This document shows, in pieces, positions 1 to 64,000 of a DNA stretch of 64,000 nucleotides (the stretch's first letter is position 1; the number at the start of each line of letters is the position of its first letter). This DNA is from Ferrovibrio terrae. GTDB taxonomy: Bacteria; Pseudomonadota; Alphaproteobacteria; Ferrovibrionales; Ferrovibrionaceae. Under the pieces are notes generated by a model. It was not told the DNA's origin and made no database searches. It saw nothing but the letters and a program-made list of their open reading frames with translations. Position numbers and translations under genes: made by a program. The stretch lies in NCBI RefSeq assembly GCF_007197755.1, contig NZ_CP041636.1, forward strand, positions 3,756,001 to 3,820,000, in the 5' to 3' direction.

Positions 1-42
1 GACCACCACTGCGTTTCATAACCGGAACTCTCTGCTGGATGA

Positions 43-366
43 TTAGCGCTTGAACTTGAAGAAGCTCGCCGGGGTCATCAGCTGGGTCTGCTGGCCGGTC
101 AGATACCCGGCTTCGGCACTGGCCTTCAGGAAGGCCTGCCAGTCCGGGTCGGCCTGCATCCCGGCGCGCTTGGTCTCGCGATCGGCGGCGCTCTCATAGG
201 CCCAGATATGGATATAGGTGTTGATCGGTCCGGTCTCGGTGACCAGGAAGGCAACGGGCTGGCCGAGATGGCGGGTCTGCGGCGTGAAACCCAGCTTCTC
301 GTAGAGTTCAAGCTGCAGCTTGATGGTGCCGGGGCGGCAGGAATAGGTGCGGACGTCGAACAGCAT
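43..366 (-). CDS. NIPSNAP family protein
   Basis: A 107-residue protein that starts MLFDVRTY and has the compact alpha/beta layout of NIPSNAP proteins, a dimeric ferredoxin-like fold. Recognisable features are the N-terminal beta strand with the RTY motif, the central HIWAYES stretch and a C-terminal PASFFKF strand. The ATG at 366 was chosen because a GAGGAA ribosome site precedes it and because the family begins at this strand; the frame stays open upstream but the extra residues look non-coding. The biochemical role of bacterial NIPSNAP proteins is not settled, so no reaction is proposed. It is transcribed away from the aminotransferase gene, with about 185 bases of shared upstream DNA in which I see no clear operator. 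Confidence 0.8.
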   Translation of the reverse strand: MLFDVRTYSCRPGTIKLQLELYEKLGFTPQTRHLGQPVAFLVTETGPINTYIHIWAYESAADRETKRAGMQADPDWQAFLKASAEAGYLTGQQTQLMTPASFFKFKR

Positions 367-551
367 TTCCGAGGTTCCTCTGTATGAGGCAAAGGACACT
401 AGGCAAGCCGGCGCGGCCTCGCAAGCCTGCCGCCCGGCTTGTCCTGCCGAATGACGAGCCCCAGCACCAGGCGCGGCGTTTTGCACTGCACCGCCTTGTT
501 TGGCCGACGGAATCCCGTCATAAGCAGGGAAAGCCTGAACGGGAGGAAAGC

Positions 552-1745
552 ATGCAGATTGCCGCGCGGATGTCGCGTCTGGGTTCGGAAAGCGCGTTCG
601 AGGTTCTGGCGCGCGCCAAGGCGCTGGAGGCCCAGGGCAAGAGCATCATCAACCTTGGCATTGGCCAGCCCGATTTCCCCACACCGCCGCATGTGGTCGA
701 AGCCGCGATCAAGGCACTGCGCGACGGCCATCACGGCTATACGCCGGCCAACGGCATTCTCCCGTTGCGCGAAGCTGTCTGCGCCGAGATCGCTGGCCGC
801 TACAAGGTGAATGTCTCACCCGATCGCATCGTGATTGTGCCGGGCGGCAAGGTGACGATGGCTACCGCCATCGAAATGTTCGGCGAGCCCGGCGCCGAGA
901 TCATGTATCCCGATCCCGGTTTCCCGATTTACGAATCTCTCGTCAATTACACTGGCGCGAAACTCGCCGGCTATCCGCTGCTGGAAAAAAACGGCTTCGC
1001 CTTCCGCGCGGAGGACCTGCTGGCGCGCATCACGCCACAGACGCGGTTGCTGATCGTCAACTCGCCGGCCAACCCGACCGGCGGCGTCGCGCCGGCCTCT
1101 GAAGTGAAGAAACTGGTCGAAGGGCTGCAGCGCTTCCCGCATGTCACCATCATGGCCGACGAGATCTATTCGCGGCTGGTGCTGGATGGCGACGGCACGT
1201 ATGCAAGCTTCATCCCCTATCTCGACCAGTTGGCCGACCGGCTGATCATCCTGGAGGGCTGGTCGAAGACCTATGCCATGACCGGCTGGCGTCTGGGCTG
1301 GGGCCTGTGGCCGTCGCGGCTGGCCGAGCTGGCCACCAAGCTGGCGATCAACACCCATTCCTGCGTCAACGCCCCGACGCAGTTCGCCGGCATCGCGGCG
1401 CTGACCGGTCCGCAGGACGCCGTCGAGGAAATGCGCCTGGCCTTCCGCCGACGCCGCGACCTCTGCGTCGCCGGGCTGAACAAGATTCCGGGCATGTCCT
1501 GCATCAAACCCGAGGGCGCCTTCTATGCCTTCCCCAACATCACCGGGACCGGACTGAATGCCCGGCAGATGCAGGACGGCCTGCTGGAGCAGGCCGGCGT
1601 CGCCACCATCGCCGGCACCAGCTTTGGCAGCCATGGCGAGGGGTATATCCGGCTGTCTTTCGCTGCCTCGGATCAGGCCATCTCCGAAGCCCTGGAGCGC
1701 ATCGCGACGTTTCTCAGTCAGGTCAAGCCGAAACAATGGGCATAA
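552..1745 (+). CDS. PLP-dependent class I aminotransferase
   Basis: A 397-residue fold-type I aminotransferase of the aspartate/aromatic (I-gamma-like) group. Visible signatures are NLGIGQPDFPTP near residue 35, NSPANPTGG near 170, ADEIY near 202 and the PLP lysine in GWSKTYAMTGWRLGW (about K239), followed by a C-terminal YIRLSF that supplies the carboxylate-binding arginine. The ATG at 552 is preceded by a strong GGGAGGAAAG ribosome site, and the family's N-terminal helix begins directly there. The enzyme should transfer an amino group between an amino acid and a 2-oxo acid in the cytoplasm. Substrate cannot be read from the sequence; aspartate, alanine or aromatic amino acids are all possible. 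It precedes glnB by 171 bases but that gene has its own promoter. Confidence 0.88.
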   Translation: MQIAARMSRLGSESAFEVLARAKALEAQGKSIINLGIGQPDFPTPPHVVEAAIKALRDGHHGYTPANGILPLREAVCAEIAGRYKVNVSPDRIVIVPGGKVTMATAIEMFGEPGAEIMYPDPGFPIYESLVNYTGAKLAGYPLLEKNGFAFRAEDLLARITPQTRLLIVNSPANPTGGVAPASEVKKLVEGLQRFPHVTIMADEIYSRLVLDGDGTYASFIPYLDQLADRLIILEGWSKTYAMTGWRLGWGLWPSRLAELATKLAINTHSCVNAPTQFAGIAALTGPQDAVEEMRLAFRRRRDLCVAGLNKIPGMSCIKPEGAFYAFPNITGTGLNARQMQDGLLEQAGVATIAGTSFGSHGEGYIRLSFAASDQAISEALERIATFLSQVKPKQWA

Positions 1746-1853
1746 AATTGCCTGCTTTTTGTCCAAAGAGTATAAAAAATGATCAAACAGCCCCTGCACA
1801 CTTATCCACACCCCCGTCTGTAGCGGGAATCCTGCACGTTAAGGCCGGGTTAA

Positions 1854-2255
<402 letters not shown>

Positions 2256-2367
2256 CGGCGGAGCAGGAATTCTCCGCCTCCTCACCCTCATCGAGTACCG
2301 CCCTCTCCCGGGCCCGATCTCTGTGAGTCGTTACCAACCAGGGAAGAACTAGCAGGAAACAACAGCC

Positions 2368-3777
2368 ATGGCTGAAGCCAAATCCATCATCAAGCAGCTC
2401 AAGGAAAAGGAAGCCAAATACGTTGACTTCCGCTTCACCGATCCGCGCGGCAAGTGGCAGCATGTCGCCTTCGACATCACCATGATTGATGAGCCGACCC
2501 TGAAGGAAGGCATCATGTTCGACGGTTCGTCGATCGCCGGCTGGAAGGCGATCAACGAGTCCGACATGCTGCTGAAGCCGGACCTCGACAGCCTGACCTG
2601 GGACCCGTTCTCGGCGCAGACCACCGCGATCCTGTTCTGCGACGTGCTGGAGCCGCATGAAGGCACCCCTTATAACCGCTGCCCGCGTTCGATCGCCAAG
2701 GCTGCCGAAGCCTTCGTGAAGGCCAGCAAGGTGGGCGACACTGCCTACTTCGGTCCGGAAGCCGAGTTCTTCGTCTTCGACGACGTGCGCTTCAAGACCT
2801 CGATGAACGAAACCTTCGTCTATATGGACGACATCGAAGGCGACTACAATTCAGGCAAGGTTTACGAAGGTGGCAATATGGGCCACCGCGCGCCGATCAA
2901 GGGCGGCTACTTCCCGGTCGCCCCGCTCGATCAGGGCGGAGACCTGCGTTCGGAAATGCTCTCCACCATCGCCGCCATGGGCGTGACGGTCGAGAAGCAC
3001 CACCACGAGGTGGCGAACAGCCAGCACGAACTTGGCGTCAAGTTCGCGACCCTGCTGAAGTCCGCCGACAGCATGCAGATCTATAAGTACTGCGTGCACA
3101 ACGTGGCCCATGCCTGGGGCAAGACCGCGACCTTCATGCCGAAGCCCATCAAGGGCGATAACGGCTCGGGCATGCATGTGCACCAGTCGATCTGGAAGGG
3201 CGGCAAGCCGATGTTCGCCGGCAACAAGTATGCCGGCCTGAGCGAGATGGCGCTGTACTACATCGGCGGCATCATCAAGCACGCCAAGGCGCTGAATGCC
3301 TTCACCAACCCGCTGACCAACAGCTACAAGCGCCTGATCCCCGGCTTCGAAGCCCCGGTGCTGCTCGCCTACTCGGCGCGCAACCGTTCGGCTTCCTGCC
3401 GCATCCCGTTCGGCGCCGGTGAGAAAGCCAAGCGCGTTGAGGTCCGCTTCCCCGATCCGGGCGCGAACCCCTACCTCGCTTACTCGGCCATGCTGATGGC
3501 CGGTCTCGATGGCATCAAGAACAAGATCCATCCCGGCCCGGCCATGGACAAGAACCTGTATGACCTGCCGGCTGAAGAGCTGAAGAAGGTTCCGCAGGTT
3601 TGCGGTTCCTTGCGTGAAGCGCTCGAAGCCCTGGACAAGGACCGTGCCTTCCTGAAGGCCGGTGGTGTGTTCAACGACGACTTCATCGACTCCTACATGG
3701 AACTGAAGTGGGACGAGGTGTACGCCTTCGAGCACACCCCGCATCCGATTGAGTTCTCGATGTACTACTCGGTCTAA
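2368..3777 (+). CDS. glnA: Type I glutamine synthetase
   Basis: A 469-residue dodecameric GSI-beta glutamine synthetase, which condenses glutamate and ammonia with ATP hydrolysis. Signatures seen are [11 protein letters not shown] near residue 50, the metal-ligand region [11 protein letters not shown], the ATP-binding [16 protein letters not shown] segment, the glutamate-binding NRSASCRIP and the adenylylation site NLYDLP with its tyrosine at about 398. The adenylylation tyrosine implies control by GlnE together with PII, encoded just upstream. A GCAGGAAAC ribosome site precedes the ATG. Length and motifs are complete, and a strong hairpin terminator follows the gene. Confidence 0.97.
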
Positions 3778-3827
3778 GACCGAAGACGTACTTCCCTGGG
3801 CCGCGGCTTCACAGCCGGGTGTCCAAC

Positions 3828-3863
3828 AAGCCCCGCCGGTTCCTGCCGGCGGGGCTTTCTTTT
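3828..3863 (+). terminator. Rho-independent terminator after glnA
   Basis: An inverted repeat AAGCCCCGCCGG / CCGGCGGGGCTT encloses a short loop and is followed by TTTCTTTT. The stem is about twelve pairs and very GC-rich. It closes the glnB-glnA unit 51 bases after the glnA stop. Confidence 0.9.
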
Positions 3864-3920
3864 GCCTGCCGCGCATAACGGATGGGAGTATATTCGCCTC
3901 ACCCTAAAGGGGAGGATGCC

Positions 3921-4163
3921 ATGACCAAGCAAAAAACCATCGCCACCGCCGCTCTCGCCGCCCTGTTCAGCCTCGGCCTTGCCGGCGCAGCCTTTGCACA
4001 GGCCACTCCAGCCGCGCCGCCTGCCAATGCTCAGAAAGGCCAGGCGATGAAGGATGACAAGGCAGCGAAAGACAAAGCCGCCAAGGACAAGAAAGCCCAG
4101 GGTCAGAAGAAGGGCATGGATAACGGCAAGAAAATCGGGATGGACAAGAAAAAACCCAGCTAG
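3921..4163 (+). CDS. Small exported Lys/Ala/Asp-rich protein
   Basis: An 80-residue protein with a clear Sec signal peptide (MTKQKTIATAALAALFSLGL, cleavage after AAFA near residue 24). The mature part is low complexity: a short Ala/Pro stretch and then repeated KDKAAKDK-type units ending in a glycine/lysine tail. A good AGGGGAGGA ribosome site precedes the ATG at 3921. The mature protein should be periplasmic, highly basic and probably disordered. I do not recognise a family and propose no function. It has its own position after the glnA terminator, so it is probably transcribed separately. Confidence 0.7.
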   Translation: MTKQKTIATAALAALFSLGLAGAAFAQATPAAPPANAQKGQAMKDDKAAKDKAAKDKKAQGQKKGMDNGKKIGMDKKKPS

Positions 4164-4256
4164 CCCTGTTACCCCGTTTCTGTTTTTTCACCTTCCGCCG
4201 GTACGCCCCACCCCCTATCATTGGCTTGGGTTGGGTGCGGCAGGTGATGGTGTGAT

Positions 4257-4907
4257 ATGCGGGCGGGGTTCAAGGCTGTGGCTATTCTGGCGCTGCTGCT
4301 GACCGGCGGCTGCGCGAAAGATTTCAACACCACGAATACAGCGCGCTACCACGATGCCGGCACGCGCGCCGAAGCAGTGCGTGACTTCCCGCAGGCAGAA
4401 GAGTATTACGGCCGCGCACTGGTCTGGGCCGGCACCGAACACGTGCCCGCCTCGCTGCTCTCGCTCACCATGTACAATCTTGGCCGCATGAAGGGCCATG
4501 CCTGCAAGTTCGACGAAGCGCGCGAACTGCTGCTCACGTCGCTGGCACTGGAAGAGTCCACCTCCGGCCCGTCCAGCGCGCAGGTCTCGCGCCGGCTTTT
4601 TGAACTGGGGCGGCTCTACTACGATCGCCGCCTCTATGCCGAGTCGGTGCCTTACTATGCCCAGGGCGTCGCCATGGTGCGCCGCCTGAAGCTGGAAGCG
4701 GACGAGCCGGTCACCTTCACCGAGGCGCTGCAGGACTATGCCAATGCGCTGCGTGAGGCCGGCGACCGGCGCCTGGCCGACAGCCTGAGCGGAGAGATCA
4801 CCGCGCGGCGCAACCAGGAGGTCGGCACCCGGCCGCGCTACCTGATCGCCCGCTACAGCCCGTCCTGCCGGAACGGCCATATGCTGGTCTATAACGGCCG
4901 CGCCTGA
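4257..4907 (+). CDS. TPR-like lipoprotein of unknown function
   Basis: A 216-residue protein with a lipoprotein signal peptide: hydrophobic segment ILALLL followed by the lipobox LTGGC, so residue 19 or so would be the lipidated cysteine. The rest consists of helical repeats resembling tetratricopeptide units (AEEYYGRALVWAG, ARELLLTSLALEES, YYDRRLYAESVPYYAQG), ending near residue 185. TPR lipoproteins act as periplasmic scaffolds, but no partner is evident here. The ATG at 4257 has only a weak ribosome site. The next gene, trkH, starts 72 bases later on the same strand and may be cotranscribed. Confidence 0.7.
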   Translation: MRAGFKAVAILALLLTGGCAKDFNTTNTARYHDAGTRAEAVRDFPQAEEYYGRALVWAGTEHVPASLLSLTMYNLGRMKGHACKFDEARELLLTSLALEESTSGPSSAQVSRRLFELGRLYYDRRLYAESVPYYAQGVAMVRRLKLEADEPVTFTEALQDYANALREAGDRRLADSLSGEITARRNQEVGTRPRYLIARYSPSCRNGHMLVYNGRA

Positions 4908-4979
4908 GCGCCCCAGCACCTGTGGCCTGACACCGGGCCCCCTTGATTCTCCGGGGCGGCCCGACCACACTCCGCGCCG

Positions 4980-6461
4980 ATGAGCAACGCCGTCGTCAGC
5001 CCGCAGAAGATTACAGTCCGACCCGGACCGATCATGTTTTTCGTCGGCGTCGTCAGCTGCTGTATCGGCTTTGCCATGCTGGCGCCGATGCTGGTCGACA
5101 TCGCTGATGACCACGAGGACTACGCCGTCTTCCTGGTCTGCGCCACCGGCACGCTGTTCCTCGGCGCTGGCCTGGCCTTTGCCACTTACGACCGCGGCCA
5201 GAAGATCACCCTGAACGAGACGCTGCTGCTGCTGCCGGCCACCTGGCTGACTGTCAGCCTGGTGAGCGCGGTGCCCTTCATGCTGTCGGAACTGCAGATG
5301 CCATTGGCCGATGCGGTCTTCGAAGCTGTTTCCGGCCTGACCAACACCGGCTCCACCGTAATTGTCGGACTGGATGACCTGCCGCGCGGCCTGCTGATGT
5401 GGCGCTCGCTGCTGATGTGGATCGGCGGGTTTGGCGTCGTCACCATTGCCGTGCTGGCGCTGCCTTTCCTGCGCATCGGTGGCCTGCAGCTGTTCAGCCT
5501 CGACCTGTCGCCCAATTCCAGCAAGTTTCTGCCACGCATCACTGAAGTGGTGAAGCAGATCGGCGTTATTTACGCGCTCCTTACCTTCGCCTGCACTTTC
5601 GCCTTCTGGGTGGCGGGGATGAGCTTCTTCGATGCCATCAACCATGCCATGACGGCGCTCGCCACCGGCGGCTATTCCACCCACGACGCCGGTTTTGGCT
5701 TTTTCGAGAGCGCGGCCATCGAATGGGTGGCCGTCGTCTTCATGATGCTCGGCGCCATGCCCTTCGGCCTCTACATCCTTGCCACCTACGGCCGGCCCGA
5801 GATGCTGTGGCGTGACGAGCAGGTGCGCCTGTTTCTCGCCATTATTGCCGCGTCTACCGCGATGATCGCGCTGTGGCGGCTGGTGCATGAGGACCTTGGG
5901 GTCTGGGAAGCCATCCGCAGTGCCGCCTTTGCCGTGGTCGCCACGATCACGACCTCCGGCTTCACCGGTCACGATTACTCGCTCTGGGGCGGCTTTCCCG
6001 AAACGGTTGCCTTCCTGCTGATGCTGATCGGCGGCTGCACCGGATCGACGGTGGGTGGCATCAAGGTCTTTCGTGTTCTGATCATGCTCAAAACCCTGCG
6101 CATGCAGGTGCGGCGCCAGATTTATCCGCATGGCGCTTTCCGCGTCACCTTCAATGGCGACACGGTGTCTGATGCCATTCGCACTGGTGTCGCCACCTAT
6201 ATATTCACCTACCTGCTGCTGCTTGTGATGCTGATGCTGGCAATTTCGGCCTTCGGACTGAATTTCACCGAAAGCCTCGGTGCGGCAGCCACCGCGCTGG
6301 GTAACGTCGGCCCCGGCCTCGGCCCCAACAGCGGCCCCTGCTGCACCTTCAAGGAAGTGCCGGCCGGTGTAAAATGGCTGATGTCGTTCGGCATGTTGGC
6401 CGGGCGACTGGAAATCCTGATCCTGCTGATCCCGTTCAGCCGCTCTTTCTGGCGGAACTGA
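4980..6461 (+). CDS. trkH: TrkH-type potassium uptake membrane protein
   Basis: A 493-residue polytopic inner-membrane protein of the TrkH/KtrB superfamily, which conducts K+ inward and normally works with the cytoplasmic NAD-binding protein TrkA. Four pore-loop repeats are visible around glycine-containing selectivity-filter segments: SGLTNTGST, ALATGGYST, TTSGFTG and TALGNVGPGLG. The C-terminus GRLEILILLIPFSRSFWR is the family hallmark. Length matches TrkH. No trkA gene lies in this window, so the regulatory subunit must be elsewhere. Confidence 0.93.
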   Translation: MSNAVVSPQKITVRPGPIMFFVGVVSCCIGFAMLAPMLVDIADDHEDYAVFLVCATGTLFLGAGLAFATYDRGQKITLNETLLLLPATWLTVSLVSAVPFMLSELQMPLADAVFEAVSGLTNTGSTVIVGLDDLPRGLLMWRSLLMWIGGFGVVTIAVLALPFLRIGGLQLFSLDLSPNSSKFLPRITEVVKQIGVIYALLTFACTFAFWVAGMSFFDAINHAMTALATGGYSTHDAGFGFFESAAIEWVAVVFMMLGAMPFGLYILATYGRPEMLWRDEQVRLFLAIIAASTAMIALWRLVHEDLGVWEAIRSAAFAVVATITTSGFTGHDYSLWGGFPETVAFLLMLIGGCTGSTVGGIKVFRVLIMLKTLRMQVRRQIYPHGAFRVTFNGDTVSDAIRTGVATYIFTYLLLLVMLMLAISAFGLNFTESLGAAATALGNVGPGLGPNSGPCCTFKEVPAGVKWLMSFGMLAGRLEILILLIPFSRSFWRN

Positions 6462-6550
6462 TCCCCTCGGCAACTGACGTGACGGCCGTCACTGGCCGTT
6501 CACACACCCATCTTGCGGGCCCATCGGGGCAATCTAATCTCGTAAGCACC

Positions 6551-7609
6551 ATGCGCCGCCACCTGCTCTCCCTGCCATTACTGCCACTCCTGGCACTGAC
6601 CGGCTGCGCTTCCAGCACCGAGATACCGATGCCGAACAAGCCTGCCCATCACCTGGCCGACGGACGCTTCCGCAATCCCTATAACGACAATCCGCCGGCG
6701 CCAGCGACGCTCGGTGACCGAATTCCGTTTTTCTGGGGCATGATGTGGAAGGGCTTCGACATCGTGACGGTGCCCGAGGGCCATGTATTGCCTAAGGCCG
6801 AAGTCTTGGCCGGGCTGCAGCGCCATCATAACGCCGACAGCTACACCTGGCTCGGCCATGCTGCTTTCCTGATCAAACTCGGCGGCGCCACCATCCTGAC
6901 CGACCCCTATCTGTCTGAGGTCGCCGGACCGTTCAATGCCTTCGGACCGAAACGCTACGTGCCGTCCGCCCTGTCACCGGCTGAGCTGCCGCCCATCGAT
7001 ATTCTGACGCTGAGCCACAATCACTACGACCACCTCGACCTGAAAGCTATCGCGGCGATTCCAAACAAAGACAGGATCAGCGTGGTGGTGCCGCTTGGTC
7101 TCGGCGTGTATTTCCGCGACTCCGACTATACCGATGTGACCGAACTCGACTGGTACGACAGCATCGAGCGCAAGGGTGTCCTCGTGACGGTAACGCCTGC
7201 GGTGCATTTTTCACGCCGCGGCCTGTTCGACGGCAACCGCACGCTCTGGGCCGGTTTTACCTATGCGGCCGGCGGCCGCAAATTGTATTTCTCGGGCGAC
7301 ACCACATATGGCACGGTCTTCCGCGAAATCGGCAGGAAGCTCGGCCCGTTCGACACCGCCTTCATCGGCATCGGCGCCTATGAACCGCAGACCATCATGC
7401 GCAGCAGCCACACCACGCCCGAACAGGCTGCCCAGTTGGCCCGGGATGTTGGCGCGCGGCGCGTGATCGGCATGCACTGGGGCACGGTTGTGCTCAGCAA
7501 TGAACCACCTTTCGAGGCGCCGGACCGCCTGCGCGCGGGTGCGGCTGCCGCAGGCTATGCGCCAGGCGAAGCCGATGTGATGCCAATCGGGGCGACGAGA
7601 GCTTTCTGA
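6551..7609 (+). CDS. MBL-fold metallo-hydrolase lipoprotein (UlaG/NAPE-PLD-like)
   Basis: A 352-residue protein with a lipoprotein signal (LLALTGC) followed by a metallo-beta-lactamase domain. Metal-binding motifs are LTLSHNHYDHLDL (the HxHxDH signature, here HNHYDH), a second histidine in AVHFS, the aspartate in YFSGDTTYG and the terminal histidine in GMHWGT. The domain order and the WLGHAAFLIKLGG and ILTDPYLSE segments resemble the RomA / N-acyl-phosphatidylethanolamine phospholipase D branch. It is probably an envelope-anchored hydrolase, but its substrate is unknown. The start at 6551 was chosen because the signal peptide begins there. It is separate from trkH by 89 bases. Confidence 0.82.
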   Translation: MRRHLLSLPLLPLLALTGCASSTEIPMPNKPAHHLADGRFRNPYNDNPPAPATLGDRIPFFWGMMWKGFDIVTVPEGHVLPKAEVLAGLQRHHNADSYTWLGHAAFLIKLGGATILTDPYLSEVAGPFNAFGPKRYVPSALSPAELPPIDILTLSHNHYDHLDLKAIAAIPNKDRISVVVPLGLGVYFRDSDYTDVTELDWYDSIERKGVLVTVTPAVHFSRRGLFDGNRTLWAGFTYAAGGRKLYFSGDTTYGTVFREIGRKLGPFDTAFIGIGAYEPQTIMRSSHTTPEQAAQLARDVGARRVIGMHWGTVVLSNEPPFEAPDRLRAGAAAAGYAPGEADVMPIGATRAF

Positions 7610-7673
7610 CCGGAACTTTCGCGGCCTTCCGCCATTTACTCCCAGCCTGCCCCAAGACGTCTGAGGAGTGCCC

Positions 7674-7985
7674 ATGGCCAGCGAATCCCTGCATGCCCCA
7701 CGCGAACGTCTTTCGAAAAAGACGATCTCGATGCATCACGCCATCGTCTCACTGATGGAGGAGTTGGAAGCGGTCGACTGGTATCGTCAGCGCGCCGACG
7801 ACTGCGAAGACGAGTCGCTCAAAGCCATTCTGCTGCACAACATGCGCGAAGAGATCGAGCATGCCGCGATGGCACTGGAATGGCTGCGCCGCAACGACGA
7901 GCACTTCCAGGAACAGCTCAAGGAATACCTGTTCACCGAGAAGGACATCGTCGCCGCCGAAAAGACGGCGATGGGCCGGGAATAG
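7674..7985 (+). CDS. Encapsulated-ferritin-like (EncFtn) protein without targeting tail
   Basis: A 103-residue two-helix ferritin-like protein closely resembling the encapsulin cargo ferritin EncFtn of Rhodospirillum rubrum. The two family signatures are present: MEELEAVDWYRQR (E29, E30, E32, W36, Y37) and REEIEHAAMALEWLRR (E60, H63), which carry the ferroxidase ligands. EncFtn forms decamers that oxidise Fe2+ and normally enter an encapsulin nanocompartment. This copy stops soon after YLFTEKDIVAAEK and lacks the C-terminal localisation peptide, and no encapsulin shell gene is adjacent. A GAGGA site lies six bases before the ATG at 7674; a GTG at 7668 in the same frame is too close to that site. 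It is convergent with the RidA gene. Confidence 0.85.
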   Translation: MASESLHAPRERLSKKTISMHHAIVSLMEELEAVDWYRQRADDCEDESLKAILLHNMREEIEHAAMALEWLRRNDEHFQEQLKEYLFTEKDIVAAEKTAMGRE

Positions 7986-7996
7986 ATGAACCTGGG

Positions 7997-8383
7997 CTAG
8001 CCAGCCGCCACGATCTCCAGCTCCACCAGCCATTCCGGTACCAGCGTCTGCACCACGATGGCGGTCGTCGGCACCACGCGGCCCTTCAGTGCGGCGACAC
8101 GCGCGTTCTGATTGGCCTCGACATAGGCCGGATCGCGCAGATAGCTGGTGATGCGGACGATATTGTCCACCGTCATGTCGGCGCTGGCCAGAATGGCGCG
8201 CAGGTTGTTCCAGATCAGCGCCAGTTGCTCGTCCAGCGTCTTGCCGGCCGCGCCGCTTTCATCCAGTCCCATCGTGCCGGCGACATAGAGGAAGCGTGAC
8301 GGATTGCGCACTTCCAGCGCATGAATGTAGTCCGGCGTGGCGGCATAGACGCCTTTGGTCGGATTGCGGGTGATGGTTTCCAT
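7997..8383 (-). CDS. RidA/YjgF family protein lacking the catalytic arginine
   Basis: A 128-residue protein of the Rid (YjgF/YER057c/UK114) family, recognisable from FLYVAGTMGLDESG, the central helix DEQLALIWNNLRAILASADM and the terminal PEWLVELEIVA strand. Archetypal RidA uses an arginine in the P(A/S)R(A/S) context to deaminate 2-aminoacrylate; here the equivalent stretch is VVPTTAIVVQTL without arginine, so classical deaminase activity is unlikely. The ATG at 8383 has an AAAGGG ribosome site; a GTG nine bases upstream overlaps that site. The gene follows the PfpI-family gene by 13 bases and probably forms a two-gene operon with it. Confidence 0.8.
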   Translation of the reverse strand: METITRNPTKGVYAATPDYIHALEVRNPSRFLYVAGTMGLDESGAAGKTLDEQLALIWNNLRAILASADMTVDNIVRITSYLRDPAYVEANQNARVAALKGRVVPTTAIVVQTLVPEWLVELEIVAAG

Positions 8384-8396
8384 GGTCGTCACCCTT

Positions 8397-9086
8397 TCAG
8401 TCTGGCCCGTTAAGTCTGGCCAGGGCGCGGGCGTCGACCTCCTGCATCATGGTCGCATAGGGTCCGAGCTTTCCGCGTAAGCTTTCTACCGTTGCCGGAT
8501 CGGCCGTGGCCGGCGACCCGCCATAGGGCGGCTGCGGCTCGTATTCGATCTGCAATTGGATTTCCCGCGCCGCCTGCTCGCCCGCCAGTGCCTGCACCAG
8601 CACCAAACCGAAATCGATCCCGGCCGTGACGCCACCTCCGGTCACGCGGTTGCGGTCGGTGACGACGCGTTCAGACACCGGTATCGCGCCAAACGTCGCA
8701 AGGCGTTCGATCGACATCCAGTGCGTGGTTGCGCGATAGCCTTTGAGCAGCCCGGCCGCCGCCAGTACCAGTGCGCCGGTGCAGACTGCCGTGACATAGC
8801 GGCAGCCCGGCGCCTGTGCGTTGAGGAACTTCAGCGTGGCAGCGTCTTCCATGACCTGAAGATGCCCCGGCCCGCCGGGAACGCAGACGATGTCGAGCTG
8901 CGGGCAGTCGGCATAGGTCGTGGTCGGCAGGATGGTGAGGCCGGCACTGCTGCTCTTCACCGGCTGCATATCTGGTGCCAGCAGGTGGCAGGTTGCGCCG
9001 GGCAGCTTGGAAAACACCTCCCACGGCCCGGTGAGGTCAAGCTGGGTCAGGTTCGGAAACAGCACAAAACCGATCTGCAGGGACAT
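8397..9086 (-). CDS. DJ-1/PfpI family protein (isonitrile hydratase-like)
   Basis: A 229-residue DJ-1/PfpI superfamily protein. The nucleophile elbow is VTAVCTGALVLAAAGLL with the reactive cysteine at about residue 102, and the N-terminal GFVLFPNLTQLDLTGPWEVF is characteristic of the group containing isonitrile hydratase (InhA) and the N-terminal domain of AraC-type GlxA regulators. There is no C-terminal AraC domain, so it is a stand-alone enzyme. The substrate is not readable; isonitrile hydration is the closest characterised activity. It is the first gene of a putative operon with the RidA-like gene downstream. Confidence 0.82.
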   Translation of the reverse strand: MSLQIGFVLFPNLTQLDLTGPWEVFSKLPGATCHLLAPDMQPVKSSSAGLTILPTTTYADCPQLDIVCVPGGPGHLQVMEDAATLKFLNAQAPGCRYVTAVCTGALVLAAAGLLKGYRATTHWMSIERLATFGAIPVSERVVTDRNRVTGGGVTAGIDFGLVLVQALAGEQAAREIQLQIEYEPQPPYGGSPATADPATVESLRGKLGPYATMMQEVDARALARLNGPD

Positions 9087-9255
9087 GACGGCCTCCCGGT
9101 TGGAACAAGGTCAGAATGTTTTGATGCCCAGGCGAGCGGCGCGGCAGAATCCGCGCTCCCCGGTGGAACCACCTTGTCTCGCCAGTCGCGCCGATGCGGC
9201 CAGTGTGATGGATGCGCCGCCACGCTTCAATCGTGGAATTGCACCGGTTCATTTT

Positions 9256-9282
9256 GGATTCCCGCTTTCGCGGAAATGATGA
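9256..9282. repeat. Short palindromic intergenic repeat, copy 1
   Basis: The element GATTCCCGCTTTCGCGGAAATGATG has a near-perfect inverted repeat (ATTCCCGC / GCGGAAAT). A second copy with a perfect inverted repeat is at 58215-58240. Both are in intergenic DNA near gene ends. It resembles the small ATTCCCGC...GCGGGAAT elements common in proteobacterial genomes. Confidence 0.7.
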
Positions 9283-9323
9283 AAATGGGAAACTGCGGTG
9301 AAATTTTTTACCGGAGCCGCCCC

Positions 9324-10115
9324 ATGGCCCATGCCTTCACGCCCGCCCCAGCCATTCACAGTGGCCATAACCGCCCGGACCTCGACACGCCGGAGATTCG
9401 CCAGGCCCGCATCGACCTTGCCACCTGCTTTCGCATGGCGGCAAGGCTCGGCCTGCATGAGGGTATCTGCAACCACTTCTCGGCCATGCTGCCTGGCCAT
9501 GACGACCTCTTCCTGGTCAATCCCTACGGCTTTGCCTTCAGTGAGGTGACCGCCTCCAATCTGGTGGTCTGCGACTTCCATGGCAATGTCGTCGCTGGTC
9601 ACGGTATCCCGGAAGCCACCGCCTTCTTCATCCATGGCCGCATGCACAAGAACGTGCCGCGTGCCCGCGTCGCGCTTCACACGCATATGCCGCATGCCAC
9701 GGCTCTGTGCATGGTCGAAGGCGAGCCGCTGGCTTTCGCCGGCCAGTCGTCGCTGAAATTCTACGGCCGCACCAGAGTCGACCACGACTATAACGGCCTG
9801 GCGCTCGACAATACTGAAGGCGATCGCATTGCGGCCTCGGTGGGCGATGCCGACATTATTTTCATGATGCATCATGGCGTGATGGTGCTGGGCAAGACCA
9901 TCGCCGAGGCCTGGGACGATCTCTATTACCTGGAACGCGCCTGTCAGGCCCAGCTGCTGGCCGAAAGCACCGGGCGAAAACTGAAGCCGGTGCCGAAACA
10001 CATCGCGCAGGCGACCTATGAGCAGATGCGCGCTGGCGACGATGAGTCAGCCCGCCTGCATCTGCTGAGCCTGCAGCGCATTCTGGATCGCGAAGAGCCG
10101 GATTACAAATCCTGA
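9324..10115 (+). CDS. Class II aldolase/adducin family protein
   Basis: A 263-residue protein of the class II aldolase/adducin superfamily, zinc-dependent enzymes that cleave phosphorylated sugars or decarboxylate related compounds. Metal-binding histidines are visible in VALHTHMPHATAL (HxH) and a later one in FMMHHGVMVLG; GICNHFSAMLPG matches the substrate phosphate-binding region, though its loop is not the canonical GNxS. The ATG at 9324 follows a CGGAG ribosome site. No neighbouring sugar genes define its substrate. The long open frame upstream of this start shows no coding character. Many members of this branch, seen next to short-chain catabolic genes, have no assigned substrate. Confidence 0.85.
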   Translation: MAHAFTPAPAIHSGHNRPDLDTPEIRQARIDLATCFRMAARLGLHEGICNHFSAMLPGHDDLFLVNPYGFAFSEVTASNLVVCDFHGNVVAGHGIPEATAFFIHGRMHKNVPRARVALHTHMPHATALCMVEGEPLAFAGQSSLKFYGRTRVDHDYNGLALDNTEGDRIAASVGDADIIFMMHHGVMVLGKTIAEAWDDLYYLERACQAQLLAESTGRKLKPVPKHIAQATYEQMRAGDDESARLHLLSLQRILDREEPDYKS

Positions 10116-10139
10116 GACATAGGCCGGTGCCCGCTGGTC

Positions 10140-11234
10140 CTACAGCACTTCCTCGGCACGGGCGGCGAGCTCTTCAAGCCGCAGTGGCTCAGCGCGGCCG
10201 GGCGTCAACGCGGGGAAGACCAACGTCACGGTAGTCCCCTCCCCCGGCACGCTGTGCAGATCGAGACGGCCGTGATTGAGTTCGACCATCGCCTTGGCCA
10301 GCGGCAGGCCTAGACCGGTGCCGACATGCTTACGACTCAGCATGCTGTTGACCTGACCAAACGGCATGAATGCGGCGCGGATGTCAGTCGCCGACATACC
10401 GATGCCGGTATCGCCAATCTCGACCACGGCCTCACCTGCTGCATTGCTGCTCAGCATGACCGTCACCTGCCCCTGCGGCGGTGTGAACTTGATCGCGTTG
10501 GACAGAAGGTTGATCAGGATCTGGCGCAACATCCGCTCGATCGCCATGATGTGCAGGCCCGGGGTAGCGATCTCGACCTTGACCTGAACCTGTTGCTGCG
10601 TTGCCAGTGGACGCAACAGGCGGATCGCCATTTCAATGCCGTCCTCCACTTCGATGGCTTCGGCGTCGCGGGCATCGAACCCGCCGGCTTCCAGCTTGGC
10701 CAGATCGAGCAGGTTGTTGATCAGGTCAAGCAGGTGCTGGGCGCTGTCGTTGATGTCGCCCGCGAATTCGAGGTAGCGCGCATTCTGCATCGGGCCGAAA
10801 CGCTGATGACGCAGGATATCCGAGAAGCCGACGATGGCGTTCATCGGTGTGCGCAATTCATGGCTCATATTGGCGAACTGCGCCGCGCGGGAATTATTGA
10901 CGTCCTCGGCATTGTGCAGGGCGATGGCCAGTTCGCGAGTCATCATCTTCAGCCGGTAGCGCGCGGTGCGCTGTGCCCGCAGCATCATCTGCGCATGCAG
11001 GATCACCGGCGTGGCGACCAGGATGGTGATGATGCCGCAGATCGTGAACATCTTGCCGTTCAGCGGCTGCGCAAAGATTTCGCCGCAGAGGACCAGCAGT
11101 ATCTGTGTGCCGAGGGCGCAAAACCCCACCAGGATTGCCGTCGCAAGCGCGACATGGCAACGGCCGAGCCAGCGGTTGGCGGCATGCAGGTAGCGCAACA
11201 GGCGGGGCTGTTGTCTGGTCGCGGCAAAAAGCAT
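10140..11234 (-). CDS. Membrane-bound sensor histidine kinase (HisKA-HATPase)
   Basis: A 364-residue histidine kinase. Two membrane segments lie near residues 30-50 and 62-80 with almost no periplasmic loop, then a helical linker, a HisKA domain with the phospho-accepting H125 in NMSHELRTPMNAIVGFSD, and a HATPase domain with N-box LINLLSNAIKFTP, G1 box VEIGDTGIGM and G2 box GTGLGLPLAKAMV. The HisKA/HATPase type resembles PleC/DivJ-like kinases of alphaproteobacteria. No response regulator is adjacent, so it is an orphan kinase here. With so little extracytoplasmic sequence, the signal may come from the membrane or the cytoplasm. Confidence 0.88.
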   Translation of the reverse strand: MLFAATRQQPRLLRYLHAANRWLGRCHVALATAILVGFCALGTQILLVLCGEIFAQPLNGKMFTICGIITILVATPVILHAQMMLRAQRTARYRLKMMTRELAIALHNAEDVNNSRAAQFANMSHELRTPMNAIVGFSDILRHQRFGPMQNARYLEFAGDINDSAQHLLDLINNLLDLAKLEAGGFDARDAEAIEVEDGIEMAIRLLRPLATQQQVQVKVEIATPGLHIMAIERMLRQILINLLSNAIKFTPPQGQVTVMLSSNAAGEAVVEIGDTGIGMSATDIRAAFMPFGQVNSMLSRKHVGTGLGLPLAKAMVELNHGRLDLHSVPGEGTTVTLVFPALTPGRAEPLRLEELAARAEEVL

Positions 11235-11432
11235 GCCGGAGTGTAGAATCCCGGCCGCAACCGCAGCAGTATAAAAACAATAATCTGGGCCCTGACGGAC
11301 ACAGATTCCGGCCCTTGCCGCACTTAATAGTTGAAATCAGATTTCACCCTGCGGGTATCTGCCACCCGAGAGGCGCGCCGGATACTCACCCAGGCCAGTT
11401 AATTTTAACGATTGCCGACCAGGCTCCTTTCG

Positions 11433-12998
11433 CTACCCCACGATGCCGATCTGCCAGGGTACGAATTCGTGGTCGCCGACGCCGAGAAGCTCGCTCTTGC
11501 TCTTCTCGCCCGACGCGGTGCGCAGGATATGTTCGAAAATCTCCTGCCCCATTTCCTGCATTGACCTCGTGCCGTCGAGGATCTGGCCGCAGTTGATGTC
11601 CATGTCCTCTTCCAGACGACGGTACATCGGCGAATTGGTGGCAAGTTTCAGCGACGGCACCGGCTTGGCGCCAAAGGCCGAACCGCGACCGGTGGTGAAG
11701 GCGATGATGTTGGCGCCGCCGGCGATCTGCCCGGTGGCCGAACATGGGTCGTAGCCGGGTGTATCCATGATGACGAGGCCCTTGGTCGTTACCGGTTCGG
11801 CGTATTTGTAGACATCCATCAGCGGCCCGGTGCCGCCTTTCATGGATGAGCCGAGCGACTTCTCGAAGATATTGGCCAGGCCGCCAGCCTGGTTGCCCGG
11901 ACTGACCACGCCGTTGATCTGCACGTCGCGACCGACGGCATAGACGTCTTTCCACCAGCGAATGCGCTCGATCAGCTTCTCGCCGACCTGTTGCGTCACC
12001 GCGCGGCGCGTCAGCGTGTGTTCGACGCCATAAAGCTCCGGCGTTTCAGACAGGATCGCCGTGCCGCCATGACGGACCAGGATATCCATCGCCGCGCCCA
12101 GCGCCGGATTGGCGGTGATCGACGAGAATCCGTCCGAGCCGCCGCATTGCAGGCCCACTGTAATGTGGCTGGCCGACACGGTGCTGCGCGTCACATCGTT
12201 CGCCTTGGGCAGGATGCGCTTCACGGCCTCAATGCCGGCTTCGATGGTCTTGCGGGTGCCGCCCGTATCCTGCATCACGAAAGTGACGAGGCTGTCGCTA
12301 CGCTCCAGTCCCTGTTCTTCCATCAGGCCGCCGATCTGGTTGCGCTCGCAACCCAGGCCGATCACCAGCACGGCAGCCAGATTGGCATGGCGCACATAAC
12401 CACCCAGCGTCCGGCGCAGCAGTTGCATCGCCTCGCCGGTCATCTCCATGCCGCAGCCCAGCGCATGGCTGAAGGCCACCACGCCATCGATATTCGGATA
12501 TTCTGCCAGACGCTCCTCGGTGAAGTGCCGGGCGATGGCATGCACCACCGTGGCCGAGCAGTTCACCGTCGAGACAATGCCGACGAAGTTGCGCGTGCCG
12601 ACCCGGCCATCGGGCCGCACGATGCCCTGGAAGGTGGCGCGCTGCGCCTCGGGTAGCATCTCCACCGCCCGGTAATCCTGGGCATAGGCATAGTCGCGGT
12701 CGAATTCGCGGAACTCGGTGTTGTGACTGTGCAGCATGCTGCCGGTCTGGATGTCGTCCTTGGCGAAGCCGACGGTGACATTGTACTTGCGGATCGGGTC
12801 ACCCTTCCTGATGTCTTCGGCGGCGATCTTGTAGCCGGCCAGCGTCTTGTCGCGGATCAGGAAGCCGGGATGCCGGTTATCGCCTTCCACGGGGATGCCG
12901 GGCACCACATCGATGCGGGCGACGACGGTGTTGTCGTCCGGGTGAAGACGGATCACGGGCCCGATCAGGCGCTTGGCATGCAGGTCGATCATGGACAT
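11433..12998 (-). CDS. UxaA/GarD family dehydratase (altronate dehydratase-like)
   Basis: A 521-residue protein with an N-terminal SAF-type domain (residues about 10-100, containing NTVVARIDVVPG) fused to the large UxaA/GarD catalytic domain (GIVRPDGRVGTRNFVGIVSTVNCSATV onwards). The cysteine-bearing stretches VNCSATV, GCGMEMTG, LGCERNQIGG and LQCGGSDGFSS are family signatures of Fe2+-dependent altronate or galactarate dehydratases, which remove water from hexonates or hexarates. The ATG at 12998 was chosen; a second ATG is at 12992. It is divergent from a LacI-family regulator, with a perfect palindromic operator between, so it is probably induced by a sugar acid. Substrate (altronate, galactarate or a related acid) is uncertain. 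Confidence 0.85.
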   Translation of the reverse strand: MSMIDLHAKRLIGPVIRLHPDDNTVVARIDVVPGIPVEGDNRHPGFLIRDKTLAGYKIAAEDIRKGDPIRKYNVTVGFAKDDIQTGSMLHSHNTEFREFDRDYAYAQDYRAVEMLPEAQRATFQGIVRPDGRVGTRNFVGIVSTVNCSATVVHAIARHFTEERLAEYPNIDGVVAFSHALGCGMEMTGEAMQLLRRTLGGYVRHANLAAVLVIGLGCERNQIGGLMEEQGLERSDSLVTFVMQDTGGTRKTIEAGIEAVKRILPKANDVTRSTVSASHITVGLQCGGSDGFSSITANPALGAAMDILVRHGGTAILSETPELYGVEHTLTRRAVTQQVGEKLIERIRWWKDVYAVGRDVQINGVVSPGNQAGGLANIFEKSLGSSMKGGTGPLMDVYKYAEPVTTKGLVIMDTPGYDPCSATGQIAGGANIIAFTTGRGSAFGAKPVPSLKLATNSPMYRRLEEDMDINCGQILDGTRSMQEMGQEIFEHILRTASGEKSKSELLGVGDHEFVPWQIGIVG

Positions 12999-13063
12999 GG
13001 GGCGGACTCTGTTGCTGGTCAGAACTCGATTGATTTTACACCGGTGTGGGCTGGTCGTAAAAA

Positions 13064-13079
13064 ATGTTACCGGTAACAT
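13064..13079. promoter_or_regulatory. Perfect 16-bp palindromic operator for the divergent LacI regulator
   Basis: ATGTTACCGGTAACAT is a perfect palindrome in the 128-base gap between the dehydratase and the lacI-type gene. Its length, central CG and TTACCGGTAA core resemble operators of the GntR (gluconate) branch of the LacI family. It lies 66 bases upstream of the dehydratase start and 48 bases upstream of the regulator start, suited to control both. Confidence 0.8.
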
Positions 13080-13126
13080 GAAAGCCAAACCTACCGTCAA
13101 AAAGCGCGTTTGGCTATACTCGATTT

Positions 13127-14158
13127 GTGAAGAAGCCCGCTCAGAAGCTATCTAAGACCCGTACCGCAGTTGCGAAAACGCCGACGTTGGCCGATATCGC
13201 CGTCGAGGTGGGCGTTACGAAAATCACGGTTTCCCGCGCTCTGAACACACCGGACCAGCTCTCGCCAGCCACGCTTGAAAAGGTGCTCGCCGCCATCAAG
13301 CGCAGCGGCTACACCCCCAATCTGCTGGCCGGCTCGCTGTCGTCGAATCGCTCCAAACTGATCGTCGCCCTGGTGCCCAGCATCAGCGGTGCGATGTTCA
13401 CCGCAACGATGCAGAATGTGGCCGAACACCTGCAGCAGCATGGCTATCAGCTGCTGATCGGCCAGGCCGGCTATGACGATGCGCGCGAGGATGCGCTGCT
13501 GGAAGCCGTGATCGGCCGCCGGCCGGACGGCATCATCCTCACCGGCATCGTACACTCCACCCAGGCGCGACAGAAACTGCGCGCCGCCCGCATTCCGGTG
13601 GTCGAAACCTGGGACCTGACTCAGAAGCCTATCGACATGCTGGTTGGCTTCTCGCATCCCGCCATCGGCAAGGCGGCGGCGGAATACCTGTGGCAGCGTG
13701 GCTGTCGCCGGCCAGCCATCATCTCGCCCGACGATCGCCGCGCCCGGCTGCGCGCCGAAGCTTTCACGACCTTCTATGCGGCCAGGAAGATTGCCGTACC
13801 GATCGTGGAGGCGCCCGCCCCCACTCCCATGGGCGACGGCCGCAGCGGGCTGGCTGCATTGCTGCATGACCATGCGCACATAGATGGCGTGTTCTGCGGC
13901 TCAGATAATCTGGCGCTCGGCGCGGTGGTCGAGGCGAAGGCGCGCGGCATTGCCGTGCCGCAGCAGTTGAAGGTGATTGGCTATGGTGACCAGAGCTATG
14001 GCAAGGATGCCGATCCACCGCTGACCAGCGTGCGGATCGATGGGGCTGCGATCGGGCGTATCGCGGCCGAGATGCTGATGGCACGCGCCGCCGGCCAGAC
14101 CCCGAAGAAAAAAGTCGTCGATGTCGGATTCGCCATCGTGGAGCGCGCCAGCGCCTGA
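13127..14158 (+). CDS. LacI family transcriptional regulator
   Basis: A 343-residue LacI/GalR regulator. The N-terminal helix-turn-helix is TLADIAVEVGVTKITVSRALN (about residues 20-40), followed by the hinge region and a periplasmic-binding-protein-like sensor domain running from LIVALVPSISGAMF to the end. Only a GTG start at 13127 is available before the DNA-binding domain. A TATACT element at 13115-13120 ends about seven bases before that GTG, so the transcript may have little or no leader. Divergence from the dehydratase and the palindrome between them suggest it represses sugar-acid catabolism and itself. Confidence 0.9.
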   Translation: MKKPAQKLSKTRTAVAKTPTLADIAVEVGVTKITVSRALNTPDQLSPATLEKVLAAIKRSGYTPNLLAGSLSSNRSKLIVALVPSISGAMFTATMQNVAEHLQQHGYQLLIGQAGYDDAREDALLEAVIGRRPDGIILTGIVHSTQARQKLRAARIPVVETWDLTQKPIDMLVGFSHPAIGKAAAEYLWQRGCRRPAIISPDDRRARLRAEAFTTFYAARKIAVPIVEAPAPTPMGDGRSGLAALLHDHAHIDGVFCGSDNLALGAVVEAKARGIAVPQQLKVIGYGDQSYGKDADPPLTSVRIDGAAIGRIAAEMLMARAAGQTPKKKVVDVGFAIVERASA

Positions 14159-14439
14159 GTCGCGACTTCAATCTGGGTCATCATACGAGTATACACGCGA
14201 TTACTACCCGCACGCCTCAACCACAAGTATTCGATGCAATAAACCATAAGTAATCAGATACACCCCAAAATCATTCAAAATAAAACTTCAAGTAAAAAAA
14301 CATTAAGCACGAAGATTTCACTCATCCAAAAAACGTTTTTCTGCGAATAATCCGCATACGCTGATTTCTCGAGAATCAACGTTTCAAAAAAAGAACCACT
14401 GGCAATGACGCTGGTGATGTGCAGAAAAAGGATGCGTTG
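14159..14439. other. AT-rich intergenic region upstream of the chemoreceptor gene
   Basis: About 280 bases with much lower GC than the flanking genes and many A-runs. No credible gene is visible. It contains TGCGAATAATCCGCA at 14342-14356, one base short of a perfect TGCGA-N5-TCGCA inverted repeat. It presumably carries the promoter of the chemoreceptor gene, but I cannot define -35/-10 boxes with confidence. Confidence 0.5.
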
Positions 14440-16278
14440 ATGTTTCAGTTTTCCACGTCGCCCTCAGCGAATGATCTGCGGGCGCAGTTCGCGGCTATCA
14501 ACCGCGCTCAAGCCATCATTGAATTCACGCTGGATGGCAAGATTCTTACCGCCAATGAAAACTTTCTCAGCGCCATCGGCTATTCGCTGGTCGAAATCCA
14601 GGGCCAGCATCACGGCATGTTCGTGACGCCGGAATATCGCGCCAGCGCGGAATATAAGGCCTTCTGGGCCAGGCTGGCACGCGGTGAGTATGAGTCCGCG
14701 CAGTACATGCGCATCGCCAAGGGTGGCCGGGAAATCTGGATCCAGGCCAGCTACAACCCGATCTTCGACAAGCGCGGGCGCCCGTATAAAGTCGTGAAAT
14801 TCGCGACAGATATCACCGAGCAGAAGCTGACCATGGCCAATTACGAAGGCCAGCTCTCGGCCATCGGCAAATCGCAGGCCGTGATCGAGTTCAGGCTCGA
14901 CGGCACCATCTTGACCGCCAATCCGAATTTCCTCAGCTGCATGGGCTACAGCCTGGATGAGGTGAAGGGTCGTCATCACAGCATGTTCGCACCGCCCGGC
15001 GTGAGCGAGAGTGCGGAATACAAGGCCTTCTGGGCCAAGCTCGGTCGCGGTGAATTCGATGCCGGCCAGTATCGTCGCGTGGGCAAAGGTGGCACGGAAG
15101 TCTGGATTCAGGCCAGCTACAACCCGATCATGGATGCCGCGGGCCGCCCATATAAGGTTGTCAAATACGCCACCGACATCACCGCCCAGACCAAGGCCGC
15201 GCAGATGCAGCAGCTGGCCGTGCGGCAGGTGGGCGAGGTGGTGGAAGCCACCAAGGCGAACGATCTGACCCGGCGCGTTTCGCTGGACGGCAAGACCGGC
15301 GACACCCGCGCGCTATGCGAAGGCGTGAACGATCTGGTCGTCGCCATGAGCGCCATCATCGGCAACCTGCGCACGACGTCGGCGACTATCGCCGCCGCCT
15401 CGGCGGAAATCTCCACCGGCAGCCAGGACCTCGCGCAGCGCACGGAAAGCCAGGCCGCCAGCCTGGAAGAAACCGCCGCCTCCATGCATGAGGTGACGCA
15501 GACCGTGAAGATGAATGCCGACAATGCCCAGGCCGCCAACCAGTTGGCCAGCGCGGCACGGGACACCGCCGAAAAGGGCGGCACCGTCGTGCAGAATGCG
15601 GTGGCCGCCGTCAGCGAGATCGAGAACAGCGCCCAGAAGATCAGCGACATCATCGGCCTGATCGACGAGATCGCTTTCCAGACCAACCTGCTCGCCCTGA
15701 ATGCTTCCGTGGAAGCCGCACGTGCGGGCGAAGCCGGCAAGGGCTTTGCCGTCGTGGCGCAGGAAGTGCGTGCCCTGGCCCAACGCTCGGCCAACGCATC
15801 GAAGGACATCAAGGCGCTGATCCAGACCTCGAACAGCCAGGTGAAGACCGGCGCCACGCTGGTCAACCAGGCCGGCCAGTCGCTGACCGAGATCGTCGGT
15901 GCGATCAAGAAGGTGTCGGATATCGTCGCCGAGATCGCGGCCGCCAGCCGCGAACAGTCGAGCGGCCTTGAGCAGATCAACACCGCGATCGCCAGCATGG
16001 ATGAGATGACCCAGCGCAACGGCGCGCTGGTCGAGGAAACCTCTGCTTCCGCCCAGTCGCTGTCGAACCAGGCCCAGGATCTTGCCGGTCTCGTACAGCG
16101 TTATCGCCTGGACGACAGTGTGTCACCCGCCCCTGCTCCGGCAGCCCGGCCGAAGACGACAGTTCTCACGGTGAAGAGCAACGGCGCAGCCCGCCCGACT
16201 GTCACGCCACGGCCGGCACTCAAGGTCGTGCCGCAACAGCCCAAGACGGCCAACGCTGGCGAGTGGGAAGAATTCTAA
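14440..16278 (+). CDS. Soluble chemoreceptor with two tandem PAS domains
   Basis: A 612-residue methyl-accepting chemotaxis protein without membrane segments. Two PAS domains, residues about 20-130 and 140-255, are near-duplicates of each other (each has AxIEFxLDGxILTANxNFLS and WIQASYNPI followed by GRPYKVVKxATDIT). A short linker follows, then the long signalling coiled coil whose hairpin tip is EIAFQTNLLALNASVEAARAGE. The C-terminus ends in EWEEF, which fits the pentapeptide that tethers CheR/CheB. The ATG at 14440 has an AAGGA site eight bases upstream. PAS domains of this type often bind heme or flavin and sense oxygen or redox state, but no cofactor is proven here. No other che genes are nearby. 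Confidence 0.92.
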   Translation: MFQFSTSPSANDLRAQFAAINRAQAIIEFTLDGKILTANENFLSAIGYSLVEIQGQHHGMFVTPEYRASAEYKAFWARLARGEYESAQYMRIAKGGREIWIQASYNPIFDKRGRPYKVVKFATDITEQKLTMANYEGQLSAIGKSQAVIEFRLDGTILTANPNFLSCMGYSLDEVKGRHHSMFAPPGVSESAEYKAFWAKLGRGEFDAGQYRRVGKGGTEVWIQASYNPIMDAAGRPYKVVKYATDITAQTKAAQMQQLAVRQVGEVVEATKANDLTRRVSLDGKTGDTRALCEGVNDLVVAMSAIIGNLRTTSATIAAASAEISTGSQDLAQRTESQAASLEETAASMHEVTQTVKMNADNAQAANQLASAARDTAEKGGTVVQNAVAAVSEIENSAQKISDIIGLIDEIAFQTNLLALNASVEAARAGEAGKGFAVVAQEVRALAQRSANASKDIKALIQTSNSQVKTGATLVNQAGQSLTEIVGAIKKVSDIVAEIAAASREQSSGLEQINTAIASMDEMTQRNGALVEETSASAQSLSNQAQDLAGLVQRYRLDDSVSPAPAPAARPKTTVLTVKSNGAARPTVTPRPALKVVPQQPKTANAGEWEEF

Positions 16279-16907
16279 GCGCGCGGGCCGTCGTCAGTTT
16301 CTGACGGGGGCGCGGCAATGGCGATCTGCCAGTTGTGGCGGATCGCCAGCACCCGCAGCACGAAGCACAGCAAACCGCCCGCAATCATGCTGATATGCGG
16401 CGGCACAGCCAGCAACTCTCCGGCCACCACGATGGCAGCGCCGGCCAGCGCCGCCACCGCGTAGACTTCGGCGCGCAGCACGGTGGGGATTCCGGCCAGC
16501 ATAATGTCGCGCACCATGCCGCCGCCGATGCCGCTCAGCACACCCAGCATCGCGGCGGCCAGCGGATTCATGCCAAACATCAGCGCCTTCTGCGTGCCCA
16601 GCACGGCAAACAGCGCCAGACCCGCAGCGTCGAAGAGTTGCACCGGATGCTTCAGCCGCTCGATCAGCGGATAGCGGAAAAACACGATCAGGGCGGCCAC
16701 GCCGGCAATCACCGGATAGGCCCAGTCGCGGATCGCCACCGGCGGCAACGCGCCGATCAGCACGTCGCGCAGGATGCCGCCCGCCGCCGCGGCGGCAAAA
16801 CTCAGCACCAGCACGCCGAACAGGTCGAGCCGCCGACGCACGCCGGCCGTCGCGCCCGAAAGCGCGAACACGAAAGTCCCGGCGAAGTCGAACAGGGTCA
16901 GGAACAT
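16275..16907 (-). CDS. TRIC-like (YadS/UPF0126) membrane protein
   Basis: A 210-residue inner-membrane protein with about seven hydrophobic segments arranged as two homologous halves, each carrying a glycine-rich motif: AAAAAGGILRDVLIG in the first half and GVLSGIGGGMVRDIMLAG in the second. This is the UPF0126/YadS pattern related to TRIC trimeric cation channels. Some bacterial members are proposed glycine transporters, so the substrate is open. The ATG at 16907 fits the family N-terminus MFLTLFDFAGTFVFALSGA. It lies 55 bases downstream of the helicase gene on the same strand and overlaps the chemoreceptor stop by four bases. Confidence 0.85.
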   Translation of the reverse strand: MFLTLFDFAGTFVFALSGATAGVRRRLDLFGVLVLSFAAAAAGGILRDVLIGALPPVAIRDWAYPVIAGVAALIVFFRYPLIERLKHPVQLFDAAGLALFAVLGTQKALMFGMNPLAAAMLGVLSGIGGGMVRDIMLAGIPTVLRAEVYAVAALAGAAIVVAGELLAVPPHISMIAGGLLCFVLRVLAIRHNWQIAIAAPPSETDDGPRA

Positions 16908-16962
16908 GGCATCCGCAGCCTGATCGTGATCAAGGTGGCTGGCGCCGGTCGTGCAGCCCCGG

Positions 16963-18876
16963 TCAGGGCTGCTTTTTTTTCGGTTTCGACCAGCCGGACT
17001 TGTTTGTAGCAGGCGCACGGTCGGGCTGGAACTCTCCGCCTTCGCTGCGTTCCTTCTTTTTCCACGGCGGCTTGCCGCCCGGCTTGAAGTCGCGCGGTTT
17101 GCCCTCGCCGGGTTTACCGCCGCTGGCCGCGCGTTGCTGGCGGAATTCGTGTTCCGGAATCCAGGCCTTCTTTTCGCGCTGCGGCGAGGCGGTTTCCGGC
17201 GGCGGGCCATCGGCGCGCGTGATGCTGATCTTCTTCTCGCCGGTGCCTTCGCGCTCCACCGTCTGAATGAAGCGTTCGGCTGCGGGGGCCGCGATCTCGA
17301 ACAGGCTTTCGGTATGGAAGATCTTGATCGATCCGACATCGTTGCGCGTGACATGGCCGACGCGGCAAATCAGCGGCAGCAGCCAGCGCGGTTCGGCATT
17401 CTGCTTGTGGCCGGCATTGATCTTGAACCAGCTGCCGCCCAACCTGCCCCTGCCCGGGCCGTCCGAGGCAAGGCCGTCGCGCGGCGTCTTCCGGCCGTAA
17501 TTCGACTGTTCCGGCCCCCGGTCATTCTCGGCGGCGACATCCAGCAGCTCTTCCGGCGCAGGACGGTTTTTCTGCTGCAGGCGCAGGAAGGCGGCGGCAA
17601 TCCGCTCGGCGCCATGCTGTTCGATCAGCTGGGCGGCAAATGTCTGCTCTTCAGCGGTCAGTTCGCCCTGCAGCGTCTCGTCGTTCAGGATGCGCTTGCG
17701 ATCGGCGGCCTGGATTTCCGTGGCCGACGGCGGCTGGCCCCAGGTGGCGTCGATATTCCGCTCGCCCAGCAAACGCTGCATGCCGCGCCGGCGGTTATGC
17801 GGCACCAGCAGCACGCAGAGGCCCTTGTTGCCCGCTCTGCCAGTACGACCTGACCTGTGAAGCAGTGTCTCACTGTTGGTCGGCAGGTCGGCATGCACCA
17901 CCAGTTCCAGACCGGGCAGATCGATGCCGCGTGCCGCCACGTCGGTGGCGACGCAGACCTGGGCCCGACCGTCACGCATCGCCTGCAGGGCATGCGTGCG
18001 CTCGTTCTGGCTCAGCTCGCCCGACAATGCGACGACTGTAAACCCACGATTTGAGAGGCGCGCGGTCAGGTGTGTCACCGCCATACGCGTGCCGCAGAAG
18101 ATAATGGCGCTTTTGGCGTCATGGAAACGCAGCACGTTGATGATGGCATTCTCGCGCTCGTTCGGCGCCACCATCAGCGCGCGATAGGCGATGTCGCCAT
18201 GGCGCTCGGTCGCACTCGCGGTAGCGATGCGGATCGCATTCTTCTGGAACCGCGTGGCCAGTTGCGCGATCGGCTTGGCCACGGTGGCCGAAAACATCAG
18301 CGTGCGGCGCTCGGACGGCGAGGCATCGAGGATGAACTCAAGGTCCTCGCGGAAACCGAGATCGAGCATCTCGTCGGCTTCGTCGAGCACGACAGCGCGC
18401 AAGGAACCGATATCCAGCGCGCCGCGTTCGATATGATCCTTCAGGCGGCCAGGCGTGCCGACCACGATATGCGCGCCGGCATTCAGCGCCTGGCGCTCGG
18501 CTCGCATGTCCATGCCGCCGACACAGGAGACGACGCGGGCATTGGTCTGTTCATACAGCCAGGCCAGTTCGCGGCAGACCTGCAGCGCGAGTTCGCGCGT
18601 CGGCGCGATGATCAGCGCCAGCGGCGGCATCCAGCTGCCCGGACGGAACGGCTCGAAGCCGTCCGATCCCTGCAGCAGCGTCGGTGCGATATTGAGGCCA
18701 AAGGCGACGGTCTTGCCCGAACCGGTCTGCGCCGAGACGAGAAGATCGGCCTCGGCATGTTCCGGCGCCAGCACGGCGGCCTGCACAGGGGTCAGGGTGG
18801 TATAGCCGCGCGCGGTGAGCGCCGCGGCCAACGGCGAAACGGCACCGGCAAAGGCGGCGCCAACAGACTCAGTCAT
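16963..18876 (-). CDS. DEAD-box RNA helicase with DbpA-type RNA-binding domain
   Basis: A 637-residue ATP-dependent RNA helicase. The Q motif (TPVQ, near residue 30), Walker A AQTGSGKT (49-56), APTRELA, the DEAD box in VLDEADEML, SATV, and the C-terminal motifs VATDVAARGIDLPGLE and HRSGRTGRAG are all present. Residues about 460-540 (GGSWFKINAGHKQNAEPRWLLPLICR) form a DbpA/CsdA-type RNA-binding domain. The tail is a lysine/proline-rich basic extension ending KPKKKQP. Such enzymes remodel rRNA or structured mRNA during ribosome assembly or cold adaptation. The ATG at 18876 starts a typical N-terminus. The downstream TRIC-like gene may be cotranscribed. Confidence 0.93.
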   Translation of the reverse strand: MTESVGAAFAGAVSPLAAALTARGYTTLTPVQAAVLAPEHAEADLLVSAQTGSGKTVAFGLNIAPTLLQGSDGFEPFRPGSWMPPLALIIAPTRELALQVCRELAWLYEQTNARVVSCVGGMDMRAERQALNAGAHIVVGTPGRLKDHIERGALDIGSLRAVVLDEADEMLDLGFREDLEFILDASPSERRTLMFSATVAKPIAQLATRFQKNAIRIATASATERHGDIAYRALMVAPNERENAIINVLRFHDAKSAIIFCGTRMAVTHLTARLSNRGFTVVALSGELSQNERTHALQAMRDGRAQVCVATDVAARGIDLPGLELVVHADLPTNSETLLHRSGRTGRAGNKGLCVLLVPHNRRRGMQRLLGERNIDATWGQPPSATEIQAADRKRILNDETLQGELTAEEQTFAAQLIEQHGAERIAAAFLRLQQKNRPAPEELLDVAAENDRGPEQSNYGRKTPRDGLASDGPGRGRLGGSWFKINAGHKQNAEPRWLLPLICRVGHVTRNDVGSIKIFHTESLFEIAAPAAERFIQTVEREGTGEKKISITRADGPPPETASPQREKKAWIPEHEFRQQRAASGGKPGEGKPRDFKPGGKPPWKKKERSEGGEFQPDRAPATNKSGWSKPKKKQP

Positions 18877-19207
18877 GTCTACTCTAACTTTCAGGAGATG
18901 CGGGGTTCGGCGGTCAATGCAGCGGCCCACCCAATGTCACAGGGCCGATCAGGGAATGGCGATCATCCTGCGCCGGCCCTGCTGGGGCGGGTTTTAGGGG
19001 CGAAACCCGGATTCGTCAACCGCAGGGCGCCCCCCTGTGACAATTGGGCACTTTACCGCGGGAAACGGGGCACCGATTGACCTTGCGGCCCGCCCCGGCA
19101 AGGCAGACACTGTCGCCAGACGACTCCTGACAATCAAACCGCACTCCAGCTCGCATGGGGTCCACAGCAGGGCAGCACCTCGCTCTGCTGCGGCACCGAT
19201 TGTGCTT
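18877..19207. other. Intergenic region between divergent helicase and transglutaminase units
   Basis: A 331-base stretch holding the upstream regions of two divergent transcription units. The only structure I see is a seven-pair inverted repeat CGGGTTT/AAACCCG at 18988-19009 without a T-run. The frame of the following small gene stays open back to 19037, but the added residues look non-coding. No RNA gene or further protein gene is apparent. Confidence 0.5.
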
Positions 19208-19525
19208 ATGAAAGCCCGCCTCATGTCCAGCCGCAGTACAGAGACCACCGTCACCTTCCTGCATGCCTTCCATATGAAGGGGCTGGAACAGCCGCAGCCG
19301 GCTGGCACCTACCTCGTGGTGACCGAGGAAGAACTGCTGGATGCCCTGTCCTTCCCGGCCTGGCTACGCACCGGCACGCAGCTGCATCTGCCCGCCATCG
19401 GTCTGCCGGCGTTGTCGCGTCAGGCAATTACCATCGATCCGGACGACCTGTCGGCCGCACTGCTGGCGGATGGCCCGTCCCGCACCGCGCCGCCTGCCGC
19501 CTCGCCGCATCCGGGCGGGCACTGA
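19208..19525 (+). CDS. Conserved-looking small protein preceding transglutaminase
   Basis: A protein of about 105 residues (100 if the ATG at 19223 is used) that I cannot assign to a family. Its first half, TETTVTFLHAFHMKGLEQPQPAGTYLVVTEEELLDALSFPAW, looks folded, while the C-terminus is Ala/Pro-rich. Neither candidate start has a strong ribosome site. Its stop codon lies one base before the transglutaminase ATG, so the two are almost certainly cotranslated and functionally linked. No signal peptide or membrane segment is present. Confidence 0.6.
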   Translation: MKARLMSSRSTETTVTFLHAFHMKGLEQPQPAGTYLVVTEEELLDALSFPAWLRTGTQLHLPAIGLPALSRQAITIDPDDLSAALLADGPSRTAPPAASPHPGGH

Positions 19526-19526
19526 G

Positions 19527-20444
19527 ATGCAACTGCGCATCCATCATCGCACCATCTATCTTTACAGCCGGCCGGTCGATCTCGGCCCGCATCGCCTGAT
19601 GCTGCGGCCACGCGAAAGCCCGGACATGCGGCTGCTGTCCTTTGCGGTCAGCACCTCGCCGCCGAGCCTGTTCGGCTGGAGCCAGGATGTCTATGGCAAC
19701 AGCGTGGCGCGCGCGCTGCCGATGTGGACCGCCGACAGCCTGATGATCGACTGCGAAATCCGCGTCGACAACCTGGCCCTCGCCAACCCGACGCTGAACA
19801 TCGCGGCCGAGGCAACCTCCTACCCCTTCCGCTATACCGACACCGAGTGGAACGATCTCGGCCACCTCACCCAGCCGCTCTATGCCGATCCGCACGGCGA
19901 GCTGCGTGCCTGGGCGCAAGCGTTTGTCGCCGCGTATCCAACCGGCACACTGGCGCTGCTGCTCGACCTCAATGCCGGCGTCGCGGATGCCGTCGCCTAT
20001 CAGAGCCGGCATGGCGACGGCACGCAGACGCCGCTGGAAACCCTGCGGCGCGGCTGGGGCTCATGCCGCGATTTCGCCGTGCTGATGGCGGAAGCCGCAC
20101 GCCAGCTGGGATTCGGTGCGCGGCTGGTCTCGGGCTATCTCTATCTGCCGGATCTTGATCCTGGTCTCGATGCCGGGCCGGCCGATGCGACGATGCCGGC
20201 CACCGGCGCAACGCATGCCTGGATCGAGATCTATCTGCCCGGCGCCGGCTGGGTGGCTTTCGATCCCACCCATCGCAGCTATGGCGGCGCCAACCTGATC
20301 CCGGTGGCGGTGGCGCGCGGCATTGCAGACCTGCCACCAGTGGAAGGCAGCTTCACCGGCACGACCGGCGACTATATCGGCATGCATGTGGGCGTAACCG
20401 TCTCGGCGCCGGCGGCGCAGCACGGCATGATCCGCAGAACCTGA
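19527..20444 (+). CDS. Transglutaminase-like cysteine hydrolase
   Basis: A 305-residue transglutaminase-like protein. The N-terminal beta domain (residues 1-120, MQLRIHHRTIYLYSRPV) is the bacterial transglutaminase N domain; the papain-like core carries a complete triad: C180 in RGWGSCRDFAVL, H230 in ATHAWIEIYLP and D246 in FDPTH. There is no signal peptide, so it should be cytoplasmic. Bacterial members act as proteases or amidases more often than as crosslinkers, and some sit in peptide-modification operons. The start follows the preceding stop by one base, indicating coupling with that small protein. Confidence 0.87.
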   Translation: MQLRIHHRTIYLYSRPVDLGPHRLMLRPRESPDMRLLSFAVSTSPPSLFGWSQDVYGNSVARALPMWTADSLMIDCEIRVDNLALANPTLNIAAEATSYPFRYTDTEWNDLGHLTQPLYADPHGELRAWAQAFVAAYPTGTLALLLDLNAGVADAVAYQSRHGDGTQTPLETLRRGWGSCRDFAVLMAEAARQLGFGARLVSGYLYLPDLDPGLDAGPADATMPATGATHAWIEIYLPGAGWVAFDPTHRSYGGANLIPVAVARGIADLPPVEGSFTGTTGDYIGMHVGVTVSAPAAQHGMIRRT

Positions 20445-20459
20445 AACCCGCCGTCGGGA

Positions 20460-20888
20460 CTACTTGCGGTAGCCGCCGCCCTGCATCTCGCGCAGCACCT
20501 CAAGTTCCTCCCGGTTCGGGCAGAAATATGGCAGCGCGGCGTCATCCCGCGCTTCCGCCGGTACGCTGAGCCAGTCGCGACATTCAGAACGTTGCCTGCA
20601 AAGGGCGCAGACACGCTGCAGATCCGGCAAGGCGCCCCGCATGGCTGCAGTCTGCTGCAGATCGCCACGACGCAGCAATTCGTCCAGTTCGGCGGTACCG
20701 CCGCTTTCGGCGATCAACGTGCCGACATCGCCTCCACTGAGTCCAAGATCCTGCGCCACCCGTCGGCGTTCGCATCCGTCGAGCGACTGCCACTCACGCA
20801 GGCGAGCGGCGCGGCAAAAGGTTTCCTTCACATCGTCCAGCAAACTGCCGACAACGCTGCGCTCGCCCGGTTTCCTTGGTTCGTTCAT
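20460..20888 (-). CDS. DUF6455-like cysteine-containing small protein
   Basis: A 142-residue protein with an N-terminal helical part (LREWQSLDGCERRRVAQDLGLS) and a C-terminal cysteine cluster: CALCRQRSECRDWL followed about 25 residues later by PYFCPNREELEVL. The spacing of CxxCxxxxxC and FCPN matches DUF6455-type proteins of alphaproteobacteria. Four clustered cysteines suggest a metal site such as zinc or Fe-S, but this is inference. The gene is convergent with the transglutaminase gene, 15 bases away, and shows no operon partner. Confidence 0.7.
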   Translation of the reverse strand: MNEPRKPGERSVVGSLLDDVKETFCRAARLREWQSLDGCERRRVAQDLGLSGGDVGTLIAESGGTAELDELLRRGDLQQTAAMRGALPDLQRVCALCRQRSECRDWLSVPAEARDDAALPYFCPNREELEVLREMQGGGYRK

Positions 20889-21006
20889 GGCCTGCCTCCT
20901 CGCCTATGAATACGAATGAAGGCTGTATCCAATCGTGTGGAAGCTCTTTGTCCTGGATCAACGATGGCCACCTTTAGTCCAGACCATTCGCTCCCCCGGA
21001 CCACCG

Positions 21007-21468
21007 TCACCCCGGCTTCGCCACCCGCAGGAAAACCTCGCCGACCAGCAGATGGCTCACCTCGCCCCCGGCATCGGTCAGCGGCAGGATCAGCCGGTCG
21101 TATTGCAGGATGCGCGGCCCGTCCCAGCGCGTGATGCTGACATGGAAGGCCTCGCGCTGCTCGAGCGCCAGGTCGAGATGCTGACGCACCACCGGGCGCG
21201 TCTCGCGTGTGACGCCGTCGGCATCGGGCTTCAGCGCCGCCGTGCGGCGATACTGCTCGCCCATCGCCAGATAGGCATAGCGGCCATCGCCTGCCACCTC
21301 GAGGATGGCGAGGTCGGCCGGCCCGGGCAGCGCATGCGGTTCCGGCAGCGCATCGAAGCCGGCCATCGCCTTGTCGCCGCGCGCCTCGTCATACCAGACC
21401 TTCAGCGCGATCAGCGCCGGCGCGACGATCTCATCGGCCGCATAGTGACGCGTGCTGCCGTTGGTCAC
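21007..21468 (-). CDS. PAS_5-type PAS domain protein
   Basis: A 153-residue protein resembling the PAS_5 group of small alphaproteobacterial PAS proteins: an N-terminal helix LIALKVWYDEARG, a core strand YAYLAMGEQYRR, and the terminal RWDGPRILQYDRLILPLTDAGGEVSHLLVGEVF. It has no output domain. The GTG start at 21468 lies one base beyond the stop codon of the upstream thioesterase gene and is preceded by AAGGGAAG, so the two genes are translationally coupled. Ligand and role are unknown; small PAS proteins of this kind may sense metabolites or bind partners. Confidence 0.72.
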   Translation of the reverse strand: MTNGSTRHYAADEIVAPALIALKVWYDEARGDKAMAGFDALPEPHALPGPADLAILEVAGDGRYAYLAMGEQYRRTAALKPDADGVTRETRPVVRQHLDLALEQREAFHVSITRWDGPRILQYDRLILPLTDAGGEVSHLLVGEVFLRVAKPG

Positions 21469-21469
21469 G

Positions 21470-21892
21470 TCACTTCCCTTCTGCCGGCACCGGACGCGAC
21501 TTGCCGTTTTCATCGATGGCGACATAGGTGTAGACGCCCTCGGTCACCTTGATCTCGGTGGGATCGAGGCGGCGGGCCACGATGGTTTCCATTTTTACCG
21601 CCATCGAACTGCGGCCCACACGGATGACGCGGCCGTAGATCGAGACAATATCGCCGACCTTGATCGGCTGGTGGAAGGTCATCGCATCCACCGCCACGGT
21701 GACGACGCGGCCCTGGGCGCGACGTGCCGCGACGATGCCGCCGGCGATATCCATCTGGCTCAGTACCCAGCCGCCGAAGATGTCGCCGTTGCCGTTCATG
21801 TCGGCCGGCATTGGCGCCGAGCGGATCAATGGCTCGCCGCGCTCCGCGACAGTAAGCTCCCTGGCCGATTCGCCTACCGATTCTTTGCCCAT
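21470..21892 (-). CDS. Acyl-CoA thioesterase (YciA/hot-dog fold)
   Basis: A 140-residue hot-dog fold acyl-CoA thioesterase. The active-site segment NGNGDIFGGWVLSQMDIAGGIVAARRAQG, with its aspartate on the central helix, and VDAMTFHQPIKVGDIVSIYGRV match YciA-type enzymes that hydrolyse a broad range of acyl-CoAs to free acid and CoA. A GAGGTT site precedes the ATG at 21892. It forms a coupled pair with the PAS_5-like gene downstream and diverges from parE, sharing about 100 bases of promoter DNA. Confidence 0.88.
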   Translation of the reverse strand: MGKESVGESARELTVAERGEPLIRSAPMPADMNGNGDIFGGWVLSQMDIAGGIVAARRAQGRVVTVAVDAMTFHQPIKVGDIVSIYGRVIRVGRSSMAVKMETIVARRLDPTEIKVTEGVYTYVAIDENGKSRPVPAEGK

Positions 21893-21922
21893 GCGAACCT
21901 CTATATTCCTACCAGATGTTGG

Positions 21923-21950
21923 TTGTTTCCCGGGTGTGGCCTACTATACT
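21923..21950 (+). promoter_or_regulatory. Predicted sigma-70 promoter of parE
   Basis: TTGTTT at 21923-21928 and TATACT at 21945-21950 are separated by 16 bases. Transcription would start near 21957, about 40 bases before the parE ATG. This is prediction by consensus only. Confidence 0.5.
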
Positions 21951-21996
21951 GCGGCGCAAATACGAGTCACCCCTTAATCTTAAATCCGTGAATAGT

Positions 21997-23967
21997 ATGA
22001 ACGACTTGTTCCAGACGGGAAGCAAGGGCGGCAACGATTACACCGCCAAGGACATCGAGGTTCTCGAGGGTCTGGAGCCGGTGCGTCGCCGGCCCGGCAT
22101 GTATATCGGCGGCACCGACGAGCGCGCCCTGCACCACCTCTTTGCCGAAGTGCTCGACAACTCGATGGACGAGGCCGTCGCCGGCCATGCCGACCGCATC
22201 GAGGTGTCGCTGCTGGAAGACGGCAGCTTGCGCGTGACCGATAACGGCCGCGGCATCCCGATCGACAGGCACCCCAAGTTCAAGGACAAGTCGGCGCTCG
22301 AGGTCATCCTCACCACGCTGCATTCGGGCGGCAAATTCTCCGACAAGGTTTATTCCACCGCGGGCGGCCTGCATGGCGTCGGCATCTCGGTGGTGAACGC
22401 GCTGTCTGACCGCCTCACCGTCGAAGTCGCCCGCGACAGGGAACTGTGGAAGCAGGATTACTCGCGCGGCGCGCCGCAGGGCAAGCTGGTCAAGGTCGGC
22501 GCTGCCCCGAACCGTCGCGGCACAGCGGTGATCTTCCATCCCGACGAACAGATTTTCGGCAAGGGCGCACATTTCCGCCCGTCGCGCATTTTCAAGATGG
22601 CGCGCTCGAAGGCCTATCTCTATCCGGGCGTGAAAATCGTCTGGTCCTGCGCGCCTGAGCTGCTGACAGGCAGCGAGGAAGTCACGCCGCAGGAGGCCGT
22701 GCTGCATTTCCCCGGCGGCCTGCAGGATTACCTGTCCGAACAGCTGGAAGGCCAGCAGACAGTGACCCCGACGCCGTTTGCCGGCCGCGCCGATCTGGCC
22801 GGTGGACGTGGCAAGGTGGAATGGGCCATTCACTGGCCGCAGGATATCGATGAAGGCTGGCTGCAGTCCTACACCAACACGGTGACGACGCCGGAAGGCG
22901 GCACGCATGAGGCCGGCTTCCGCACGGCCCTGCTGCGCGGTCTGAAGGATTATGCCGAGCTGGCCAACAACAAGAAGGCCGCGCAGATCACTGCTGACGA
23001 CATTCTTGGTGCCGGCGCGGCGATGCTGTCTCTGTTCATCAAGGATCCGCAGTTCCAGGGCCAGACCAAGGACAAGCTGGTCACCGTGGAAGCGCAGAAG
23101 CTGGTCGAGACGGCAATCAAGGACCATTTCGACCACTGGCTGGCCGGCGCGCCGCAGCATGCCAACGCGCTGCTGACTCGCCTGATCGAACGCGCCGAAG
23201 ACCGCCTGCGCCGCCGCGCCGAAAAGGACGTCAGCCGCAAGTCGGCCACACGCAAATTGCGTCTTCCCGGTAAACTCGCGGACTGCGCTGATGAGGCCGC
23301 CAACGGTTCTGAAATCTTCATCGTCGAGGGTGACTCGGCCGGCGGTTCGGCCAAGCAGGCGCGCGACCGCCGCACCCAGGCCGTGCTGCCGCTACGTGGC
23401 AAGATCCTGAACGTGGCCTCGGCCGCCTCGGGCAAGCTGGCCGCCAACCAGGAACTGGCCGACCTGATGCTGGCGCTGGGCTGCGGCACCGGTGGCAAGT
23501 ATCGCGACGAAGACCTGCGCTACGACAAGGTCATCATCATGACCGATGCCGATGTCGATGGCGCGCATATCGCCTCGTTGCTGATGACCTTCTTCTTCCG
23601 CGAGATGCCGAAGCTGATCGAGCACGGCCATCTCTATCTGGCGCAGCCCCCGCTCTATCGCCTGTCCGCCGGCGGCAAGACTTTCTATGCGATGGACGAT
23701 GCCGATAAGGACAAGCTGATCAAGCAGCATTTCGGTACGCGCAAAGTTGAAATCAGCCGCTTCAAGGGTCTGGGCGAAATGCCGCCGGGCCAGTTGAAGG
23801 AAACCACCATGAACCGGAAGAACCGCGTGCTGCTGCGCGTGCAGGTGCCGGTGGAGGAGGCCCGCGAGGCCGACGATCTGGTGGAGCGCCTGATGGGCCG
23901 CAAGCCGGAACTGCGCTTCCAGTTCATTCAGGAACGTGCCGCCTTCGCCACCGATATCGACGTCTAG
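21997..23967 (+). CDS. parE: DNA topoisomerase IV subunit B
   Basis: A 656-residue type IIA topoisomerase ATPase subunit. The GHKL ATPase has VLDNSMDEAVAGHA, TDNGRGIP and GGLHGVGISVVNALS; the TOPRIM domain has EGDSAGGSAKQARDR, PLRGKILNV and MTDADVDGAHI; the C-terminal tail QLKETTMN...LRVQVPVEEAREADDLVERLMG is standard. The length and lack of a long insert favour ParE over GyrB. With ParC, encoded elsewhere, it decatenates daughter chromosomes. The ATG at 21997 was chosen over an in-frame GTG nine bases upstream. The next gene starts three bases after the stop, suggesting cotranscription. Confidence 0.93.
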   Translation: MNDLFQTGSKGGNDYTAKDIEVLEGLEPVRRRPGMYIGGTDERALHHLFAEVLDNSMDEAVAGHADRIEVSLLEDGSLRVTDNGRGIPIDRHPKFKDKSALEVILTTLHSGGKFSDKVYSTAGGLHGVGISVVNALSDRLTVEVARDRELWKQDYSRGAPQGKLVKVGAAPNRRGTAVIFHPDEQIFGKGAHFRPSRIFKMARSKAYLYPGVKIVWSCAPELLTGSEEVTPQEAVLHFPGGLQDYLSEQLEGQQTVTPTPFAGRADLAGGRGKVEWAIHWPQDIDEGWLQSYTNTVTTPEGGTHEAGFRTALLRGLKDYAELANNKKAAQITADDILGAGAAMLSLFIKDPQFQGQTKDKLVTVEAQKLVETAIKDHFDHWLAGAPQHANALLTRLIERAEDRLRRRAEKDVSRKSATRKLRLPGKLADCADEAANGSEIFIVEGDSAGGSAKQARDRRTQAVLPLRGKILNVASAASGKLAANQELADLMLALGCGTGGKYRDEDLRYDKVIIMTDADVDGAHIASLLMTFFFREMPKLIEHGHLYLAQPPLYRLSAGGKTFYAMDDADKDKLIKQHFGTRKVEISRFKGLGEMPPGQLKETTMNRKNRVLLRVQVPVEEAREADDLVERLMGRKPELRFQFIQERAAFATDIDV

Positions 23968-23970
23968 CCG

Positions 23971-25170
23971 ATGTCGGATTTCATCAGGGCCAACGACCTG
24001 CCGGTTATTGCCCTGGTGACGTTAGCTCTGCTGGGGATCAATGTCCTCGTCGGTGTCTGGGCCAGCATCGTGCATCCACGCGAGGAAGGCCCGGCGACCT
24101 GGGCGCTGGCCAATGTGCTGTTTGCCACCAGCGTTTCGGTGCTGATGCTGCGTGTGCCGCAGCAGGAGCCCTCCGTGGCCCTGTTCGGCAACGTCGTCAT
24201 CGTCGTCAGCTATCTGCTGATGTGGTTCGGCTTCCTGCGCTTCCGCTTCCGCACGGTGCCATACTATCCGGCCGGCATCGGCCTGCTTGCCTATGTGACC
24301 GGGTTTATATGGTTCCTGTTCGCGCAGCCCGACATCGTGGTGCGCGTTAGCCTCACGGCCGGCACGATCGCTCTGCTCTGTGGCCTGATCACCTGGACCA
24401 TGCTGTATCGCATCGAAGCCGGCCTGGTGCAGACCCAGGCTTTCATCGGCATGCTGTTCGGCGCCCTGGGCATGCTCAATCTGCTGCGCGCGGTGGCCGC
24501 CGCGACCGGCGCATTGCTGCCCAGCGATTTCGGCGGCGGGCCGCTGGGGGCCGGTATCTTCGTACTGCCTACCATCGCCTCGCTGCTGGCGGCTGCCGCC
24601 TGCATCCTGATGCTGAACCAGCGGCTGCAGCAACGCCTGCATGTCAGCGCGCAGACCGACCCCCTCACTGGCCTGATCAACCGCGGCATGCTCGACGATC
24701 TCGGCCGAAAGGAAGTTGCCCGGGCCAAGCGCCATGCCTACGGGTTGTCAGTGGTGCTGATGGAGATCGATCATTTCGATGCGATCAACAGCACGCATGG
24801 CTACGATACCGGCGACATGGTGCTGCGGCGGATTTCCGTACTGGCCACCGCCAGCCTGAGGCAAGAGGATTTCATTGCCCGGCTGGACCATTCTGGTTTC
24901 GCAATGCTGTTGCCCAGCACGCGGATGGCCGGTGCCCAGCAGATGGCGGAACGGTTGCGGCTGGAGATTGCTGACGCCGTCATCGAAACGGGTGGCGAGC
25001 CCCTGTCGCTGACCGCCAGTTTCGGTATCGCCGCCTTCGGCCTGCACAGCGAAGACTGGACTGAAATGGTGCAGCGCGCCCAGACCGCGCTTTATCGCGC
25101 CAAGACCGATGGCGGCAACCGCATCGAGATCGCGGTGCTCAGCGACACATTGCTGGAACGTTCAGCCTAG
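23971..25170 (+). CDS. Membrane protein with degenerate GGDEF domain
   Basis: A 399-residue protein with about seven N-terminal membrane helices (residues 10-220) and a C-terminal GGDEF-family domain (about 230-390). The substrate-proximal motif DPLTGLINRGML is present, but the catalytic signature GGDEF is replaced by DHSGF (context FIARLDHSGFAMLLP), so cyclase activity is very unlikely. The inhibitory-site RxxD just before it survives as RQED, which leaves c-di-GMP binding possible. It begins three bases after the parE stop and so is probably cotranscribed. It appears paralogous to the intact cyclase at 26571-27752. Confidence 0.85.
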   Translation: MSDFIRANDLPVIALVTLALLGINVLVGVWASIVHPREEGPATWALANVLFATSVSVLMLRVPQQEPSVALFGNVVIVVSYLLMWFGFLRFRFRTVPYYPAGIGLLAYVTGFIWFLFAQPDIVVRVSLTAGTIALLCGLITWTMLYRIEAGLVQTQAFIGMLFGALGMLNLLRAVAAATGALLPSDFGGGPLGAGIFVLPTIASLLAAAACILMLNQRLQQRLHVSAQTDPLTGLINRGMLDDLGRKEVARAKRHAYGLSVVLMEIDHFDAINSTHGYDTGDMVLRRISVLATASLRQEDFIARLDHSGFAMLLPSTRMAGAQQMAERLRLEIADAVIETGGEPLSLTASFGIAAFGLHSEDWTEMVQRAQTALYRAKTDGGNRIEIAVLSDTLLERSA

Positions 25171-25865
25171 GCGGCAAGCCACGTCTTCAATGCGGCTGCC
25201 GTCTCGTCGGGCTGTTCCATCGGCGGCAGATGGCCGCAATGATCCAGCACCACCTGCACGGCATTGGGGATCAGCAACGCCATTTCGTCATGCAGTTCCA
25301 GCGGCGTCAGGGCATCCTGCCGGCCGCAGAGCACCAGCGCCGGCACCTTGTAACCTTTCAGGTCCGGGCGGCCATCGGGCCGGTTGATGATGGCGGTCTG
25401 CTGGTTGGTGAAGCCGTCGCTGCCAATCTCGACCGCCATATCCATCAGCCGGTCGACGATGGCTTTGTTCGTCTGGTTGTCGGGATGCAGCAGCAACGGC
25501 AGCAGTCGCGGCGTCACGCCCTTGAAGTTGCCGATCTTGCCAAGGTTTATCAGTGCCCGGCGGCGTTCGGTCTGCTCCGGCGTATCGGCACGGGATGAGG
25601 TATCCATCAGGCAGATACGCGTCACCCGCTGCGGCGCCTGGCGCATGATCTCCTGCGCGACATAACCGCCCATGGAGAGACCGCAGAGCGCAAACCTCTC
25701 AGGCGCCTCGTCGAGCACCAGGCGCGCCATATCGCTGAAACTGTCCATGCGGAAATGGCTTGTAGGTACAATGCACTGCGCAACTTCAGAAAGGCGCGCG
25801 ATCTGCTCACGCCAGAAGTCTTCGGTCTGCAGCAGGCCGGGGATCAGCACCAGCGGCTCACGCAT
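25167..25865 (-). CDS. Alpha/beta hydrolase
   Basis: A 232-residue alpha/beta hydrolase. The nucleophile elbow is CGLSMGGYVAQ (S64), the acid lies in VLCGRQDALTP and the histidine in LDHCGHLPPMEQPD. The oxyanion-region LIPGLLQTEDFW stands at the N-terminus. The family includes esterases, lactonases and MhpC/RsbQ-type proteins, and the substrate cannot be predicted. The stop overlaps the stop of the degenerate GGDEF gene by four bases, tail to tail. The isochorismatase-like gene lies immediately upstream on the same strand, so the two may share an operon. Confidence 0.85.
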   Translation of the reverse strand: MREPLVLIPGLLQTEDFWREQIARLSEVAQCIVPTSHFRMDSFSDMARLVLDEAPERFALCGLSMGGYVAQEIMRQAPQRVTRICLMDTSSRADTPEQTERRRALINLGKIGNFKGVTPRLLPLLLHPDNQTNKAIVDRLMDMAVEIGSDGFTNQQTAIINRPDGRPDLKGYKVPALVLCGRQDALTPLELHDEMALLIPNAVQVVLDHCGHLPPMEQPDETAAALKTWLAA

Positions 25866-25894
25866 GAAACGGTCCTTTCAGCATTGCGAAAAAA

Positions 25895-26437
25895 TCACCT
25901 GATCAGGCCTGACAATGTCTTGAAAGCCGGATGAGATGCCGTGCCCAGCCATTCGAAAATGCACATTTCGGTGGTCACCAGCGTGATGCCAGCCGCCGCC
26001 ATGCGATCGCGCGCCACCATCGCACTGTCGGGATGGCGCGAGGAGATTGCATCGGCGACGACCGTCACGCGAATACCCGCGGCCGCCATATCGAGCGCGG
26101 TCTGCAGGACGCAGACATGCGCCTCGACGCCAGTGATGACGGCCGCCGGTCGCGACACCTTCTCGATATGCGCGCGAACGGTGTCGTCGCCCCAGGCGGA
26201 GAAGTGCATCTTTTCCAGCGTCGGACTTTCGCCGGCCGCAGCGCGAATTTCCGGCACCGTGCGCCCCAGTCCCTTGGGATACTGCTCGGTCAGCAAGGCG
26301 GGAATCTGCAGAATATTCGCTGCCTGCAGCAGGATTCCCGCATTGCGCTGCACGCGCACGCCATCATGGATCGCCGGTAGCAGGCGATCCTGGATATCGA
26401 TGGTGATCAGCAGGGTCTGATCGGCGGTCAGCAGCAT
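25895..26437 (-). CDS. Isochorismatase-like cysteine hydrolase
   Basis: A 180-residue cysteine hydrolase of the isochorismatase-like (YcaC-type) family. Family signatures are the early aspartate in ITIDIQDRLLPAI, the lysine-bearing EQYPKGLG, and the nucleophile cysteine in ITGVEAHVCVLQTALDM. Such enzymes hydrolyse C-N or vinyl-ether bonds in small molecules; many remain of unknown substrate. The start ATG at 26437 has an AAGGAT element about 12 bases upstream. A downstream alpha/beta hydrolase 29 bases away on the same strand suggests a two-gene unit. The gene is divergent from an active diguanylate cyclase. Confidence 0.85.
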   Translation of the reverse strand: MLLTADQTLLITIDIQDRLLPAIHDGVRVQRNAGILLQAANILQIPALLTEQYPKGLGRTVPEIRAAAGESPTLEKMHFSAWGDDTVRAHIEKVSRPAAVITGVEAHVCVLQTALDMAAAGIRVTVVADAISSRHPDSAMVARDRMAAAGITLVTTEMCIFEWLGTASHPAFKTLSGLIR

Positions 26438-26570
26438 GAGTGCGGGAATCCTTGCGCTCCGGATGAAAATAGGGCCTGACCTTGGCAAATACCACCGCGC
26501 GAGCCGGCCAGCGTTGCTTTTTAGCGCACCTACAGTGCAAAATTGACCACCGTCCGCTTTCACAGTAGCC

Positions 26571-27752
26571 ATGACTCTCGATACACCCACAGTCGCATTC
26601 GTCACCGTTCTGGTCGTGTGTCTGCAAGGCGGAATTCTCACCGCTCTCTGGCTGATCCATCGCGACATGCGAGGCATTGGCTTCTGGGCCGTCGGCGCGC
26701 TGGTCGTCGCGCTGGGCGTGCTGGGAGCTTTCCTGCGCAGCGACTCCCTGCCCTCCGCCGCCCTGGCAGCTGCCAATATCGCGATCGTCACCGGCCTGAC
26801 CATCACATGGTGGGGCGTCGATGCCTTCTTCGGACGTCGCCCCGGCTACGGCCTCGGCCTGGCCATCCTCGCGATCACTGCCACCGGGGTTGTCTATTTT
26901 ATCGTCACCGAGAATTCGCGTGCCCGCATCATCTTCCTGCTCGGCATTTTCGTCTTGATGGCAGGATTACGCCTTTACAGCCTGCTGCGCGAGGTGACTC
27001 CCGGCACGCGCTTTTCACAATTCCTGACCAGCATGGCGCTGGGCGCGCAGGCCATCTATTACCTGGTGCTGGCGACCACCGTGTTCAGTCTGCCGCCGGT
27101 CGAGAAACCGCTGGCGCAGGTTCCCTTCTTCGGCTGGCTGTTCCTGATCCCGATGCTGCTCTCGATCGTGGTCGTGTTCGGTATCGTGCTGCTGGTCAAC
27201 CAGACGATCGCGACCCGGCTGAAGGAATCGGCGCGCCGCGATGCGCTGACCGAGGCGCTGACCCGTCGTGCCATGGAAGAAATGGCGGAACATGAACTGG
27301 CGCGCAGCCGGCGGCATGACCTGCCGCTCAGCCTGCTGCTGCTCGACATCGATCATTTCAAGCTGGTCAACGACCAGTATGGCCATGCTGCCGGCGATGC
27401 CGCATTGCGTCAGTTCGCCTCCGCCGTGCGCGGTTGCCTGCGCCGCGAGGATGTCTTCGGCCGGCTCGGCGGCGAGGAATTCTGCGCGTTGCTGCCCAGC
27501 ACCGCGGTAGGCGGCGCCGCGCAGCTCGCCGAACGCATTCGCCAGTCGGTCGCCAACCTGGCGGTCGAGGCCGGTGGCAATCGTCTGTCGCTGAAGGTCA
27601 GCATTGGTGTCGCCAGCCTTGGCGACCATGCCGGCAGCTGGGACGAACTGGTCAACCAGGCAGACCGCGCGATGTATGCCGCCAAGCGCGCCGGGCGCAA
27701 CCGCGTGATCGTCGGCAATGCCGAGCCGGCGTCGGCAGAACAGCCCGGTTAG
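26571..27752 (+). CDS. Membrane-bound diguanylate cyclase
   Basis: A 393-residue protein with about six to seven N-terminal membrane helices (residues 8-215) and a complete GGDEF domain. The active site is GGEEF in FGRLGGEEFCALLPS, the metal/substrate motif LLLDIDHFKLVNDQYGHAAGD is intact, and an RRED inhibitory site precedes the active site by the usual spacing. It should make c-di-GMP from two GTP molecules, with product inhibition, in response to a membrane-sensed cue. It shares the overall layout of the degenerate protein at 23971-25170, which suggests duplication followed by loss of activity in the latter. Confidence 0.92.
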   Translation: MTLDTPTVAFVTVLVVCLQGGILTALWLIHRDMRGIGFWAVGALVVALGVLGAFLRSDSLPSAALAAANIAIVTGLTITWWGVDAFFGRRPGYGLGLAILAITATGVVYFIVTENSRARIIFLLGIFVLMAGLRLYSLLREVTPGTRFSQFLTSMALGAQAIYYLVLATTVFSLPPVEKPLAQVPFFGWLFLIPMLLSIVVVFGIVLLVNQTIATRLKESARRDALTEALTRRAMEEMAEHELARSRRHDLPLSLLLLDIDHFKLVNDQYGHAAGDAALRQFASAVRGCLRREDVFGRLGGEEFCALLPSTAVGGAAQLAERIRQSVANLAVEAGGNRLSLKVSIGVASLGDHAGSWDELVNQADRAMYAAKRAGRNRVIVGNAEPASAEQPG

Positions 27753-27802
27753 TTGCTCAGCAAGCCTGGTTGCTGAGTAAGACTAGTTGCTGAGTAAAAC
27801 TG
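27752..27802. repeat. Three tandem 17-bp units between convergent genes
   Basis: Units GTTGCTCAGCAAGCCTG, GTTGCTGAGTAAGACTA and GTTGCTGAGTAAAACTG follow each other without gaps. The second and third agree at 15 of 17 positions. The third lies inside the 3' end of the universal stress protein gene and the first begins at the cyclase stop. Unit 1 and unit 2 can also pair (TTGCTCAGCAA with TTGCTGAGTAA), forming a hairpin. Confidence 0.75.
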
Positions 27803-28619
27803 GCAGCGTCATGTTGCCCAGCACGGTTTCCGTCACACCGCCGAACACCATCTCGCGCAGGCGCGAATGGCCGAAGGCGCCCATCACCATCATGTCGCAG
27901 CCGCGCGACTTGGCTTCGTTCAGCAGCGCCTGCCCCACCTTGGCGCCATTGGGGGCGATCACCGCGCTTTCCAGCCGCAGGCCGTGGCGCTGCAGGTGGT
28001 CGGCGATTTCCGCCAGCGCGGCACGCCCCTTGCGCTCGGGACCGAGCGTGATCAGATGCACCATCTCGGCGCCGCGCAGCAGCGGCATGGCGTCATGCAG
28101 CGCGCGCGCCGCCTCGCGCTTGCCGTTCCAGGCCACCAGAATGCGGCGGCCGAGATCGGGCTGGCTGCCGGCATAGGGCACCGCCAGGATCGGCCGGCCG
28201 GCCTGCAGCGCCAGTTCATGCGGCAGCACATCCGTGCCGTAGGGAATGCTCGCCGGGTCGCTCGGATTGGGATCGGGCTGGCCGACGATGGCGATGTCGC
28301 TGCAGCGTGCCGCCAGCCGCAGCGCCTCCACCGGCGCCAGGTCGCTGCTGAGCCAGCGATGCTCGATGCCAGCGGCTGTGCAGGTGGCGAGGAATTCCTC
28401 CTTGGCGCCGACCGAGGCTTTCTGCGCCTCGTCCATCTGCTTCTGGATCAGCTCTGTCGGAATATACTCGCCCATATAATAAGGCACGTTCGGCGGCGGC
28501 ACCGTGTACAGCCCGCTGATGCGCGCGCCAAAGCGGCGCGCCATAGCGATGGCAATCTGCGTGCGCGCAGCATTGCGCGGGTCAAGCGTAAGATGAACCA
28601 CGATATCGCGGTAACTCAT
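27783..28619 (-). CDS. Universal stress protein (tandem UspA domains)
   Basis: A 278-residue universal stress protein with two UspA-like halves: residues about 1-150 (MSYRDIVVHLTLDP to PILAVPYAG) and 155-278 (RRILVAWNGKREAARALHDAM to LPVLLSN). The second half carries a nucleotide-binding-like GAFGHSRLREMVFGGVTETV, close to G2xG9xG(S/T) but ending GG. A strong AGGAGG site stands seven bases before the ATG at 28619. Such proteins confer tolerance to stress or growth arrest; no specific trigger is evident here. Its last codons lie in a tandem 17-bp repeat shared with the downstream convergent region. Confidence 0.9.
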   Translation of the reverse strand: MSYRDIVVHLTLDPRNAARTQIAIAMARRFGARISGLYTVPPPNVPYYMGEYIPTELIQKQMDEAQKASVGAKEEFLATCTAAGIEHRWLSSDLAPVEALRLAARCSDIAIVGQPDPNPSDPASIPYGTDVLPHELALQAGRPILAVPYAGSQPDLGRRILVAWNGKREAARALHDAMPLLRGAEMVHLITLGPERKGRAALAEIADHLQRHGLRLESAVIAPNGAKVGQALLNEAKSRGCDMMVMGAFGHSRLREMVFGGVTETVLGNMTLPVLLSN

Positions 28620-28805
28620 CGCGCGGCCTCCTGTGTTATGGCCGTGCCGCTTATCCCCCGGCAGCATCGACCCGTCTTTATCGGAAGTGCAGATGATCTA
28701 CTGGCCTAGACTTTAGGCAGCCGGACGCGCCGAGGCAAGGACGGCCTGTCGCCATCCCGCCCCTGTTTATCGTTCGTTTATAGGCGAATCAGGCGGCGGC
28801 CAGCC

Positions 28806-29847
28806 TTACGCGGCAGCCTGGGCCTTCCACGGCGGCAGGCGGTTTTCCTCGACCGCATGGCAGGCCACGGCGCCGCCCTCGACCGGCAGCGCCTTCGGCA
28901 CTTCGCGCTTGCAGCGGTCGTTGGCCAGCGGGCAGCGCGGATGGAAGCTGCAGCCTGGCGGCGGATTGAGCGGGCTGGGCACCTCGCCGGCCACCGGCGT
29001 GCGGGCCCGGCCGGTCATGTCGAGATCGGGGATCGCATCCAGCAGCATGCGCGTATAGGGATGCAGCGGCCGGTCGAACAGCGTCTTGGTGTCAGCCCAT
29101 TCCACAAGGCGGCCGAGATACATCACGCCGACCTTGTCGGAGACATGATAGACCACCGCGAGATTGTGGCTGATGAACAGATACGTCAGCCCGAGCTTGC
29201 GCTGCAGGTCCTTCATCAAATTGAGAATCTGCGCCTGCACCGAGACGTCGAGCGCCGAGGTCGGCTCGTCGCAGACCAGGAATTCCGGCTCGCCGGCGAG
29301 TGCGCGCGCGATCGAGATGCGCTGGCGCTGACCGCCGGAGAATTCATGCGGATACTTGCGCGCATCCAGCGGCGACAGGCCGACCTGGGCCAGCAGTTCG
29401 CCGACCCGCTTGTCGATCTCGGCGCGGTTGGTGAGCAGCCGGCGGAAGCGCAGCGGCTCGGCCACAATGTCGCCCACGCGCCAGCGCGGATTGAGCGACG
29501 CATACGGGTCCTGGAAGATCATCTGCATCCGGCCCTGAATGTCCGGATGCTTGGCGCGGTCGGCGCCGCTGCCGATTTCCACGCCTTCAAAATTGATCGA
29601 GCCATCGCTCGGCTCATACAGGCCGACGATCAGCCGCGCCACGGTCGACTTGCCGCAGCCGGACTCGCCCACCAGGCTGAAGGTCTCGCCCGCCCTGATC
29701 GAGAAATTCACGCCGTCCACAGCGCGCACGATGCTGCGACCCTTGCCTTCCAGCAGGCGGTTCAGCAGGGGCGCGGAGACGTCGAAGACGCGCTTCAGAT
29801 TGGTGACGGTGAGCATCGGAACGGAGAAGTCTCTGGTGCGGGTGGGC

Positions 29848-29855
<8 letters not shown>
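28806..29855 (-). CDS. Peptide ABC transporter ATP-binding protein (DppF/OppF type)
   Basis: A 349-residue ATPase, the fifth gene of a peptide-type ABC operon. It contains Walker [10 protein letters not shown], the Q-loop [11 protein letters not shown], signature [16 protein letters not shown], Walker [15 protein letters not shown] and the C-terminal oligopeptide-ABC cysteine region [21 protein letters not shown]. The last region is typical of DppD/DppF-like subunits and in some cases binds an Fe-S cluster. The start overlaps the end of the preceding ATPase gene by eight bases. It energises uptake through the two permeases encoded upstream. The solute may be a dipeptide, oligopeptide or related compound. 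Confidence 0.93.
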
Positions 29856-30831
<976 letters not shown>

Positions 30832-30838
30832 GGGGGTA

Positions 30839-31762
30839 TTACCGGAGCTTTGGATTGAGGGCATCGCGCAGCCAGTCACCCAGCAGGTTGACCGACAACA
30901 CGAGAATGGCAAGCGCCGCACCGGGGAAGATGGTGATCCACCACTCGCCCGACAACAGGAATTGCTGGCCGGTATTGATCAGGGTCCCAAGCGACGGCTG
31001 GGTCGGCGGCAGGCCGACACCCAGGAAGCTCAGCGTAGCTTCGGTGATCACGGCGAGCGCCAGGTTGATAGTGGCGATCACCAGCACCGGGCCCAGCACG
31101 TTGGGCAACACATGGCGCAGCGCGATCAGCGGCCCGGGCAGGCCGATCACGCGGGCTGCCTGCACATATTCCTTGTTCTTTTCGACCAGCACCTGACCAC
31201 GCACGGTGCGGGCATACTGCACCCAGTAGCTGAGGCCGATGGAGACGATCAGCACGGTGATTGCTGCCTGACTGTGCTTGTCGGCGCCCAGCAGCCCGCG
31301 GGTGACACCATCGACCAGCATGGCAATCAGGATGGCCGGGAAGGACAGCTGAACATCCGCCACGCGCATGATGAAGGCATCGACCGCGCCGCCCATGTAA
31401 CCGGCGAGCAGGCCGAGCGTGATGCCCAGCGTCATGGCGAAGACGACGGCAAGGAAACCGACGCTGAGCGACGTGCGCGAGCCATACATGATGGTCGAGA
31501 GAATATCGCGGCCCTGGTCATCGGTACCGAACAGGAACTGCGGCTCACCGCCCTCTTCCCAGGCCGGCGGCTTGAAACCATCGGAGAGATTGAGTGATGC
31601 CAGATCGAACGGATTGTGCGGTGCCAGCAGCGGCGCGCCATAGGCGCCGATGAAGAACAGCGCGGTGACCGCAGCCGAGACCATCACCAGCTTATTGCGG
31701 GTGAAGCTGTACCAGATGTCGCTGTCGCGCGCGCGGCGCCAGTATTCGGCAAGCAGGCTCAT
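30839..31762 (-). CDS. Peptide ABC transporter permease (DppC type)
   Basis: A 307-residue inner-membrane permease of the DppC/OppC group. It has an N-terminal OppC-N segment (WYSFTRNKLVMVSAAVTALFF), the motif GTDDQGRDILSTIMYGSRTSL typical of DppC proteins, and the EAA-loop region VQAARVIGLPGPLIALRHVLPN that contacts the ATPase. About six membrane segments are apparent. Its ATG overlaps the last base of the upstream dppB-type stop codon. It forms the channel with the DppB-type subunit. Confidence 0.93.
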   Translation of the reverse strand: MSLLAEYWRRARDSDIWYSFTRNKLVMVSAAVTALFFIGAYGAPLLAPHNPFDLASLNLSDGFKPPAWEEGGEPQFLFGTDDQGRDILSTIMYGSRTSLSVGFLAVVFAMTLGITLGLLAGYMGGAVDAFIMRVADVQLSFPAILIAMLVDGVTRGLLGADKHSQAAITVLIVSIGLSYWVQYARTVRGQVLVEKNKEYVQAARVIGLPGPLIALRHVLPNVLGPVLVIATINLALAVITEATLSFLGVGLPPTQPSLGTLINTGQQFLLSGEWWITIFPGAALAILVLSVNLLGDWLRDALNPKLR

Positions 31763-32745
31763 CACTTGCTCCCTGTCCGGCCCTGCGCGCGCAGGCGAGG
31801 ATCGACCACGAAATACAGCATGTCGACGATAAGATTGATCACCACGAACACGAAACCGATCATGACTAGGTAAGTCGACATCACCGGAATGTCGGCATAG
31901 ACGACCGACTGCAGGAACAGCAGTCCGACGCCCGGCCATGAGAACACTGTCTCGGTGATGATTGCGAAGGCGATGATCGCGCCCAGCTGCAGGCCGGTAA
32001 TCGTGATCACCGGCACCAGAGTATTCTTGAGCGCATGACCGAAATGCACGGCGCGATTGGACAGGCCACGGGCGCGCGCGAACTTGATATAGTCGGTGCG
32101 CAGCACTTCCAGCATTTCCGACCGCACCAGACGCATGATCAGGGTCAGCTGGAACAGGCCGAGCGTGATCGCCGGCAGGATGATGGCCTTCAGGCCGCTG
32201 ATCGTGAACAGGCCCGTGGACCAGAAGCCCAGATTGATCGTCTCGCCGCGACCGAACGACGGCAGCCAGCCGAGGATCACGGCAAAGATGTAGATCAGCA
32301 GGATGCCGATCAGGAAGGTGGGCAGCGAAATGCCGATCAGCGAGACCGTCATCATGCCACGCGACAGCCAGCTGTTGGGATACAGCCCGGCGAACACGCC
32401 CATGGGAATGCCGGCGGCCAGCGCGAAGATCGCGGCGACCAGACTGAGTTCCAGGGTGGCGGGCAGGCGATCAGCGATCATGCGGCCGACCGGCTCGGTG
32501 GTCCGATAGCTCAGGCCGAACTTGCCCTGCAGGGCATTGACGACAAAGCGGCCGAAGCGCACCGGCATCGGGTCATCGATGCCCAGGCTCTTGCGAAGCT
32601 CGACGATCTGGTCGACCGGCGTGTCCTGACCGACGATGTTGGCGACCGGATCGCCAACGAAAGTGAACATCGCGAAGGAGACGAAGGCGACCGCCAGCAT
32701 CACCAGCGCGGCCTGCACAAGGCGGCGTACAATAAAAGCAATCAT
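31762..32745 (-). CDS. Peptide ABC transporter permease (DppB type)
   Basis: A 327-residue inner-membrane permease of the DppB/OppB group. The N-terminus IVRRLVQAALVMLAVAFVSFAMF, the motif LGIDDPMPVRFGRFVVNALQGKFGLSY... in the first loop (typical of DppB, ending in GKFGLSYR) and the EAA loop FARARGLSNRAVHFGHALKNTLVP identify it. Six membrane segments are expected. It lies 66 bases downstream of the binding-protein gene; that gap holds a very stable hairpin that may set the ratio of binding protein to permease. Confidence 0.92.
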   Translation of the reverse strand: MIAFIVRRLVQAALVMLAVAFVSFAMFTFVGDPVANIVGQDTPVDQIVELRKSLGIDDPMPVRFGRFVVNALQGKFGLSYRTTEPVGRMIADRLPATLELSLVAAIFALAAGIPMGVFAGLYPNSWLSRGMMTVSLIGISLPTFLIGILLIYIFAVILGWLPSFGRGETINLGFWSTGLFTISGLKAIILPAITLGLFQLTLIMRLVRSEMLEVLRTDYIKFARARGLSNRAVHFGHALKNTLVPVITITGLQLGAIIAFAIITETVFSWPGVGLLFLQSVVYADIPVMSTYLVMIGFVFVVINLIVDMLYFVVDPRLRAQGRTGSK

Positions 32746-32771
32746 GGGGGCAATGTCCCTAACGGGAGCGA

Positions 32772-32789
32772 CCCGGGCCGAAGCCCGGG
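32772..32789 (-). promoter_or_regulatory. Stable cUUCGg hairpin between binding-protein and permease genes
   Basis: On the minus strand CCCGGGC-TTCG-GCCCGGG gives a seven-pair all-GC stem closed by a UUCG tetraloop, with no T-run after it. Such hairpins between the binding-protein and permease genes of ABC operons usually protect the upstream mRNA from 3' decay or partially attenuate downstream transcription. Function here is inference. Confidence 0.7.
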
Positions 32790-32811
32790 CCGTCCGTTTG
32801 AGATAACTGGC

Positions 32812-34428
32812 TTACTTGATCTTGACGAAGCGCAGCGGGAAGTAGTTGTCCGCCGGCTGCACGAGATCGACCGTGTCCTTCGCGGCCCACACCACGAACT
32901 GCTGATGCAGCGGGATGTAGCCGAAGTCATCGAGGTAAGCCTTGGTGGCTTCCTTGATCATCGCGTCGCGCTTCGCCTTGTCGGTCTCCTGCTCCATCTT
33001 GTCGGAGAGCTCGTCGACCTTCTTGTTCGAATAGCCGCCCGCGTTGAACAGGCCCTTCTTGCTGGTGGCGCTCGGAGTCTGGATCAGCGACTCGAAGACG
33101 TTATGCACGTCGTAGGTCGCGGCCGGCGACCAGCCCAGCATGTAGAAGCTGGTGTTCGGCGACTTCTCGATATCCGACGCGGTGCGCAGGATCTTCGCGA
33201 AGTACTTCGAACGGGTCTGGGCCAGCAGGTTCACCTTGATGCCGACCTTCGCCAGCATGGCAACCGACGCCTGGCAGATCGCTTCGTCGTTGATGTAGCG
33301 ATCGTTCGGGCAGTCCATGCCGACTTCGAAGCCGTTCGGATAACCGGCTTCGCTCAGCAGCTTCTTTGACAGTTCGGGATCGAACTTCGGACGCACGTCC
33401 AGTTCCTTGTCGTAGCCATTCAGACCCTGGCCCACCATGAGGGCGCTCGGACGCGACTGGTTACGCATGACAGTGCGCTTGATCGCCTCAACGTCGATGG
33501 CGCGATAGAACGCTTCACGGACCTTCTTGTCCTTGAAGGGGTTCTTGCCCTTGACGTTCGACTCCGGCAGCTCGTCGAGCTGCTGGTTGAAGCCGAGGAA
33601 GACGATGCGGGTTTCCGGGCCATCGATGATCCGGCGACCGGCCGTCTTGCGGATGCGCTCGGCATCCTGCGGCGGCACGGTGTAGACCATGTCGATTTCG
33701 CCCGACAGCAGAGCCGCGACACGGGTGGCGTCATTGGCGATGCGCTGGAAGATCACCTCGGTGAGGTTATGTTCCGGCTTGTCCCACCAGCCCTTGTTCG
33801 GCTCGAGAACCGTACGCACGTCCGGCTCGCGCACCTTCACGACGAAGGGACCGGTGCCGTTCGAGTTGCGGGTGGCGAAGTTTTCTTCGTTCTTCGTCAT
33901 GTCGGCGGCGAACTGGGCATTGTTCTTCTCAGCCCAGGCCTTCGACATGATGCCGATCAGCGCCAGCTTATCGGCCAGCAGCGGATCCGGATACTTGGTG
34001 TCGATCTCGACGACGAAGTCGCTGACCTTGCGCACTTCCTTCACCGAAGTGAAGTTGCCGCCGAGGTTCGAGCCCTTGCCCATCGCGCGATTGTACGAGA
34101 ACACCACGTCGTCGGCCGTGAAGGCCTCACCGCCGGTGAACTTCACGCCCTGGCGCAGTTCGAAGCGCCACAGGGTCGGGCTCGGGTTGCCCCACTTCGT
34201 CGCCAGCGACGGCTCGAGCTTCAGGTTACGGTCACGACGCACGATCGGCTCGTAGACATTGGCCATGAAGGTGAGCAGGAACGTCTCGTTGCGGGCGTAT
34301 GGATCCATCGAGCTGACGTCGCCGTCATTGCTCCACTTGAACGTCTTGGCCGAAGCCGGCTGTGCGCCGAGCAGAGCGACCGTGGCAACCGCTGCAATCA
34401 GCGACGCCTTGAAGAACTTGCTTTGCAT
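32812..34428 (-). CDS. Peptide ABC transporter substrate-binding protein
   Basis: A 538-residue periplasmic solute-binding protein of family 5 (DppA/OppA type). A signal peptide with cleavage at PASA-KTF (about residue 28) is followed by the domain hallmarks DGDVSSMDPYARNETF, LEPSLATKW and the family-5 motif KFTGGEAFTADDVVFSYNRAMG. It delivers its ligand to the DppBC-type permease. The operon order is binding protein, two permeases, two ATPases. A ribosome site GAGAAGGAATAGGGG precedes the ATG. The ligand cannot be predicted; adjacent aspartoacylase-family and LysE-type genes hint at amino-acid derivatives. Confidence 0.92.
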   Translation of the reverse strand: MQSKFFKASLIAAVATVALLGAQPASAKTFKWSNDGDVSSMDPYARNETFLLTFMANVYEPIVRRDRNLKLEPSLATKWGNPSPTLWRFELRQGVKFTGGEAFTADDVVFSYNRAMGKGSNLGGNFTSVKEVRKVSDFVVEIDTKYPDPLLADKLALIGIMSKAWAEKNNAQFAADMTKNEENFATRNSNGTGPFVVKVREPDVRTVLEPNKGWWDKPEHNLTEVIFQRIANDATRVAALLSGEIDMVYTVPPQDAERIRKTAGRRIIDGPETRIVFLGFNQQLDELPESNVKGKNPFKDKKVREAFYRAIDVEAIKRTVMRNQSRPSALMVGQGLNGYDKELDVRPKFDPELSKKLLSEAGYPNGFEVGMDCPNDRYINDEAICQASVAMLAKVGIKVNLLAQTRSKYFAKILRTASDIEKSPNTSFYMLGWSPAATYDVHNVFESLIQTPSATSKKGLFNAGGYSNKKVDELSDKMEQETDKAKRDAMIKEATKAYLDDFGYIPLHQQFVVWAAKDTVDLVQPADNYFPLRFVKIK

Positions 34429-34538
34429 CGTCCCCTATTCCTTCTCCCAACGAATGATATCGACCTGTATTTTCAGACCGAATGCTGACAGGCCCGCCCC
34501 CGCGGTGCCTGCAGCGCTGGGCGGATCATAGGCGGGGG

Positions 34539-34568
34539 GACGTATATACGTCTACTGCTGACTGTAAA
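34539..34568 (-). promoter_or_regulatory. Predicted promoter and palindromic operator of the peptide ABC operon
   Basis: GACGTATATACGTC at 34539-34552 is a perfect 14-bp palindrome. On the minus strand TTTACA (34563-34568) and TATACG (34541-34546) are 16 bases apart, so the palindrome would cover the -10 box. This arrangement suits a repressor site controlling the ABC operon that starts at 34428. The regulator is unknown. Confidence 0.45.
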
Positions 34569-34580
34569 AACATCAGGGCC

Positions 34581-34613
34581 AAAAAAACGGCCCCGTGCCT
34601 GCCCTTAAGGCAC
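34581..34613 (-). terminator. Probable terminator after the aspartoacylase-family gene
   Basis: On the minus strand GTGCCT-loop-AGGCAC is followed by GGGGCCG and seven T residues. The stem is only six pairs and the spacing to the T-run is longer than ideal, so it is a moderate candidate. It separates the LysE/aspartoacylase unit from the ABC operon. Confidence 0.45.
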
Positions 34614-34708
34614 TTCCGGGCGGAATTAACGCCGCGGGTAAATGGACCAATCTGCGCCGGAATGGTTCATATTCCGGGCGCTGCGCGACATGGTAAATGC
34701 GGGTGCAC

Positions 34709-35665
34709 TTACGACAGGCGGCGCGCCAGAGACACCACATCCCTGCCCTTCACGATCCGGCGAGCCGGCATCACCAGCGTGCAGCCTTCCGCCGGCGCAC
34801 GCAGTTCCTCATCGCCATCGGTGGCGATCAGGGCGCCGGCGGGCAATTCCTCAAAGCCAATGAAATCGCCGGCAAAGCGGAAGCGGTCGGTCTTGGCGAC
34901 CATCACGTCGGTCACTTCGTAGCGTTTCGGCGCGCCGGCTTCGGCCTTGTATTGCGCCGCGAGATCGGTCGGGATCAGTCCGTAGAAGTCGAGGAAGCGC
35001 ATGGTGACGGAGATCGCGATCTCGCCGCTGCTACGTGCAAAATGCTGGCCGCACTCTACCACCACTGCGAGCGGACTCGCGTCAGCTTTCCCGAATGCGC
35101 CGTACTGGATCAGCGGCCGGCCGGGATGCTTTACACCCGGAAGGATTACGTGATGCAGCGGCGAATGCAGATGGCGGGCCAGCGGATCGAGCTTGGCATG
35201 CGGCTCGTAGATCAGCATCGACGGCACGGCATAGGAGGTGGAATGCAGATCGAGCAGGCCATCGGCCTCAGCGTAGATATGCCGCAGCGCACGGGCGCGT
35301 TTCACATCCACGGTGGCATCGGGACCTTCCAGCGTGTCGGTATCCCAGACGCGGTTGAAGTCGCGCTCGACATAGCGGGAGTCGAAAGGCTTGGCCGGAT
35401 CGAAGTTGTGATAGGCATCCACATTGGCGAAGGCCAGCGTCAGCTTGCCGCGCCGCGGGCGGATGTTGTGCTCGAACAGGTGCGTCACGGCGATCATGCC
35501 GCAGAATTCGTTGCCATGCGTCAGGCCGTTCACGATCACATGCGGACCCGGCCGGCCCGAATCGAAGGTGTGCACGTAATCGACGCCGCGATTGCCCGTG
35601 CGATAGGCTGAAAGATCCTTCGGCGTCACTTCGATCGGCGGCAGTTCCAGATGCTGACTCGTCAT
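34709..35665 (-). CDS. Succinylglutamate desuccinylase/aspartoacylase family protein
   Basis: A 318-residue zinc carboxypeptidase-like deacylase of the AstE/AspA family. Zinc ligands are visible in GLTHGNEFCG (HxxE) and in ADGLLDLHST; the substrate-binding region FNRVWDTDT resembles the family's RxxNR/DFNR motif. Members cleave N-acyl groups from amino acids (N-succinylglutamate, N-acetylaspartate) or act on related amides. The C-terminal 80 residues form a beta-rich domain as in AstE-like proteins. It lies 10 bases after the LysE-type gene and just upstream of a peptide-type ABC operon, so a role in using N-acylated amino acids or peptides is plausible but unproven. Confidence 0.85.
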   Translation of the reverse strand: MTSQHLELPPIEVTPKDLSAYRTGNRGVDYVHTFDSGRPGPHVIVNGLTHGNEFCGMIAVTHLFEHNIRPRRGKLTLAFANVDAYHNFDPAKPFDSRYVERDFNRVWDTDTLEGPDATVDVKRARALRHIYAEADGLLDLHSTSYAVPSMLIYEPHAKLDPLARHLHSPLHHVILPGVKHPGRPLIQYGAFGKADASPLAVVVECGQHFARSSGEIAISVTMRFLDFYGLIPTDLAAQYKAEAGAPKRYEVTDVMVAKTDRFRFAGDFIGFEELPAGALIATDGDEELRAPAEGCTLVMPARRIVKGRDVVSLARRLS

Positions 35666-35675
35666 TGTGCTGTCT

Positions 35676-36314
35676 TTACCTCAGTAAAAAACTGCCGATG
35701 CCATACAGGCCGAAGCCGAGCATCAGCAGGCCCGAAGACCCATTGATCCATTTCAGGCCGCCATTGCCAAGGCGTTGGCGGAACGCACCGGCCAGCCCCG
35801 CCAGCGACAGCCACCAGACCGACGAACCGGCAAACACGCCGAGGACCAGCCACAGGGCCATCGCATTCGACAGGCCGAACGCGCCAATGCCGAAAAAGGC
35901 GAAGATGCCAAGGAAGGCGACGATGGTGATCGGATTGGTCGCCGTGAGAATGAAGGTGGACACGAAGCAGGCAATGGGCCGCTCGTTATAGGTGCGATCG
36001 GCCGAGACGGTCGGCTCCGGATGCAGCGCCGCGCGCAGCATGCGCCAGGCCATGAACAGCAGAAACAGGCCGCCGCAAAGGCGGAACGTCGCTTCATGCG
36101 CCTGCAGCCAGTTCGAGATCAGGCTGAGGCCGAAGGCGGCGACGCAGCCATAGGCGGCATCGGCGATGGCGGCGCCAAGGCCCGACATCAGGCCGGCGAT
36201 GCGGCCCTGGTGCAACGTGCGCTGCACACACAGCACGCCGACCGGACCAACCGGCGCAGCGATGATGAAGCCCGCCACAATGCCCTTGCCCAGCATCAGC
36301 AGGTTGTCCCACAC
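35676..36314 (-). CDS. LysE family amino-acid exporter
   Basis: A 212-residue inner-membrane protein of the LysE/RhtB exporter family with about six membrane segments. The N-terminal signature GIVAGFIIAAPVGPVGVLCVQRTL is characteristic, and the second half has the conserved FILTATNPITIVAFLGIFAF. The GTG at 36314 was preferred because GGAG lies eight bases upstream; the ATG at 36296 has no ribosome site and would shorten the first helix. The protein likely exports amino acids or small metabolites. It is the first gene of a unit with the aspartoacylase-family gene, which would suit deacylation followed by efflux of surplus amino acid. Confidence 0.85.
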   Translation of the reverse strand: MWDNLLMLGKGIVAGFIIAAPVGPVGVLCVQRTLHQGRIAGLMSGLGAAIADAAYGCVAAFGLSLISNWLQAHEATFRLCGGLFLLFMAWRMLRAALHPEPTVSADRTYNERPIACFVSTFILTATNPITIVAFLGIFAFFGIGAFGLSNAMALWLVLGVFAGSSVWWLSLAGLAGAFRQRLGNGGLKWINGSSGLLMLGFGLYGIGSFLLR

Positions 36315-36528
36315 CGCATCGAACTCCGAGAGATGAAAAGGCCGGGTGTCGCCCCACAAGGCATGCCCGGCGAATTGTGCAGTGCTGGCCTGTAGCATGC
36401 CGGTGCCCGCCGCGCAAACGCCGGGGGGATATTCTGGCCCCATGATATTTACTAAAACTGGAGCTTATTTTGGAGCCTGATGCCGGCTATCCCTTTGGCC
36501 GACAAGGAGTTCCCCCAAGGAGTCTACT

Positions 36529-37179
36529 GTGAACCAGATTGCCCCCAGCCCACGCAGCCGCGTCGTCCGTGTCGGCGACCGCGGCCATTACGATGCCGCC
36601 ACGCTGCACGCCATTCTCGATGCCGGGTATGTCTGCCATGTCGCTTTCGTGCATGACGGCCAGCCGATGGTGATCCCGACCGCCTACTGGCGCGAGGCCG
36701 ACCATCTCTACATCCACGGCTCGACCAAGAGCCGCATGGCCATGGCGCTGGCCACCGGCATCCCGGCCAGCGTCGCCGTCACGCTGCTCGACGGCCTGGT
36801 GCTGGCGCGTTCGGCCTTCCATCATTCGATGAACTACCGTTCGGTGGTGGCGATGGGCGTGTTCGAGAAAATTCCCGACGAGCACAAGATGGCGGCGCTG
36901 GAAGCCTTCACCGAGCGTGTGGCGCCCGGCCGCTGGGCCGACATCCGCGCGCCCAACAGGCAGGAGATGAAGGGCACCATGGTACTGCGCATGCCGCTGG
37001 ACGAAGCCTCGGCCAAAATCCGCAGCGGCCCGCCGAAAGACGACGCGGAGGACATGGCGATTCCGGCCTGGGCCGGCGTGCTGCCCTTCACCCAGGGCTT
37101 TGCCATGCCGGTACCCGATCCACAGCTGGGCGCCGGCGTGGCATTACCGGATTACCTGAGGACTTTGACCAGCCGCTGA
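36529..37179 (+). CDS. Pyridoxamine 5'-phosphate oxidase-like flavin-binding protein
   Basis: A 216-residue protein with a split-barrel FMN-binding fold of the PNPOx-like superfamily: CHVAFVHDGQPMVIPTAYWREADHLYIHGSTKSRMAMAL in the first half and YRSVVAMGVFEKIPDEHKMAALEAF in the second. The start is a GTG at 36529 preceded by AAGGAGT. Its 3' end overlaps the convergent MocR-type gene by 28 bases. Such proteins bind FMN, heme or other flavins; few have known substrates. Proximity to a PLP-dependent MocR regulator could suggest vitamin B6 context, but they are convergent, so this is weak. Confidence 0.82.
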   Translation: MNQIAPSPRSRVVRVGDRGHYDAATLHAILDAGYVCHVAFVHDGQPMVIPTAYWREADHLYIHGSTKSRMAMALATGIPASVAVTLLDGLVLARSAFHHSMNYRSVVAMGVFEKIPDEHKMAALEAFTERVAPGRWADIRAPNRQEMKGTMVLRMPLDEASAKIRSGPPKDDAEDMAIPAWAGVLPFTQGFAMPVPDPQLGAGVALPDYLRTLTSR

Positions 37180-38624
37180 ACCGCCACATCCAGCTCGTTT
37201 TCAGGAAACGCGGCAAAGCCCAGCACCAGACCGCTGACCGGGCGGGCGATGGCATAGCGCGACAGCGGCATCGCGCTCAGCCCGGCCGCCCGTATGGCTT
37301 CGACAGCGGCGCGGTCGTCTCTGCCGTCACGGAAGCGCACGGCCAGATGCAGGCCGGCCTCGGTGGCGCCGATCTCGAACAGGTCAGCCGCCTCGCGCTG
37401 CAGGGCCGCCAGCAGGGTGGCGCGACGCTTGCGGTACAGCACACGCATGCGCCGCACATGCTGCGCCAGGTGGCCCTCGGCGATGAAGCGCGCCAGCACC
37501 GCCTGGGAGGCCGGCGGGGCAAACCCGTCGGCGGTCGCCTTCAGCCGCAGGAAGCCCTCCACCAGCGCCGGCGGCAGCACCACATAACCAAGCCGCAAAC
37601 CGGGGAACAGCACCTTGCTGAAGGTGCCGACATAAAGCACGCGCTCGCCGCCATCGAGCCCCTGCAGGGCCTGCAGCGGCGGGCCGCCATAGCGGAACTC
37701 GCAATCGTAGTCGTCCTCAACGATCCACAGGTTACGGGCGCGCGCCTCGGCGAGCAGGGCGAGCCGGCGCGCCAGCGGCAAGGTCATGCCGAGCGGGAAC
37801 TGGTGCGAGGGGGTCAGCATCACCAGCTTGGGCGCCGGCTGCAATTTGGCCAGCGCGGCCGGGTCGAAGCCCTGGGCATCGACCGGCACCGGATGCAGCT
37901 TCGCCCCCACTCCGGCCAGCGCCTCCCGGAGGCCGACATAGCCGGGGTCCTCCACCGCCACGGCGTCGCCCGGATCGAGCAGCAGCCGGCCGATCAGGTC
38001 GAGCGCCTGCTGGGCCCCGGAGACGACCACGATGGTCTCCGGCGTGCAGACGACACCCCGGGAATTTGTCAGATAACCTGACAACTCCTGGCGCAATTCG
38101 GGCAGGCCCTGGGCCGGGCCGTTGGCCAGCAGCCGGGCGGCCCCGGCCCCGCGCAGGGTCTGGGCGGTCAGCCGCCGCCACAGGTCGAGGGGGAATTCGT
38201 CCAGCGCCAGCGGCCCGGTCGCGAAGGGTCGGGCCGGAAACTGGCCGGGAAAAGTCTCGCCTTCCGCGTGTAGCTGGGTGAAGCGATCCGAGCGGCGTGA
38301 CAGGACCGGTTCGGAGGATTTGGCTGCCCCGTCGATCATGCCTTCTGGCGGCAGGTCGGCCGCCACGAACAGCCCGGCACCCCGGCGGCTGTCCAGGTAG
38401 CCTTCCGCCACCAGCCGCTCGATGGCGGCCATCACGGTATTGCGGCCAAGCCCCAGCTCGGCCGCCAGTGTCCGGCTGGAGGGCAGGCGTTCGCTGGGCG
38501 ACCACTCCCCAGCCAGCACGGCCTTGCGGATCGCGGCGTATAACTGCTCCTGCAGGCTCGGATCGCCGGGGCCTCTGGCTGGCCGAAACCAGCCGATAAA
38601 TCGTCCTGCGGCACGGCGCGCCAT
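37152..38624 (-). CDS. MocR/PdxR family transcriptional regulator with aminotransferase domain
   Basis: A 490-residue regulator. Residues about 18-90 form a GntR-type winged helix (LQEQLYAAIRKAVLAGEWSPSERLPSSRTLAAELGLGRNTV), and the rest is a fold-type I aminotransferase-like domain with PLP lysine in GTFSKVLFPGLRLGY and the PLP-binding DDYDCEFRYGG. MocR-type proteins use PLP or an aminated ligand as effector; PdxR controls B6 synthesis, others control taurine, GABA or amino-acid genes. The region upstream of the ATG at 38624 is extremely AT-rich with palindromes that are candidate operators. No obvious target gene is divergent from it. Confidence 0.9.
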   Translation of the reverse strand: MARRAAGRFIGWFRPARGPGDPSLQEQLYAAIRKAVLAGEWSPSERLPSSRTLAAELGLGRNTVMAAIERLVAEGYLDSRRGAGLFVAADLPPEGMIDGAAKSSEPVLSRRSDRFTQLHAEGETFPGQFPARPFATGPLALDEFPLDLWRRLTAQTLRGAGAARLLANGPAQGLPELRQELSGYLTNSRGVVCTPETIVVVSGAQQALDLIGRLLLDPGDAVAVEDPGYVGLREALAGVGAKLHPVPVDAQGFDPAALAKLQPAPKLVMLTPSHQFPLGMTLPLARRLALLAEARARNLWIVEDDYDCEFRYGGPPLQALQGLDGGERVLYVGTFSKVLFPGLRLGYVVLPPALVEGFLRLKATADGFAPPASQAVLARFIAEGHLAQHVRRMRVLYRKRRATLLAALQREAADLFEIGATEAGLHLAVRFRDGRDDRAAVEAIRAAGLSAMPLSRYAIARPVSGLVLGFAAFPENELDVAVQRLVKVLR

Positions 38625-38647
38625 CAGATCTCACACTTCAGATTATT

Positions 38648-38688
38648 TATATTATATAATATACTGTTCCTATTATATTTTTTATAAT
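38648..38688. promoter_or_regulatory. AT-rich palindromic block upstream of the MocR-type gene
   Basis: TATATTATATAATATA at 38648-38663 is a perfect 16-bp palindrome. ATTATA and TATAAT at 38672-38688 form a second inverted repeat around five T residues. The whole 85-base gap is almost free of G and C in a GC-rich setting. It must contain the promoter of the MocR-type gene and may be its autoregulatory operator. Confidence 0.5.
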
Positions 38689-38709
38689 TACAATTTTGTA
38701 TCTTGAACA

Positions 38710-39402
38710 TCATGGATGAAAGACCGGCACGCCAAGCAGCTTCTCATGCCCATATATAAATACCCCGTAAAGTACTGCAGAAATTAAAATATCCAGAATT
38801 CTGATATCCGACCATCTGAGCCGTACTTTGCCCTGCAAAACCGCCTGCAGCGGCCAGATCGAGGTTTTCTCTCTAAATCTTTGCCATTGCTCGCCGAATT
38901 GCGCTGCACGCTTGCGATCAATGGACATCATCCCGTTCAGCGCCGTCACCAGGATCGCGCCGGCCAGCAGCCAGTGTGCCGCATCGCCGTTGGCGATCAT
39001 GTGGCTCCCTGCCCACAGGCTGAAGGCCCAGAGCATTGGATGCCGCGTGAGTTTCGTCATGCCCCGCACCGGCAGCTCGCCCTTCAGCACCATGTCGGGA
39101 CCGGCCATGGTCGGATTGCTGGCGCGCAGGCTGCCGACCAGCAGCAGCACGGCGACCGGCATGACCAGCAGCGGCATCAGCGCGAGCGTCGAACTGACTG
39201 GCCAGAATTCCACATAAGGTGCCCGGCCGTAGGTCCAGATCAGGGCCGCCAGAGCCACGGCGCTCAGCACCGAGAACAACCCACGGTAGCCGGGCAGACC
39301 GAGCCGGTGGACGAGACCCGGCCGCAGCGGACCGGCCACGACGACATGCAGCAGCACCCAGGCGAGCGCCGCCAAAGCCAGAGGCATCAGACTGGGAAAC
39401 AT
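38710..39402 (-). CDS. NnrU family membrane protein
   Basis: A 230-residue integral membrane protein with about six hydrophobic segments. The segments LKGELPVRGMTKLTRHPMLWAFSLWAGSHMIANGD and GMMSIDRKRAAQFGEQWQRFREKTSIWPLQAVLQG match NnrU proteins, which are related to isoprenylcysteine methyltransferase-like membrane enzymes. NnrU was named from denitrification gene clusters, but many family members, like this one, are in other contexts. A GAGGAGGAC site precedes the ATG at 39402. It follows the Sel1-repeat gene by 13 bases in the same direction and is probably cotranscribed. Confidence 0.83.
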   Translation of the reverse strand: MFPSLMPLALAALAWVLLHVVVAGPLRPGLVHRLGLPGYRGLFSVLSAVALAALIWTYGRAPYVEFWPVSSTLALMPLLVMPVAVLLLVGSLRASNPTMAGPDMVLKGELPVRGMTKLTRHPMLWAFSLWAGSHMIANGDAAHWLLAGAILVTALNGMMSIDRKRAAQFGEQWQRFREKTSIWPLQAVLQGKVRLRWSDIRILDILISAVLYGVFIYGHEKLLGVPVFHP

Positions 39403-39415
39403 GCGGTCCTCCTCG

Positions 39416-41224
39416 CTATTCGTCTTCCCGCTCGCGGCGGATGCCGGCGGCGAGTTGCTGCGCCATAGCCTGGGCGCGGGCCAATTCTGACGGCAGCAGC
39501 CGGCTTTCGATGTAGCGGCGGTTACCGCCGGCTTCGGCCATGCCGTATTCCTCGGCCAGCCGCAGATAGGCCCAGGCCAGCGCCGGGTCGGCCGGCCGCC
39601 CCTCACCGCGATAGGTCAGGTCGCCCAGCACGAACAGCGCCTCGGGATGGCCCTGTTTCGCGGCCCGGTCGAGCCAGCGCCGGGCGGCAGCCGGATCCGC
39701 CGCGCCGCCCTCGCCGGCCTCCAGCATGCGGGCAAGCTGGAACTGCGCGTCCGAATTGCCGCCCTCCGCCCCGATGCCATACCAGTGGCGGGCCGCCGGG
39801 ATATCAGCCTTGATGCCCTCGCCGGCCTCGAGATAGGCGGCGTATTTGAAAGCCCCCGAGGCATGACCGTTTTCGGCCGCACGGCGGAACCAGCGGATCG
39901 CCGCCGGCAGATCCTTCCTGGTGCCCTGCCAGCCCTGTTCCTGCCACAACCCCCAGCGGAACTGTGACGGCGCATAGCCGGCCTCGGCCTGCGCCGCGAT
40001 CAGCGTCTGCGCCCGCGCCGGATCGGCCGGCCGGCCGCGCCCGGTGGCGAGATAGGTGGCGAAATTGTTCACCGCGGCGCCATGGCCCTGGGCGACGGCC
40101 TTTTCCCACCAGTCCATCGCCGCTGTCTGGTCGGCCGGCACGCCATCGCCGTTGAACAGCAGACCGGCCAGCAAACTCTGCGCATCGGCGATGCCGCCCT
40201 CGGCCGCGCGCTGCAGATAGGGTCGTGCGGCGCTACGGTCGCGCGGACCGCCTTCGGCCTTGAACAGCATCTGCCCGGCGAGGCCGGCGGCTGGGATATG
40301 TCCCATATCTGCTGCGCGGAGCGCAGCCTGGCGCGCCAACACCTGATTATGCATGCCGTATTGCGGGTCATTGTGCAGCAGCGCGAGATTGTACCAGCCG
40401 CTCGGCTCACCCTGTTCGCCGGCTGTGGCGAATGCCGATGCCGCGCGGCGCGGATCGCGTGATGTGCCAAAACCGGCCATGTGGTAGCGGCCCAGCTCGT
40501 TGAGCGCCACGGCGAGATCGGCGTTCGCCGCGCGACGCACCAGAGCAAAGCCGCGGCCCGCCTGCGCCTCGTCGCGGGCCTCATAAATCAGATATGCCAG
40601 ATAGGTTTCGGCAAGGGGATGGCCCTGCTCCGCCGCCTCGTCTAGCAGTTTGCGCCCGCGCGCCGGATCGGCGGCAATCACTTCGCCCTCGATCAGGAAC
40701 CGCCCCAGGCGGTAACGTGCATTCGTCGCGCCGGCCGCAACCGCGCGCTCCAGCAGCGCCATCGCCTCGGCTGTTTCCGCCGGCCGCTGATGCAGTACCA
40801 ACTCGGCCATATTGGCCCAGGCTGAGGCTTCACCAGCTTCGCCGGCGCGGCGCAGAGCCTTTTCCGCGCCCGCGACATCCACCGGACCGCCGGCGCCAAC
40901 GCTGAGCATGTAGCCCAGACTGGCCAGCGCACGGATATGATTCTGCGCCGCCGCCTTCGCAAACCAGCTGCGCGCGGCGGCATCGTTGCGCGGGGTGCCG
41001 AGCGAGAACTGGTACGCAATCCCGACCTGGTATTGCGCGTCGGCATCACCCGCCTCGGCGCGGCGCAGCAGCGCGGGCAGATCATCGACGGGCGCTGCCG
41101 AGGGCGATTGCGGCACCGAGAAACGGTCGCTCGGCCGTGCGGTGGCCTCTGCGGCCAGCAGCAGCGCGAGAACGGACACCGACAGCGCCAGCAAGCGGGC
41201 GCGACGGGAAAAACGAGAAATCAT
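39416..41224 (-). CDS. Exported Sel1-repeat protein
   Basis: A 602-residue protein with an N-terminal signal peptide (LLALSVSVLALLLAAEATA, cleavage near residue 30) followed by an array of Sel1-like (SLR) repeats filling almost the entire chain. Each unit of about 36 residues contains the AQ/A-LG-Y-G-V-D-A-A-W-KAA pattern, for example GDADAQYQVGIAYQFSLGTP and ADAQSLLAGLLFNGDGVPAD. I count more than a dozen units. SLR proteins scaffold envelope or signalling complexes. The ATG at 41224 was chosen over an upstream TTG. Its gene begins two bases after the stop of a small unknown gene and is followed by the NnrU gene. Confidence 0.87.
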   Translation of the reverse strand: MISRFSRRARLLALSVSVLALLLAAEATARPSDRFSVPQSPSAAPVDDLPALLRRAEAGDADAQYQVGIAYQFSLGTPRNDAAARSWFAKAAAQNHIRALASLGYMLSVGAGGPVDVAGAEKALRRAGEAGEASAWANMAELVLHQRPAETAEAMALLERAVAAGATNARYRLGRFLIEGEVIAADPARGRKLLDEAAEQGHPLAETYLAYLIYEARDEAQAGRGFALVRRAANADLAVALNELGRYHMAGFGTSRDPRRAASAFATAGEQGEPSGWYNLALLHNDPQYGMHNQVLARQAALRAADMGHIPAAGLAGQMLFKAEGGPRDRSAARPYLQRAAEGGIADAQSLLAGLLFNGDGVPADQTAAMDWWEKAVAQGHGAAVNNFATYLATGRGRPADPARAQTLIAAQAEAGYAPSQFRWGLWQEQGWQGTRKDLPAAIRWFRRAAENGHASGAFKYAAYLEAGEGIKADIPAARHWYGIGAEGGNSDAQFQLARMLEAGEGGAADPAAARRWLDRAAKQGHPEALFVLGDLTYRGEGRPADPALAWAYLRLAEEYGMAEAGGNRRYIESRLLPSELARAQAMAQQLAAGIRREREDE

Positions 41225-41226
41225 GA

Positions 41227-41490
41227 TCAATGCCTGATGTCGAACAGCGCGCGGCCCGAAGATGTCAGCTTGCAGACAAGCCAGTCGGGCTTGATGGGGT
41301 TTTCAAACCACGGCTCGGCCCAGCCGGCCTTGACGCAGGATTCGATGGTATGCGTGCTGATCTGCTGTCCATGTTCGTCAAACAGCGGCAGCTTGCCACC
41401 CGGCTGACGCAGGCCGCGCCGCAGATAGCGCAATTGCGCCTCCGACGGTTTGCCCTGAGCCATGCGAACGAACCGGCTGTGATCGGTCAT
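41227..41490 (-). CDS. Small protein of unknown function
   Basis: An 87-residue protein starting MTDHSRFVRMAQGKPSEAQ behind a GGAGG ribosome site. The sequence SEAQLRYLRRGLRQPGGKLPLFDEHGQQISTHTIESCVKAGWAEPW followed by a short LVCKLTSSGRALF segment looks like a small winged-helix-type fold, but I cannot assign a family. It has no signal peptide. It leads a putative operon with the Sel1-repeat and NnrU genes. The opposite-strand permease gene begins 107 bases away. Confidence 0.65.
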   Translation of the reverse strand: MTDHSRFVRMAQGKPSEAQLRYLRRGLRQPGGKLPLFDEHGQQISTHTIESCVKAGWAEPWFENPIKPDWLVCKLTSSGRALFDIRH

Positions 41491-41581
41491 CGCCCCCTCC
41501 TGCACGGCAGTATCCTATGTGATGGGCCGCCCGGCCGGCAACACCAGCCATACCGCCGAACGGTTCATCGGACCGAACATT

Positions 41582-41596
41582 TGCGAATGGATCGCA
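41582..41596. promoter_or_regulatory. TGCGA-N5-TCGCA inverted repeat before the iron permease gene
   Basis: TGCGAATGGATCGCA is a 5-5-5 inverted repeat ending one base before the permease ATG. It has the same architecture as TGCAAATGACTTGCA at 47351-47365 in front of the iron-binding protein gene. Together they suggest an iron-responsive regulator such as Fur. Confidence 0.55.
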
Positions 41597-41597
41597 C

Positions 41598-43310
41598 ATG
41601 GCTTACATCAGGGCAGTGACCGATCTTGCCGCCCCCCCCTCTCTGCCCTCCACTTCGCTGCTGCCCCTGCGCAACCGCCAGACAGCCGCATGGCTGGCCT
41701 TTGCCGCACTGGTCGCCCTGGTGATCGCGGCCCCCATTCTGGCCATCCTGATCAATCTCGGCCGGCCGGCACCCGATGTGTGGCAGCATCTGGTCTCCAC
41801 CGTATTGCCCGAAATGCTGCGCAATACCGTGCTGATGATGGTCGGCGTCGGACTGGGCGCAATGGTGATCGGCACCGGTTGCGCCTGGCTGGTCACGATG
41901 ACGGAGTTTCCCGGCCGGCGCCTGCTGTCCTGGGCGCTGTTCCTGCCGCTCGCCATGCCAGCCTATGTCAGCGCCTTCGTCTACAGCGACCTGCTGCAAT
42001 TCGCCGGGCCGGTGCAGACCGCCTTGCGCCATGCCTTCGGCTGGCAGCGCGGCGATTACTGGTTCCCCGATTTCATGTCGCTGAATGGTGCAATCGCGCT
42101 CTTCGTCTTCGGCTTCTATCCTTACGTCTTCATGCTGGCGCGCGCCGCCTTCCTCGATCAGTCGGTCTGCGTGCTGGAAGTCGGCCGCACGCTGGGCCTG
42201 GGGCCGTGGACGCGCTTCTGGCGCATTGCGCTGCCACTGGCACGCCCGATGATCGCCGGCGGCGTGGCGCTGGTGCTGATGGAGACGCTGGCCGATTTCG
42301 GCGCGGTCAGCTGGCTTGGCGTGCCCACCTTCACCACCGCGATCTATCGCACCTGGTTCGGCATGGGAGATGTGACAGCCGCCGCGCAGCTGGCGGCCGT
42401 GTTGCTGATCTTCGTACTGGCCGCAGTGATGCTGGAACGCGCCAGCCGGCAAGCCAAGCGATTTCATCACACCTCGGCGCGCACACGACCGCTGCCGCTG
42501 CGCCCGCTGCGGCCGCTGCAGGCGACACTTGCGATCCTCGCCTGCTTCCTGCCGATCCTGCTGGGTTTCCTGCTGCCCGGCGGCTGGCTGTTCCATCTGG
42601 CATGGGTCGAAGGCGATGGTTTCAGCTTCGGCCGGCTCGCCGGCTTCACCGTCAACAGCTTCGTTCTCGCCGGCGTTTCCGCCGTGTTGCTGATCGTGGT
42701 GGCGCTCGGCCTTGCCTACATGCATCGCGTCGCCAACAACCGGGCCGCCAGCTGGCTGATCCGGCTCGCGACCATGGGCTATGCCGTGCCGGGTTCGGTG
42801 ATCGCCATCGGCGTGCTGTTGCCACTGGCCGCTTTCGATCATGTCGTCGACCACTGGGCCTACAGCCTGTTCGGCGTTTCCTCCGGCCTGCTGCTAAGCG
42901 GCACGGTGGCGGCACTGTTCTATGCCTACCTGGTGCGTTTCCTGGCGGTGGCCTTCAACGCGGTCGATGGCGGCTTGCACCGCATACGGCCAAGCCTCGA
43001 CCAAGCCGCCCGCGTACTGGGTGAAACGCCGCTGGGTGTTGTGCGCCGGGTGCATGCCCCGCTGCTGCGCGGCAGCCTGATGACCGCCGCCCTGCTGGTT
43101 TTCGTCGACGTCCTGAAGGAATTGCCCGCCACGATGATCGTGCGGCCCTTCGATTTTGATACTTTAGCGGTCCGGGTCTACCAACTGGCCAGCGATGAAC
43201 GGCTGGCCGAGGCCTCGACCGGGTCGCTGATCATTGTGGCCGTAAGCCTCATTCCCGTAATCTGGCTGCATAGAGTGGTGGCACGGTCTCGCCCGGGCGA
43301 TTCGCCCTGA
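41598..43310 (+). CDS. Ferric-iron-type ABC transporter permease (FbpB-like)
   Basis: A 570-residue permease made of two fused halves, each with about six membrane segments and an EAA loop: LEVGRTLGLGPWTRFWRIALPLARP in the first half and DQAARVLGETPLGVVRRVHAPLLRG in the second. This double architecture is typical of FbpB/SfuB-type permeases for Fe3+ (or thiamine/phosphonate relatives). The ATG at 41598 is the only methionine before the first helix, and there is no ribosome site because an inverted repeat occupies that position. No ATPase gene is next to it. The likely partner binding protein lies at 46270-47328 on the other strand. Confidence 0.87.
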   Translation: MAYIRAVTDLAAPPSLPSTSLLPLRNRQTAAWLAFAALVALVIAAPILAILINLGRPAPDVWQHLVSTVLPEMLRNTVLMMVGVGLGAMVIGTGCAWLVTMTEFPGRRLLSWALFLPLAMPAYVSAFVYSDLLQFAGPVQTALRHAFGWQRGDYWFPDFMSLNGAIALFVFGFYPYVFMLARAAFLDQSVCVLEVGRTLGLGPWTRFWRIALPLARPMIAGGVALVLMETLADFGAVSWLGVPTFTTAIYRTWFGMGDVTAAAQLAAVLLIFVLAAVMLERASRQAKRFHHTSARTRPLPLRPLRPLQATLAILACFLPILLGFLLPGGWLFHLAWVEGDGFSFGRLAGFTVNSFVLAGVSAVLLIVVALGLAYMHRVANNRAASWLIRLATMGYAVPGSVIAIGVLLPLAAFDHVVDHWAYSLFGVSSGLLLSGTVAALFYAYLVRFLAVAFNAVDGGLHRIRPSLDQAARVLGETPLGVVRRVHAPLLRGSLMTAALLVFVDVLKELPATMIVRPFDFDTLAVRVYQLASDERLAEASTGSLIIVAVSLIPVIWLHRVVARSRPGDSP

Positions 43311-43393
43311 GGGCGTCATCCGGCAATCGTCACACAGATGCAGTATAATGCGGCCATCCGGCCAGTCCCGGATGCGTGCAGGGTTTGAGGATC

Positions 43394-44944
43394 ATGACGA
43401 ATCCAGTGAGTGACATGCTGATGCAGCAGGCCGGTGCCGGCGCCGATCCGGTGGCGACTGCCGTGGCCTTGGCCAATCAGGGCCAGCTCGATACCGCGCA
43501 GCAGATGCTGCAGGATGTGCTGAAGCGCGCTCCCAATCATCCCGAAGCCTGGTTCCGGCTCGGCCAGATCCACAACAGCCGTGGCGACGTCAAGCAGGCG
43601 ATTGCTGCCTTCAAGCGTACGGTCGGCATCCTGCCGCAGGCGCCCGAAGGGCATGTGCATCTGGGCAATGCCTATCTGCGCCATGGTCGCCTCAGTCAGG
43701 CGCTGCAGGCGTATCGCGACGGCCTGAAGGTGCATCCTTCCTACGCGCTGTTGCATTTCAACCTCGGCGTCGCACTCAAGCAGTCTGGCGATACGGACGC
43801 GGCGATCGCCAGCTACAGCACCTCGCTCGGCCTCGAACCGAATTACGCGCAATGCCATTTCAGCCTGGGTAATGCCCTGCGCGAAAGCGGCAGGCTGCAG
43901 GAGGCGGAAGCAAGCTATCGCCGCGCCATCGAACTGCAACCCGACTTTACCGGCGCGCATGTCAATCTCAGCGGCCTGCTGGCGACTCAGGAGAATCATC
44001 TCGGCGCGCTGGAAGCGGGCTTCGCCGCGCTGAGGCTGGCCCCCAGCCAGCCCGACGCGCTGCGGAATGTCTCGACCTCGCTGTACAAGCTCGGTCGCTT
44101 TGAGGAAGGCGTGAAGCTCGCCATGCATGCCCTCGCCGTCCTGTCGGGCGAGACGATGTTCCAGTATCACATGGGCGAAATGCTTTACGGCATGGTGCGC
44201 AGCGGCGACGAAGCGCAGGCGCGCGAACATGCCGAGCGCTGGAAGACCGCCTTCCCGAACGACGCCGTGGCGCAGCATATGGCTTCCGCCGTGCTGGGCG
44301 GTCAGGTGCCGGAGCGCGCCGGCGACTCTTACGTGCGCGAAACCTTCGACCGCTTCGCCGACGATTTCGAAAAGGTGCTGGGTGGTCTCGGCTATCGCGT
44401 GCCGGAAATCCTGTGCGCCGCGATCGCCGAGCAGATGCCGGGCCGTACCGGTCTGTCGGTGCTGGATGCCGGCTGCGGCACCGGCCTCTGCGCGCCCTTC
44501 CTGCGTCCGGCGGCAAAGTCGCTGGTCGGCGTCGATCTCAGCGGCGGCATGCTGGAGAAGGCGCGGGCGCGCAAAATCTACGATGCGCTGCATGAGGCAG
44601 AACTCGGCAGCTTCCTCGCCAGGACCCCTGATCGCTATGACGTCTCGGTGGCCGCCGACGTGTTTTGCTATTTCGGCGCTTTGACGCCGAGCTTCAGCGC
44701 ACTGGCGGCGAAGATGACGCAGAACGGCGTGTTCGGTTTCACGGTCGAGGCCATGCCGGAAGGCGTGACTGCCGCCGAAGGCTATCGCCTCGGTGCGACC
44801 GGACGTTACCAGCATGATGAAGCTTACGTGAAACACGCGCTGGAACAGGCTGGCTTCAGCCTGCTGCGCTTCGACCAGACTCACGGCCGTGAAGAGATGG
44901 GCCAGCCGGTGCCATGCTTCATGGTTCTGGCCAGACGAAGCTGA
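43394..44944 (+). CDS. TPR-repeat methyltransferase
   Basis: A 516-residue protein. Residues about 20-290 consist of tetratricopeptide repeats (PEAWFRLGQIHNSRGDVKQAIAAFKRTV and similar 34-residue units, about seven). The C-terminal 220 residues form a SAM-dependent methyltransferase with motif I LSVLDAGCGTGLCAPFLRP and motif II VGVDLSGGMLEKARA. The TPR array presumably recruits a protein or nucleoprotein substrate. Combinations like this occur in proteobacteria, with uncharacterised targets. The ATG at 43394 has a TGAGGA site. The following gene for an unknown protein begins 50 bases later and may share the transcript. Confidence 0.88.
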   Translation: MTNPVSDMLMQQAGAGADPVATAVALANQGQLDTAQQMLQDVLKRAPNHPEAWFRLGQIHNSRGDVKQAIAAFKRTVGILPQAPEGHVHLGNAYLRHGRLSQALQAYRDGLKVHPSYALLHFNLGVALKQSGDTDAAIASYSTSLGLEPNYAQCHFSLGNALRESGRLQEAEASYRRAIELQPDFTGAHVNLSGLLATQENHLGALEAGFAALRLAPSQPDALRNVSTSLYKLGRFEEGVKLAMHALAVLSGETMFQYHMGEMLYGMVRSGDEAQAREHAERWKTAFPNDAVAQHMASAVLGGQVPERAGDSYVRETFDRFADDFEKVLGGLGYRVPEILCAAIAEQMPGRTGLSVLDAGCGTGLCAPFLRPAAKSLVGVDLSGGMLEKARARKIYDALHEAELGSFLARTPDRYDVSVAADVFCYFGALTPSFSALAAKMTQNGVFGFTVEAMPEGVTAAEGYRLGATGRYQHDEAYVKHALEQAGFSLLRFDQTHGREEMGQPVPCFMVLARRS

Positions 44945-44994
44945 CCGGCATCTGACGGCACACCGGACGGCAGGATGATCATGATAGGGCGATC

Positions 44995-46194
44995 ATGAAT
45001 ATCAGCCAGCAGGCACTGCTCGCGCCCCGGGGCCTTCCGGGTTTCATTCCGGTCTCGCCGTTCAAACGCGCGATGAATGCCCGCTTCCGCGCGGAGTGGC
45101 AGGAGTTGCGCGACTGCCTCATGGACCTGCAGCACAAGGGCCATGAACCGATCTGCGCGATGCAGATGCTGGGCGAAGCGCGCGACCTGATGAATTACAC
45201 CCGAAATGCCGAAGCGGTGCGCACCCGCCTCGACGACCTGCGCGCCAGCCTGGCCGAACCCGACCAGGATTATGGCTATACGCAATCGGCCGAAGACGGC
45301 TCCTGGGGCGGCGGCTACAAAGCCTGGTATCTGCGGCTCGACGCCAGCGTCGATCCACTGAAGGAACTGGTCGAGGCCGGCCATCGCCCCACATATCCTC
45401 TGCGTTTTTTCGCGCCTGTCGATACGCCGGAAAAAATGCGGCGGTATCTCGAAGGCCTGCTGGTCTCCGATATGCTGGCCACCGGCACCGACAACCGCAA
45501 GGAACTGAATTACGCGATCACCAGCCTGGCGCAGATCCTGTTCAAGCCAAAGGTTGCGGCCCTGCTGCCGGATGGCACGCCGGTGCAGCAGCTTGCTGCC
45601 ACGCTGCAGGACTTCCTCGACAACACGGCGCAGAATCCGGAAACCGGTTTCTGGGGCGCCTGGTACATGATCGACGGTGAGCTGAAGAAGACCAACGATC
45701 TCAGCATCACCTTCCATGCGATCAGTTATCGTTCGGACGATCCGCCGCATATGCGCGAGATGGCCGAGACACTGTTTGCCATGCGCGGCAGCCGCTATCC
45801 GTATGGCTGGCGCGATGAAGGCAACCAGAATAACCATCACGCCTATGATGTAGCGCGGCTGCTGCGCCGCGCCTGGCCACATATGACGGCTGACCAGCGG
45901 GCCCGGGCTGAAGCCGAACTGAGCGCGATGGTGGCGCGTGCGCTGAAGGTCTCGATCCGCCCGGACGGCCGCTTCGACGATGCGCCTTATGTCAGTCCGG
46001 CCGAGGCCTATTACTTCGGCGTGTCGTTCTTCGATGAAGTGGGCTTCTTCCGTCCAAGTCGCCGCTTCTGGGGACAGATCGAAAGCGACGATGCGCGCAA
46101 ATTCCGCGCTGCGCTGCGCGACGACCTGCTGCATATGGACCAGCGCAACGCCATGGTCACCGCAGCATTGCGCAAGCTCGACGCCGTGGACTGA
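44995..46194 (+). CDS. Unknown 399-residue protein, helical toroid-like
   Basis: A 399-residue cytoplasmic protein that I do not recognise. The sequence is rich in helical segments with aromatic and glycine-containing loops, for example EDGSWGGGYKAWYLRLDASVDP, ETGFWGAWYMIDGELKKTNDLSITFHAISYR and RDEGNQNNHHAYDVARLLRRAWP. Repeated GxW/GFWGxWY-type motifs and histidines recall alpha/alpha toroid enzymes such as terpene-cyclase-like or glycosidase-like folds, but this is only a visual similarity. There is no signal peptide. An ATAGGG site precedes the ATG. It follows the TPR-methyltransferase gene and is convergent with the iron-binding-protein gene, separated from it by a bidirectional terminator. 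Confidence 0.7.
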   Translation: MNISQQALLAPRGLPGFIPVSPFKRAMNARFRAEWQELRDCLMDLQHKGHEPICAMQMLGEARDLMNYTRNAEAVRTRLDDLRASLAEPDQDYGYTQSAEDGSWGGGYKAWYLRLDASVDPLKELVEAGHRPTYPLRFFAPVDTPEKMRRYLEGLLVSDMLATGTDNRKELNYAITSLAQILFKPKVAALLPDGTPVQQLAATLQDFLDNTAQNPETGFWGAWYMIDGELKKTNDLSITFHAISYRSDDPPHMREMAETLFAMRGSRYPYGWRDEGNQNNHHAYDVARLLRRAWPHMTADQRARAEAELSAMVARALKVSIRPDGRFDDAPYVSPAEAYYFGVSFFDEVGFFRPSRRFWGQIESDDARKFRAALRDDLLHMDQRNAMVTAALRKLDAVD

Positions 46195-46221
46195 GCGGCC
46201 CGCCGCAGGTCAGGAAACAGA

Positions 46222-46247
46222 AAAGGGCGGGGTTTCCCCCGCCCTTC
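46222..46247. terminator. Bidirectional terminator between convergent genes
   Basis: AAGGGCGGGG and CCCCGCCCTT form a ten-pair stem around a short TTTC loop. On the minus strand it is followed by TTCTGTTT, and on the plus strand by CGTT. It serves the iron-binding-protein gene best, and probably the unknown gene on the plus strand too. Confidence 0.8.
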
Positions 46248-46269
46248 GTTCATCCGTATCGCGCGGCTG

Positions 46270-47328
46270 TTACTTCCAGCCTGCCCTGTCCATAAGCTTG
46301 AGCGCTTCTTCGTTGTTACGGCCGAAAACGGCGGCACTGATCTGGTCTTCCTTGAAGCTGCCCCAGGCCTGGATCACCGGGTGCAACGGCACGCCAGCCA
46401 CCACCGGATACTCGTAATTGCCCTTGGCGAAGTAGTTCTGCGCTTCGGGCGACGCGAGGTATTCGAGGAACTTGATGGCATTCGCCTTGTTCGGCGAATA
46501 CCTGGCCACGCCGGCACCGGAAATGTTCACATGAGTGCCGCGGTCGCCCTGGTTCGGGAAGATCACAGCCAGCTTGGACGCCACTTCCTTCTCATCCGCC
46601 TTGGACGAATTGATCAGGCGCGCGAGATAGTAGGTGTTCGACACCGCCACATCGCCCTCGCCCGCCGCCACAGCCTTGAGCTGGTCAGTGTCGCCACCCT
46701 TCGGGGCGCGGGCCAGGTTGGCCACCACGGCCTTGGCCCAGGTCTCGGTCGCCTGCTCGCCCAGCGTGGCGATCATCGAACCGGCCAGCGATTGCATGTA
46801 GACATTGGTGGAGGAGCGGATCAGCAGGCGGCCCTTCCACTTCGGATCGGCGAGATCCTCATAACGGGCGAGATCGCCCGGCTTCACCTTGTCCTTGTTG
46901 ACCACGAAAACGCGGGCACGCTTGGAGAAACCGAACCAGTGACCCTCGGCCTCGCGCAGATGGGCCGGGATGGCCTTTTCCAGGTAGGCGTTCTTCAGGG
47001 GCTGCAGCAGGCCATTCTGCTGCGCACGCCACAGGCGGCCGGCATCCACGGTGATCAGCACGTCGGCCGGGCTCTTGTCGCCTTCGGCGCGCATGCGCTG
47101 CAGCAGCTGGTCTTCGCCCGCCTCGATACGGTTGATCTTGATGCCGGTGGCTTTGGTGAAGTTGTCGTACAGCGCCTCATCGGTGTCGTAGTGGCGCGAG
47201 GAATAGAGATTCAGAACCTTGTCCTGCGCGGCCGCCATCTGGGGCAGGCCGAACATGGCGCCGGCGGCAGCGAGGCCAAGCAGCAGAAGACGACGGGAAA
47301 ACGAGGAACTGGCGGATTCGCGGCGCAT
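46270..47328 (-). CDS. Ferric-iron-type ABC transporter substrate-binding protein
   Basis: A 352-residue periplasmic binding protein of the FbpA/FutA/AfuA type. The N-terminus has an SRRLLLL sequence followed by a hydrophobic stretch and cleavage after MAAA, so export by Tat is possible as well as Sec. Family marks are LNLYSSRHYDTDEALYDNFTKATGIKI, SPADVLITVDAGRLWRA and the tyrosine pair in SNTYYLARL, which coordinates Fe3+ in known proteins. The ATG at 47328 has a CAGGAG site. A predicted promoter with an inverted repeat near its start lies directly upstream. It likely serves the FbpB-like permease at 41598-43310. Confidence 0.9.
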   Translation of the reverse strand: MRRESASSSFSRRLLLLGLAAAGAMFGLPQMAAAQDKVLNLYSSRHYDTDEALYDNFTKATGIKINRIEAGEDQLLQRMRAEGDKSPADVLITVDAGRLWRAQQNGLLQPLKNAYLEKAIPAHLREAEGHWFGFSKRARVFVVNKDKVKPGDLARYEDLADPKWKGRLLIRSSTNVYMQSLAGSMIATLGEQATETWAKAVVANLARAPKGGDTDQLKAVAAGEGDVAVSNTYYLARLINSSKADEKEVASKLAVIFPNQGDRGTHVNISGAGVARYSPNKANAIKFLEYLASPEAQNYFAKGNYEYPVVAGVPLHPVIQAWGSFKEDQISAAVFGRNNEEALKLMDRAGWK

Positions 47329-47350
47329 AACGGGCTCCTGGAGGATTATT

Positions 47351-47399
47351 TGCAAATGACTTGCAGGGGCAAATTAGCACTGCCCAGTTGCGACTGCAA
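47351..47399 (-). promoter_or_regulatory. Promoter and Fur-like operator of the iron-binding-protein gene
   Basis: On the minus strand TTGCAG (47394-47399) and TAATTT (47371-47376) are spaced by 17 bases, predicting a transcription start near 47364. The inverted repeat TGCAA-N5-TTGCA at 47351-47365 covers the predicted start region, where a repressor would block initiation. The same repeat type precedes the permease gene at 41582-41596. Confidence 0.55.
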
Positions 47400-47543
47400 C
47401 GCAGAGTAAAAATCACATAAACTTCATTGCAGGACCCGCCTGACCGCGGTTTTGACCCCGGTAACGGATAAAAAACGTGCACCGCGGGCCGCAGCTGGGG
47501 TATTCAGCGGACTGATCGACCATTCAAGCCGGCAAGCAATTCA

Positions 47544-49115
47544 ATGCCCTATTTGGCAGACCCGCTGCGCGAGACCTACGAACCAGGCCTGATCCTGCTC
47601 AGCCTGGCGGTCATCTTCTTTGCCGGCTTCACCGCCCTCACCCTGGCCGACCGGATGAAGGCCAGCTCGGGCCAGATCCGCTTTGGCTGGCTGCTCGGCG
47701 CCGCGATCGCGCTGGGCGGCGGCATCTGGAGCATGCACTTCGTCGGCATGCTGGCCTTCGAGCTGCCGATGCCGGTGCGCTACAGCGCCAGCCTCACCGT
47801 GTTTTCCTTCCTGGTCGCCATTCTGGTGGTCGCCGCCGGCCTTGCCATCGTTGCCTACCGTCCCGACAGCAGGATCAGACTGCCGCTTGGCGGCGTCATC
47901 GCCGGTCTGGGCGTCAGCGCCATGCATTATACCGGCATGGCCGCCATGCAGATGGGCGCGGTGATCCAGTGGCATGCCGGGCTGGTCGCGCTGTCGGTGC
48001 TGATCGGCATCGCCGCCTCCACCGCGGCACTGTGGCTCTCGCTGAATGTGACCGGCCTGATCATCAAGCTGTTCGCCTCGGTGCTGATGACCGTGGCGGT
48101 GGCCGGCATGCATTACACCGGGATGGCGGCGGCGGTCTATTTCCCGGTGCACGGCTCGCTGACGCCGTCGGAAGGCGTGTCGTCGGACATCCTCGCGGTG
48201 GCGATCGCCTCGGCTTCCTTCGTGATCCTGTTCCTGGCCCTGCTCGCGGCCATGATCGACCAGACGCTGGCCAACCGCGCCCAGGCCGAAGCGCTGCGCT
48301 TACGCCACATGAACGAGAAGCTGGAAGCCATGGTGGCCGAGCGCACCATCGAGCTGCTGAAAGCCAAGCAGACCGCCGAGCGCGCCAGTCACGCCAAGAC
48401 AGATTTCCTCGCCAGCATGAGCCACGAGCTGCGCACGCCGCTGAATGCCGTGATCGGCTACAGCGAACTGCTGATCGAGGAATCCGAGATGAAGGGCCAG
48501 AAGGACGGCCTGGGCGACCTCGAGATCATCCGCTCATCGGGCAAGCATATCCTGGCGCTGATCAACGATATTCTGGATCTGGCCAAGATCGAGGCCGGCA
48601 AGATGGAAATCGCGGTCGACCGCGCACGGCTGAGCGAACTGATCGATGACTCGCTCGCCGTCTGCAGCCGCCAGATCACGCAGAACGGCAACAAGCTGAA
48701 GATCGAGCTCGACAGCAGCGTCACCTATATCGATACCGACATCACCAAGCTGCGTCAGGCGATCATCAATCTGCTGAGCAATGCCGGCAAATTCACCCGC
48801 AACGGAGAGGTCCGCCTGACTACGCGCGGGTATCGCCATCACGACGCCGACTGGATCGAGATCGCAGTGCGCGACACCGGCATCGGCATCGCACCGGAAT
48901 ACCAGAGTGCCGTGTTCGAGGATTTCCATCGCGGCGACAGCAACACGGCGCGCCACCATGGCGGAACAGGCCTGGGCCTGGCGCTGAGCCGGCGGCTGAT
49001 CCGCCTGCTTGGCGGCGACATCATCCTGGAATCGGCAGCGGGAGAAGGCTCGCTGTTTGCAATCAGACTTCCTGCCCGTATTGCCGAAACGACACCTGCC
49101 GCTGCCGCGGATTAA
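47544..49115 (+). CDS. MHYT-domain sensor histidine kinase
   Basis: A 523-residue histidine kinase. The membrane part (residues about 12-240) is an MHYT sensor with three repeats SMHFVGM, AMHYTGM and GMHYTGM; MHYT domains are thought to bind a metal such as copper and sense diatomic gases. Then come a short coiled coil (MNEKLEAMVAERTIELLKAKQ), a HisKA domain with H294 in MSHELRTPLNAVIGY, and a HATPase domain (INLLSNAGKFTRNGEV, RDTGIGIAPEYQ, GTGLGLALSRRLI). The downstream response regulator gene begins five bases after the stop and is its obvious partner. The signal proposal is family knowledge, not shown by the sequence. Confidence 0.92.
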   Translation: MPYLADPLRETYEPGLILLSLAVIFFAGFTALTLADRMKASSGQIRFGWLLGAAIALGGGIWSMHFVGMLAFELPMPVRYSASLTVFSFLVAILVVAAGLAIVAYRPDSRIRLPLGGVIAGLGVSAMHYTGMAAMQMGAVIQWHAGLVALSVLIGIAASTAALWLSLNVTGLIIKLFASVLMTVAVAGMHYTGMAAAVYFPVHGSLTPSEGVSSDILAVAIASASFVILFLALLAAMIDQTLANRAQAEALRLRHMNEKLEAMVAERTIELLKAKQTAERASHAKTDFLASMSHELRTPLNAVIGYSELLIEESEMKGQKDGLGDLEIIRSSGKHILALINDILDLAKIEAGKMEIAVDRARLSELIDDSLAVCSRQITQNGNKLKIELDSSVTYIDTDITKLRQAIINLLSNAGKFTRNGEVRLTTRGYRHHDADWIEIAVRDTGIGIAPEYQSAVFEDFHRGDSNTARHHGGTGLGLALSRRLIRLLGGDIILESAAGEGSLFAIRLPARIAETTPAAAAD

Positions 49116-49119
49116 TGCC

Positions 49120-49497
49120 ATGACCAAACTGCTGATCGTCGAAGACAATGCCTTCAACCGCGACATGCTGGGCCGCCGCCTGCAGAATCGCGGCTACACG
49201 CTGTGCTACGCCGAGACCGGCGAGGCCGCGCTGGATATCGCGCAGCGCGAACTGCCCGATCTGGTGCTGATGGATATCGGCCTGGGCGACGGCATCGACG
49301 GGCTGGAAACCACCCGGCGCCTGAAACACATCCCGGCGACGTCGCGCATGCCGGTGATCGCACTGACCGCGCATGCGCTGGCGAGCGATCGCGAACGCAG
49401 CCTGGAAGCCGGATGTTCGGATTATGATACCAAGCCGGTCGACATGCCCAGGTTGCTGGCGAAGATCGAAGCTTTGCTGCCTGCCGTCGGCAATTAG
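49120..49497 (+). CDS. Single-domain response regulator
   Basis: A 125-residue receiver domain with no output domain, similar in size to DivK/CheY. Acidic pocket residues E8 and D9 (IVEDNAFNRDML), phospho-acceptor D52 (LVLMDIGL), the conserved threonine (ALTAHA) and lysine (DTKPVD) are all present. It follows the MHYT kinase gene by four bases and is surely its phosphorylation partner. Output must go through protein-protein interaction. It overlaps tail to tail by four bases with a second receiver gene on the other strand. Confidence 0.92.
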   Translation: MTKLLIVEDNAFNRDMLGRRLQNRGYTLCYAETGEAALDIAQRELPDLVLMDIGLGDGIDGLETTRRLKHIPATSRMPVIALTAHALASDRERSLEAGCSDYDTKPVDMPRLLAKIEALLPAVGN

Positions 49498-49922
49498 TCG
49501 GCGGCGATGGCGGTACGGCCCTCGCCGGCCGCCGACAACACGTCGCGCAACGTGAGCAGCGACACCGGCTTCTGCAGCACGCCGGCGATGTTCAGCCCCT
49601 GGCTGCGGCCGATTTCGAGCGCCGCACGGGCATAAGACGGGTTATGCCCGGTGATGATGTAGATCGCCGCCTTGCACTGCTGGCCGGTCAGCCACTGGAT
49701 CAGTTCGATCCCGTCTTCTTCCGGCATCACGATGTCAAGGCAGATGATGGCCGGCTGCACCTCGGCATAGGCCTTGCGGAAGGCTTCGGCGGTATCGACC
49801 AACTCGGCGACAAAGCCCTCCTTCTCAGCCACGCGCCGGACGAAATTCGCGAAGTCGAGATGATCATCGACGACGAGAATCCGTTTTCCGGCGGGAATCG
49901 CTGTGGAGGCGCTATCAGTCAT
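49494..49922 (-). CDS. Receiver-domain response regulator
   Basis: A 142-residue single receiver domain. Pocket residues D19 and D20 in LVVDDHLDF, phospho-acceptor D63 in IICLDIVMPEEDGIEL, threonine in IITGHNP and lysine in VLQKPV are intact. The start at 49922 fits the domain; an in-frame ATG lies 21 bases upstream and there is only a weak ribosome site. Its C-terminus overlaps the end of the DivK-like receiver gene. It may compete for, or relay, the phosphate from the MHYT kinase, but its own kinase is not apparent. Confidence 0.87.
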   Translation of the reverse strand: MTDSASTAIPAGKRILVVDDHLDFANFVRRVAEKEGFVAELVDTAEAFRKAYAEVQPAIICLDIVMPEEDGIELIQWLTGQQCKAAIYIITGHNPSYARAALEIGRSQGLNIAGVLQKPVSLLTLRDVLSAAGEGRTAIAAD

Positions 49923-50029
49923 AACGCGGCGAGAATGCCACATTGCAGTTGCAATGAAACGCGTTCTTTTCCCTGAAAAGAGCGCAAGTCCGTAAAATAG
50001 CTGTGCGTTTATCGGCGGAACCGGCCGAA

Positions 50030-50824
50030 TCAATACCCAAGGCTGTGTATGAAGCCGGCCAGCGCCTTCAACGTTGCAGCGGGCTGATCGCGCTGGGGCG
50101 AATGACCACAGGCGGGAATCAGCAGGATGTCGGCCCCTGCCCTCTGTCGGATACTGCCCACTTGGGCGATGGTCCCGTATTCGTCATCCTCACCCTGGAT
50201 CACCAGCACCGGGACTTTGATGCGGTCGACATAGGCTTCGATATTCCAGTGGTGGAACTCCGGGTTGAGCCAGGAATCGCACCAGCCGCGGAAGGCGCAA
50301 TCGACATTGTCGCCGTGGTATTTCGCCAGCCGCGCCTTCAGGTCGCCCCCGGCATAGGCCTTGTCGGCGGCGCGGATCGAACGAACGGACACTTCCTCGC
50401 AGAAGACATGCGGCGCCATCACGGCGACGCCCAGCAACCCTTCTCTCTGCGGAATGGTTTTTTTGGCACCAGCATAGATCAGCGAGATCGATGCGCCGTC
50501 GGAATGCCCGACCAGAATATGCGACTGGATCCCGAGCGCGGTGAGCAGATCGGGCAGACCCGTCTCGCCTTCGGCATGCATGTAGGTGATCGGGCGCGGC
50601 AGCGCGCAGGGCGACGAACCGCCATAACCGATGCGGCTGTATACCAGCGCCGGCAGACCGGTGGCCTGCGCCAGCTGGTCAGGGAAATCCTTCCACAGCG
50701 CGACGCAGCCCAGCCCTTCATGCAGGAAAACCAGCACCGGCAGCGATGTATCGCGCAGCGCGGAACCCGCCCAGCGATATTCAATGCGGCCGGCCGGCGT
50801 ATCGATGAACTGCAGGCCGGACAT
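50030..50824 (-). CDS. Alpha/beta hydrolase in the benzoate operon
   Basis: A 264-residue alpha/beta hydrolase. The nucleophile elbow is VGHSDGASISL (S108), the acid is in VIQGEDDEYGT and the histidine in PACGHSPQRDQP; the oxyanion hole region is FLHEGLGCVALW. Its start lies five bases from the end of the benzoate-CoA ligase gene, so it is translated from the same transcript. Hydrolases at this position are common in box clusters and might cleave aromatic or ring-opened esters, thioesters or lactones; the substrate is unknown. No signal peptide. Confidence 0.82.
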   Translation of the reverse strand: MSGLQFIDTPAGRIEYRWAGSALRDTSLPVLVFLHEGLGCVALWKDFPDQLAQATGLPALVYSRIGYGGSSPCALPRPITYMHAEGETGLPDLLTALGIQSHILVGHSDGASISLIYAGAKKTIPQREGLLGVAVMAPHVFCEEVSVRSIRAADKAYAGGDLKARLAKYHGDNVDCAFRGWCDSWLNPEFHHWNIEAYVDRIKVPVLVIQGEDDEYGTIAQVGSIRQRAGADILLIPACGHSPQRDQPAATLKALAGFIHSLGY

Positions 50825-50829
50825 GCCGA

Positions 50830-52380
50830 TCAGGCGCGCAGTTTGAAACGCTGGATCTTGCCGGTCGCCGTCTTCGGCAGCTCGGCAACGAATTCAATCC
50901 AGCGCGGATACTTGTACGGTGCAAGCCGGTCTTTCACGAACATCTGCAACTCGCCGATCAGCGATTCTTCGGCGATGAACTCCGCCTTCAGCACCACATA
51001 GGCCTTAGGCTTCACCAGCTCATCGGTATCGGCATGCGCCACCACGGCGGCTTCCAGCACCTTGGGATGCGCCAGCAACGCGGACTCTACTTCGAATGGC
51101 GAAACCCAGATGCCGCTGACCTTCAGCATGTCGTCGCTGCGGCCCGCATAGGTGTAATAGCCATCCTTGTCGCAGACATATTTGTCGCCGGTACGGGTCC
51201 ACGGACCGTGGAAGGTGGCGAGGCTCTTGGTGCGGTTGTTCCAGTAGGCGACAGCACAGGACGGCCCGCTGACCAGCAGTTCGCCGATCTCGCCGGCGGC
51301 AACCTCTTTGCCATCCTCACCCACCACGCGCAGGTCATAGCCCGGCACGGCCATGCCGGTGCTGCCGTAACGCACTTCGCCCGGGCGATTGGAAAGGAAG
51401 ATATGCAGCATCTCGGTCGAGCCGATGCCGTCGAGGATTTCGACGCCGAAGGTTTTTTCCCAGCGCTTGCCGATATCTTCGGGCAGCGCCTCACCAGCCG
51501 ACACGCAGCGGCGCAGCATGGCAGAACCGCTGTCTTTGGTAATGCCTTGATCGGCGAGAATGCCGGCGTAGAGCGTCGGCACGCCGTAGAAAATGGTGGC
51601 CTGATGATCCTTCAGCCGCTTCATCACGGCATTGGGCGTCGGCCGCTCGGCCATCAGCACGCCGGTAGCACCGACATGCAGCGGGAAGGTCATGGCATTG
51701 CCCATGCCATAGGCGAAAAACAGCTTCGCCGCCGAGAAGACGACATCGCTTTCCCGGATGCCCAGCACCTCTTCGGCATAGAGCACGCAGGTATGCACGA
51801 TATCACTGTGCAGATGCATGGTGCCTTTCGGCGAGCCGGTCGAACCCGAAGAGTAAAGCCAGAAGCCGATATCGTCCGGCGTGGTGGCGGCCGTCTCAAG
51901 CTGGTCGGACTGTTCTTCCAGCAGTTTGACAAGCGGCGTCACCGTTGGCGGCACCTGGCCGGAGATCAGCACCTTCTCCAGATAGGGCTGGCCGGAAATG
52001 ATCGGGCGGAAGCGTTCCATCAGTGCATCCGACACGCAGAGCACGACAGCGCGGCTGTCGCGCAGCATGAAGTCGTAATCCGGCGTGGTGAGCAACGTGT
52101 TGACCGGCACCGGCACGGCGCCGATTTTCATCGCGCCCCAGAACATCGCGGGGAAGTCGATGCTGTCCAGCATCGCCAGCAGCACGCGCTGCTCGGGCTT
52201 GACGCCCTGCGCCTTCAGCAGATTGCCGGCACGGTTCACCCGCGCGGCCAGCTCGGCGTAAGTGCAGCTGCCCTTGTCGTCGATGAAGGCGGTCTTGGCC
52301 CCACGGCCTTCAGCGATATGGCGATCGATGAAATGGGTCGCGGCGTTATACCGCCGCGGCAGCTCAAGAAAGCGCGGCAT
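50830..52380 (-). CDS. bclA: Benzoate-CoA ligase
   Basis: A 516-residue acyl-adenylate-forming enzyme of the benzoate-CoA ligase family, which makes benzoyl-CoA from benzoate, ATP and CoA. The AMP-binding motif YSSGSTGSPKGTMHLH, the adenine-binding GIGSTEMLHIFLSNRPGEV and the C-terminal hinge YTYAGRSDDMLKVSGIWVSP with the catalytic lysine in KTATGKIQR are present. IGSTEMLHIFLSN is diagnostic for benzoate and related aryl-CoA ligases. A CGGGAGGATCCC context precedes the ATG at 52380. It lies between a flavodoxin gene and a hydrolase gene on the minus strand, opposite boxR-boxC-boxB, so it supplies their substrate. Confidence 0.94.
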   Translation of the reverse strand: MPRFLELPRRYNAATHFIDRHIAEGRGAKTAFIDDKGSCTYAELAARVNRAGNLLKAQGVKPEQRVLLAMLDSIDFPAMFWGAMKIGAVPVPVNTLLTTPDYDFMLRDSRAVVLCVSDALMERFRPIISGQPYLEKVLISGQVPPTVTPLVKLLEEQSDQLETAATTPDDIGFWLYSSGSTGSPKGTMHLHSDIVHTCVLYAEEVLGIRESDVVFSAAKLFFAYGMGNAMTFPLHVGATGVLMAERPTPNAVMKRLKDHQATIFYGVPTLYAGILADQGITKDSGSAMLRRCVSAGEALPEDIGKRWEKTFGVEILDGIGSTEMLHIFLSNRPGEVRYGSTGMAVPGYDLRVVGEDGKEVAAGEIGELLVSGPSCAVAYWNNRTKSLATFHGPWTRTGDKYVCDKDGYYTYAGRSDDMLKVSGIWVSPFEVESALLAHPKVLEAAVVAHADTDELVKPKAYVVLKAEFIAEESLIGELQMFVKDRLAPYKYPRWIEFVAELPKTATGKIQRFKLRA

Positions 52381-52438
52381 GGGATCCTCCCGGGGAATTT
52401 GTTTTTGTTTTATGCCGCCCGCTAATGGAAGCAGGCGG

Positions 52439-52906
52439 TTATGCAGCCTTGGCCAGCGGAGCGACCTGCTCTGCCCATTCCACCGCCCAGGCCACGCCGT
52501 CATCTTCGGGCAGAGTCCCGCTCGACGCGTTATGCTGCATGCGTTCGCCGATCATGGTGGCGTTCAGGCTGCGCAGCGCATCCTCGAACTGCTTGCCGCC
52601 GTGGTTGAACGTGTCCTGATAGGTCGTGTCGCCCAGACCGATCACGCCGGCATACTTGCCGCTGAGATCAGGGCGCACGGCCAGCAGGTCGGACATGAAA
52701 TCGCGGGCGTTGTCGGGCACGTCGCCCTGACCGTAGGTCGAGGTAATGATCAGGAAGGCGCCGGGACGCTGGAACACGTCGGCCTTCAGGTTGTCCATCA
52801 GCAGGATGTCGACGCCGTGGCCCTTGCCTTCCAGCGCCTTCTTGACGTCGCCCGCCACCAACTCGGCTGTGCCGGTCATGGTGCCGACCAGAATGGATAC
52901 CTGCAT
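52439..52906 (-). CDS. MioC-type flavodoxin
   Basis: A 155-residue single-domain flavodoxin. The FMN phosphate-binding loop is ILVGTMTGTAELVAGDV, and the second loop STYGQGDVPDNARDF with GLGDTTYQDTFNHGG matches MioC and the flavodoxin domain of sulfite reductase and P450 reductase. It is expected to carry electrons in the cytoplasm. It is the first gene of the minus-strand unit with benzoate-CoA ligase and the hydrolase, and is divergent from boxR. Because no boxA reductase gene is in this window, it is a candidate electron donor to BoxB; this is inference from position. Confidence 0.87.
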   Translation of the reverse strand: MQVSILVGTMTGTAELVAGDVKKALEGKGHGVDILLMDNLKADVFQRPGAFLIITSTYGQGDVPDNARDFMSDLLAVRPDLSGKYAGVIGLGDTTYQDTFNHGGKQFEDALRSLNATMIGERMQHNASSGTLPEDDGVAWAVEWAEQVAPLAKAA

Positions 52907-52980
52907 GAACAGCTCCTCAACGCTCCAATGGTAGTGATCCCGAACTATAACGCATCATCCTCTAGCGCTCCAGAGGAAAT

Positions 52981-52994
52981 TGCACTATAGTGCA
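52981..52994. promoter_or_regulatory. BoxR operator 1 (perfect palindrome)
   Basis: TGCACTATAGTGCA is a perfect 14-bp palindrome overlapping the alternative GTG and just before the ATG of boxR. An identical copy lies before boxC at 53941-53954. TGCA half-sites are a known feature of BzdR/BoxR operators. In this position it could autoregulate boxR and also affect the divergent flavodoxin/ligase unit. Confidence 0.85.
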
Positions 52995-52998
52995 CTTC

Positions 52999-53901
52999 AT
53001 GAGCGAGACACGGGACAAAACCACCCCCGAAGATACCGCCTTTCTGCAGACGGTAGGCGAACGCGTCCGCAATGCTCGTGCCCGCCGCGGCATGAGCCGC
53101 AAGATTCTGGCAAAGGATTCCGGCGTTTCCGAACGCTATCTGGCGCAGCTTGAGGGTGGCGCCGGCAATATCTCTATCCTGCTGCTGCGCCAGATCGCGC
53201 GCGCCATGGACCTGCCGATCACCGATTTCCTTGGCGACCGCGCCCCCCTCGGCGTCGACCAGGCTTTGCTGTTGCGCCAGATCGAAGACCTTTCGCCTGA
53301 ACAGCTGCAGGAACTGCAGGGCTTTGTGCGCGACCGGTTTGGGGTGGCGGCCAGCGTGAAGCGCCATATCGCCCTGATCGGACTGCGCGGTGCCGGCAAG
53401 ACCACGCTGGGCCAACTGCTGGCGCAGGCTTTCGGGCTCCAGTTTGTCGAAATGGCCAAGGAAATCGAGGTCGAAGCAGGTCTGTCGCTGAACGAGATTT
53501 TCGATCTCTATGGCCAGGCCGCCTATCGCCGCTTTGAGCGTCGCGCGCTGGAACGCATCACCGCCGATCCCGCTCCCAAAGTGATCGCCACCGGCGGCAG
53601 CCTGCCATCGGAGCCGACGACCTATGCGCATCTGCTGACGCATTGTTTCACCATCTGGCTGAAGGCCTCACCCGAGGAGCATATGGGGCGCGTCGTGGCC
53701 CAGGGTGACATGCGACCAATTACCGGCCAGTCCGAAGCCATGGCCGACCTGAAACGGATTCTGACCCAGCGCGAGGCGCTCTATACCCGCGCCGACATGG
53801 CCTTCGACACAGCAGGCAAGGCCGTGACCCAGGCCGCAGCCGATCTGGCCACGGCGCTGCGCGCCCATCCGGCCTGGCTGGCCCGGGACGCAGCCGAATA
53901 A
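52999..53901 (+). CDS. boxR: BoxR transcriptional regulator of benzoyl-CoA pathway
   Basis: A 300-residue repressor combining an N-terminal XRE helix-turn-helix (residues about 18-80, FLQTVGERVRNARARRGMSRKILAKDSGVSERYLAQLEGG) with a C-terminal shikimate-kinase-like domain (from about 120, P-loop IGLRGAGKTTLGQ). In BoxR/BzdR proteins the kinase-like domain binds benzoyl-CoA and relieves repression. The ATG at 52999 was taken as the start; a GTG at 52990 is inside the operator palindrome. Downstream are boxC and boxB, 80 bases away, with their own operator. A TATAGT at 52986-52991 places a possible transcription start at about the ATG, giving a leaderless message. Confidence 0.92.
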   Translation: MSETRDKTTPEDTAFLQTVGERVRNARARRGMSRKILAKDSGVSERYLAQLEGGAGNISILLLRQIARAMDLPITDFLGDRAPLGVDQALLLRQIEDLSPEQLQELQGFVRDRFGVAASVKRHIALIGLRGAGKTTLGQLLAQAFGLQFVEMAKEIEVEAGLSLNEIFDLYGQAAYRRFERRALERITADPAPKVIATGGSLPSEPTTYAHLLTHCFTIWLKASPEEHMGRVVAQGDMRPITGQSEAMADLKRILTQREALYTRADMAFDTAGKAVTQAAADLATALRAHPAWLARDAAE

Positions 53902-53923
53902 GGCAATAGCTGCAAGATAGTTC

Positions 53924-53954
53924 TTGCATCGACCCGAAACTGCACTATAGTGCA
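53924..53954 (+). promoter_or_regulatory. boxC promoter with embedded BoxR operator 2
   Basis: TTGCAT at 53924-53929 and TATAGT at 53946-53951 are 16 bases apart; the predicted start is near 53958. The perfect palindrome TGCACTATAGTGCA (53941-53954) covers the -10 box, so a bound repressor would directly exclude RNA polymerase. A GGGAGG ribosome site follows before the boxC ATG at 53982. Confidence 0.75.
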
Positions 53955-53981
53955 TTATCCGTTTCAGGGAGGATTGCCTCA

Positions 53982-55679
53982 ATGGCCGAACAGATCAACG
54001 GCACCCAGCATGCCCAGGAAAAGCTTGCCTTGGTCGATTTCCGCACCGAGCCGAGCCAGTACAAGCACTGGAAGCTGACTTTCGATGGCCCCGTCGCCAC
54101 GCTGGCGATGGATGTGCGCGAAGATGGCGGCCTGCGTCCCGGCTACGAACTGAAGCTCAATTCCTACGATCTCGGCGTCGATATCGAACTGCATGATGCC
54201 GTGCAGCGCCTGCGCTTCGAACATCCCGAAGTGCGCTCCGTCATCCTCACCTCGGGCAAGGAACGCATCTTCTGCGCCGGCGCCAATATCCGCATGCTCA
54301 ACCAGTCGGCCCATGGCTGGAAGGTCAACTTCTGCAAATTCACCAACGAGACCCGCAACGGCATCGAAGATGCCACCAACGAGTCGAGGCAGACCTATAT
54401 CGCGGCCGTGAACGGCCCCTGCGCCGGCGGCGGCTATGAACTGGCGCTTGCCGCCGATTACATCCTGATGGCCGATGACGGCAACACCAGCGTGTCGCTC
54501 CCGGAAGTGCCGCTGCTGGCCGTCCTGCCGGGCACCGGCGGCCTGACCCGCCTGGTCGACAAGCGCATGGTGCGCCGCGACCGCGCCGACTTCTTCTGCA
54601 CCATCGAGGAAGGCATCAAGGGCAAGCGCGCTGTTGACTGGCGTCTGGTCGACGAGATCGTGCCGCGCACCAAGCTGAATGATACGGTGCGTGAGACCGC
54701 GCAGAAGTTCGCCGCCAAGTCGGACCGCCCGACGGACGCCAAGGGCATTAGCTTCAGCAAGCTGGACCGCAAGATCGACGGCGACAAGATCAGCTACAGC
54801 CATGTCGAGGCCAAGCTCGATCGCACCAAGGGCATCGCCGAGATCACCGTGCATGGCCCCAAGGCCGCGCCGCCGGCATCTGCCGAGGCGATCCAGGCGC
54901 AGGGCGACCAGTTCTGGTCGCTGGCGCTGGCGCGTGAGCTGGACGACCTGATCCTGCATCTGCGCACCAACGAAGAAACCACTGGCATGTGGGTATTCCG
55001 TACCGAGGGCGATGCCGACCTGGTTGCCGCATACGATGCCGCCCTGGAACAGCACAAGGCTCATTGGCTGGTGCGCGAAATCCGTCTGTTCCTCAAGCGT
55101 GTGCTCAAGCGCATCGACGTCTCGTCGCGCTCGACCTTCGCCCTGATCGAGCCGGGCTCCTGCTTCACCGGCACGCTGCTCGAACTGGTCGTGGCATCTG
55201 ACCGCTCCTACATGCTGGACGGCCAGATGGAAGGCGACAATCGCCCGCCCGCCACTGTGCGCATGACGCCGATGAATTTCGGCGCCTATCCGATGGGCAA
55301 CGGCCTGAGCCGCATCGCCAGCCGGAATCTCGACGATCCGTCCCGCACGGATGAAATGAAGAAGCTGATCGGCAACGATCTGGATGCCGAAGCCGCCGAC
55401 GAAGCTGGCCTCGTCACCTTCACGCCCGACGACATCGACTGGGAAGACGAGGTGCGCATCGCCATCGAGGAACGCGCCGCCTTCTCGCCCGATGCCCTCA
55501 CCGGCATGGAAGCCTCGCTCCGTTTCGGCGGCCCCGAGACGATGGAGACCAAGATATTCGGCCGTCTGACCGCGTGGCAGAACTGGATTTTCCAGCGTCC
55601 CAACGCCGTCGGCGACCAGGGTGCGCTCAAGCTTTACGGCACCGGCCAGCGCGCCGGCTTCGACCGCAAGCGCGTGTAA
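53982..55679 (+). CDS. boxC: Benzoyl-CoA-dihydrodiol lyase
   Basis: A 565-residue crotonase-superfamily enzyme that hydrolytically opens the 2,3-epoxide of benzoyl-CoA to 3,4-dehydroadipyl-CoA semialdehyde and formate. Two enoyl-CoA-hydratase-like halves are seen: residues about 40-230 with EVRSVILTSGKERIFCAGANIRML and NGPCAGGGYELALAADYILMADD forming the oxyanion hole, and a second from about 300 to 500. Length matches known BoxC proteins. It has a strong ribosome site and starts the boxC-boxB operon behind a BoxR-operator promoter. The 16-base gap to boxB shows cotranscription. Confidence 0.95.
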   Translation: MAEQINGTQHAQEKLALVDFRTEPSQYKHWKLTFDGPVATLAMDVREDGGLRPGYELKLNSYDLGVDIELHDAVQRLRFEHPEVRSVILTSGKERIFCAGANIRMLNQSAHGWKVNFCKFTNETRNGIEDATNESRQTYIAAVNGPCAGGGYELALAADYILMADDGNTSVSLPEVPLLAVLPGTGGLTRLVDKRMVRRDRADFFCTIEEGIKGKRAVDWRLVDEIVPRTKLNDTVRETAQKFAAKSDRPTDAKGISFSKLDRKIDGDKISYSHVEAKLDRTKGIAEITVHGPKAAPPASAEAIQAQGDQFWSLALARELDDLILHLRTNEETTGMWVFRTEGDADLVAAYDAALEQHKAHWLVREIRLFLKRVLKRIDVSSRSTFALIEPGSCFTGTLLELVVASDRSYMLDGQMEGDNRPPATVRMTPMNFGAYPMGNGLSRIASRNLDDPSRTDEMKKLIGNDLDAEAADEAGLVTFTPDDIDWEDEVRIAIEERAAFSPDALTGMEASLRFGGPETMETKIFGRLTAWQNWIFQRPNAVGDQGALKLYGTGQRAGFDRKRV

Positions 55680-55695
55680 GACAGGGAGAACGACG

Positions 55696-57108
55696 ATGGC
55701 TATCGACTACAATTCGCTCATCCCCAATAACGTCAACCTCTCCGACAACCGCCGCCTGCAGCGCGCGCTGGAAGACTGGCAGCCGAAATTCCTCGACTGG
55801 TGGGGCGATATGGGCCCGGCCGGTTTCCAGGCGCGCGAGGCCTATCTGCGCACCGCGATCAGCGTCGACAGCCAGGGCTGGGCGCATTTCGACTATGTGA
55901 AGATGCCCGACTATCGCTGGGGTATTTTCCTTGCCGAGCCGGAAGCCGAGCGCAAGGTGAATTTCGGCGACCACAAGGGTGAGGCCGCCTGGCAGGAAGT
56001 TCCCGGTGAATATCGCGGCGTGCTGCGCCGCCTCATCGTTACCCAGGGCGACACCGAGCCGGCCTCAGTCGAACAGCAGCGTCTGCTCGGCCAGACCTGC
56101 CCGTCGCTGTATGACATGCGCAACCTCTTCCAGGTCAACGTGGAGGAAGGCCGCCATCTCTGGGCCATGGTCTACCTGCTCGACGCTTACTTTGGCCGCG
56201 ACGGCCGCGAGGAAGCCGAGGCGCTGCTGCAGCGCCGCTCGGGCGACGACGACAAGCCGCGCATCCTCGGCGCCTTCAACGAGGCGACGCCGGACTGGCT
56301 CAGCTTCTTCATGTTCACCTTCTTCACCGATCGTGACGGCAAGTTCCAGCTGGCATCTCTCGCCGAGAGCGGCTTCGATCCGCTGTCGCGCACCTGCCGC
56401 TTCATGCTGACCGAAGAAGCGCATCATATGTTCGTGGGCGAAACCGGCATCAGCCGCGTGATCCAGCGCACCTGCGAAATCATGCGTGACTTCAAGACCG
56501 ACGACGTGCGCAAGCATGGCGCCGTCGATCTGCCCACGCTGCAGAAGTATCTCAACTTCCACTTCTCGGTGTCGGTCGATCTGTTCGGTTCGGAAATCTC
56601 GACCAACGCGGCGAACTACTACACCATGGGCATCAAAGGCCGCTTCGACGAGACCCGCATCGGCGACGACCACAAGCTGACCGATGCGTCCTACAAGGTG
56701 CTGGAAGTGCACGGCGACGGCTTCCGTGAGGTCGAGGCTTCCGCCCTCACCGCCCTGAACGAGCGCCTGCGCGACGACTATGTGGCCGACTGCGCCCGCG
56801 GCGTGATGCGCTGGAACCAGATCATCAAGCGCCATGGCATCGACTTCGAGCTCAAGCTGCCGCACCGGGCCTTCAACCGCCAGATCGGCCAGTTCGCCGA
56901 ACTGAAGGTCAGCCCGGACGGCAAGATCGTCAGCCAGGCCGAGTGGGATGCCAAACATCACGCCTGGCTGCCGACCGAGGACGACCGCCTCTATGTGATC
57001 AGCCTGATGAAGCCGGTGACCGAGATCGGCAAATATGCCGGCTGGATCGCTCCGCCGGCCCGCGGCATCAACAACCAGCCGACCGACTTCGAATACGTCC
57101 GTCCGTAA
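55696..57108 (+). CDS. boxB: Benzoyl-CoA 2,3-epoxidase oxygenase subunit
   Basis: A 470-residue class I-type diiron oxygenase that epoxidises benzoyl-CoA using O2 and external electrons. Likely iron ligands are E121, E151 and H154 (VNVEEGRHLW), D212, E241 and H244 (LTEEAHHMFVGE), matching the ligand spacing of the crystallised BoxB. The ATG at 55696 has an AGGGAGA site. Known BoxB receives electrons from the FAD/Fe-S reductase BoxA, but no boxA gene is present in this window. A strong terminator follows, so the primary unit is boxC-boxB. Confidence 0.96.
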   Translation: MAIDYNSLIPNNVNLSDNRRLQRALEDWQPKFLDWWGDMGPAGFQAREAYLRTAISVDSQGWAHFDYVKMPDYRWGIFLAEPEAERKVNFGDHKGEAAWQEVPGEYRGVLRRLIVTQGDTEPASVEQQRLLGQTCPSLYDMRNLFQVNVEEGRHLWAMVYLLDAYFGRDGREEAEALLQRRSGDDDKPRILGAFNEATPDWLSFFMFTFFTDRDGKFQLASLAESGFDPLSRTCRFMLTEEAHHMFVGETGISRVIQRTCEIMRDFKTDDVRKHGAVDLPTLQKYLNFHFSVSVDLFGSEISTNAANYYTMGIKGRFDETRIGDDHKLTDASYKVLEVHGDGFREVEASALTALNERLRDDYVADCARGVMRWNQIIKRHGIDFELKLPHRAFNRQIGQFAELKVSPDGKIVSQAEWDAKHHAWLPTEDDRLYVISLMKPVTEIGKYAGWIAPPARGINNQPTDFEYVRP

Positions 57109-57155
57109 GGCGGCCCAGTTCCCTCCCAGACCACCATCTCCTTCCCAGACCAGTT

Positions 57156-57190
57156 GGGCGTCCGAATCCCCTTCGGACGCCCTTTTTTTT
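57156..57190 (+). terminator. Strong rho-independent terminator after boxB
   Basis: GGGCGTCCGAA and TTCGGACGCCC form a perfect eleven-pair stem with a five-base loop (TCCCC), directly followed by eight T residues. It closes the boxC-boxB transcription unit 47 bases after the boxB stop. Confidence 0.95.
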
Positions 57191-57217
57191 AGCATGCCGG
57201 CTCCGTATCATCCGGCC

Positions 57218-57670
57218 ATGACCGATTCAGCCCAGTTCAGCCCCGACCGCCCGTTTTCCTGCCCCCGCATCGTGCAATGGGGCGAATGCGACCCTGCCGG
57301 CATGGTCTACACCACGCAGTTCCTGGACTATGTGATGGAAACGCTGGAGGCCTTCTGGCGCGACGTGATCGGCTTCAGCTTCCTGCGTCTGCACAAGGAG
57401 CTCGGCTACGGCTCACCGACCGTGAGCACCAAGCTGGATTTCCAGCGCGCCCTGAAAGGCGGCGAGCCCTTCACGGTCGAGCTGCGCGTCGAGAAGCTGA
57501 GCCGTTCGACCATCACCTACGATTTCAAGGGGCGCAATGCCGCCGGCGAGGTCTGCTTCACGGCGGCGCATATCTCCTGCATCGTGGATGAGAAGATTCT
57601 CAAGTCGGTGGAAATCCCGGAGCGTATCCGCACCCCCATCGAAACCTATCGCCAGGCAACGACAGCCTAG
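57218..57670 (+). CDS. 4-hydroxybenzoyl-CoA thioesterase-family protein
   Basis: A 150-residue hot-dog fold thioesterase. The active-site segment VQWGECDPAGMVYTTQFLDYVMETLEAFW, with the aspartate at about residue 25, is characteristic of 4-hydroxybenzoyl-CoA/YbgC-type thioesterases. In box clusters such enzymes are thought to release CoA from dead-end or accumulating aromatic CoA thioesters. It lies just after the boxB terminator, so read-through or a separate promoter is needed; no clear promoter is seen. The next gene, gpt, begins 16 bases later. Confidence 0.88.
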   Translation: MTDSAQFSPDRPFSCPRIVQWGECDPAGMVYTTQFLDYVMETLEAFWRDVIGFSFLRLHKELGYGSPTVSTKLDFQRALKGGEPFTVELRVEKLSRSTITYDFKGRNAAGEVCFTAAHISCIVDEKILKSVEIPERIRTPIETYRQATTA

Positions 57671-57686
57671 TCACGGAACCAGCAGC

Positions 57687-58193
57687 ATGACCGAGAGCCA
57701 CGGCTATACCAAATTCTTCCCTGTCTCCTGGGAGGAGCTGCATCGTCACTGCAAGGCGCTGGCCTGGCGTCTGCTCGACAACGGCACGCATTACAAGGGC
57801 GTGGTGGCGATCACCCGCGGCGGCATGGTGCCGGCTGCCATCGTGGCGCGCGAACTGAATGTGCGTGTGATCGAGACGATCTCCTGCTCGACCTATAACG
57901 AGCTGGAACGGGGCACCAAGGTGAACGTGCTGAAAGACGCCACCGCCGCCATGCCAGACCAGGGCGAAGGCTGGCTGATCATCGATGATCTGGTTGATAC
58001 CGGCATCACGGCGAAGGCCGTGCGCCAGCTGCTGCCCAAGGCGCATTTCGCCACCATCTACGCCAAGCCCTCGGGCCGGCCAATGGTCGACAGCTACATC
58101 ACCGAAGTGAGCCAGGATACCTGGATCCTGTTCCCCTGGGACATGGAAGCGGTGATGTCGAAGCCGATCGTGGAACTGCGCAGGCAGTCGTAA
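57687..58193 (+). CDS. gpt: Xanthine phosphoribosyltransferase
   Basis: A 168-residue purine phosphoribosyltransferase of the XGPRT (Gpt) type, which salvages xanthine and guanine with PRPP. The PRPP-binding loop is WLIIDDLVDTGITAKAV; the flexible-loop and base-recognition regions are VAITRGGMVPAAIVARELNV and the YAKPSGRPMVDSYITEV stretch. A GGAAC element precedes the ATG. It is transcribed in the same direction as the thioesterase gene, 16 bases after it, although the two have no metabolic link. A palindromic repeat follows its stop. Confidence 0.9.
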   Translation: MTESHGYTKFFPVSWEELHRHCKALAWRLLDNGTHYKGVVAITRGGMVPAAIVARELNVRVIETISCSTYNELERGTKVNVLKDATAAMPDQGEGWLIIDDLVDTGITAKAVRQLLPKAHFATIYAKPSGRPMVDSYITEVSQDTWILFPWDMEAVMSKPIVELRRQS

Positions 58194-58214
58194 ATAAGCC
58201 CAGTGGATAGACTC

Positions 58215-58240
58215 GATTCCCGCTTACGCGGGAATGACGA
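58215..58240. repeat. Short palindromic intergenic repeat, copy 2
   Basis: GATTCCCGCTTACGCGGGAATGACGA contains a perfect inverted repeat ATTCCCGC / GCGGGAAT around TTAC. It is 22 bases after the gpt stop and before the end of the convergent lipoprotein gene. As RNA it would form an eight-pair hairpin and may act as a weak terminator. Confidence 0.75.
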
Positions 58241-58252
58241 GTAAAATTGCTC

Positions 58253-58873
58253 TTACTCTTTCTTCGCTGTCGTCATCGCCCAGGCGACCGTGTCGCGCAG
58301 TATCTTGCCCAGCGCGTCGTCGAAGGCTTCCACCACATTCAGAATGCCAGCCGATTTCGCCACCGCACGCCGCTCGAAGGTCGCGGAGGCCACGATCTGC
58401 TGGCGCGGCTGCGCGATCAGCTTGACCTGCAGCACGATGATGACTTCCGGCGCGGCCTGGCCCTCCTTGAGCACGGCCTGGAATTCGCGCAGGTCGCTTT
58501 TCAGGTTGAAATCCGAGCGCAGACCGACCGACTGGCGGCCGACCGCGACGATCCTGCCGGTATTTTCAAAGCTTTCCACCAGCAGGGTCTGCACCATGCG
58601 CGGTGCGCGCTCGGCCCAGCGCGCCTCGGCGTAATACTTCACTTCGTAGGGGTTGGTGTAGATCGCGATCTTGTGGCTGTCGAGACCGCCGGCGGCGTAA
58701 GGCTCCTCCACCACCAGCTGCCAGTCGACGCGCGGCAGGCTGTCCGGGAAGGTCGTCTTGGGCGACAGATTGTAGATGTTCGACGGCGGCGCCTGCGGAA
58801 TCAGGCCGCCACAGGCCGTGAGCGGCAAGGCGGCTGCCGCCAGCAGCAGGCCGCGTCTGGTGGTGTTGCTCAT
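58253..58873 (-). CDS. Mla-associated auxiliary lipoprotein
   Basis: A 206-residue lipoprotein (signal RRGLLLAAAALPLTACGG with lipobox LTAC) of the ABC-type transport auxiliary lipoprotein group, related to PqiC. The mature part contains PRVDWQLVVEEPYAAGGLDSHKIAIYTNPYEVKYYAEARWAERAPRMVQTLLVESFENTGRI, typical of the group. Its start overlaps the end of the MCE-domain gene by four bases, so it belongs to the same operon. It probably links the MCE-domain protein to the outer membrane. Confidence 0.87.
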   Translation of the reverse strand: MSNTTRRGLLLAAAALPLTACGGLIPQAPPSNIYNLSPKTTFPDSLPRVDWQLVVEEPYAAGGLDSHKIAIYTNPYEVKYYAEARWAERAPRMVQTLLVESFENTGRIVAVGRQSVGLRSDFNLKSDLREFQAVLKEGQAAPEVIIVLQVKLIAQPRQQIVASATFERRAVAKSAGILNVVEAFDDALGKILRDTVAWAMTTAKKE

Positions 58874-59862
58874 CGACGTCCACTCCCCCCTTCGTTGCGG
58901 TATTCGGCATCACGGTTGCCGAACAGCACGGCGCTCGGATTATCCTCCAGCCGCTGCGCCACGCGCGCCAGGCTGCTGACCAGAATACGGGTTTCCGCCA
59001 TCAGGCGGCGAAACTCACCGAAGCCATCGGTCGTCATGGCATTCAGCGGTACGCGGTTTTCATCAATCACCACATTGAGTGCGGTCAGCAGCTCGTTGAG
59101 CTGCGCCATCGCCTTGCGTGCATCCTGCGCCGCAGCCGCGCCATCGACCTGCAGCAGCTGGTTGGCGTTGCGCAAAGTGCCCTCGGCCTGGTCCATCACG
59201 CGATCCAGCTTGGCGGCGATCTGCTCGGCCGCTGCGGCCGCCTTGGCGATGTCGGTGCTGGTCTTGGCGAAACTGTCAACCGCGCCGGCAATCGCATCCT
59301 GACGCTGCACCAGGGTCTGCGACAGCGAACGCAGATCGGCGATGAAGCCGCCAAGATTCTGCAGGTTCTCGTCGCTCAGTACCTGCGCCGCGCGGGTGAC
59401 CAGATCGGGCGCGGCCTCGAACAACGCCTCGATGGCCGAGGTGCGCGAACGAATGGTGGGGTATTTCGACATGTCGCGGCCGGCCACCACTGGCAGGATC
59501 GCGGCCTCGCGGCTGCCCGGCGTGATCTGCACGAAGGACACGCCGGTGATGCCCTGCAACTGCAGCGTGGCTTCGGAATCTTCCCTGATCGGCGTATCGC
59601 CGGCCACTTCGGCGATCACGCGCACGCGGCTGGTGTCCTGACGGTCAATCAGGATCTGCGACACGCTGCCAACCTTGATGCCGTTGAAGCGTACATCGCC
59701 GCCAACCCCTAAGCCGGCCACCGAGCCGCTGAAATAGATATTGTAGCGCGCGACTTCACGGTCGACCTCGGTCTTGCCCAGCCAGAGCACGAAGGCGACG
59801 ATGAGCACCAGGAAGGCCAGCATGAAGCTGCCGATCAGCAGATGATGCGCCCGCGTTTCCAT
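58870..59862 (-). CDS. mlaD: MCE-domain lipid-transport protein (MlaD family)
   Basis: A 330-residue protein with a single N-terminal membrane helix (residues about 8-28, LLIGSFMLAFLVLIVAFVLWLG), an MCE domain (about 35-120, YNIYFSGSVAGLGVGGDVRFNGIKVGSV and QGITGVSFVQITPGS) and a long helical C-terminal region that forms the tunnel stalk. Such proteins carry lipids between the inner membrane ABC complex and the outer membrane. Longer than E. coli MlaD (about 183 residues), because of the helical tail. Starts one base after the ATPase gene ends, and a ribosome site AGAGGACGT is present. Confidence 0.92.
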   Translation of the reverse strand: METRAHHLLIGSFMLAFLVLIVAFVLWLGKTEVDREVARYNIYFSGSVAGLGVGGDVRFNGIKVGSVSQILIDRQDTSRVRVIAEVAGDTPIREDSEATLQLQGITGVSFVQITPGSREAAILPVVAGRDMSKYPTIRSRTSAIEALFEAAPDLVTRAAQVLSDENLQNLGGFIADLRSLSQTLVQRQDAIAGAVDSFAKTSTDIAKAAAAAEQIAAKLDRVMDQAEGTLRNANQLLQVDGAAAAQDARKAMAQLNELLTALNVVIDENRVPLNAMTTDGFGEFRRLMAETRILVSSLARVAQRLEDNPSAVLFGNRDAEYRNEGGSGRR

Positions 59863-59863
59863 C

Positions 59864-60664
59864 TTACGTCCTCTCTTCCAGCGTCGCCGTGATGGCGGCA
59901 GCCCGGGCCCGCGGCCCATGGAAATATTCGACCACCCATGGATGCTGCGCCTTCAGCATGACATCCATCGGCCCGGTCAGCAGCACCTTCTTCTCGGCCA
60001 GAACGGCGATACGGTCGCAGATGGCATGCAGCGAATCGAGATCGTGCGTCACCATGAACACCGTCAGTCCCAGCGCCCGCTGCAGGTCGCGCACCAGCTG
60101 GTCGAAGGCGGCCGCACCGATCGGATCGAGGCCCGCTGTAGGCTCGTCGAAGAACACGATCTCGGGGTCGAGCGCCAGCGCACGCGCCAGCCCTGCCCGC
60201 TTGCGCATGCCACCCGACAGTTCGGCCGGATATTTCGCCCCGGCATCGGGCGACAGGCCGACCATGTGCAGTTTCGCCGCCACGATCTCGTCCAGCAGGT
60301 CCTGCGGCAGGTCGTAGAATTCCTTCAGCGGCACTTGGATATTCTGCGCCACCGTCAGCGAGGAGAACAGCGCGCCATCCTGGAACAGCACGCCGAAGCG
60401 CTGGCGCACCGCGCGCAACTCGTCCGGACCGCCGTTGATCATGTCGGTGCCAAGCAGGCGGATGCTGCCGGTGACGGGATGATTGAGGCCGATGATGGTG
60501 CGCAGCAGGACAGACTTGCCGGTGCCAGACCCGCCGACCACGCCGATCACCTCACCGCGATAGACGTCGAGGTCGAGGCCCTGATGGATCACGTTGTCAT
60601 CAAAACGGTTCACGAGCCCGCGCACGCTGATCACCGTATCCCGCTGTCTGTCCGGTGTCCCCAT
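59864..60664 (-). CDS. mlaF: MlaF-type ABC transporter ATP-binding protein
   Basis: A 266-residue ATPase of the Mla/Ttg2A family. Walker A GGSGTGKSVLLR, Q-loop VLFQDGALFSSLTV, signature AELSGGMRKRAGLARALA and Walker B IVFFDEPTAGLDPIGA are all visible; the last two are the Mla-type forms. It drives lipid movement by the complex with the MlaE permease and MCE protein. It starts two bases after the permease gene ends, all in one minus-strand operon. Confidence 0.95.
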   Translation of the reverse strand: MGTPDRQRDTVISVRGLVNRFDDNVIHQGLDLDVYRGEVIGVVGGSGTGKSVLLRTIIGLNHPVTGSIRLLGTDMINGGPDELRAVRQRFGVLFQDGALFSSLTVAQNIQVPLKEFYDLPQDLLDEIVAAKLHMVGLSPDAGAKYPAELSGGMRKRAGLARALALDPEIVFFDEPTAGLDPIGAAAFDQLVRDLQRALGLTVFMVTHDLDSLHAICDRIAVLAEKKVLLTGPMDVMLKAQHPWVVEYFHGPRARAAAITATLEERT

Positions 60665-60666
60665 GT

Positions 60667-61824
60667 TCAGATTTCCAAGAAGTTGAACATGATGGAAAAC
60701 AGCGCATCGAACACGATGACAAGGAAGATCGACTGCACCACCGAGCGCGTGGTCAACCGGCCAACGCTCTCGGCATCGCGCTTGACGCGCAGGCCTTCGT
60801 AGCAGCCGACCATCGCGATCAGCGCGGCAAAGACCGGCGCCTTGACGAGGCCGACGAAGAAAGTGCGCAACCCCACGGCATCATGCAGGCGATTGAAGAA
60901 CAGGTCCGGGTTGATGCCGAGCGTGCTCCAGGCCATCAGCGCGCCGCCGACCAGTCCCATGACATCGGCGAAGAAGGTCAGCACCGGCAGGGTCAGCATC
61001 AGTGCGAACAGGCGCGGCAGCACCAGCACAACGACGGGATCTAGCCCCAGCGTGCGCATGGCGGCGACCTCCTCGTTCACCTTCATGGTGCCGATCTGGG
61101 CGGTGAAGGCGCTGCCTGAGCGGCCGGCAATCAGGATGGCGGTGAGCAGCACCCCAAGTTCACGCAGCACCGAGATCCCGATCAGGTCGACCACGAACAG
61201 CTCGGCCCCGAATTTCTGCAGCTGGCTGGCACCCTGATAGGCCATCACCATGCCGATCAGGAAAGACAGCAGCCCGACGATCGGCAGCGCCTTGAGCCCG
61301 GTCTCCTCCATATGATGCACCATGGAGGTAAAGCGCATCTGGCCGGGGCGGAAGGCTGTGAGCACCGCTGTCTCGGTCACTTCGCCGATGAATGAGGTAA
61401 AACGTCGCGCTTCGCGTGCGAAGAACAGGGTGAGCCAGCCGAGATGTCGCACAAAACCGGCAAAGCCGCCATCGATCCTGGGCCAGACCGTCACCGCCTC
61501 GCCGCAACCACGCGCATAGTCGAACAGCGCGCGATGCTCGTGCCGTGGCGCGGGCCATTCGACCGAGAAACCCTGATCCTCAAGCTGGCGATACAGACGG
61601 GCGAGCAGCAACGCACCGGCGGTATCAAGCCGCTGCAGACCGCCGGTGTCGAGCCGGGCCAATTGCTGGCCGCCATCGCGCAGATGCTCGTGCAACAGCC
61701 CGGCCGTGGCCAGCCCGCCCAGCCGCATGAGCAAGGCGCTGGCATGCGCCAGCGTCCAGTCGCCCGTCAGGCTGAACCGCAGCGTCCGTCCGTCCCGTCC
61801 TGCCTGCAGCTTTCCGTCGGCCAT
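60667..61824 (-). CDS. mlaE: MlaE-type permease with N-terminal STAS domain
   Basis: A 385-residue permease. The first 110 residues resemble a STAS domain (SLTGDWTLAHASALLMRL ... LDTGGLQRLDTAGALLLARLYRQLED), which in E. coli is the separate protein MlaB; the rest is the MlaE permease with five or six membrane segments, including ISVLRELGVLLTAILIAGRSGSAFTAQIGTMKVNEEVAAMRTLGLDP. The fusion of MlaB and MlaE functions is common in alphaproteobacteria. It is the first gene of the Mla operon, starting at the ATG at 61824. No mlaC gene follows; it may be elsewhere. Confidence 0.92.
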   Translation of the reverse strand: MADGKLQAGRDGRTLRFSLTGDWTLAHASALLMRLGGLATAGLLHEHLRDGGQQLARLDTGGLQRLDTAGALLLARLYRQLEDQGFSVEWPAPRHEHRALFDYARGCGEAVTVWPRIDGGFAGFVRHLGWLTLFFAREARRFTSFIGEVTETAVLTAFRPGQMRFTSMVHHMEETGLKALPIVGLLSFLIGMVMAYQGASQLQKFGAELFVVDLIGISVLRELGVLLTAILIAGRSGSAFTAQIGTMKVNEEVAAMRTLGLDPVVVLVLPRLFALMLTLPVLTFFADVMGLVGGALMAWSTLGINPDLFFNRLHDAVGLRTFFVGLVKAPVFAALIAMVGCYEGLRVKRDAESVGRLTTRSVVQSIFLVIVFDALFSIMFNFLEI

Positions 61825-61952
61825 ATGCCCCGAAAACCCCAAATGAAGAAGCCTTGCCGAACAGTTAGCAGAAATGACAGTCTTGGAAAACCGATGCCCG
61901 GTGACAGGTCGGCTATACCGTCCCGCCAGGGACATCATGCGAGGGGGACATC

Positions 61953-62759
61953 ATGCCGCGCTTTGCCGCCAACCTGAGCTTCCTGTTCCAGGACGAGCCC
62001 TTCCTCGACCGTTTCGCCGCCGCCGCCGACCAGGGCTTCCAGGCCGTCGAATTCATGTTCCCCTACGACCATTCGGCTGCTGCCGTGGCCTCGGCCGTAC
62101 GGGCGGCCGGGGTGCAGGTGGTGCTGTTCAACACCCCCGCCGGCGACTGGGCCAAGGGTGAGCGCGGGCTGGCCGCGCTGCCCAGCCGGCGGCAGGATTT
62201 CCGCGCCGCCATGGCGCGGACCTTCGAATATGCCGAGGCTTTCAACTGCCCACGCATCCATGTGGTGGCCGGCATGCAGCCTTCAGGTGCGGATCGCCGT
62301 GCCATGGAAGCCTGTTTCATGGACAACCTGGCCTGGGCGGCGCAGCAGGCTGCGGGGATGGGTCGCATGCTGATGCTGGAGCCGCTCAACCAGCGCGACA
62401 ATCCGGGTTTCTTCCTCAGCGATTTCGATTTCGCCGAGAAAGTGATCACCGATATCGGCGCCCCCAACCTGCGCCTGCAGTTCGACGTCTATCATGCGCA
62501 GATTACCCATGGTGACATCACCAAACGGATCGAACGGCAGATGCCGTGGATCGGCCATGTGCAGATCGCCAACCCGCCCGACCGCCGCGAACCGGGCAAC
62601 GGCGAGATCGACTACCGCTATATCCTCGAGACCTTTGACCGGCTGGGCTATGACGGCTGGATCGGCTGCGAATACCGCCCAACCGGCAGCACGGTGGAGA
62701 GCCTCGGCTGGATCAGGGACTACGGCGTGGTGCCGCCGAAGAAGCCGACTAATCCATAA
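61953..62759 (+). CDS. hyi: Hydroxypyruvate isomerase-family sugar-phosphate isomerase
   Basis: A 268-residue TIM-barrel protein of the xylose-isomerase-like family, matching hydroxypyruvate isomerase/OtnI-type enzymes that interconvert hydroxypyruvate and tartronate semialdehyde or related 2-oxo acids. Marks are FAANLSFLFQDEPFLDRFAAAADQGFQAVEFMFPYD, the glutamate in MLEPLNQRDNPGFFLS, LQFDVYHAQITHGD and the terminal glutamate in GWIGCEYRP. A GAGGGGGAC site precedes the ATG. No glyoxylate or tartronate genes are nearby; a TRAP transporter on the opposite strand begins to its right and may deliver a sugar acid. Confidence 0.87.
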   Translation: MPRFAANLSFLFQDEPFLDRFAAAADQGFQAVEFMFPYDHSAAAVASAVRAAGVQVVLFNTPAGDWAKGERGLAALPSRRQDFRAAMARTFEYAEAFNCPRIHVVAGMQPSGADRRAMEACFMDNLAWAAQQAAGMGRMLMLEPLNQRDNPGFFLSDFDFAEKVITDIGAPNLRLQFDVYHAQITHGDITKRIERQMPWIGHVQIANPPDRREPGNGEIDYRYILETFDRLGYDGWIGCEYRPTGSTVESLGWIRDYGVVPPKKPTNP

Positions 62760-62764
62760 GCCAG

Positions 62765-64000
62765 TTAATCCATAAGACCGGGCAGCCAGAGCGCAATCGC
62801 CGGGAAGCCGATCAGCAGGGCGACGCGCACCAGATCCGCCACCACGAAAGGCAGGATGCCGCGGATGACGGTTTCCAGCCTCACATTGCCGACCCCCTGA
62901 ATGACGAACAGGTTCATGCCGACTGGCGGCACGATCATGCCAATCTCGATAATCGTGACCATGTAAATGCCGAACCAGATCGGATCGATGCCTAACGCCT
63001 GCACCAGCGGGAACACGAATGGCAGGGTCAGCAGCATCATCGCCAGGTCATCCATCAGCGCGCCGAGGATGACGTAGAATCCGGTCAGCAGGATCAGGAA
63101 CAGCACCGGGCTCAGATTGAGGGCCTGAATCTGCTGCACCACGAATTGCGGTGCATTGGTGACTTCGAGGAAGAAATTGAACAGGCCCGCGCCGATCAGG
63201 ATCAGGAAGATCATCGCACTGGTGGCTGCGGTTTCGCGCAAAGAGTCGCGGAAGCGACCCAGGGTCATCGAGCGGCTGAGCACTGCGAACAGCAAAGCAC
63301 CGACGGCGCCCACCGAGGCGGCTTCATTCGGCGAGAATACCCCGATGAACATGCCGCCGATCACGATGGCGAACAGCAGGAAGACCGGCCAGACCGTTTT
63401 CAGCGTACGGCGGCGCTGCGGCCAGGACATCCGCTCGCCGGCCGGCCCTATGGCGGGATTGAGCCGCGTGGCGACGGCAATCGCCAGCATATAGAGCACG
63501 GTGCCCAGTACGCCCGGCAGCAGTGCCGCGACATAGAGCTTGCCGAGCGACTGTTCCGTGAGCAGCGCATAGATCAGCAGGATGATCGACGGCGGAATCA
63601 GAATCCCGAGCGTGCCACCGGCCGCTATCGTGGCCGAGGCCAGGCTGTCGGCATAGCCGCGCCGGCGCATTTCGGGCAATGCCACGCGGCACATGGTGGC
63701 AGCCGTGGCAATCGCCGAACCGCAGATCGAGCCGAACGCCGCGCAGGCGCCAATAGTGGCGAGCGCCAGTCCACCGCGATAATGGCCGAGGAAAGCATAG
63801 GCTGCGTCGTAGAGCTGACGCGAGAGCCCGGCATAGGTGGCGAACACTCCCATCATCACGAACAGCGGCACGGTCGACAGGCTGTAGGGGATCACTGATT
63901 CAAACGGCGACGAGCCCATTACATAGGCAAGGCCATCCCAGCCCTGCAGCCACAGAAATCCCACGGCACCAACCACGCCCATCGCCACGGCAACGGGCAC
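62765..64000 (-). CDS. dctM: TRAP transporter large permease (DctM), partial
   Basis: A 411-residue C-terminal part of a TRAP transporter large membrane subunit; its 5' end is beyond the window, so the protein is somewhat longer. The family hallmarks are SSPFESVIPYSLSTVPLFVMMGVFATYAGL, GSICGSAIATAATMCRVALPEMRRRGYADSLASATIAAGGTLGILIPPSIILLIYALLTEQSLGKLYVAALLPG and the end region of PIWFGIYMVTIIEIGMIVPPVGMNLFVIQGV. With a small subunit and a DctP binding protein it imports C4-dicarboxylates or other organic acids. It is convergent with the isomerase gene five bases away. Confidence 0.93.
   Translation of the reverse strand: MPVAVAMGVVGAVGFLWLQGWDGLAYVMGSSPFESVIPYSLSTVPLFVMMGVFATYAGLSRQLYDAAYAFLGHYRGGLALATIGACAAFGSICGSAIATAATMCRVALPEMRRRGYADSLASATIAAGGTLGILIPPSIILLIYALLTEQSLGKLYVAALLPGVLGTVLYMLAIAVATRLNPAIGPAGERMSWPQRRRTLKTVWPVFLLFAIVIGGMFIGVFSPNEAASVGAVGALLFAVLSRSMTLGRFRDSLRETAATSAMIFLILIGAGLFNFFLEVTNAPQFVVQQIQALNLSPVLFLILLTGFYVILGALMDDLAMMLLTLPFVFPLVQALGIDPIWFGIYMVTIIEIGMIVPPVGMNLFVIQGVGNVRLETVIRGILPFVVADLVRVALLIGFPAIALWLPGLMD

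Follow-up and report, generated by a model that had tools for sequence, protein, structure and literature searches.

The window analysed here, a 64,000-nucleotide stretch of the Ferrovibrio terrae genome, carries two divergent units, boxR-boxC-boxB-thioesterase and flavodoxin-ligase-hydrolase. On the forward strand, boxR (52990..53901; NF006015, 389 bits, cut-off 204) encodes a repressor with the BoxR architecture of a helix-turn-helix (HTH_3) and a shikimate-kinase-like (SKI) domain; its annotated start is the first GTG, and an ATG is present at 53000. It is followed by boxC for 2,3-epoxybenzoyl-CoA dihydrolase (53982..55679; TIGR03222, 963.5 bits, cut-off 712.3), boxB for the diiron benzoyl-CoA 2,3-epoxidase (55696..57108; TIGR03225, 877.4 bits, cut-off 499.1), and a gene for a 4HBT-type acyl-CoA thioesterase (about 57218..57670; Pfam 4HBT_2, 59.2 bits, cut-off 25.5). 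BoxB matches the BoxB structure PDB 3per with an E value of 1.8e-230, and the six positions that we take to be its diiron ligands read E, E, H, D, E, H, identical in 150 of 150 aligned BoxB rows. On the reverse strand, a gene for a MioC/cindoxin-like short flavodoxin (52439..52906; PF00258, 78 bits, cut-off 25) comes first, ahead of a benzoate-CoA ligase gene (50830..52380, ATG at 52380; TIGR02262 benz_CoA_lig, 792.8 bits, cut-off 375.25) and, last in the unit, an alpha/beta hydrolase gene (50030..50824; Pfam Abhydrolase_6, 48.3 bits, cut-off 26.3). The hydrolase scores 39.6 bits against the 3-oxoadipate enol-lactonase model, well below that model's cut-off, and is presumably of the same class as the predicted lactonase of BoxR regulons. 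Both the set of catabolic genes and the leading position of the flavodoxin in the ligase unit, as given in the preliminary description, are upheld by these scores and this gene order. No gene for the BoxD semialdehyde dehydrogenase of the canonical pathway was called in the window. The cluster arrangement is common to all four panel genomes of the genus and to one named Ferrovibrio MAG.

The same description called the flavodoxin MioC-type. The likeness stands and the identity does not, since the protein scores 99.9 bits against the NCBIfam MioC equivalog NF006531 (cut-off 158) and also stays under a second equivalog cut-off (102.2 of 160 bits); it is thus MioC-like, not MioC. Its PDB matches are PA3435 (5b3l, E 9.3e-21), cindoxin (4oxx, E 2.1e-17), and MioC (2hna, E 7.6e-17). 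With E. coli MioC and PA3435 it shares fold family and length, but it differs from MioC in falling under the equivalog cut-offs and in its genome context, a BoxR regulon. The protein is acidic (pI 4.59), and its phosphate-loop GTMTGTAE and STYGQGDVPDNA regions are kept in 31 aligned relatives, as expected of a short-chain flavodoxin (Flavodoxin_1) with conserved predicted FMN loops. It is the only PF00258 match of its kind in the genome, the other two being WrbA-related: one passes the cut-off for a WrbA equivalog, and the other, a WrbA-like protein, falls below it.

Missing is BoxA, described in PMC4498308 as a reductase that uses NADPH, FAD, and two 4Fe-4S clusters. Its absence had been noted for the window and extends to the whole genome (one contig, 4,264,634 bases, 100% complete), where the only two TIGR03224 matches reach 22.3 and 21.6 bits against a cut-off of 459.2 and cover only model positions 9-57 and 33-57, the ferredoxin patch. 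A hidden or diverged BoxA is ruled out by this search, so a boxA gene elsewhere, the finding that would speak against its replacement, does not come into play. BoxA is absent from this genome while BoxB retains all six ligand positions.

The perfect palindrome TGCACTATAGTGCA, a predicted BoxR operator, lies between flavodoxin and boxR (52981..52994) and again before boxC (53941..53954). The operator region that the two units had been said to share is therefore present as one perfect copy, with the correction that a second one precedes boxC. No other perfect copy exists in the genome, and both of these lie at box promoters; allowing up to 2 mismatches yields six sites genome-wide, both perfect operators included. 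TGCACTATAGTGCA equals the core of the BoxR/BzdR motif ATGCACTATAGTGCAT published in PMC6449761. A degenerate operator-like site, CGAACTATAACGCA, occurs on the flavodoxin side (52941..52954; 11 of the 14 positions of TGCAYTATARTGCA), and Ferrovibrio relatives have a similar site at the corresponding place. With a BoxR protein and TGCA-N6-TGCA operators at its catabolic promoters, the cluster has the predicted make-up of a BoxR regulon. Flavodoxin and boxR are divergent in 28 of the 28 loci that have flavodoxin, boxR, and boxB, and an operator matching at least 12 of 14 positions lies between or beside them in 22 of these 28 (0.04 expected from mononucleotide shuffles). Transcribed away from boxR-boxC-boxB with a predicted operator in between, the flavodoxin gene appears to be co-regulated with the oxygenase.

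We consider it fairly likely that this is a BoxA-independent Box pathway, in which the flavodoxin, reduced by a separate reductase, feeds BoxB. To judge from the predicted operators and the known BoxR system, benzoyl-CoA would release BoxR and both divergent units would be derepressed together. Electrons might then pass from NADPH to a reductase encoded elsewhere, most likely of the FprA type or else of the FPR type, which would reduce the box flavodoxin; this in turn would deliver single electrons to the diiron center of BoxB for the epoxidation of benzoyl-CoA, followed by ring opening by BoxC. We infer the electron-transfer steps and the choice of reductase from gene content, the absence of BoxA, the operators, the conserved arrangement, and the presence of reductase genes.

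A survey of 290 genomes of the alphaproteobacterial class (71 with BoxB, 219 without) shows how widely this reading may apply. Searched at E <= 1e-20, BoxA is present in 13 BoxB genomes and absent in 58; four further BoxA-model matches (75.7-79 bits, from about position 194 on, in the reductase half) sit in frames of 560-1075 amino acids and were rejected as other reductases. A box-type flavodoxin, i.e., one linked to BoxR or the ligase, occurs in 28 of the 58 BoxA-less BoxB genomes, spread over 14 families. Overall it is found in 30/71 BoxB genomes versus 4/219 others (Fisher 4e-17, not corrected for kinship), so that 30 of its 34 carriers also have BoxB. Seven genomes with weaker matches (G048, G063, G138, G158, G206, G231, and G266) were excluded from the box-type set by judgement, the flavodoxin surroundings being inspected for G048 and G138; when all 41 carriers are kept, the counts become 35/71 and 6/219. 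The survey counts rest on tblastn because the gene caller often lost AT-rich or antisense cases. In G032 boxB runs across a break between two contigs and the flavodoxin sits on the other one; for that reason the flavodoxin was scored manually as present.

At the level of loci, BoxA-less loci belonging to 14 family codes repeat the order flavodoxin-boxR-boxC-boxB, and BoxR operators are conserved along with it. The 41 BoxR-bearing box loci comprise 13 with BoxA only, 24 with the flavodoxin only, none with both, and 4 with neither, and three families (f30, f59, and f61) include both kinds. Two Burkholderiales/beta MAG loci (L016 and L047) do hold BoxA and flavodoxin together. The class panel behind the locus comparison consists of 71 loci of 70 genomes (G289 is missing and G202 appears twice); the rows dropped before tree building and this comparison were L019, whose matched range contains an in-frame stop, L217 and L220, both short, and the partial L154. 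On the FastTree phylogeny of BoxB, in which 61 of 145 inner branches are starred and many forks are weak, BoxA is mainly confined to one part, and an independent-pairs test found 2 pairs only, the flavodoxin differing in neither, which left the test no power to show repeated independent swaps. Each case of the exclusivity therefore cannot be counted as a separate piece of evidence.

The suggestion that the flavodoxin replaces BoxA is supported at the level of comparative evidence, although not universally: that every BoxA-less BoxB has a flavodoxin is rejected by the count of 28/58, and the flavodoxin is one replacement among probably several. Neither BoxA nor a box-type flavodoxin was found in 30 of the 71 BoxB genomes, so BoxB is evidently able to draw on some other partner. 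Around BoxB in these loci, a flank scan (Pfam on 138 of 338 called genes, plus 10 genes, nine of them from such loci) showed no carrier family among the 25 commonest Pfam families, although a rare one among the other 147 may have gone unnoticed.

Candidate reductases are found at some of the BoxA-less loci. An adrenodoxin-reductase/FprA-type gene follows boxB on the same strand in nine BoxA-less loci, eight of which have the flavodoxin; it lies 6-29 bases past boxB in five and 0.6-2.1 kb in four. Its product matches adrenodoxin reductase (1cjc, E 1.1e-73) and also FprA (1lqt). A tblastn search near boxB with the F. terrae FPR, VanB-like, and FprA proteins returned these nine loci and G145, plus, 4-6 kb beyond boxB of the BoxA type, eight FprA-like matches of low score (67-75 bits). 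G145, which lacks a box-type flavodoxin, carries directly 3' of boxB a gene of the phthalate-dioxygenase-reductase type (Fer2 and NAD-binding domains; PDB 2pia, E 1.3e-60). FprA homologues occur in 46/58 BoxA-less BoxB genomes, 5/13 BoxA genomes, and 26/219 genomes without BoxB, as well as in 31 of the 34 carriers of the box-type flavodoxin. Among the BoxA-less BoxB genomes, those with the flavodoxin do not have FprA significantly more often than those without it (25/28 versus 21/30, p 0.11). The box cluster in the window contains no reductase gene; F. terrae has an FprA-type gene away from it (G000:C1:8172-9461), at which the genome operator scan found no perfect or near BoxR site, an FPR-type ferredoxin(flavodoxin)-NADP reductase gene (near G000:C1:2879726-2880616), and one for a PaaE/VanB-like reductase.

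Some of these data would also fit the supply of BoxB by a housekeeping chain, either a PaaE-like reductase or a ferredoxin paired with FprA or FPR, which would leave the flavodoxin dispensable or a back-up. The 30 BoxA-less BoxB genomes without the flavodoxin, 21 of them with FprA, the G145 gene, and the FPR and PaaE/VanB-like reductases of F. terrae all point that way. Such a chain leaves unexplained, however, why many families keep the flavodoxin in one divergent place under a BoxR operator and why it is nearly restricted to BoxB genomes, and we regard it as a minority prospect.

That the flavodoxin acts elsewhere in the benzoate regulon or in repair, such as reductive reactivation of the diiron center, rather than in BoxB turnover, seems improbable to us. 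The flavodoxin is co-directional with ligase and hydrolase, not boxB, and four BoxB-less genomes (G059, G085, G164, and G229) have it next to the hydrolase in a stretch where no box genes were seen, while in G148 and G216 a BoxA-type cluster is accompanied by a flavodoxin-hydrolase pair located elsewhere. An obligatory pairing of flavodoxin and BoxB is thereby rejected, and these cases count against the main reading, as the flavodoxin may serve some other purpose or be a leftover. On the other hand, ligase, hydrolase, BoxC, and thioesterase require, by the established chemistry of their families, no electrons, and no locus of the class panel has both BoxA and the flavodoxin. Least plausible of all is a dead pathway, even though PMC10803450 labels F. 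terrae K5 an "incomplete Box cluster" from its ligase context, given the intact reading frames, the conserved ligand positions and operators, and an arrangement kept throughout the sampled genus.

Returning to a flavodoxin that serves BoxB, the survey leads us to lean, by a narrow margin, toward two kinds of BoxB epoxidase, BoxA-served and BoxA-independent, the latter forming the majority in the sampled class and having exchangeable partners. With the same slight leaning, we would count among these partners the flavodoxin with an FprA-type reductase (a large group), a phthalate-dioxygenase-reductase type (at least one lineage), and others still to be named. If so, the pathway would not be defined by the BoxAB pair, which would represent one regional solution. 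BoxA serves as a marker of the complete aerobic benzoyl-CoA pathway, and BoxA-less clusters are scored incomplete, as happened to F. terrae K5 in PMC10803450. Should the flavodoxin replace BoxA, such genomes would be expected to degrade benzoate aerobically, BoxA-based annotation would miss 58 of the 71 sampled BoxB genomes, and a two- or three-gene redox chain, with the FprA type as likely reductase, would serve a stereo-demanding arene epoxidase. A BoxB-associated flavodoxin was not described in the open-licence papers searched, in part, and may still have been published elsewhere; the flavodoxin has 0 occurrences in PMC6449761.

The BoxAB system of Azoarcus/Aromatoleum evansii has BoxB, BoxC, benzoate-CoA ligase, and BoxR with its operator in common with F. 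terrae, which differs in lacking BoxA and having a flavodoxin in the divergent unit instead. The divergent BoxR regulon itself resembles that described for Betaproteobacteria in PMC6449761. P450cin, a catabolic oxygenase, has the flavodoxin cindoxin as its partner (PMC9687028), and in both systems a dedicated MioC-like flavodoxin adjoins a catabolic oxygenase, a diiron epoxidase in F. terrae and a P450 in the other. Cindoxin reductase resembles NADPH-dependent ferredoxin reductases (PMC9687028), whereas the F. terrae cluster has no reductase gene and that of nine relatives belongs to the adrenodoxin-reductase family. The phenylacetyl-CoA epoxidase PaaABCE is, like BoxB, a CoA-ester epoxidase with an exchangeable reductase, and BoxB resembles PaaA (PMC4498308). 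PaaE is a one-piece FAD/2Fe-2S reductase, a general type that among the relatives only G145 has past boxB.

The divergent benzoate cluster of the window, which spans contig positions 3756001-3820000, starts on the minus strand with a flavodoxin gene (52906-52439), followed in transcription order by those for benzoate-CoA ligase (52380-50830) and an alpha/beta hydrolase (50824-50030); boxR, boxC, boxB and a thioesterase gene lie in that order on the plus strand. No gene around the cluster (window positions 46000-64000) was recognised as boxD-like or as encoding a benzoate transporter. Among the best 80 of at least 589 BoxB relatives, the nearest named one belongs to a Ferrovibrio MAG with 92% BoxB identity and identical gene order. 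The shared BoxR operator region that the preliminary description had placed between the divergent units is borne out by a perfect predicted site, TGCACTATAGTGCA, between flavodoxin and boxR (52981-52994). The only other perfect copy in the genome lies upstream of boxC (53941-53954), and the reversed pattern has no match in the genome; the published BoxR/BzdR motif is given as ATGCACTATAGTGCAT (PMC6449761), in a paper where the word "flavodoxin" does not occur. Outside the cluster, a genome scan returned one imperfect site with 1 mismatch and three with 2 mismatches; the former (L236; G000:C1:3956138-3956151) precedes a short-chain-dehydrogenase-like frame. A predicted operator matching at least 12 of 14 positions was found between flavodoxin and boxR in 22 of 28 relatives' loci, against 0.04 expected from mononucleotide shuffles, a set that includes close kin (L003 and L147 are near-identical in this stretch) and in which two of the six failing loci, L194 and L209, were judged on 68 bases only. 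The two genes are divergent in all 28 loci having flavodoxin, boxR and boxB.

The flavodoxin itself (155 aa, calculated pI 4.59) matches PF00258, and its FMN-type loops are conserved across 31 aligned relatives. Its earlier designation as MioC-type holds in part: MioC is among the closest solved structures, together with PA3435, an unnamed flavodoxin (2m6r) and cindoxin, but the protein scores under the NCBIfam MioC cut-off. The two other PF00258 matches in the genome are a WrbA equivalog (above cut-off) and a WrbA-like protein (below cut-off).

The absence of boxA, initially noted for the window, extends to the entire genome, a single contig of 4,264,634 bases in which the BoxA model (cut-off 459 bits) hits just two short ferredoxin-like patches, each scoring about 22 bits. 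As a control, the same model gave 12 matches above cut-off in the 71 genomes of the 290-genome class sample in which BoxB exceeds its own cut-off; adding G172, where a gene truncated at the contig end scores 415.9 bits, BoxA is present in 13 and absent from 58 of the 71. BoxB without BoxA is the prevailing condition across the sample; the source genome is no exception in this respect. Such BoxB proteins look intact by alignment, since six positions, whose residues we take to be the diiron ligands of the BoxB structure, are kept in all 150 aligned rows. Ferrovibrio terrae K5 has been classed as having an incomplete Box cluster (PMC10803450). No description of a flavodoxin in Box clusters was found in the open-licence literature searched, and we rate the Box pathway with flavodoxin as a new form of the pathway.

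A flavodoxin like that of the window (E <= 1e-15) occurs in 41 of the 290 genomes, 35 of the 71 with BoxB and 6 of the 219 without. Counting only those judged linked to boxR, ligase or hydrolase (box-type), the figures are 30/71 versus 4/219; the survey proposed earlier finds the same flavodoxin recurring in 28 of the 58 BoxA-less BoxB genomes, across 14 family codes. In three of the 30 carriers (G068, G079, G283) the flavodoxin-boxR locus is separate from boxC-boxB. At the level of 71 box loci (70 genomes), BoxA and flavodoxin never coincide: 13 have BoxA alone, 25 flavodoxin alone and 33 neither; for the 41 BoxR-bearing loci the counts are 0, 13, 24 and 4 (Fisher 0.0027 and 1.4e-7, respectively, kinship ignored). 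An independent-pairs test on the BoxB tree yielded two pairs only, and the flavodoxin differs in neither of them. Families f30, f59 and f61 hold both types of genome. Two of the 13 BoxA genomes (G148 and G216, family f61) do carry the flavodoxin, distant from the box cluster and adjoining a hydrolase gene. This flavodoxin-hydrolase pair (L218, L219) has the same surroundings as the flavodoxin-type box locus in G060, a genome sharing the genus code, and resembles what is left of an earlier cluster.

Which reductase might feed the flavodoxin? In nine loci an adrenodoxin-reductase/FprA-family gene lies downstream of boxB on the same strand, at 6-29 bases in G132, G203, G214, G263 and G274 and at 0.6-2.1 kb in four f48 genomes; BoxA is absent from all nine, and the flavodoxin is present in eight. 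The FprA-type protein matches structures 1cjc (E 1.1e-73) and 1lqt (E 2.4e-61). The source genome has a homologue away from the box genes (contig 8172-9461; 52% identity over positions 2-400), and also encodes an FPR-type ferredoxin-NADP reductase (PDB 1a8p, E 2.6e-112) and a PaaE/VanB-like reductase. Across the 290 genomes, FprA (E <= 1e-50) is found in 46/58 BoxA-less BoxB genomes, 5/13 BoxA genomes and 26/219 others; of the 34 genomes carrying the box-type flavodoxin, 31 also have FprA. Within the BoxA-less BoxB genomes its link to flavodoxin is weak (25/28 with versus 21/30 without, p 0.11), and FprA may therefore be of broader use to BoxA-less BoxB, acting through other carriers. G145 (L179:9058-11577), with BoxR and BoxB and neither BoxA nor flavodoxin, encodes 150 bases after boxB a phthalate-dioxygenase-reductase-like protein (2pia, E 1.3e-60) with NAD-binding and 2Fe-2S (Fer2) domains, which may represent a third solution for electron supply to BoxB. 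The occurrence of differing redox genes in BoxA-less clusters is as expected if they supply BoxB.

We propose that electrons would pass from NADPH to FprA or FPR, from there to the flavodoxin, and then to BoxB; this flow is inferred, while the gene layout, the operators and the distribution are observed. The cindoxin system, in which a flavodoxin is the partner of a catabolic oxygenase (PMC9687028), offers a precedent. According to PMC4498308, BoxA does not co-purify with BoxB and minor amounts suffice, which fits a donor contacting BoxB only briefly. Counting against the proposed chain are the 30 BoxA-less BoxB genomes without such a flavodoxin, the four genomes with flavodoxin and no BoxB, and two loci, L016 and L047, with flavodoxin and BoxA together. 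In BoxB-less G085, G164, G229 and G059 (L241, L242, L243 and L240), the same flavodoxin and hydrolase lie paired next to an aconitase-like gene, where they may be a relic or serve some other purpose.

Among the best 80 of at least 589 BoxB relatives in the GTDB collection, 45 loci have BoxA and 35 have none within the available stretch (at most 19.4 kb and often ending early, so that absence refers to the stretch and not to the genome). The flavodoxin occurs in four of the 80, in L003 and L009 without BoxA and in L016 and L047 alongside it. The latter (L016:5489-13281, L047:1431-8475; Burkholderiales/Betaproteobacteria MAGs) carry flavodoxin, BoxR, boxC and boxA together with two boxB frames, which flank boxA on either side. 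In a midpoint-drawn FastTree of 150 BoxB rows, in which many forks are weak, one side holds 55 rows with BoxA, 2 with both BoxA and flavodoxin and 26 with neither; the opposite side holds every one of the 27 rows that carry flavodoxin or FprA alone (18, 8 and 1), plus 40 with neither. The BoxB neighbourhoods L004-L007 and L035, from Rokubacteria and a SAR324 MAG, have in common two paired frames, one of about 159 aa and one of 800-930 aa; in L035 the shorter frame contains Fer2 and Fer2_2, the 2Fe-2S domains typical of molybdenum hydroxylases.
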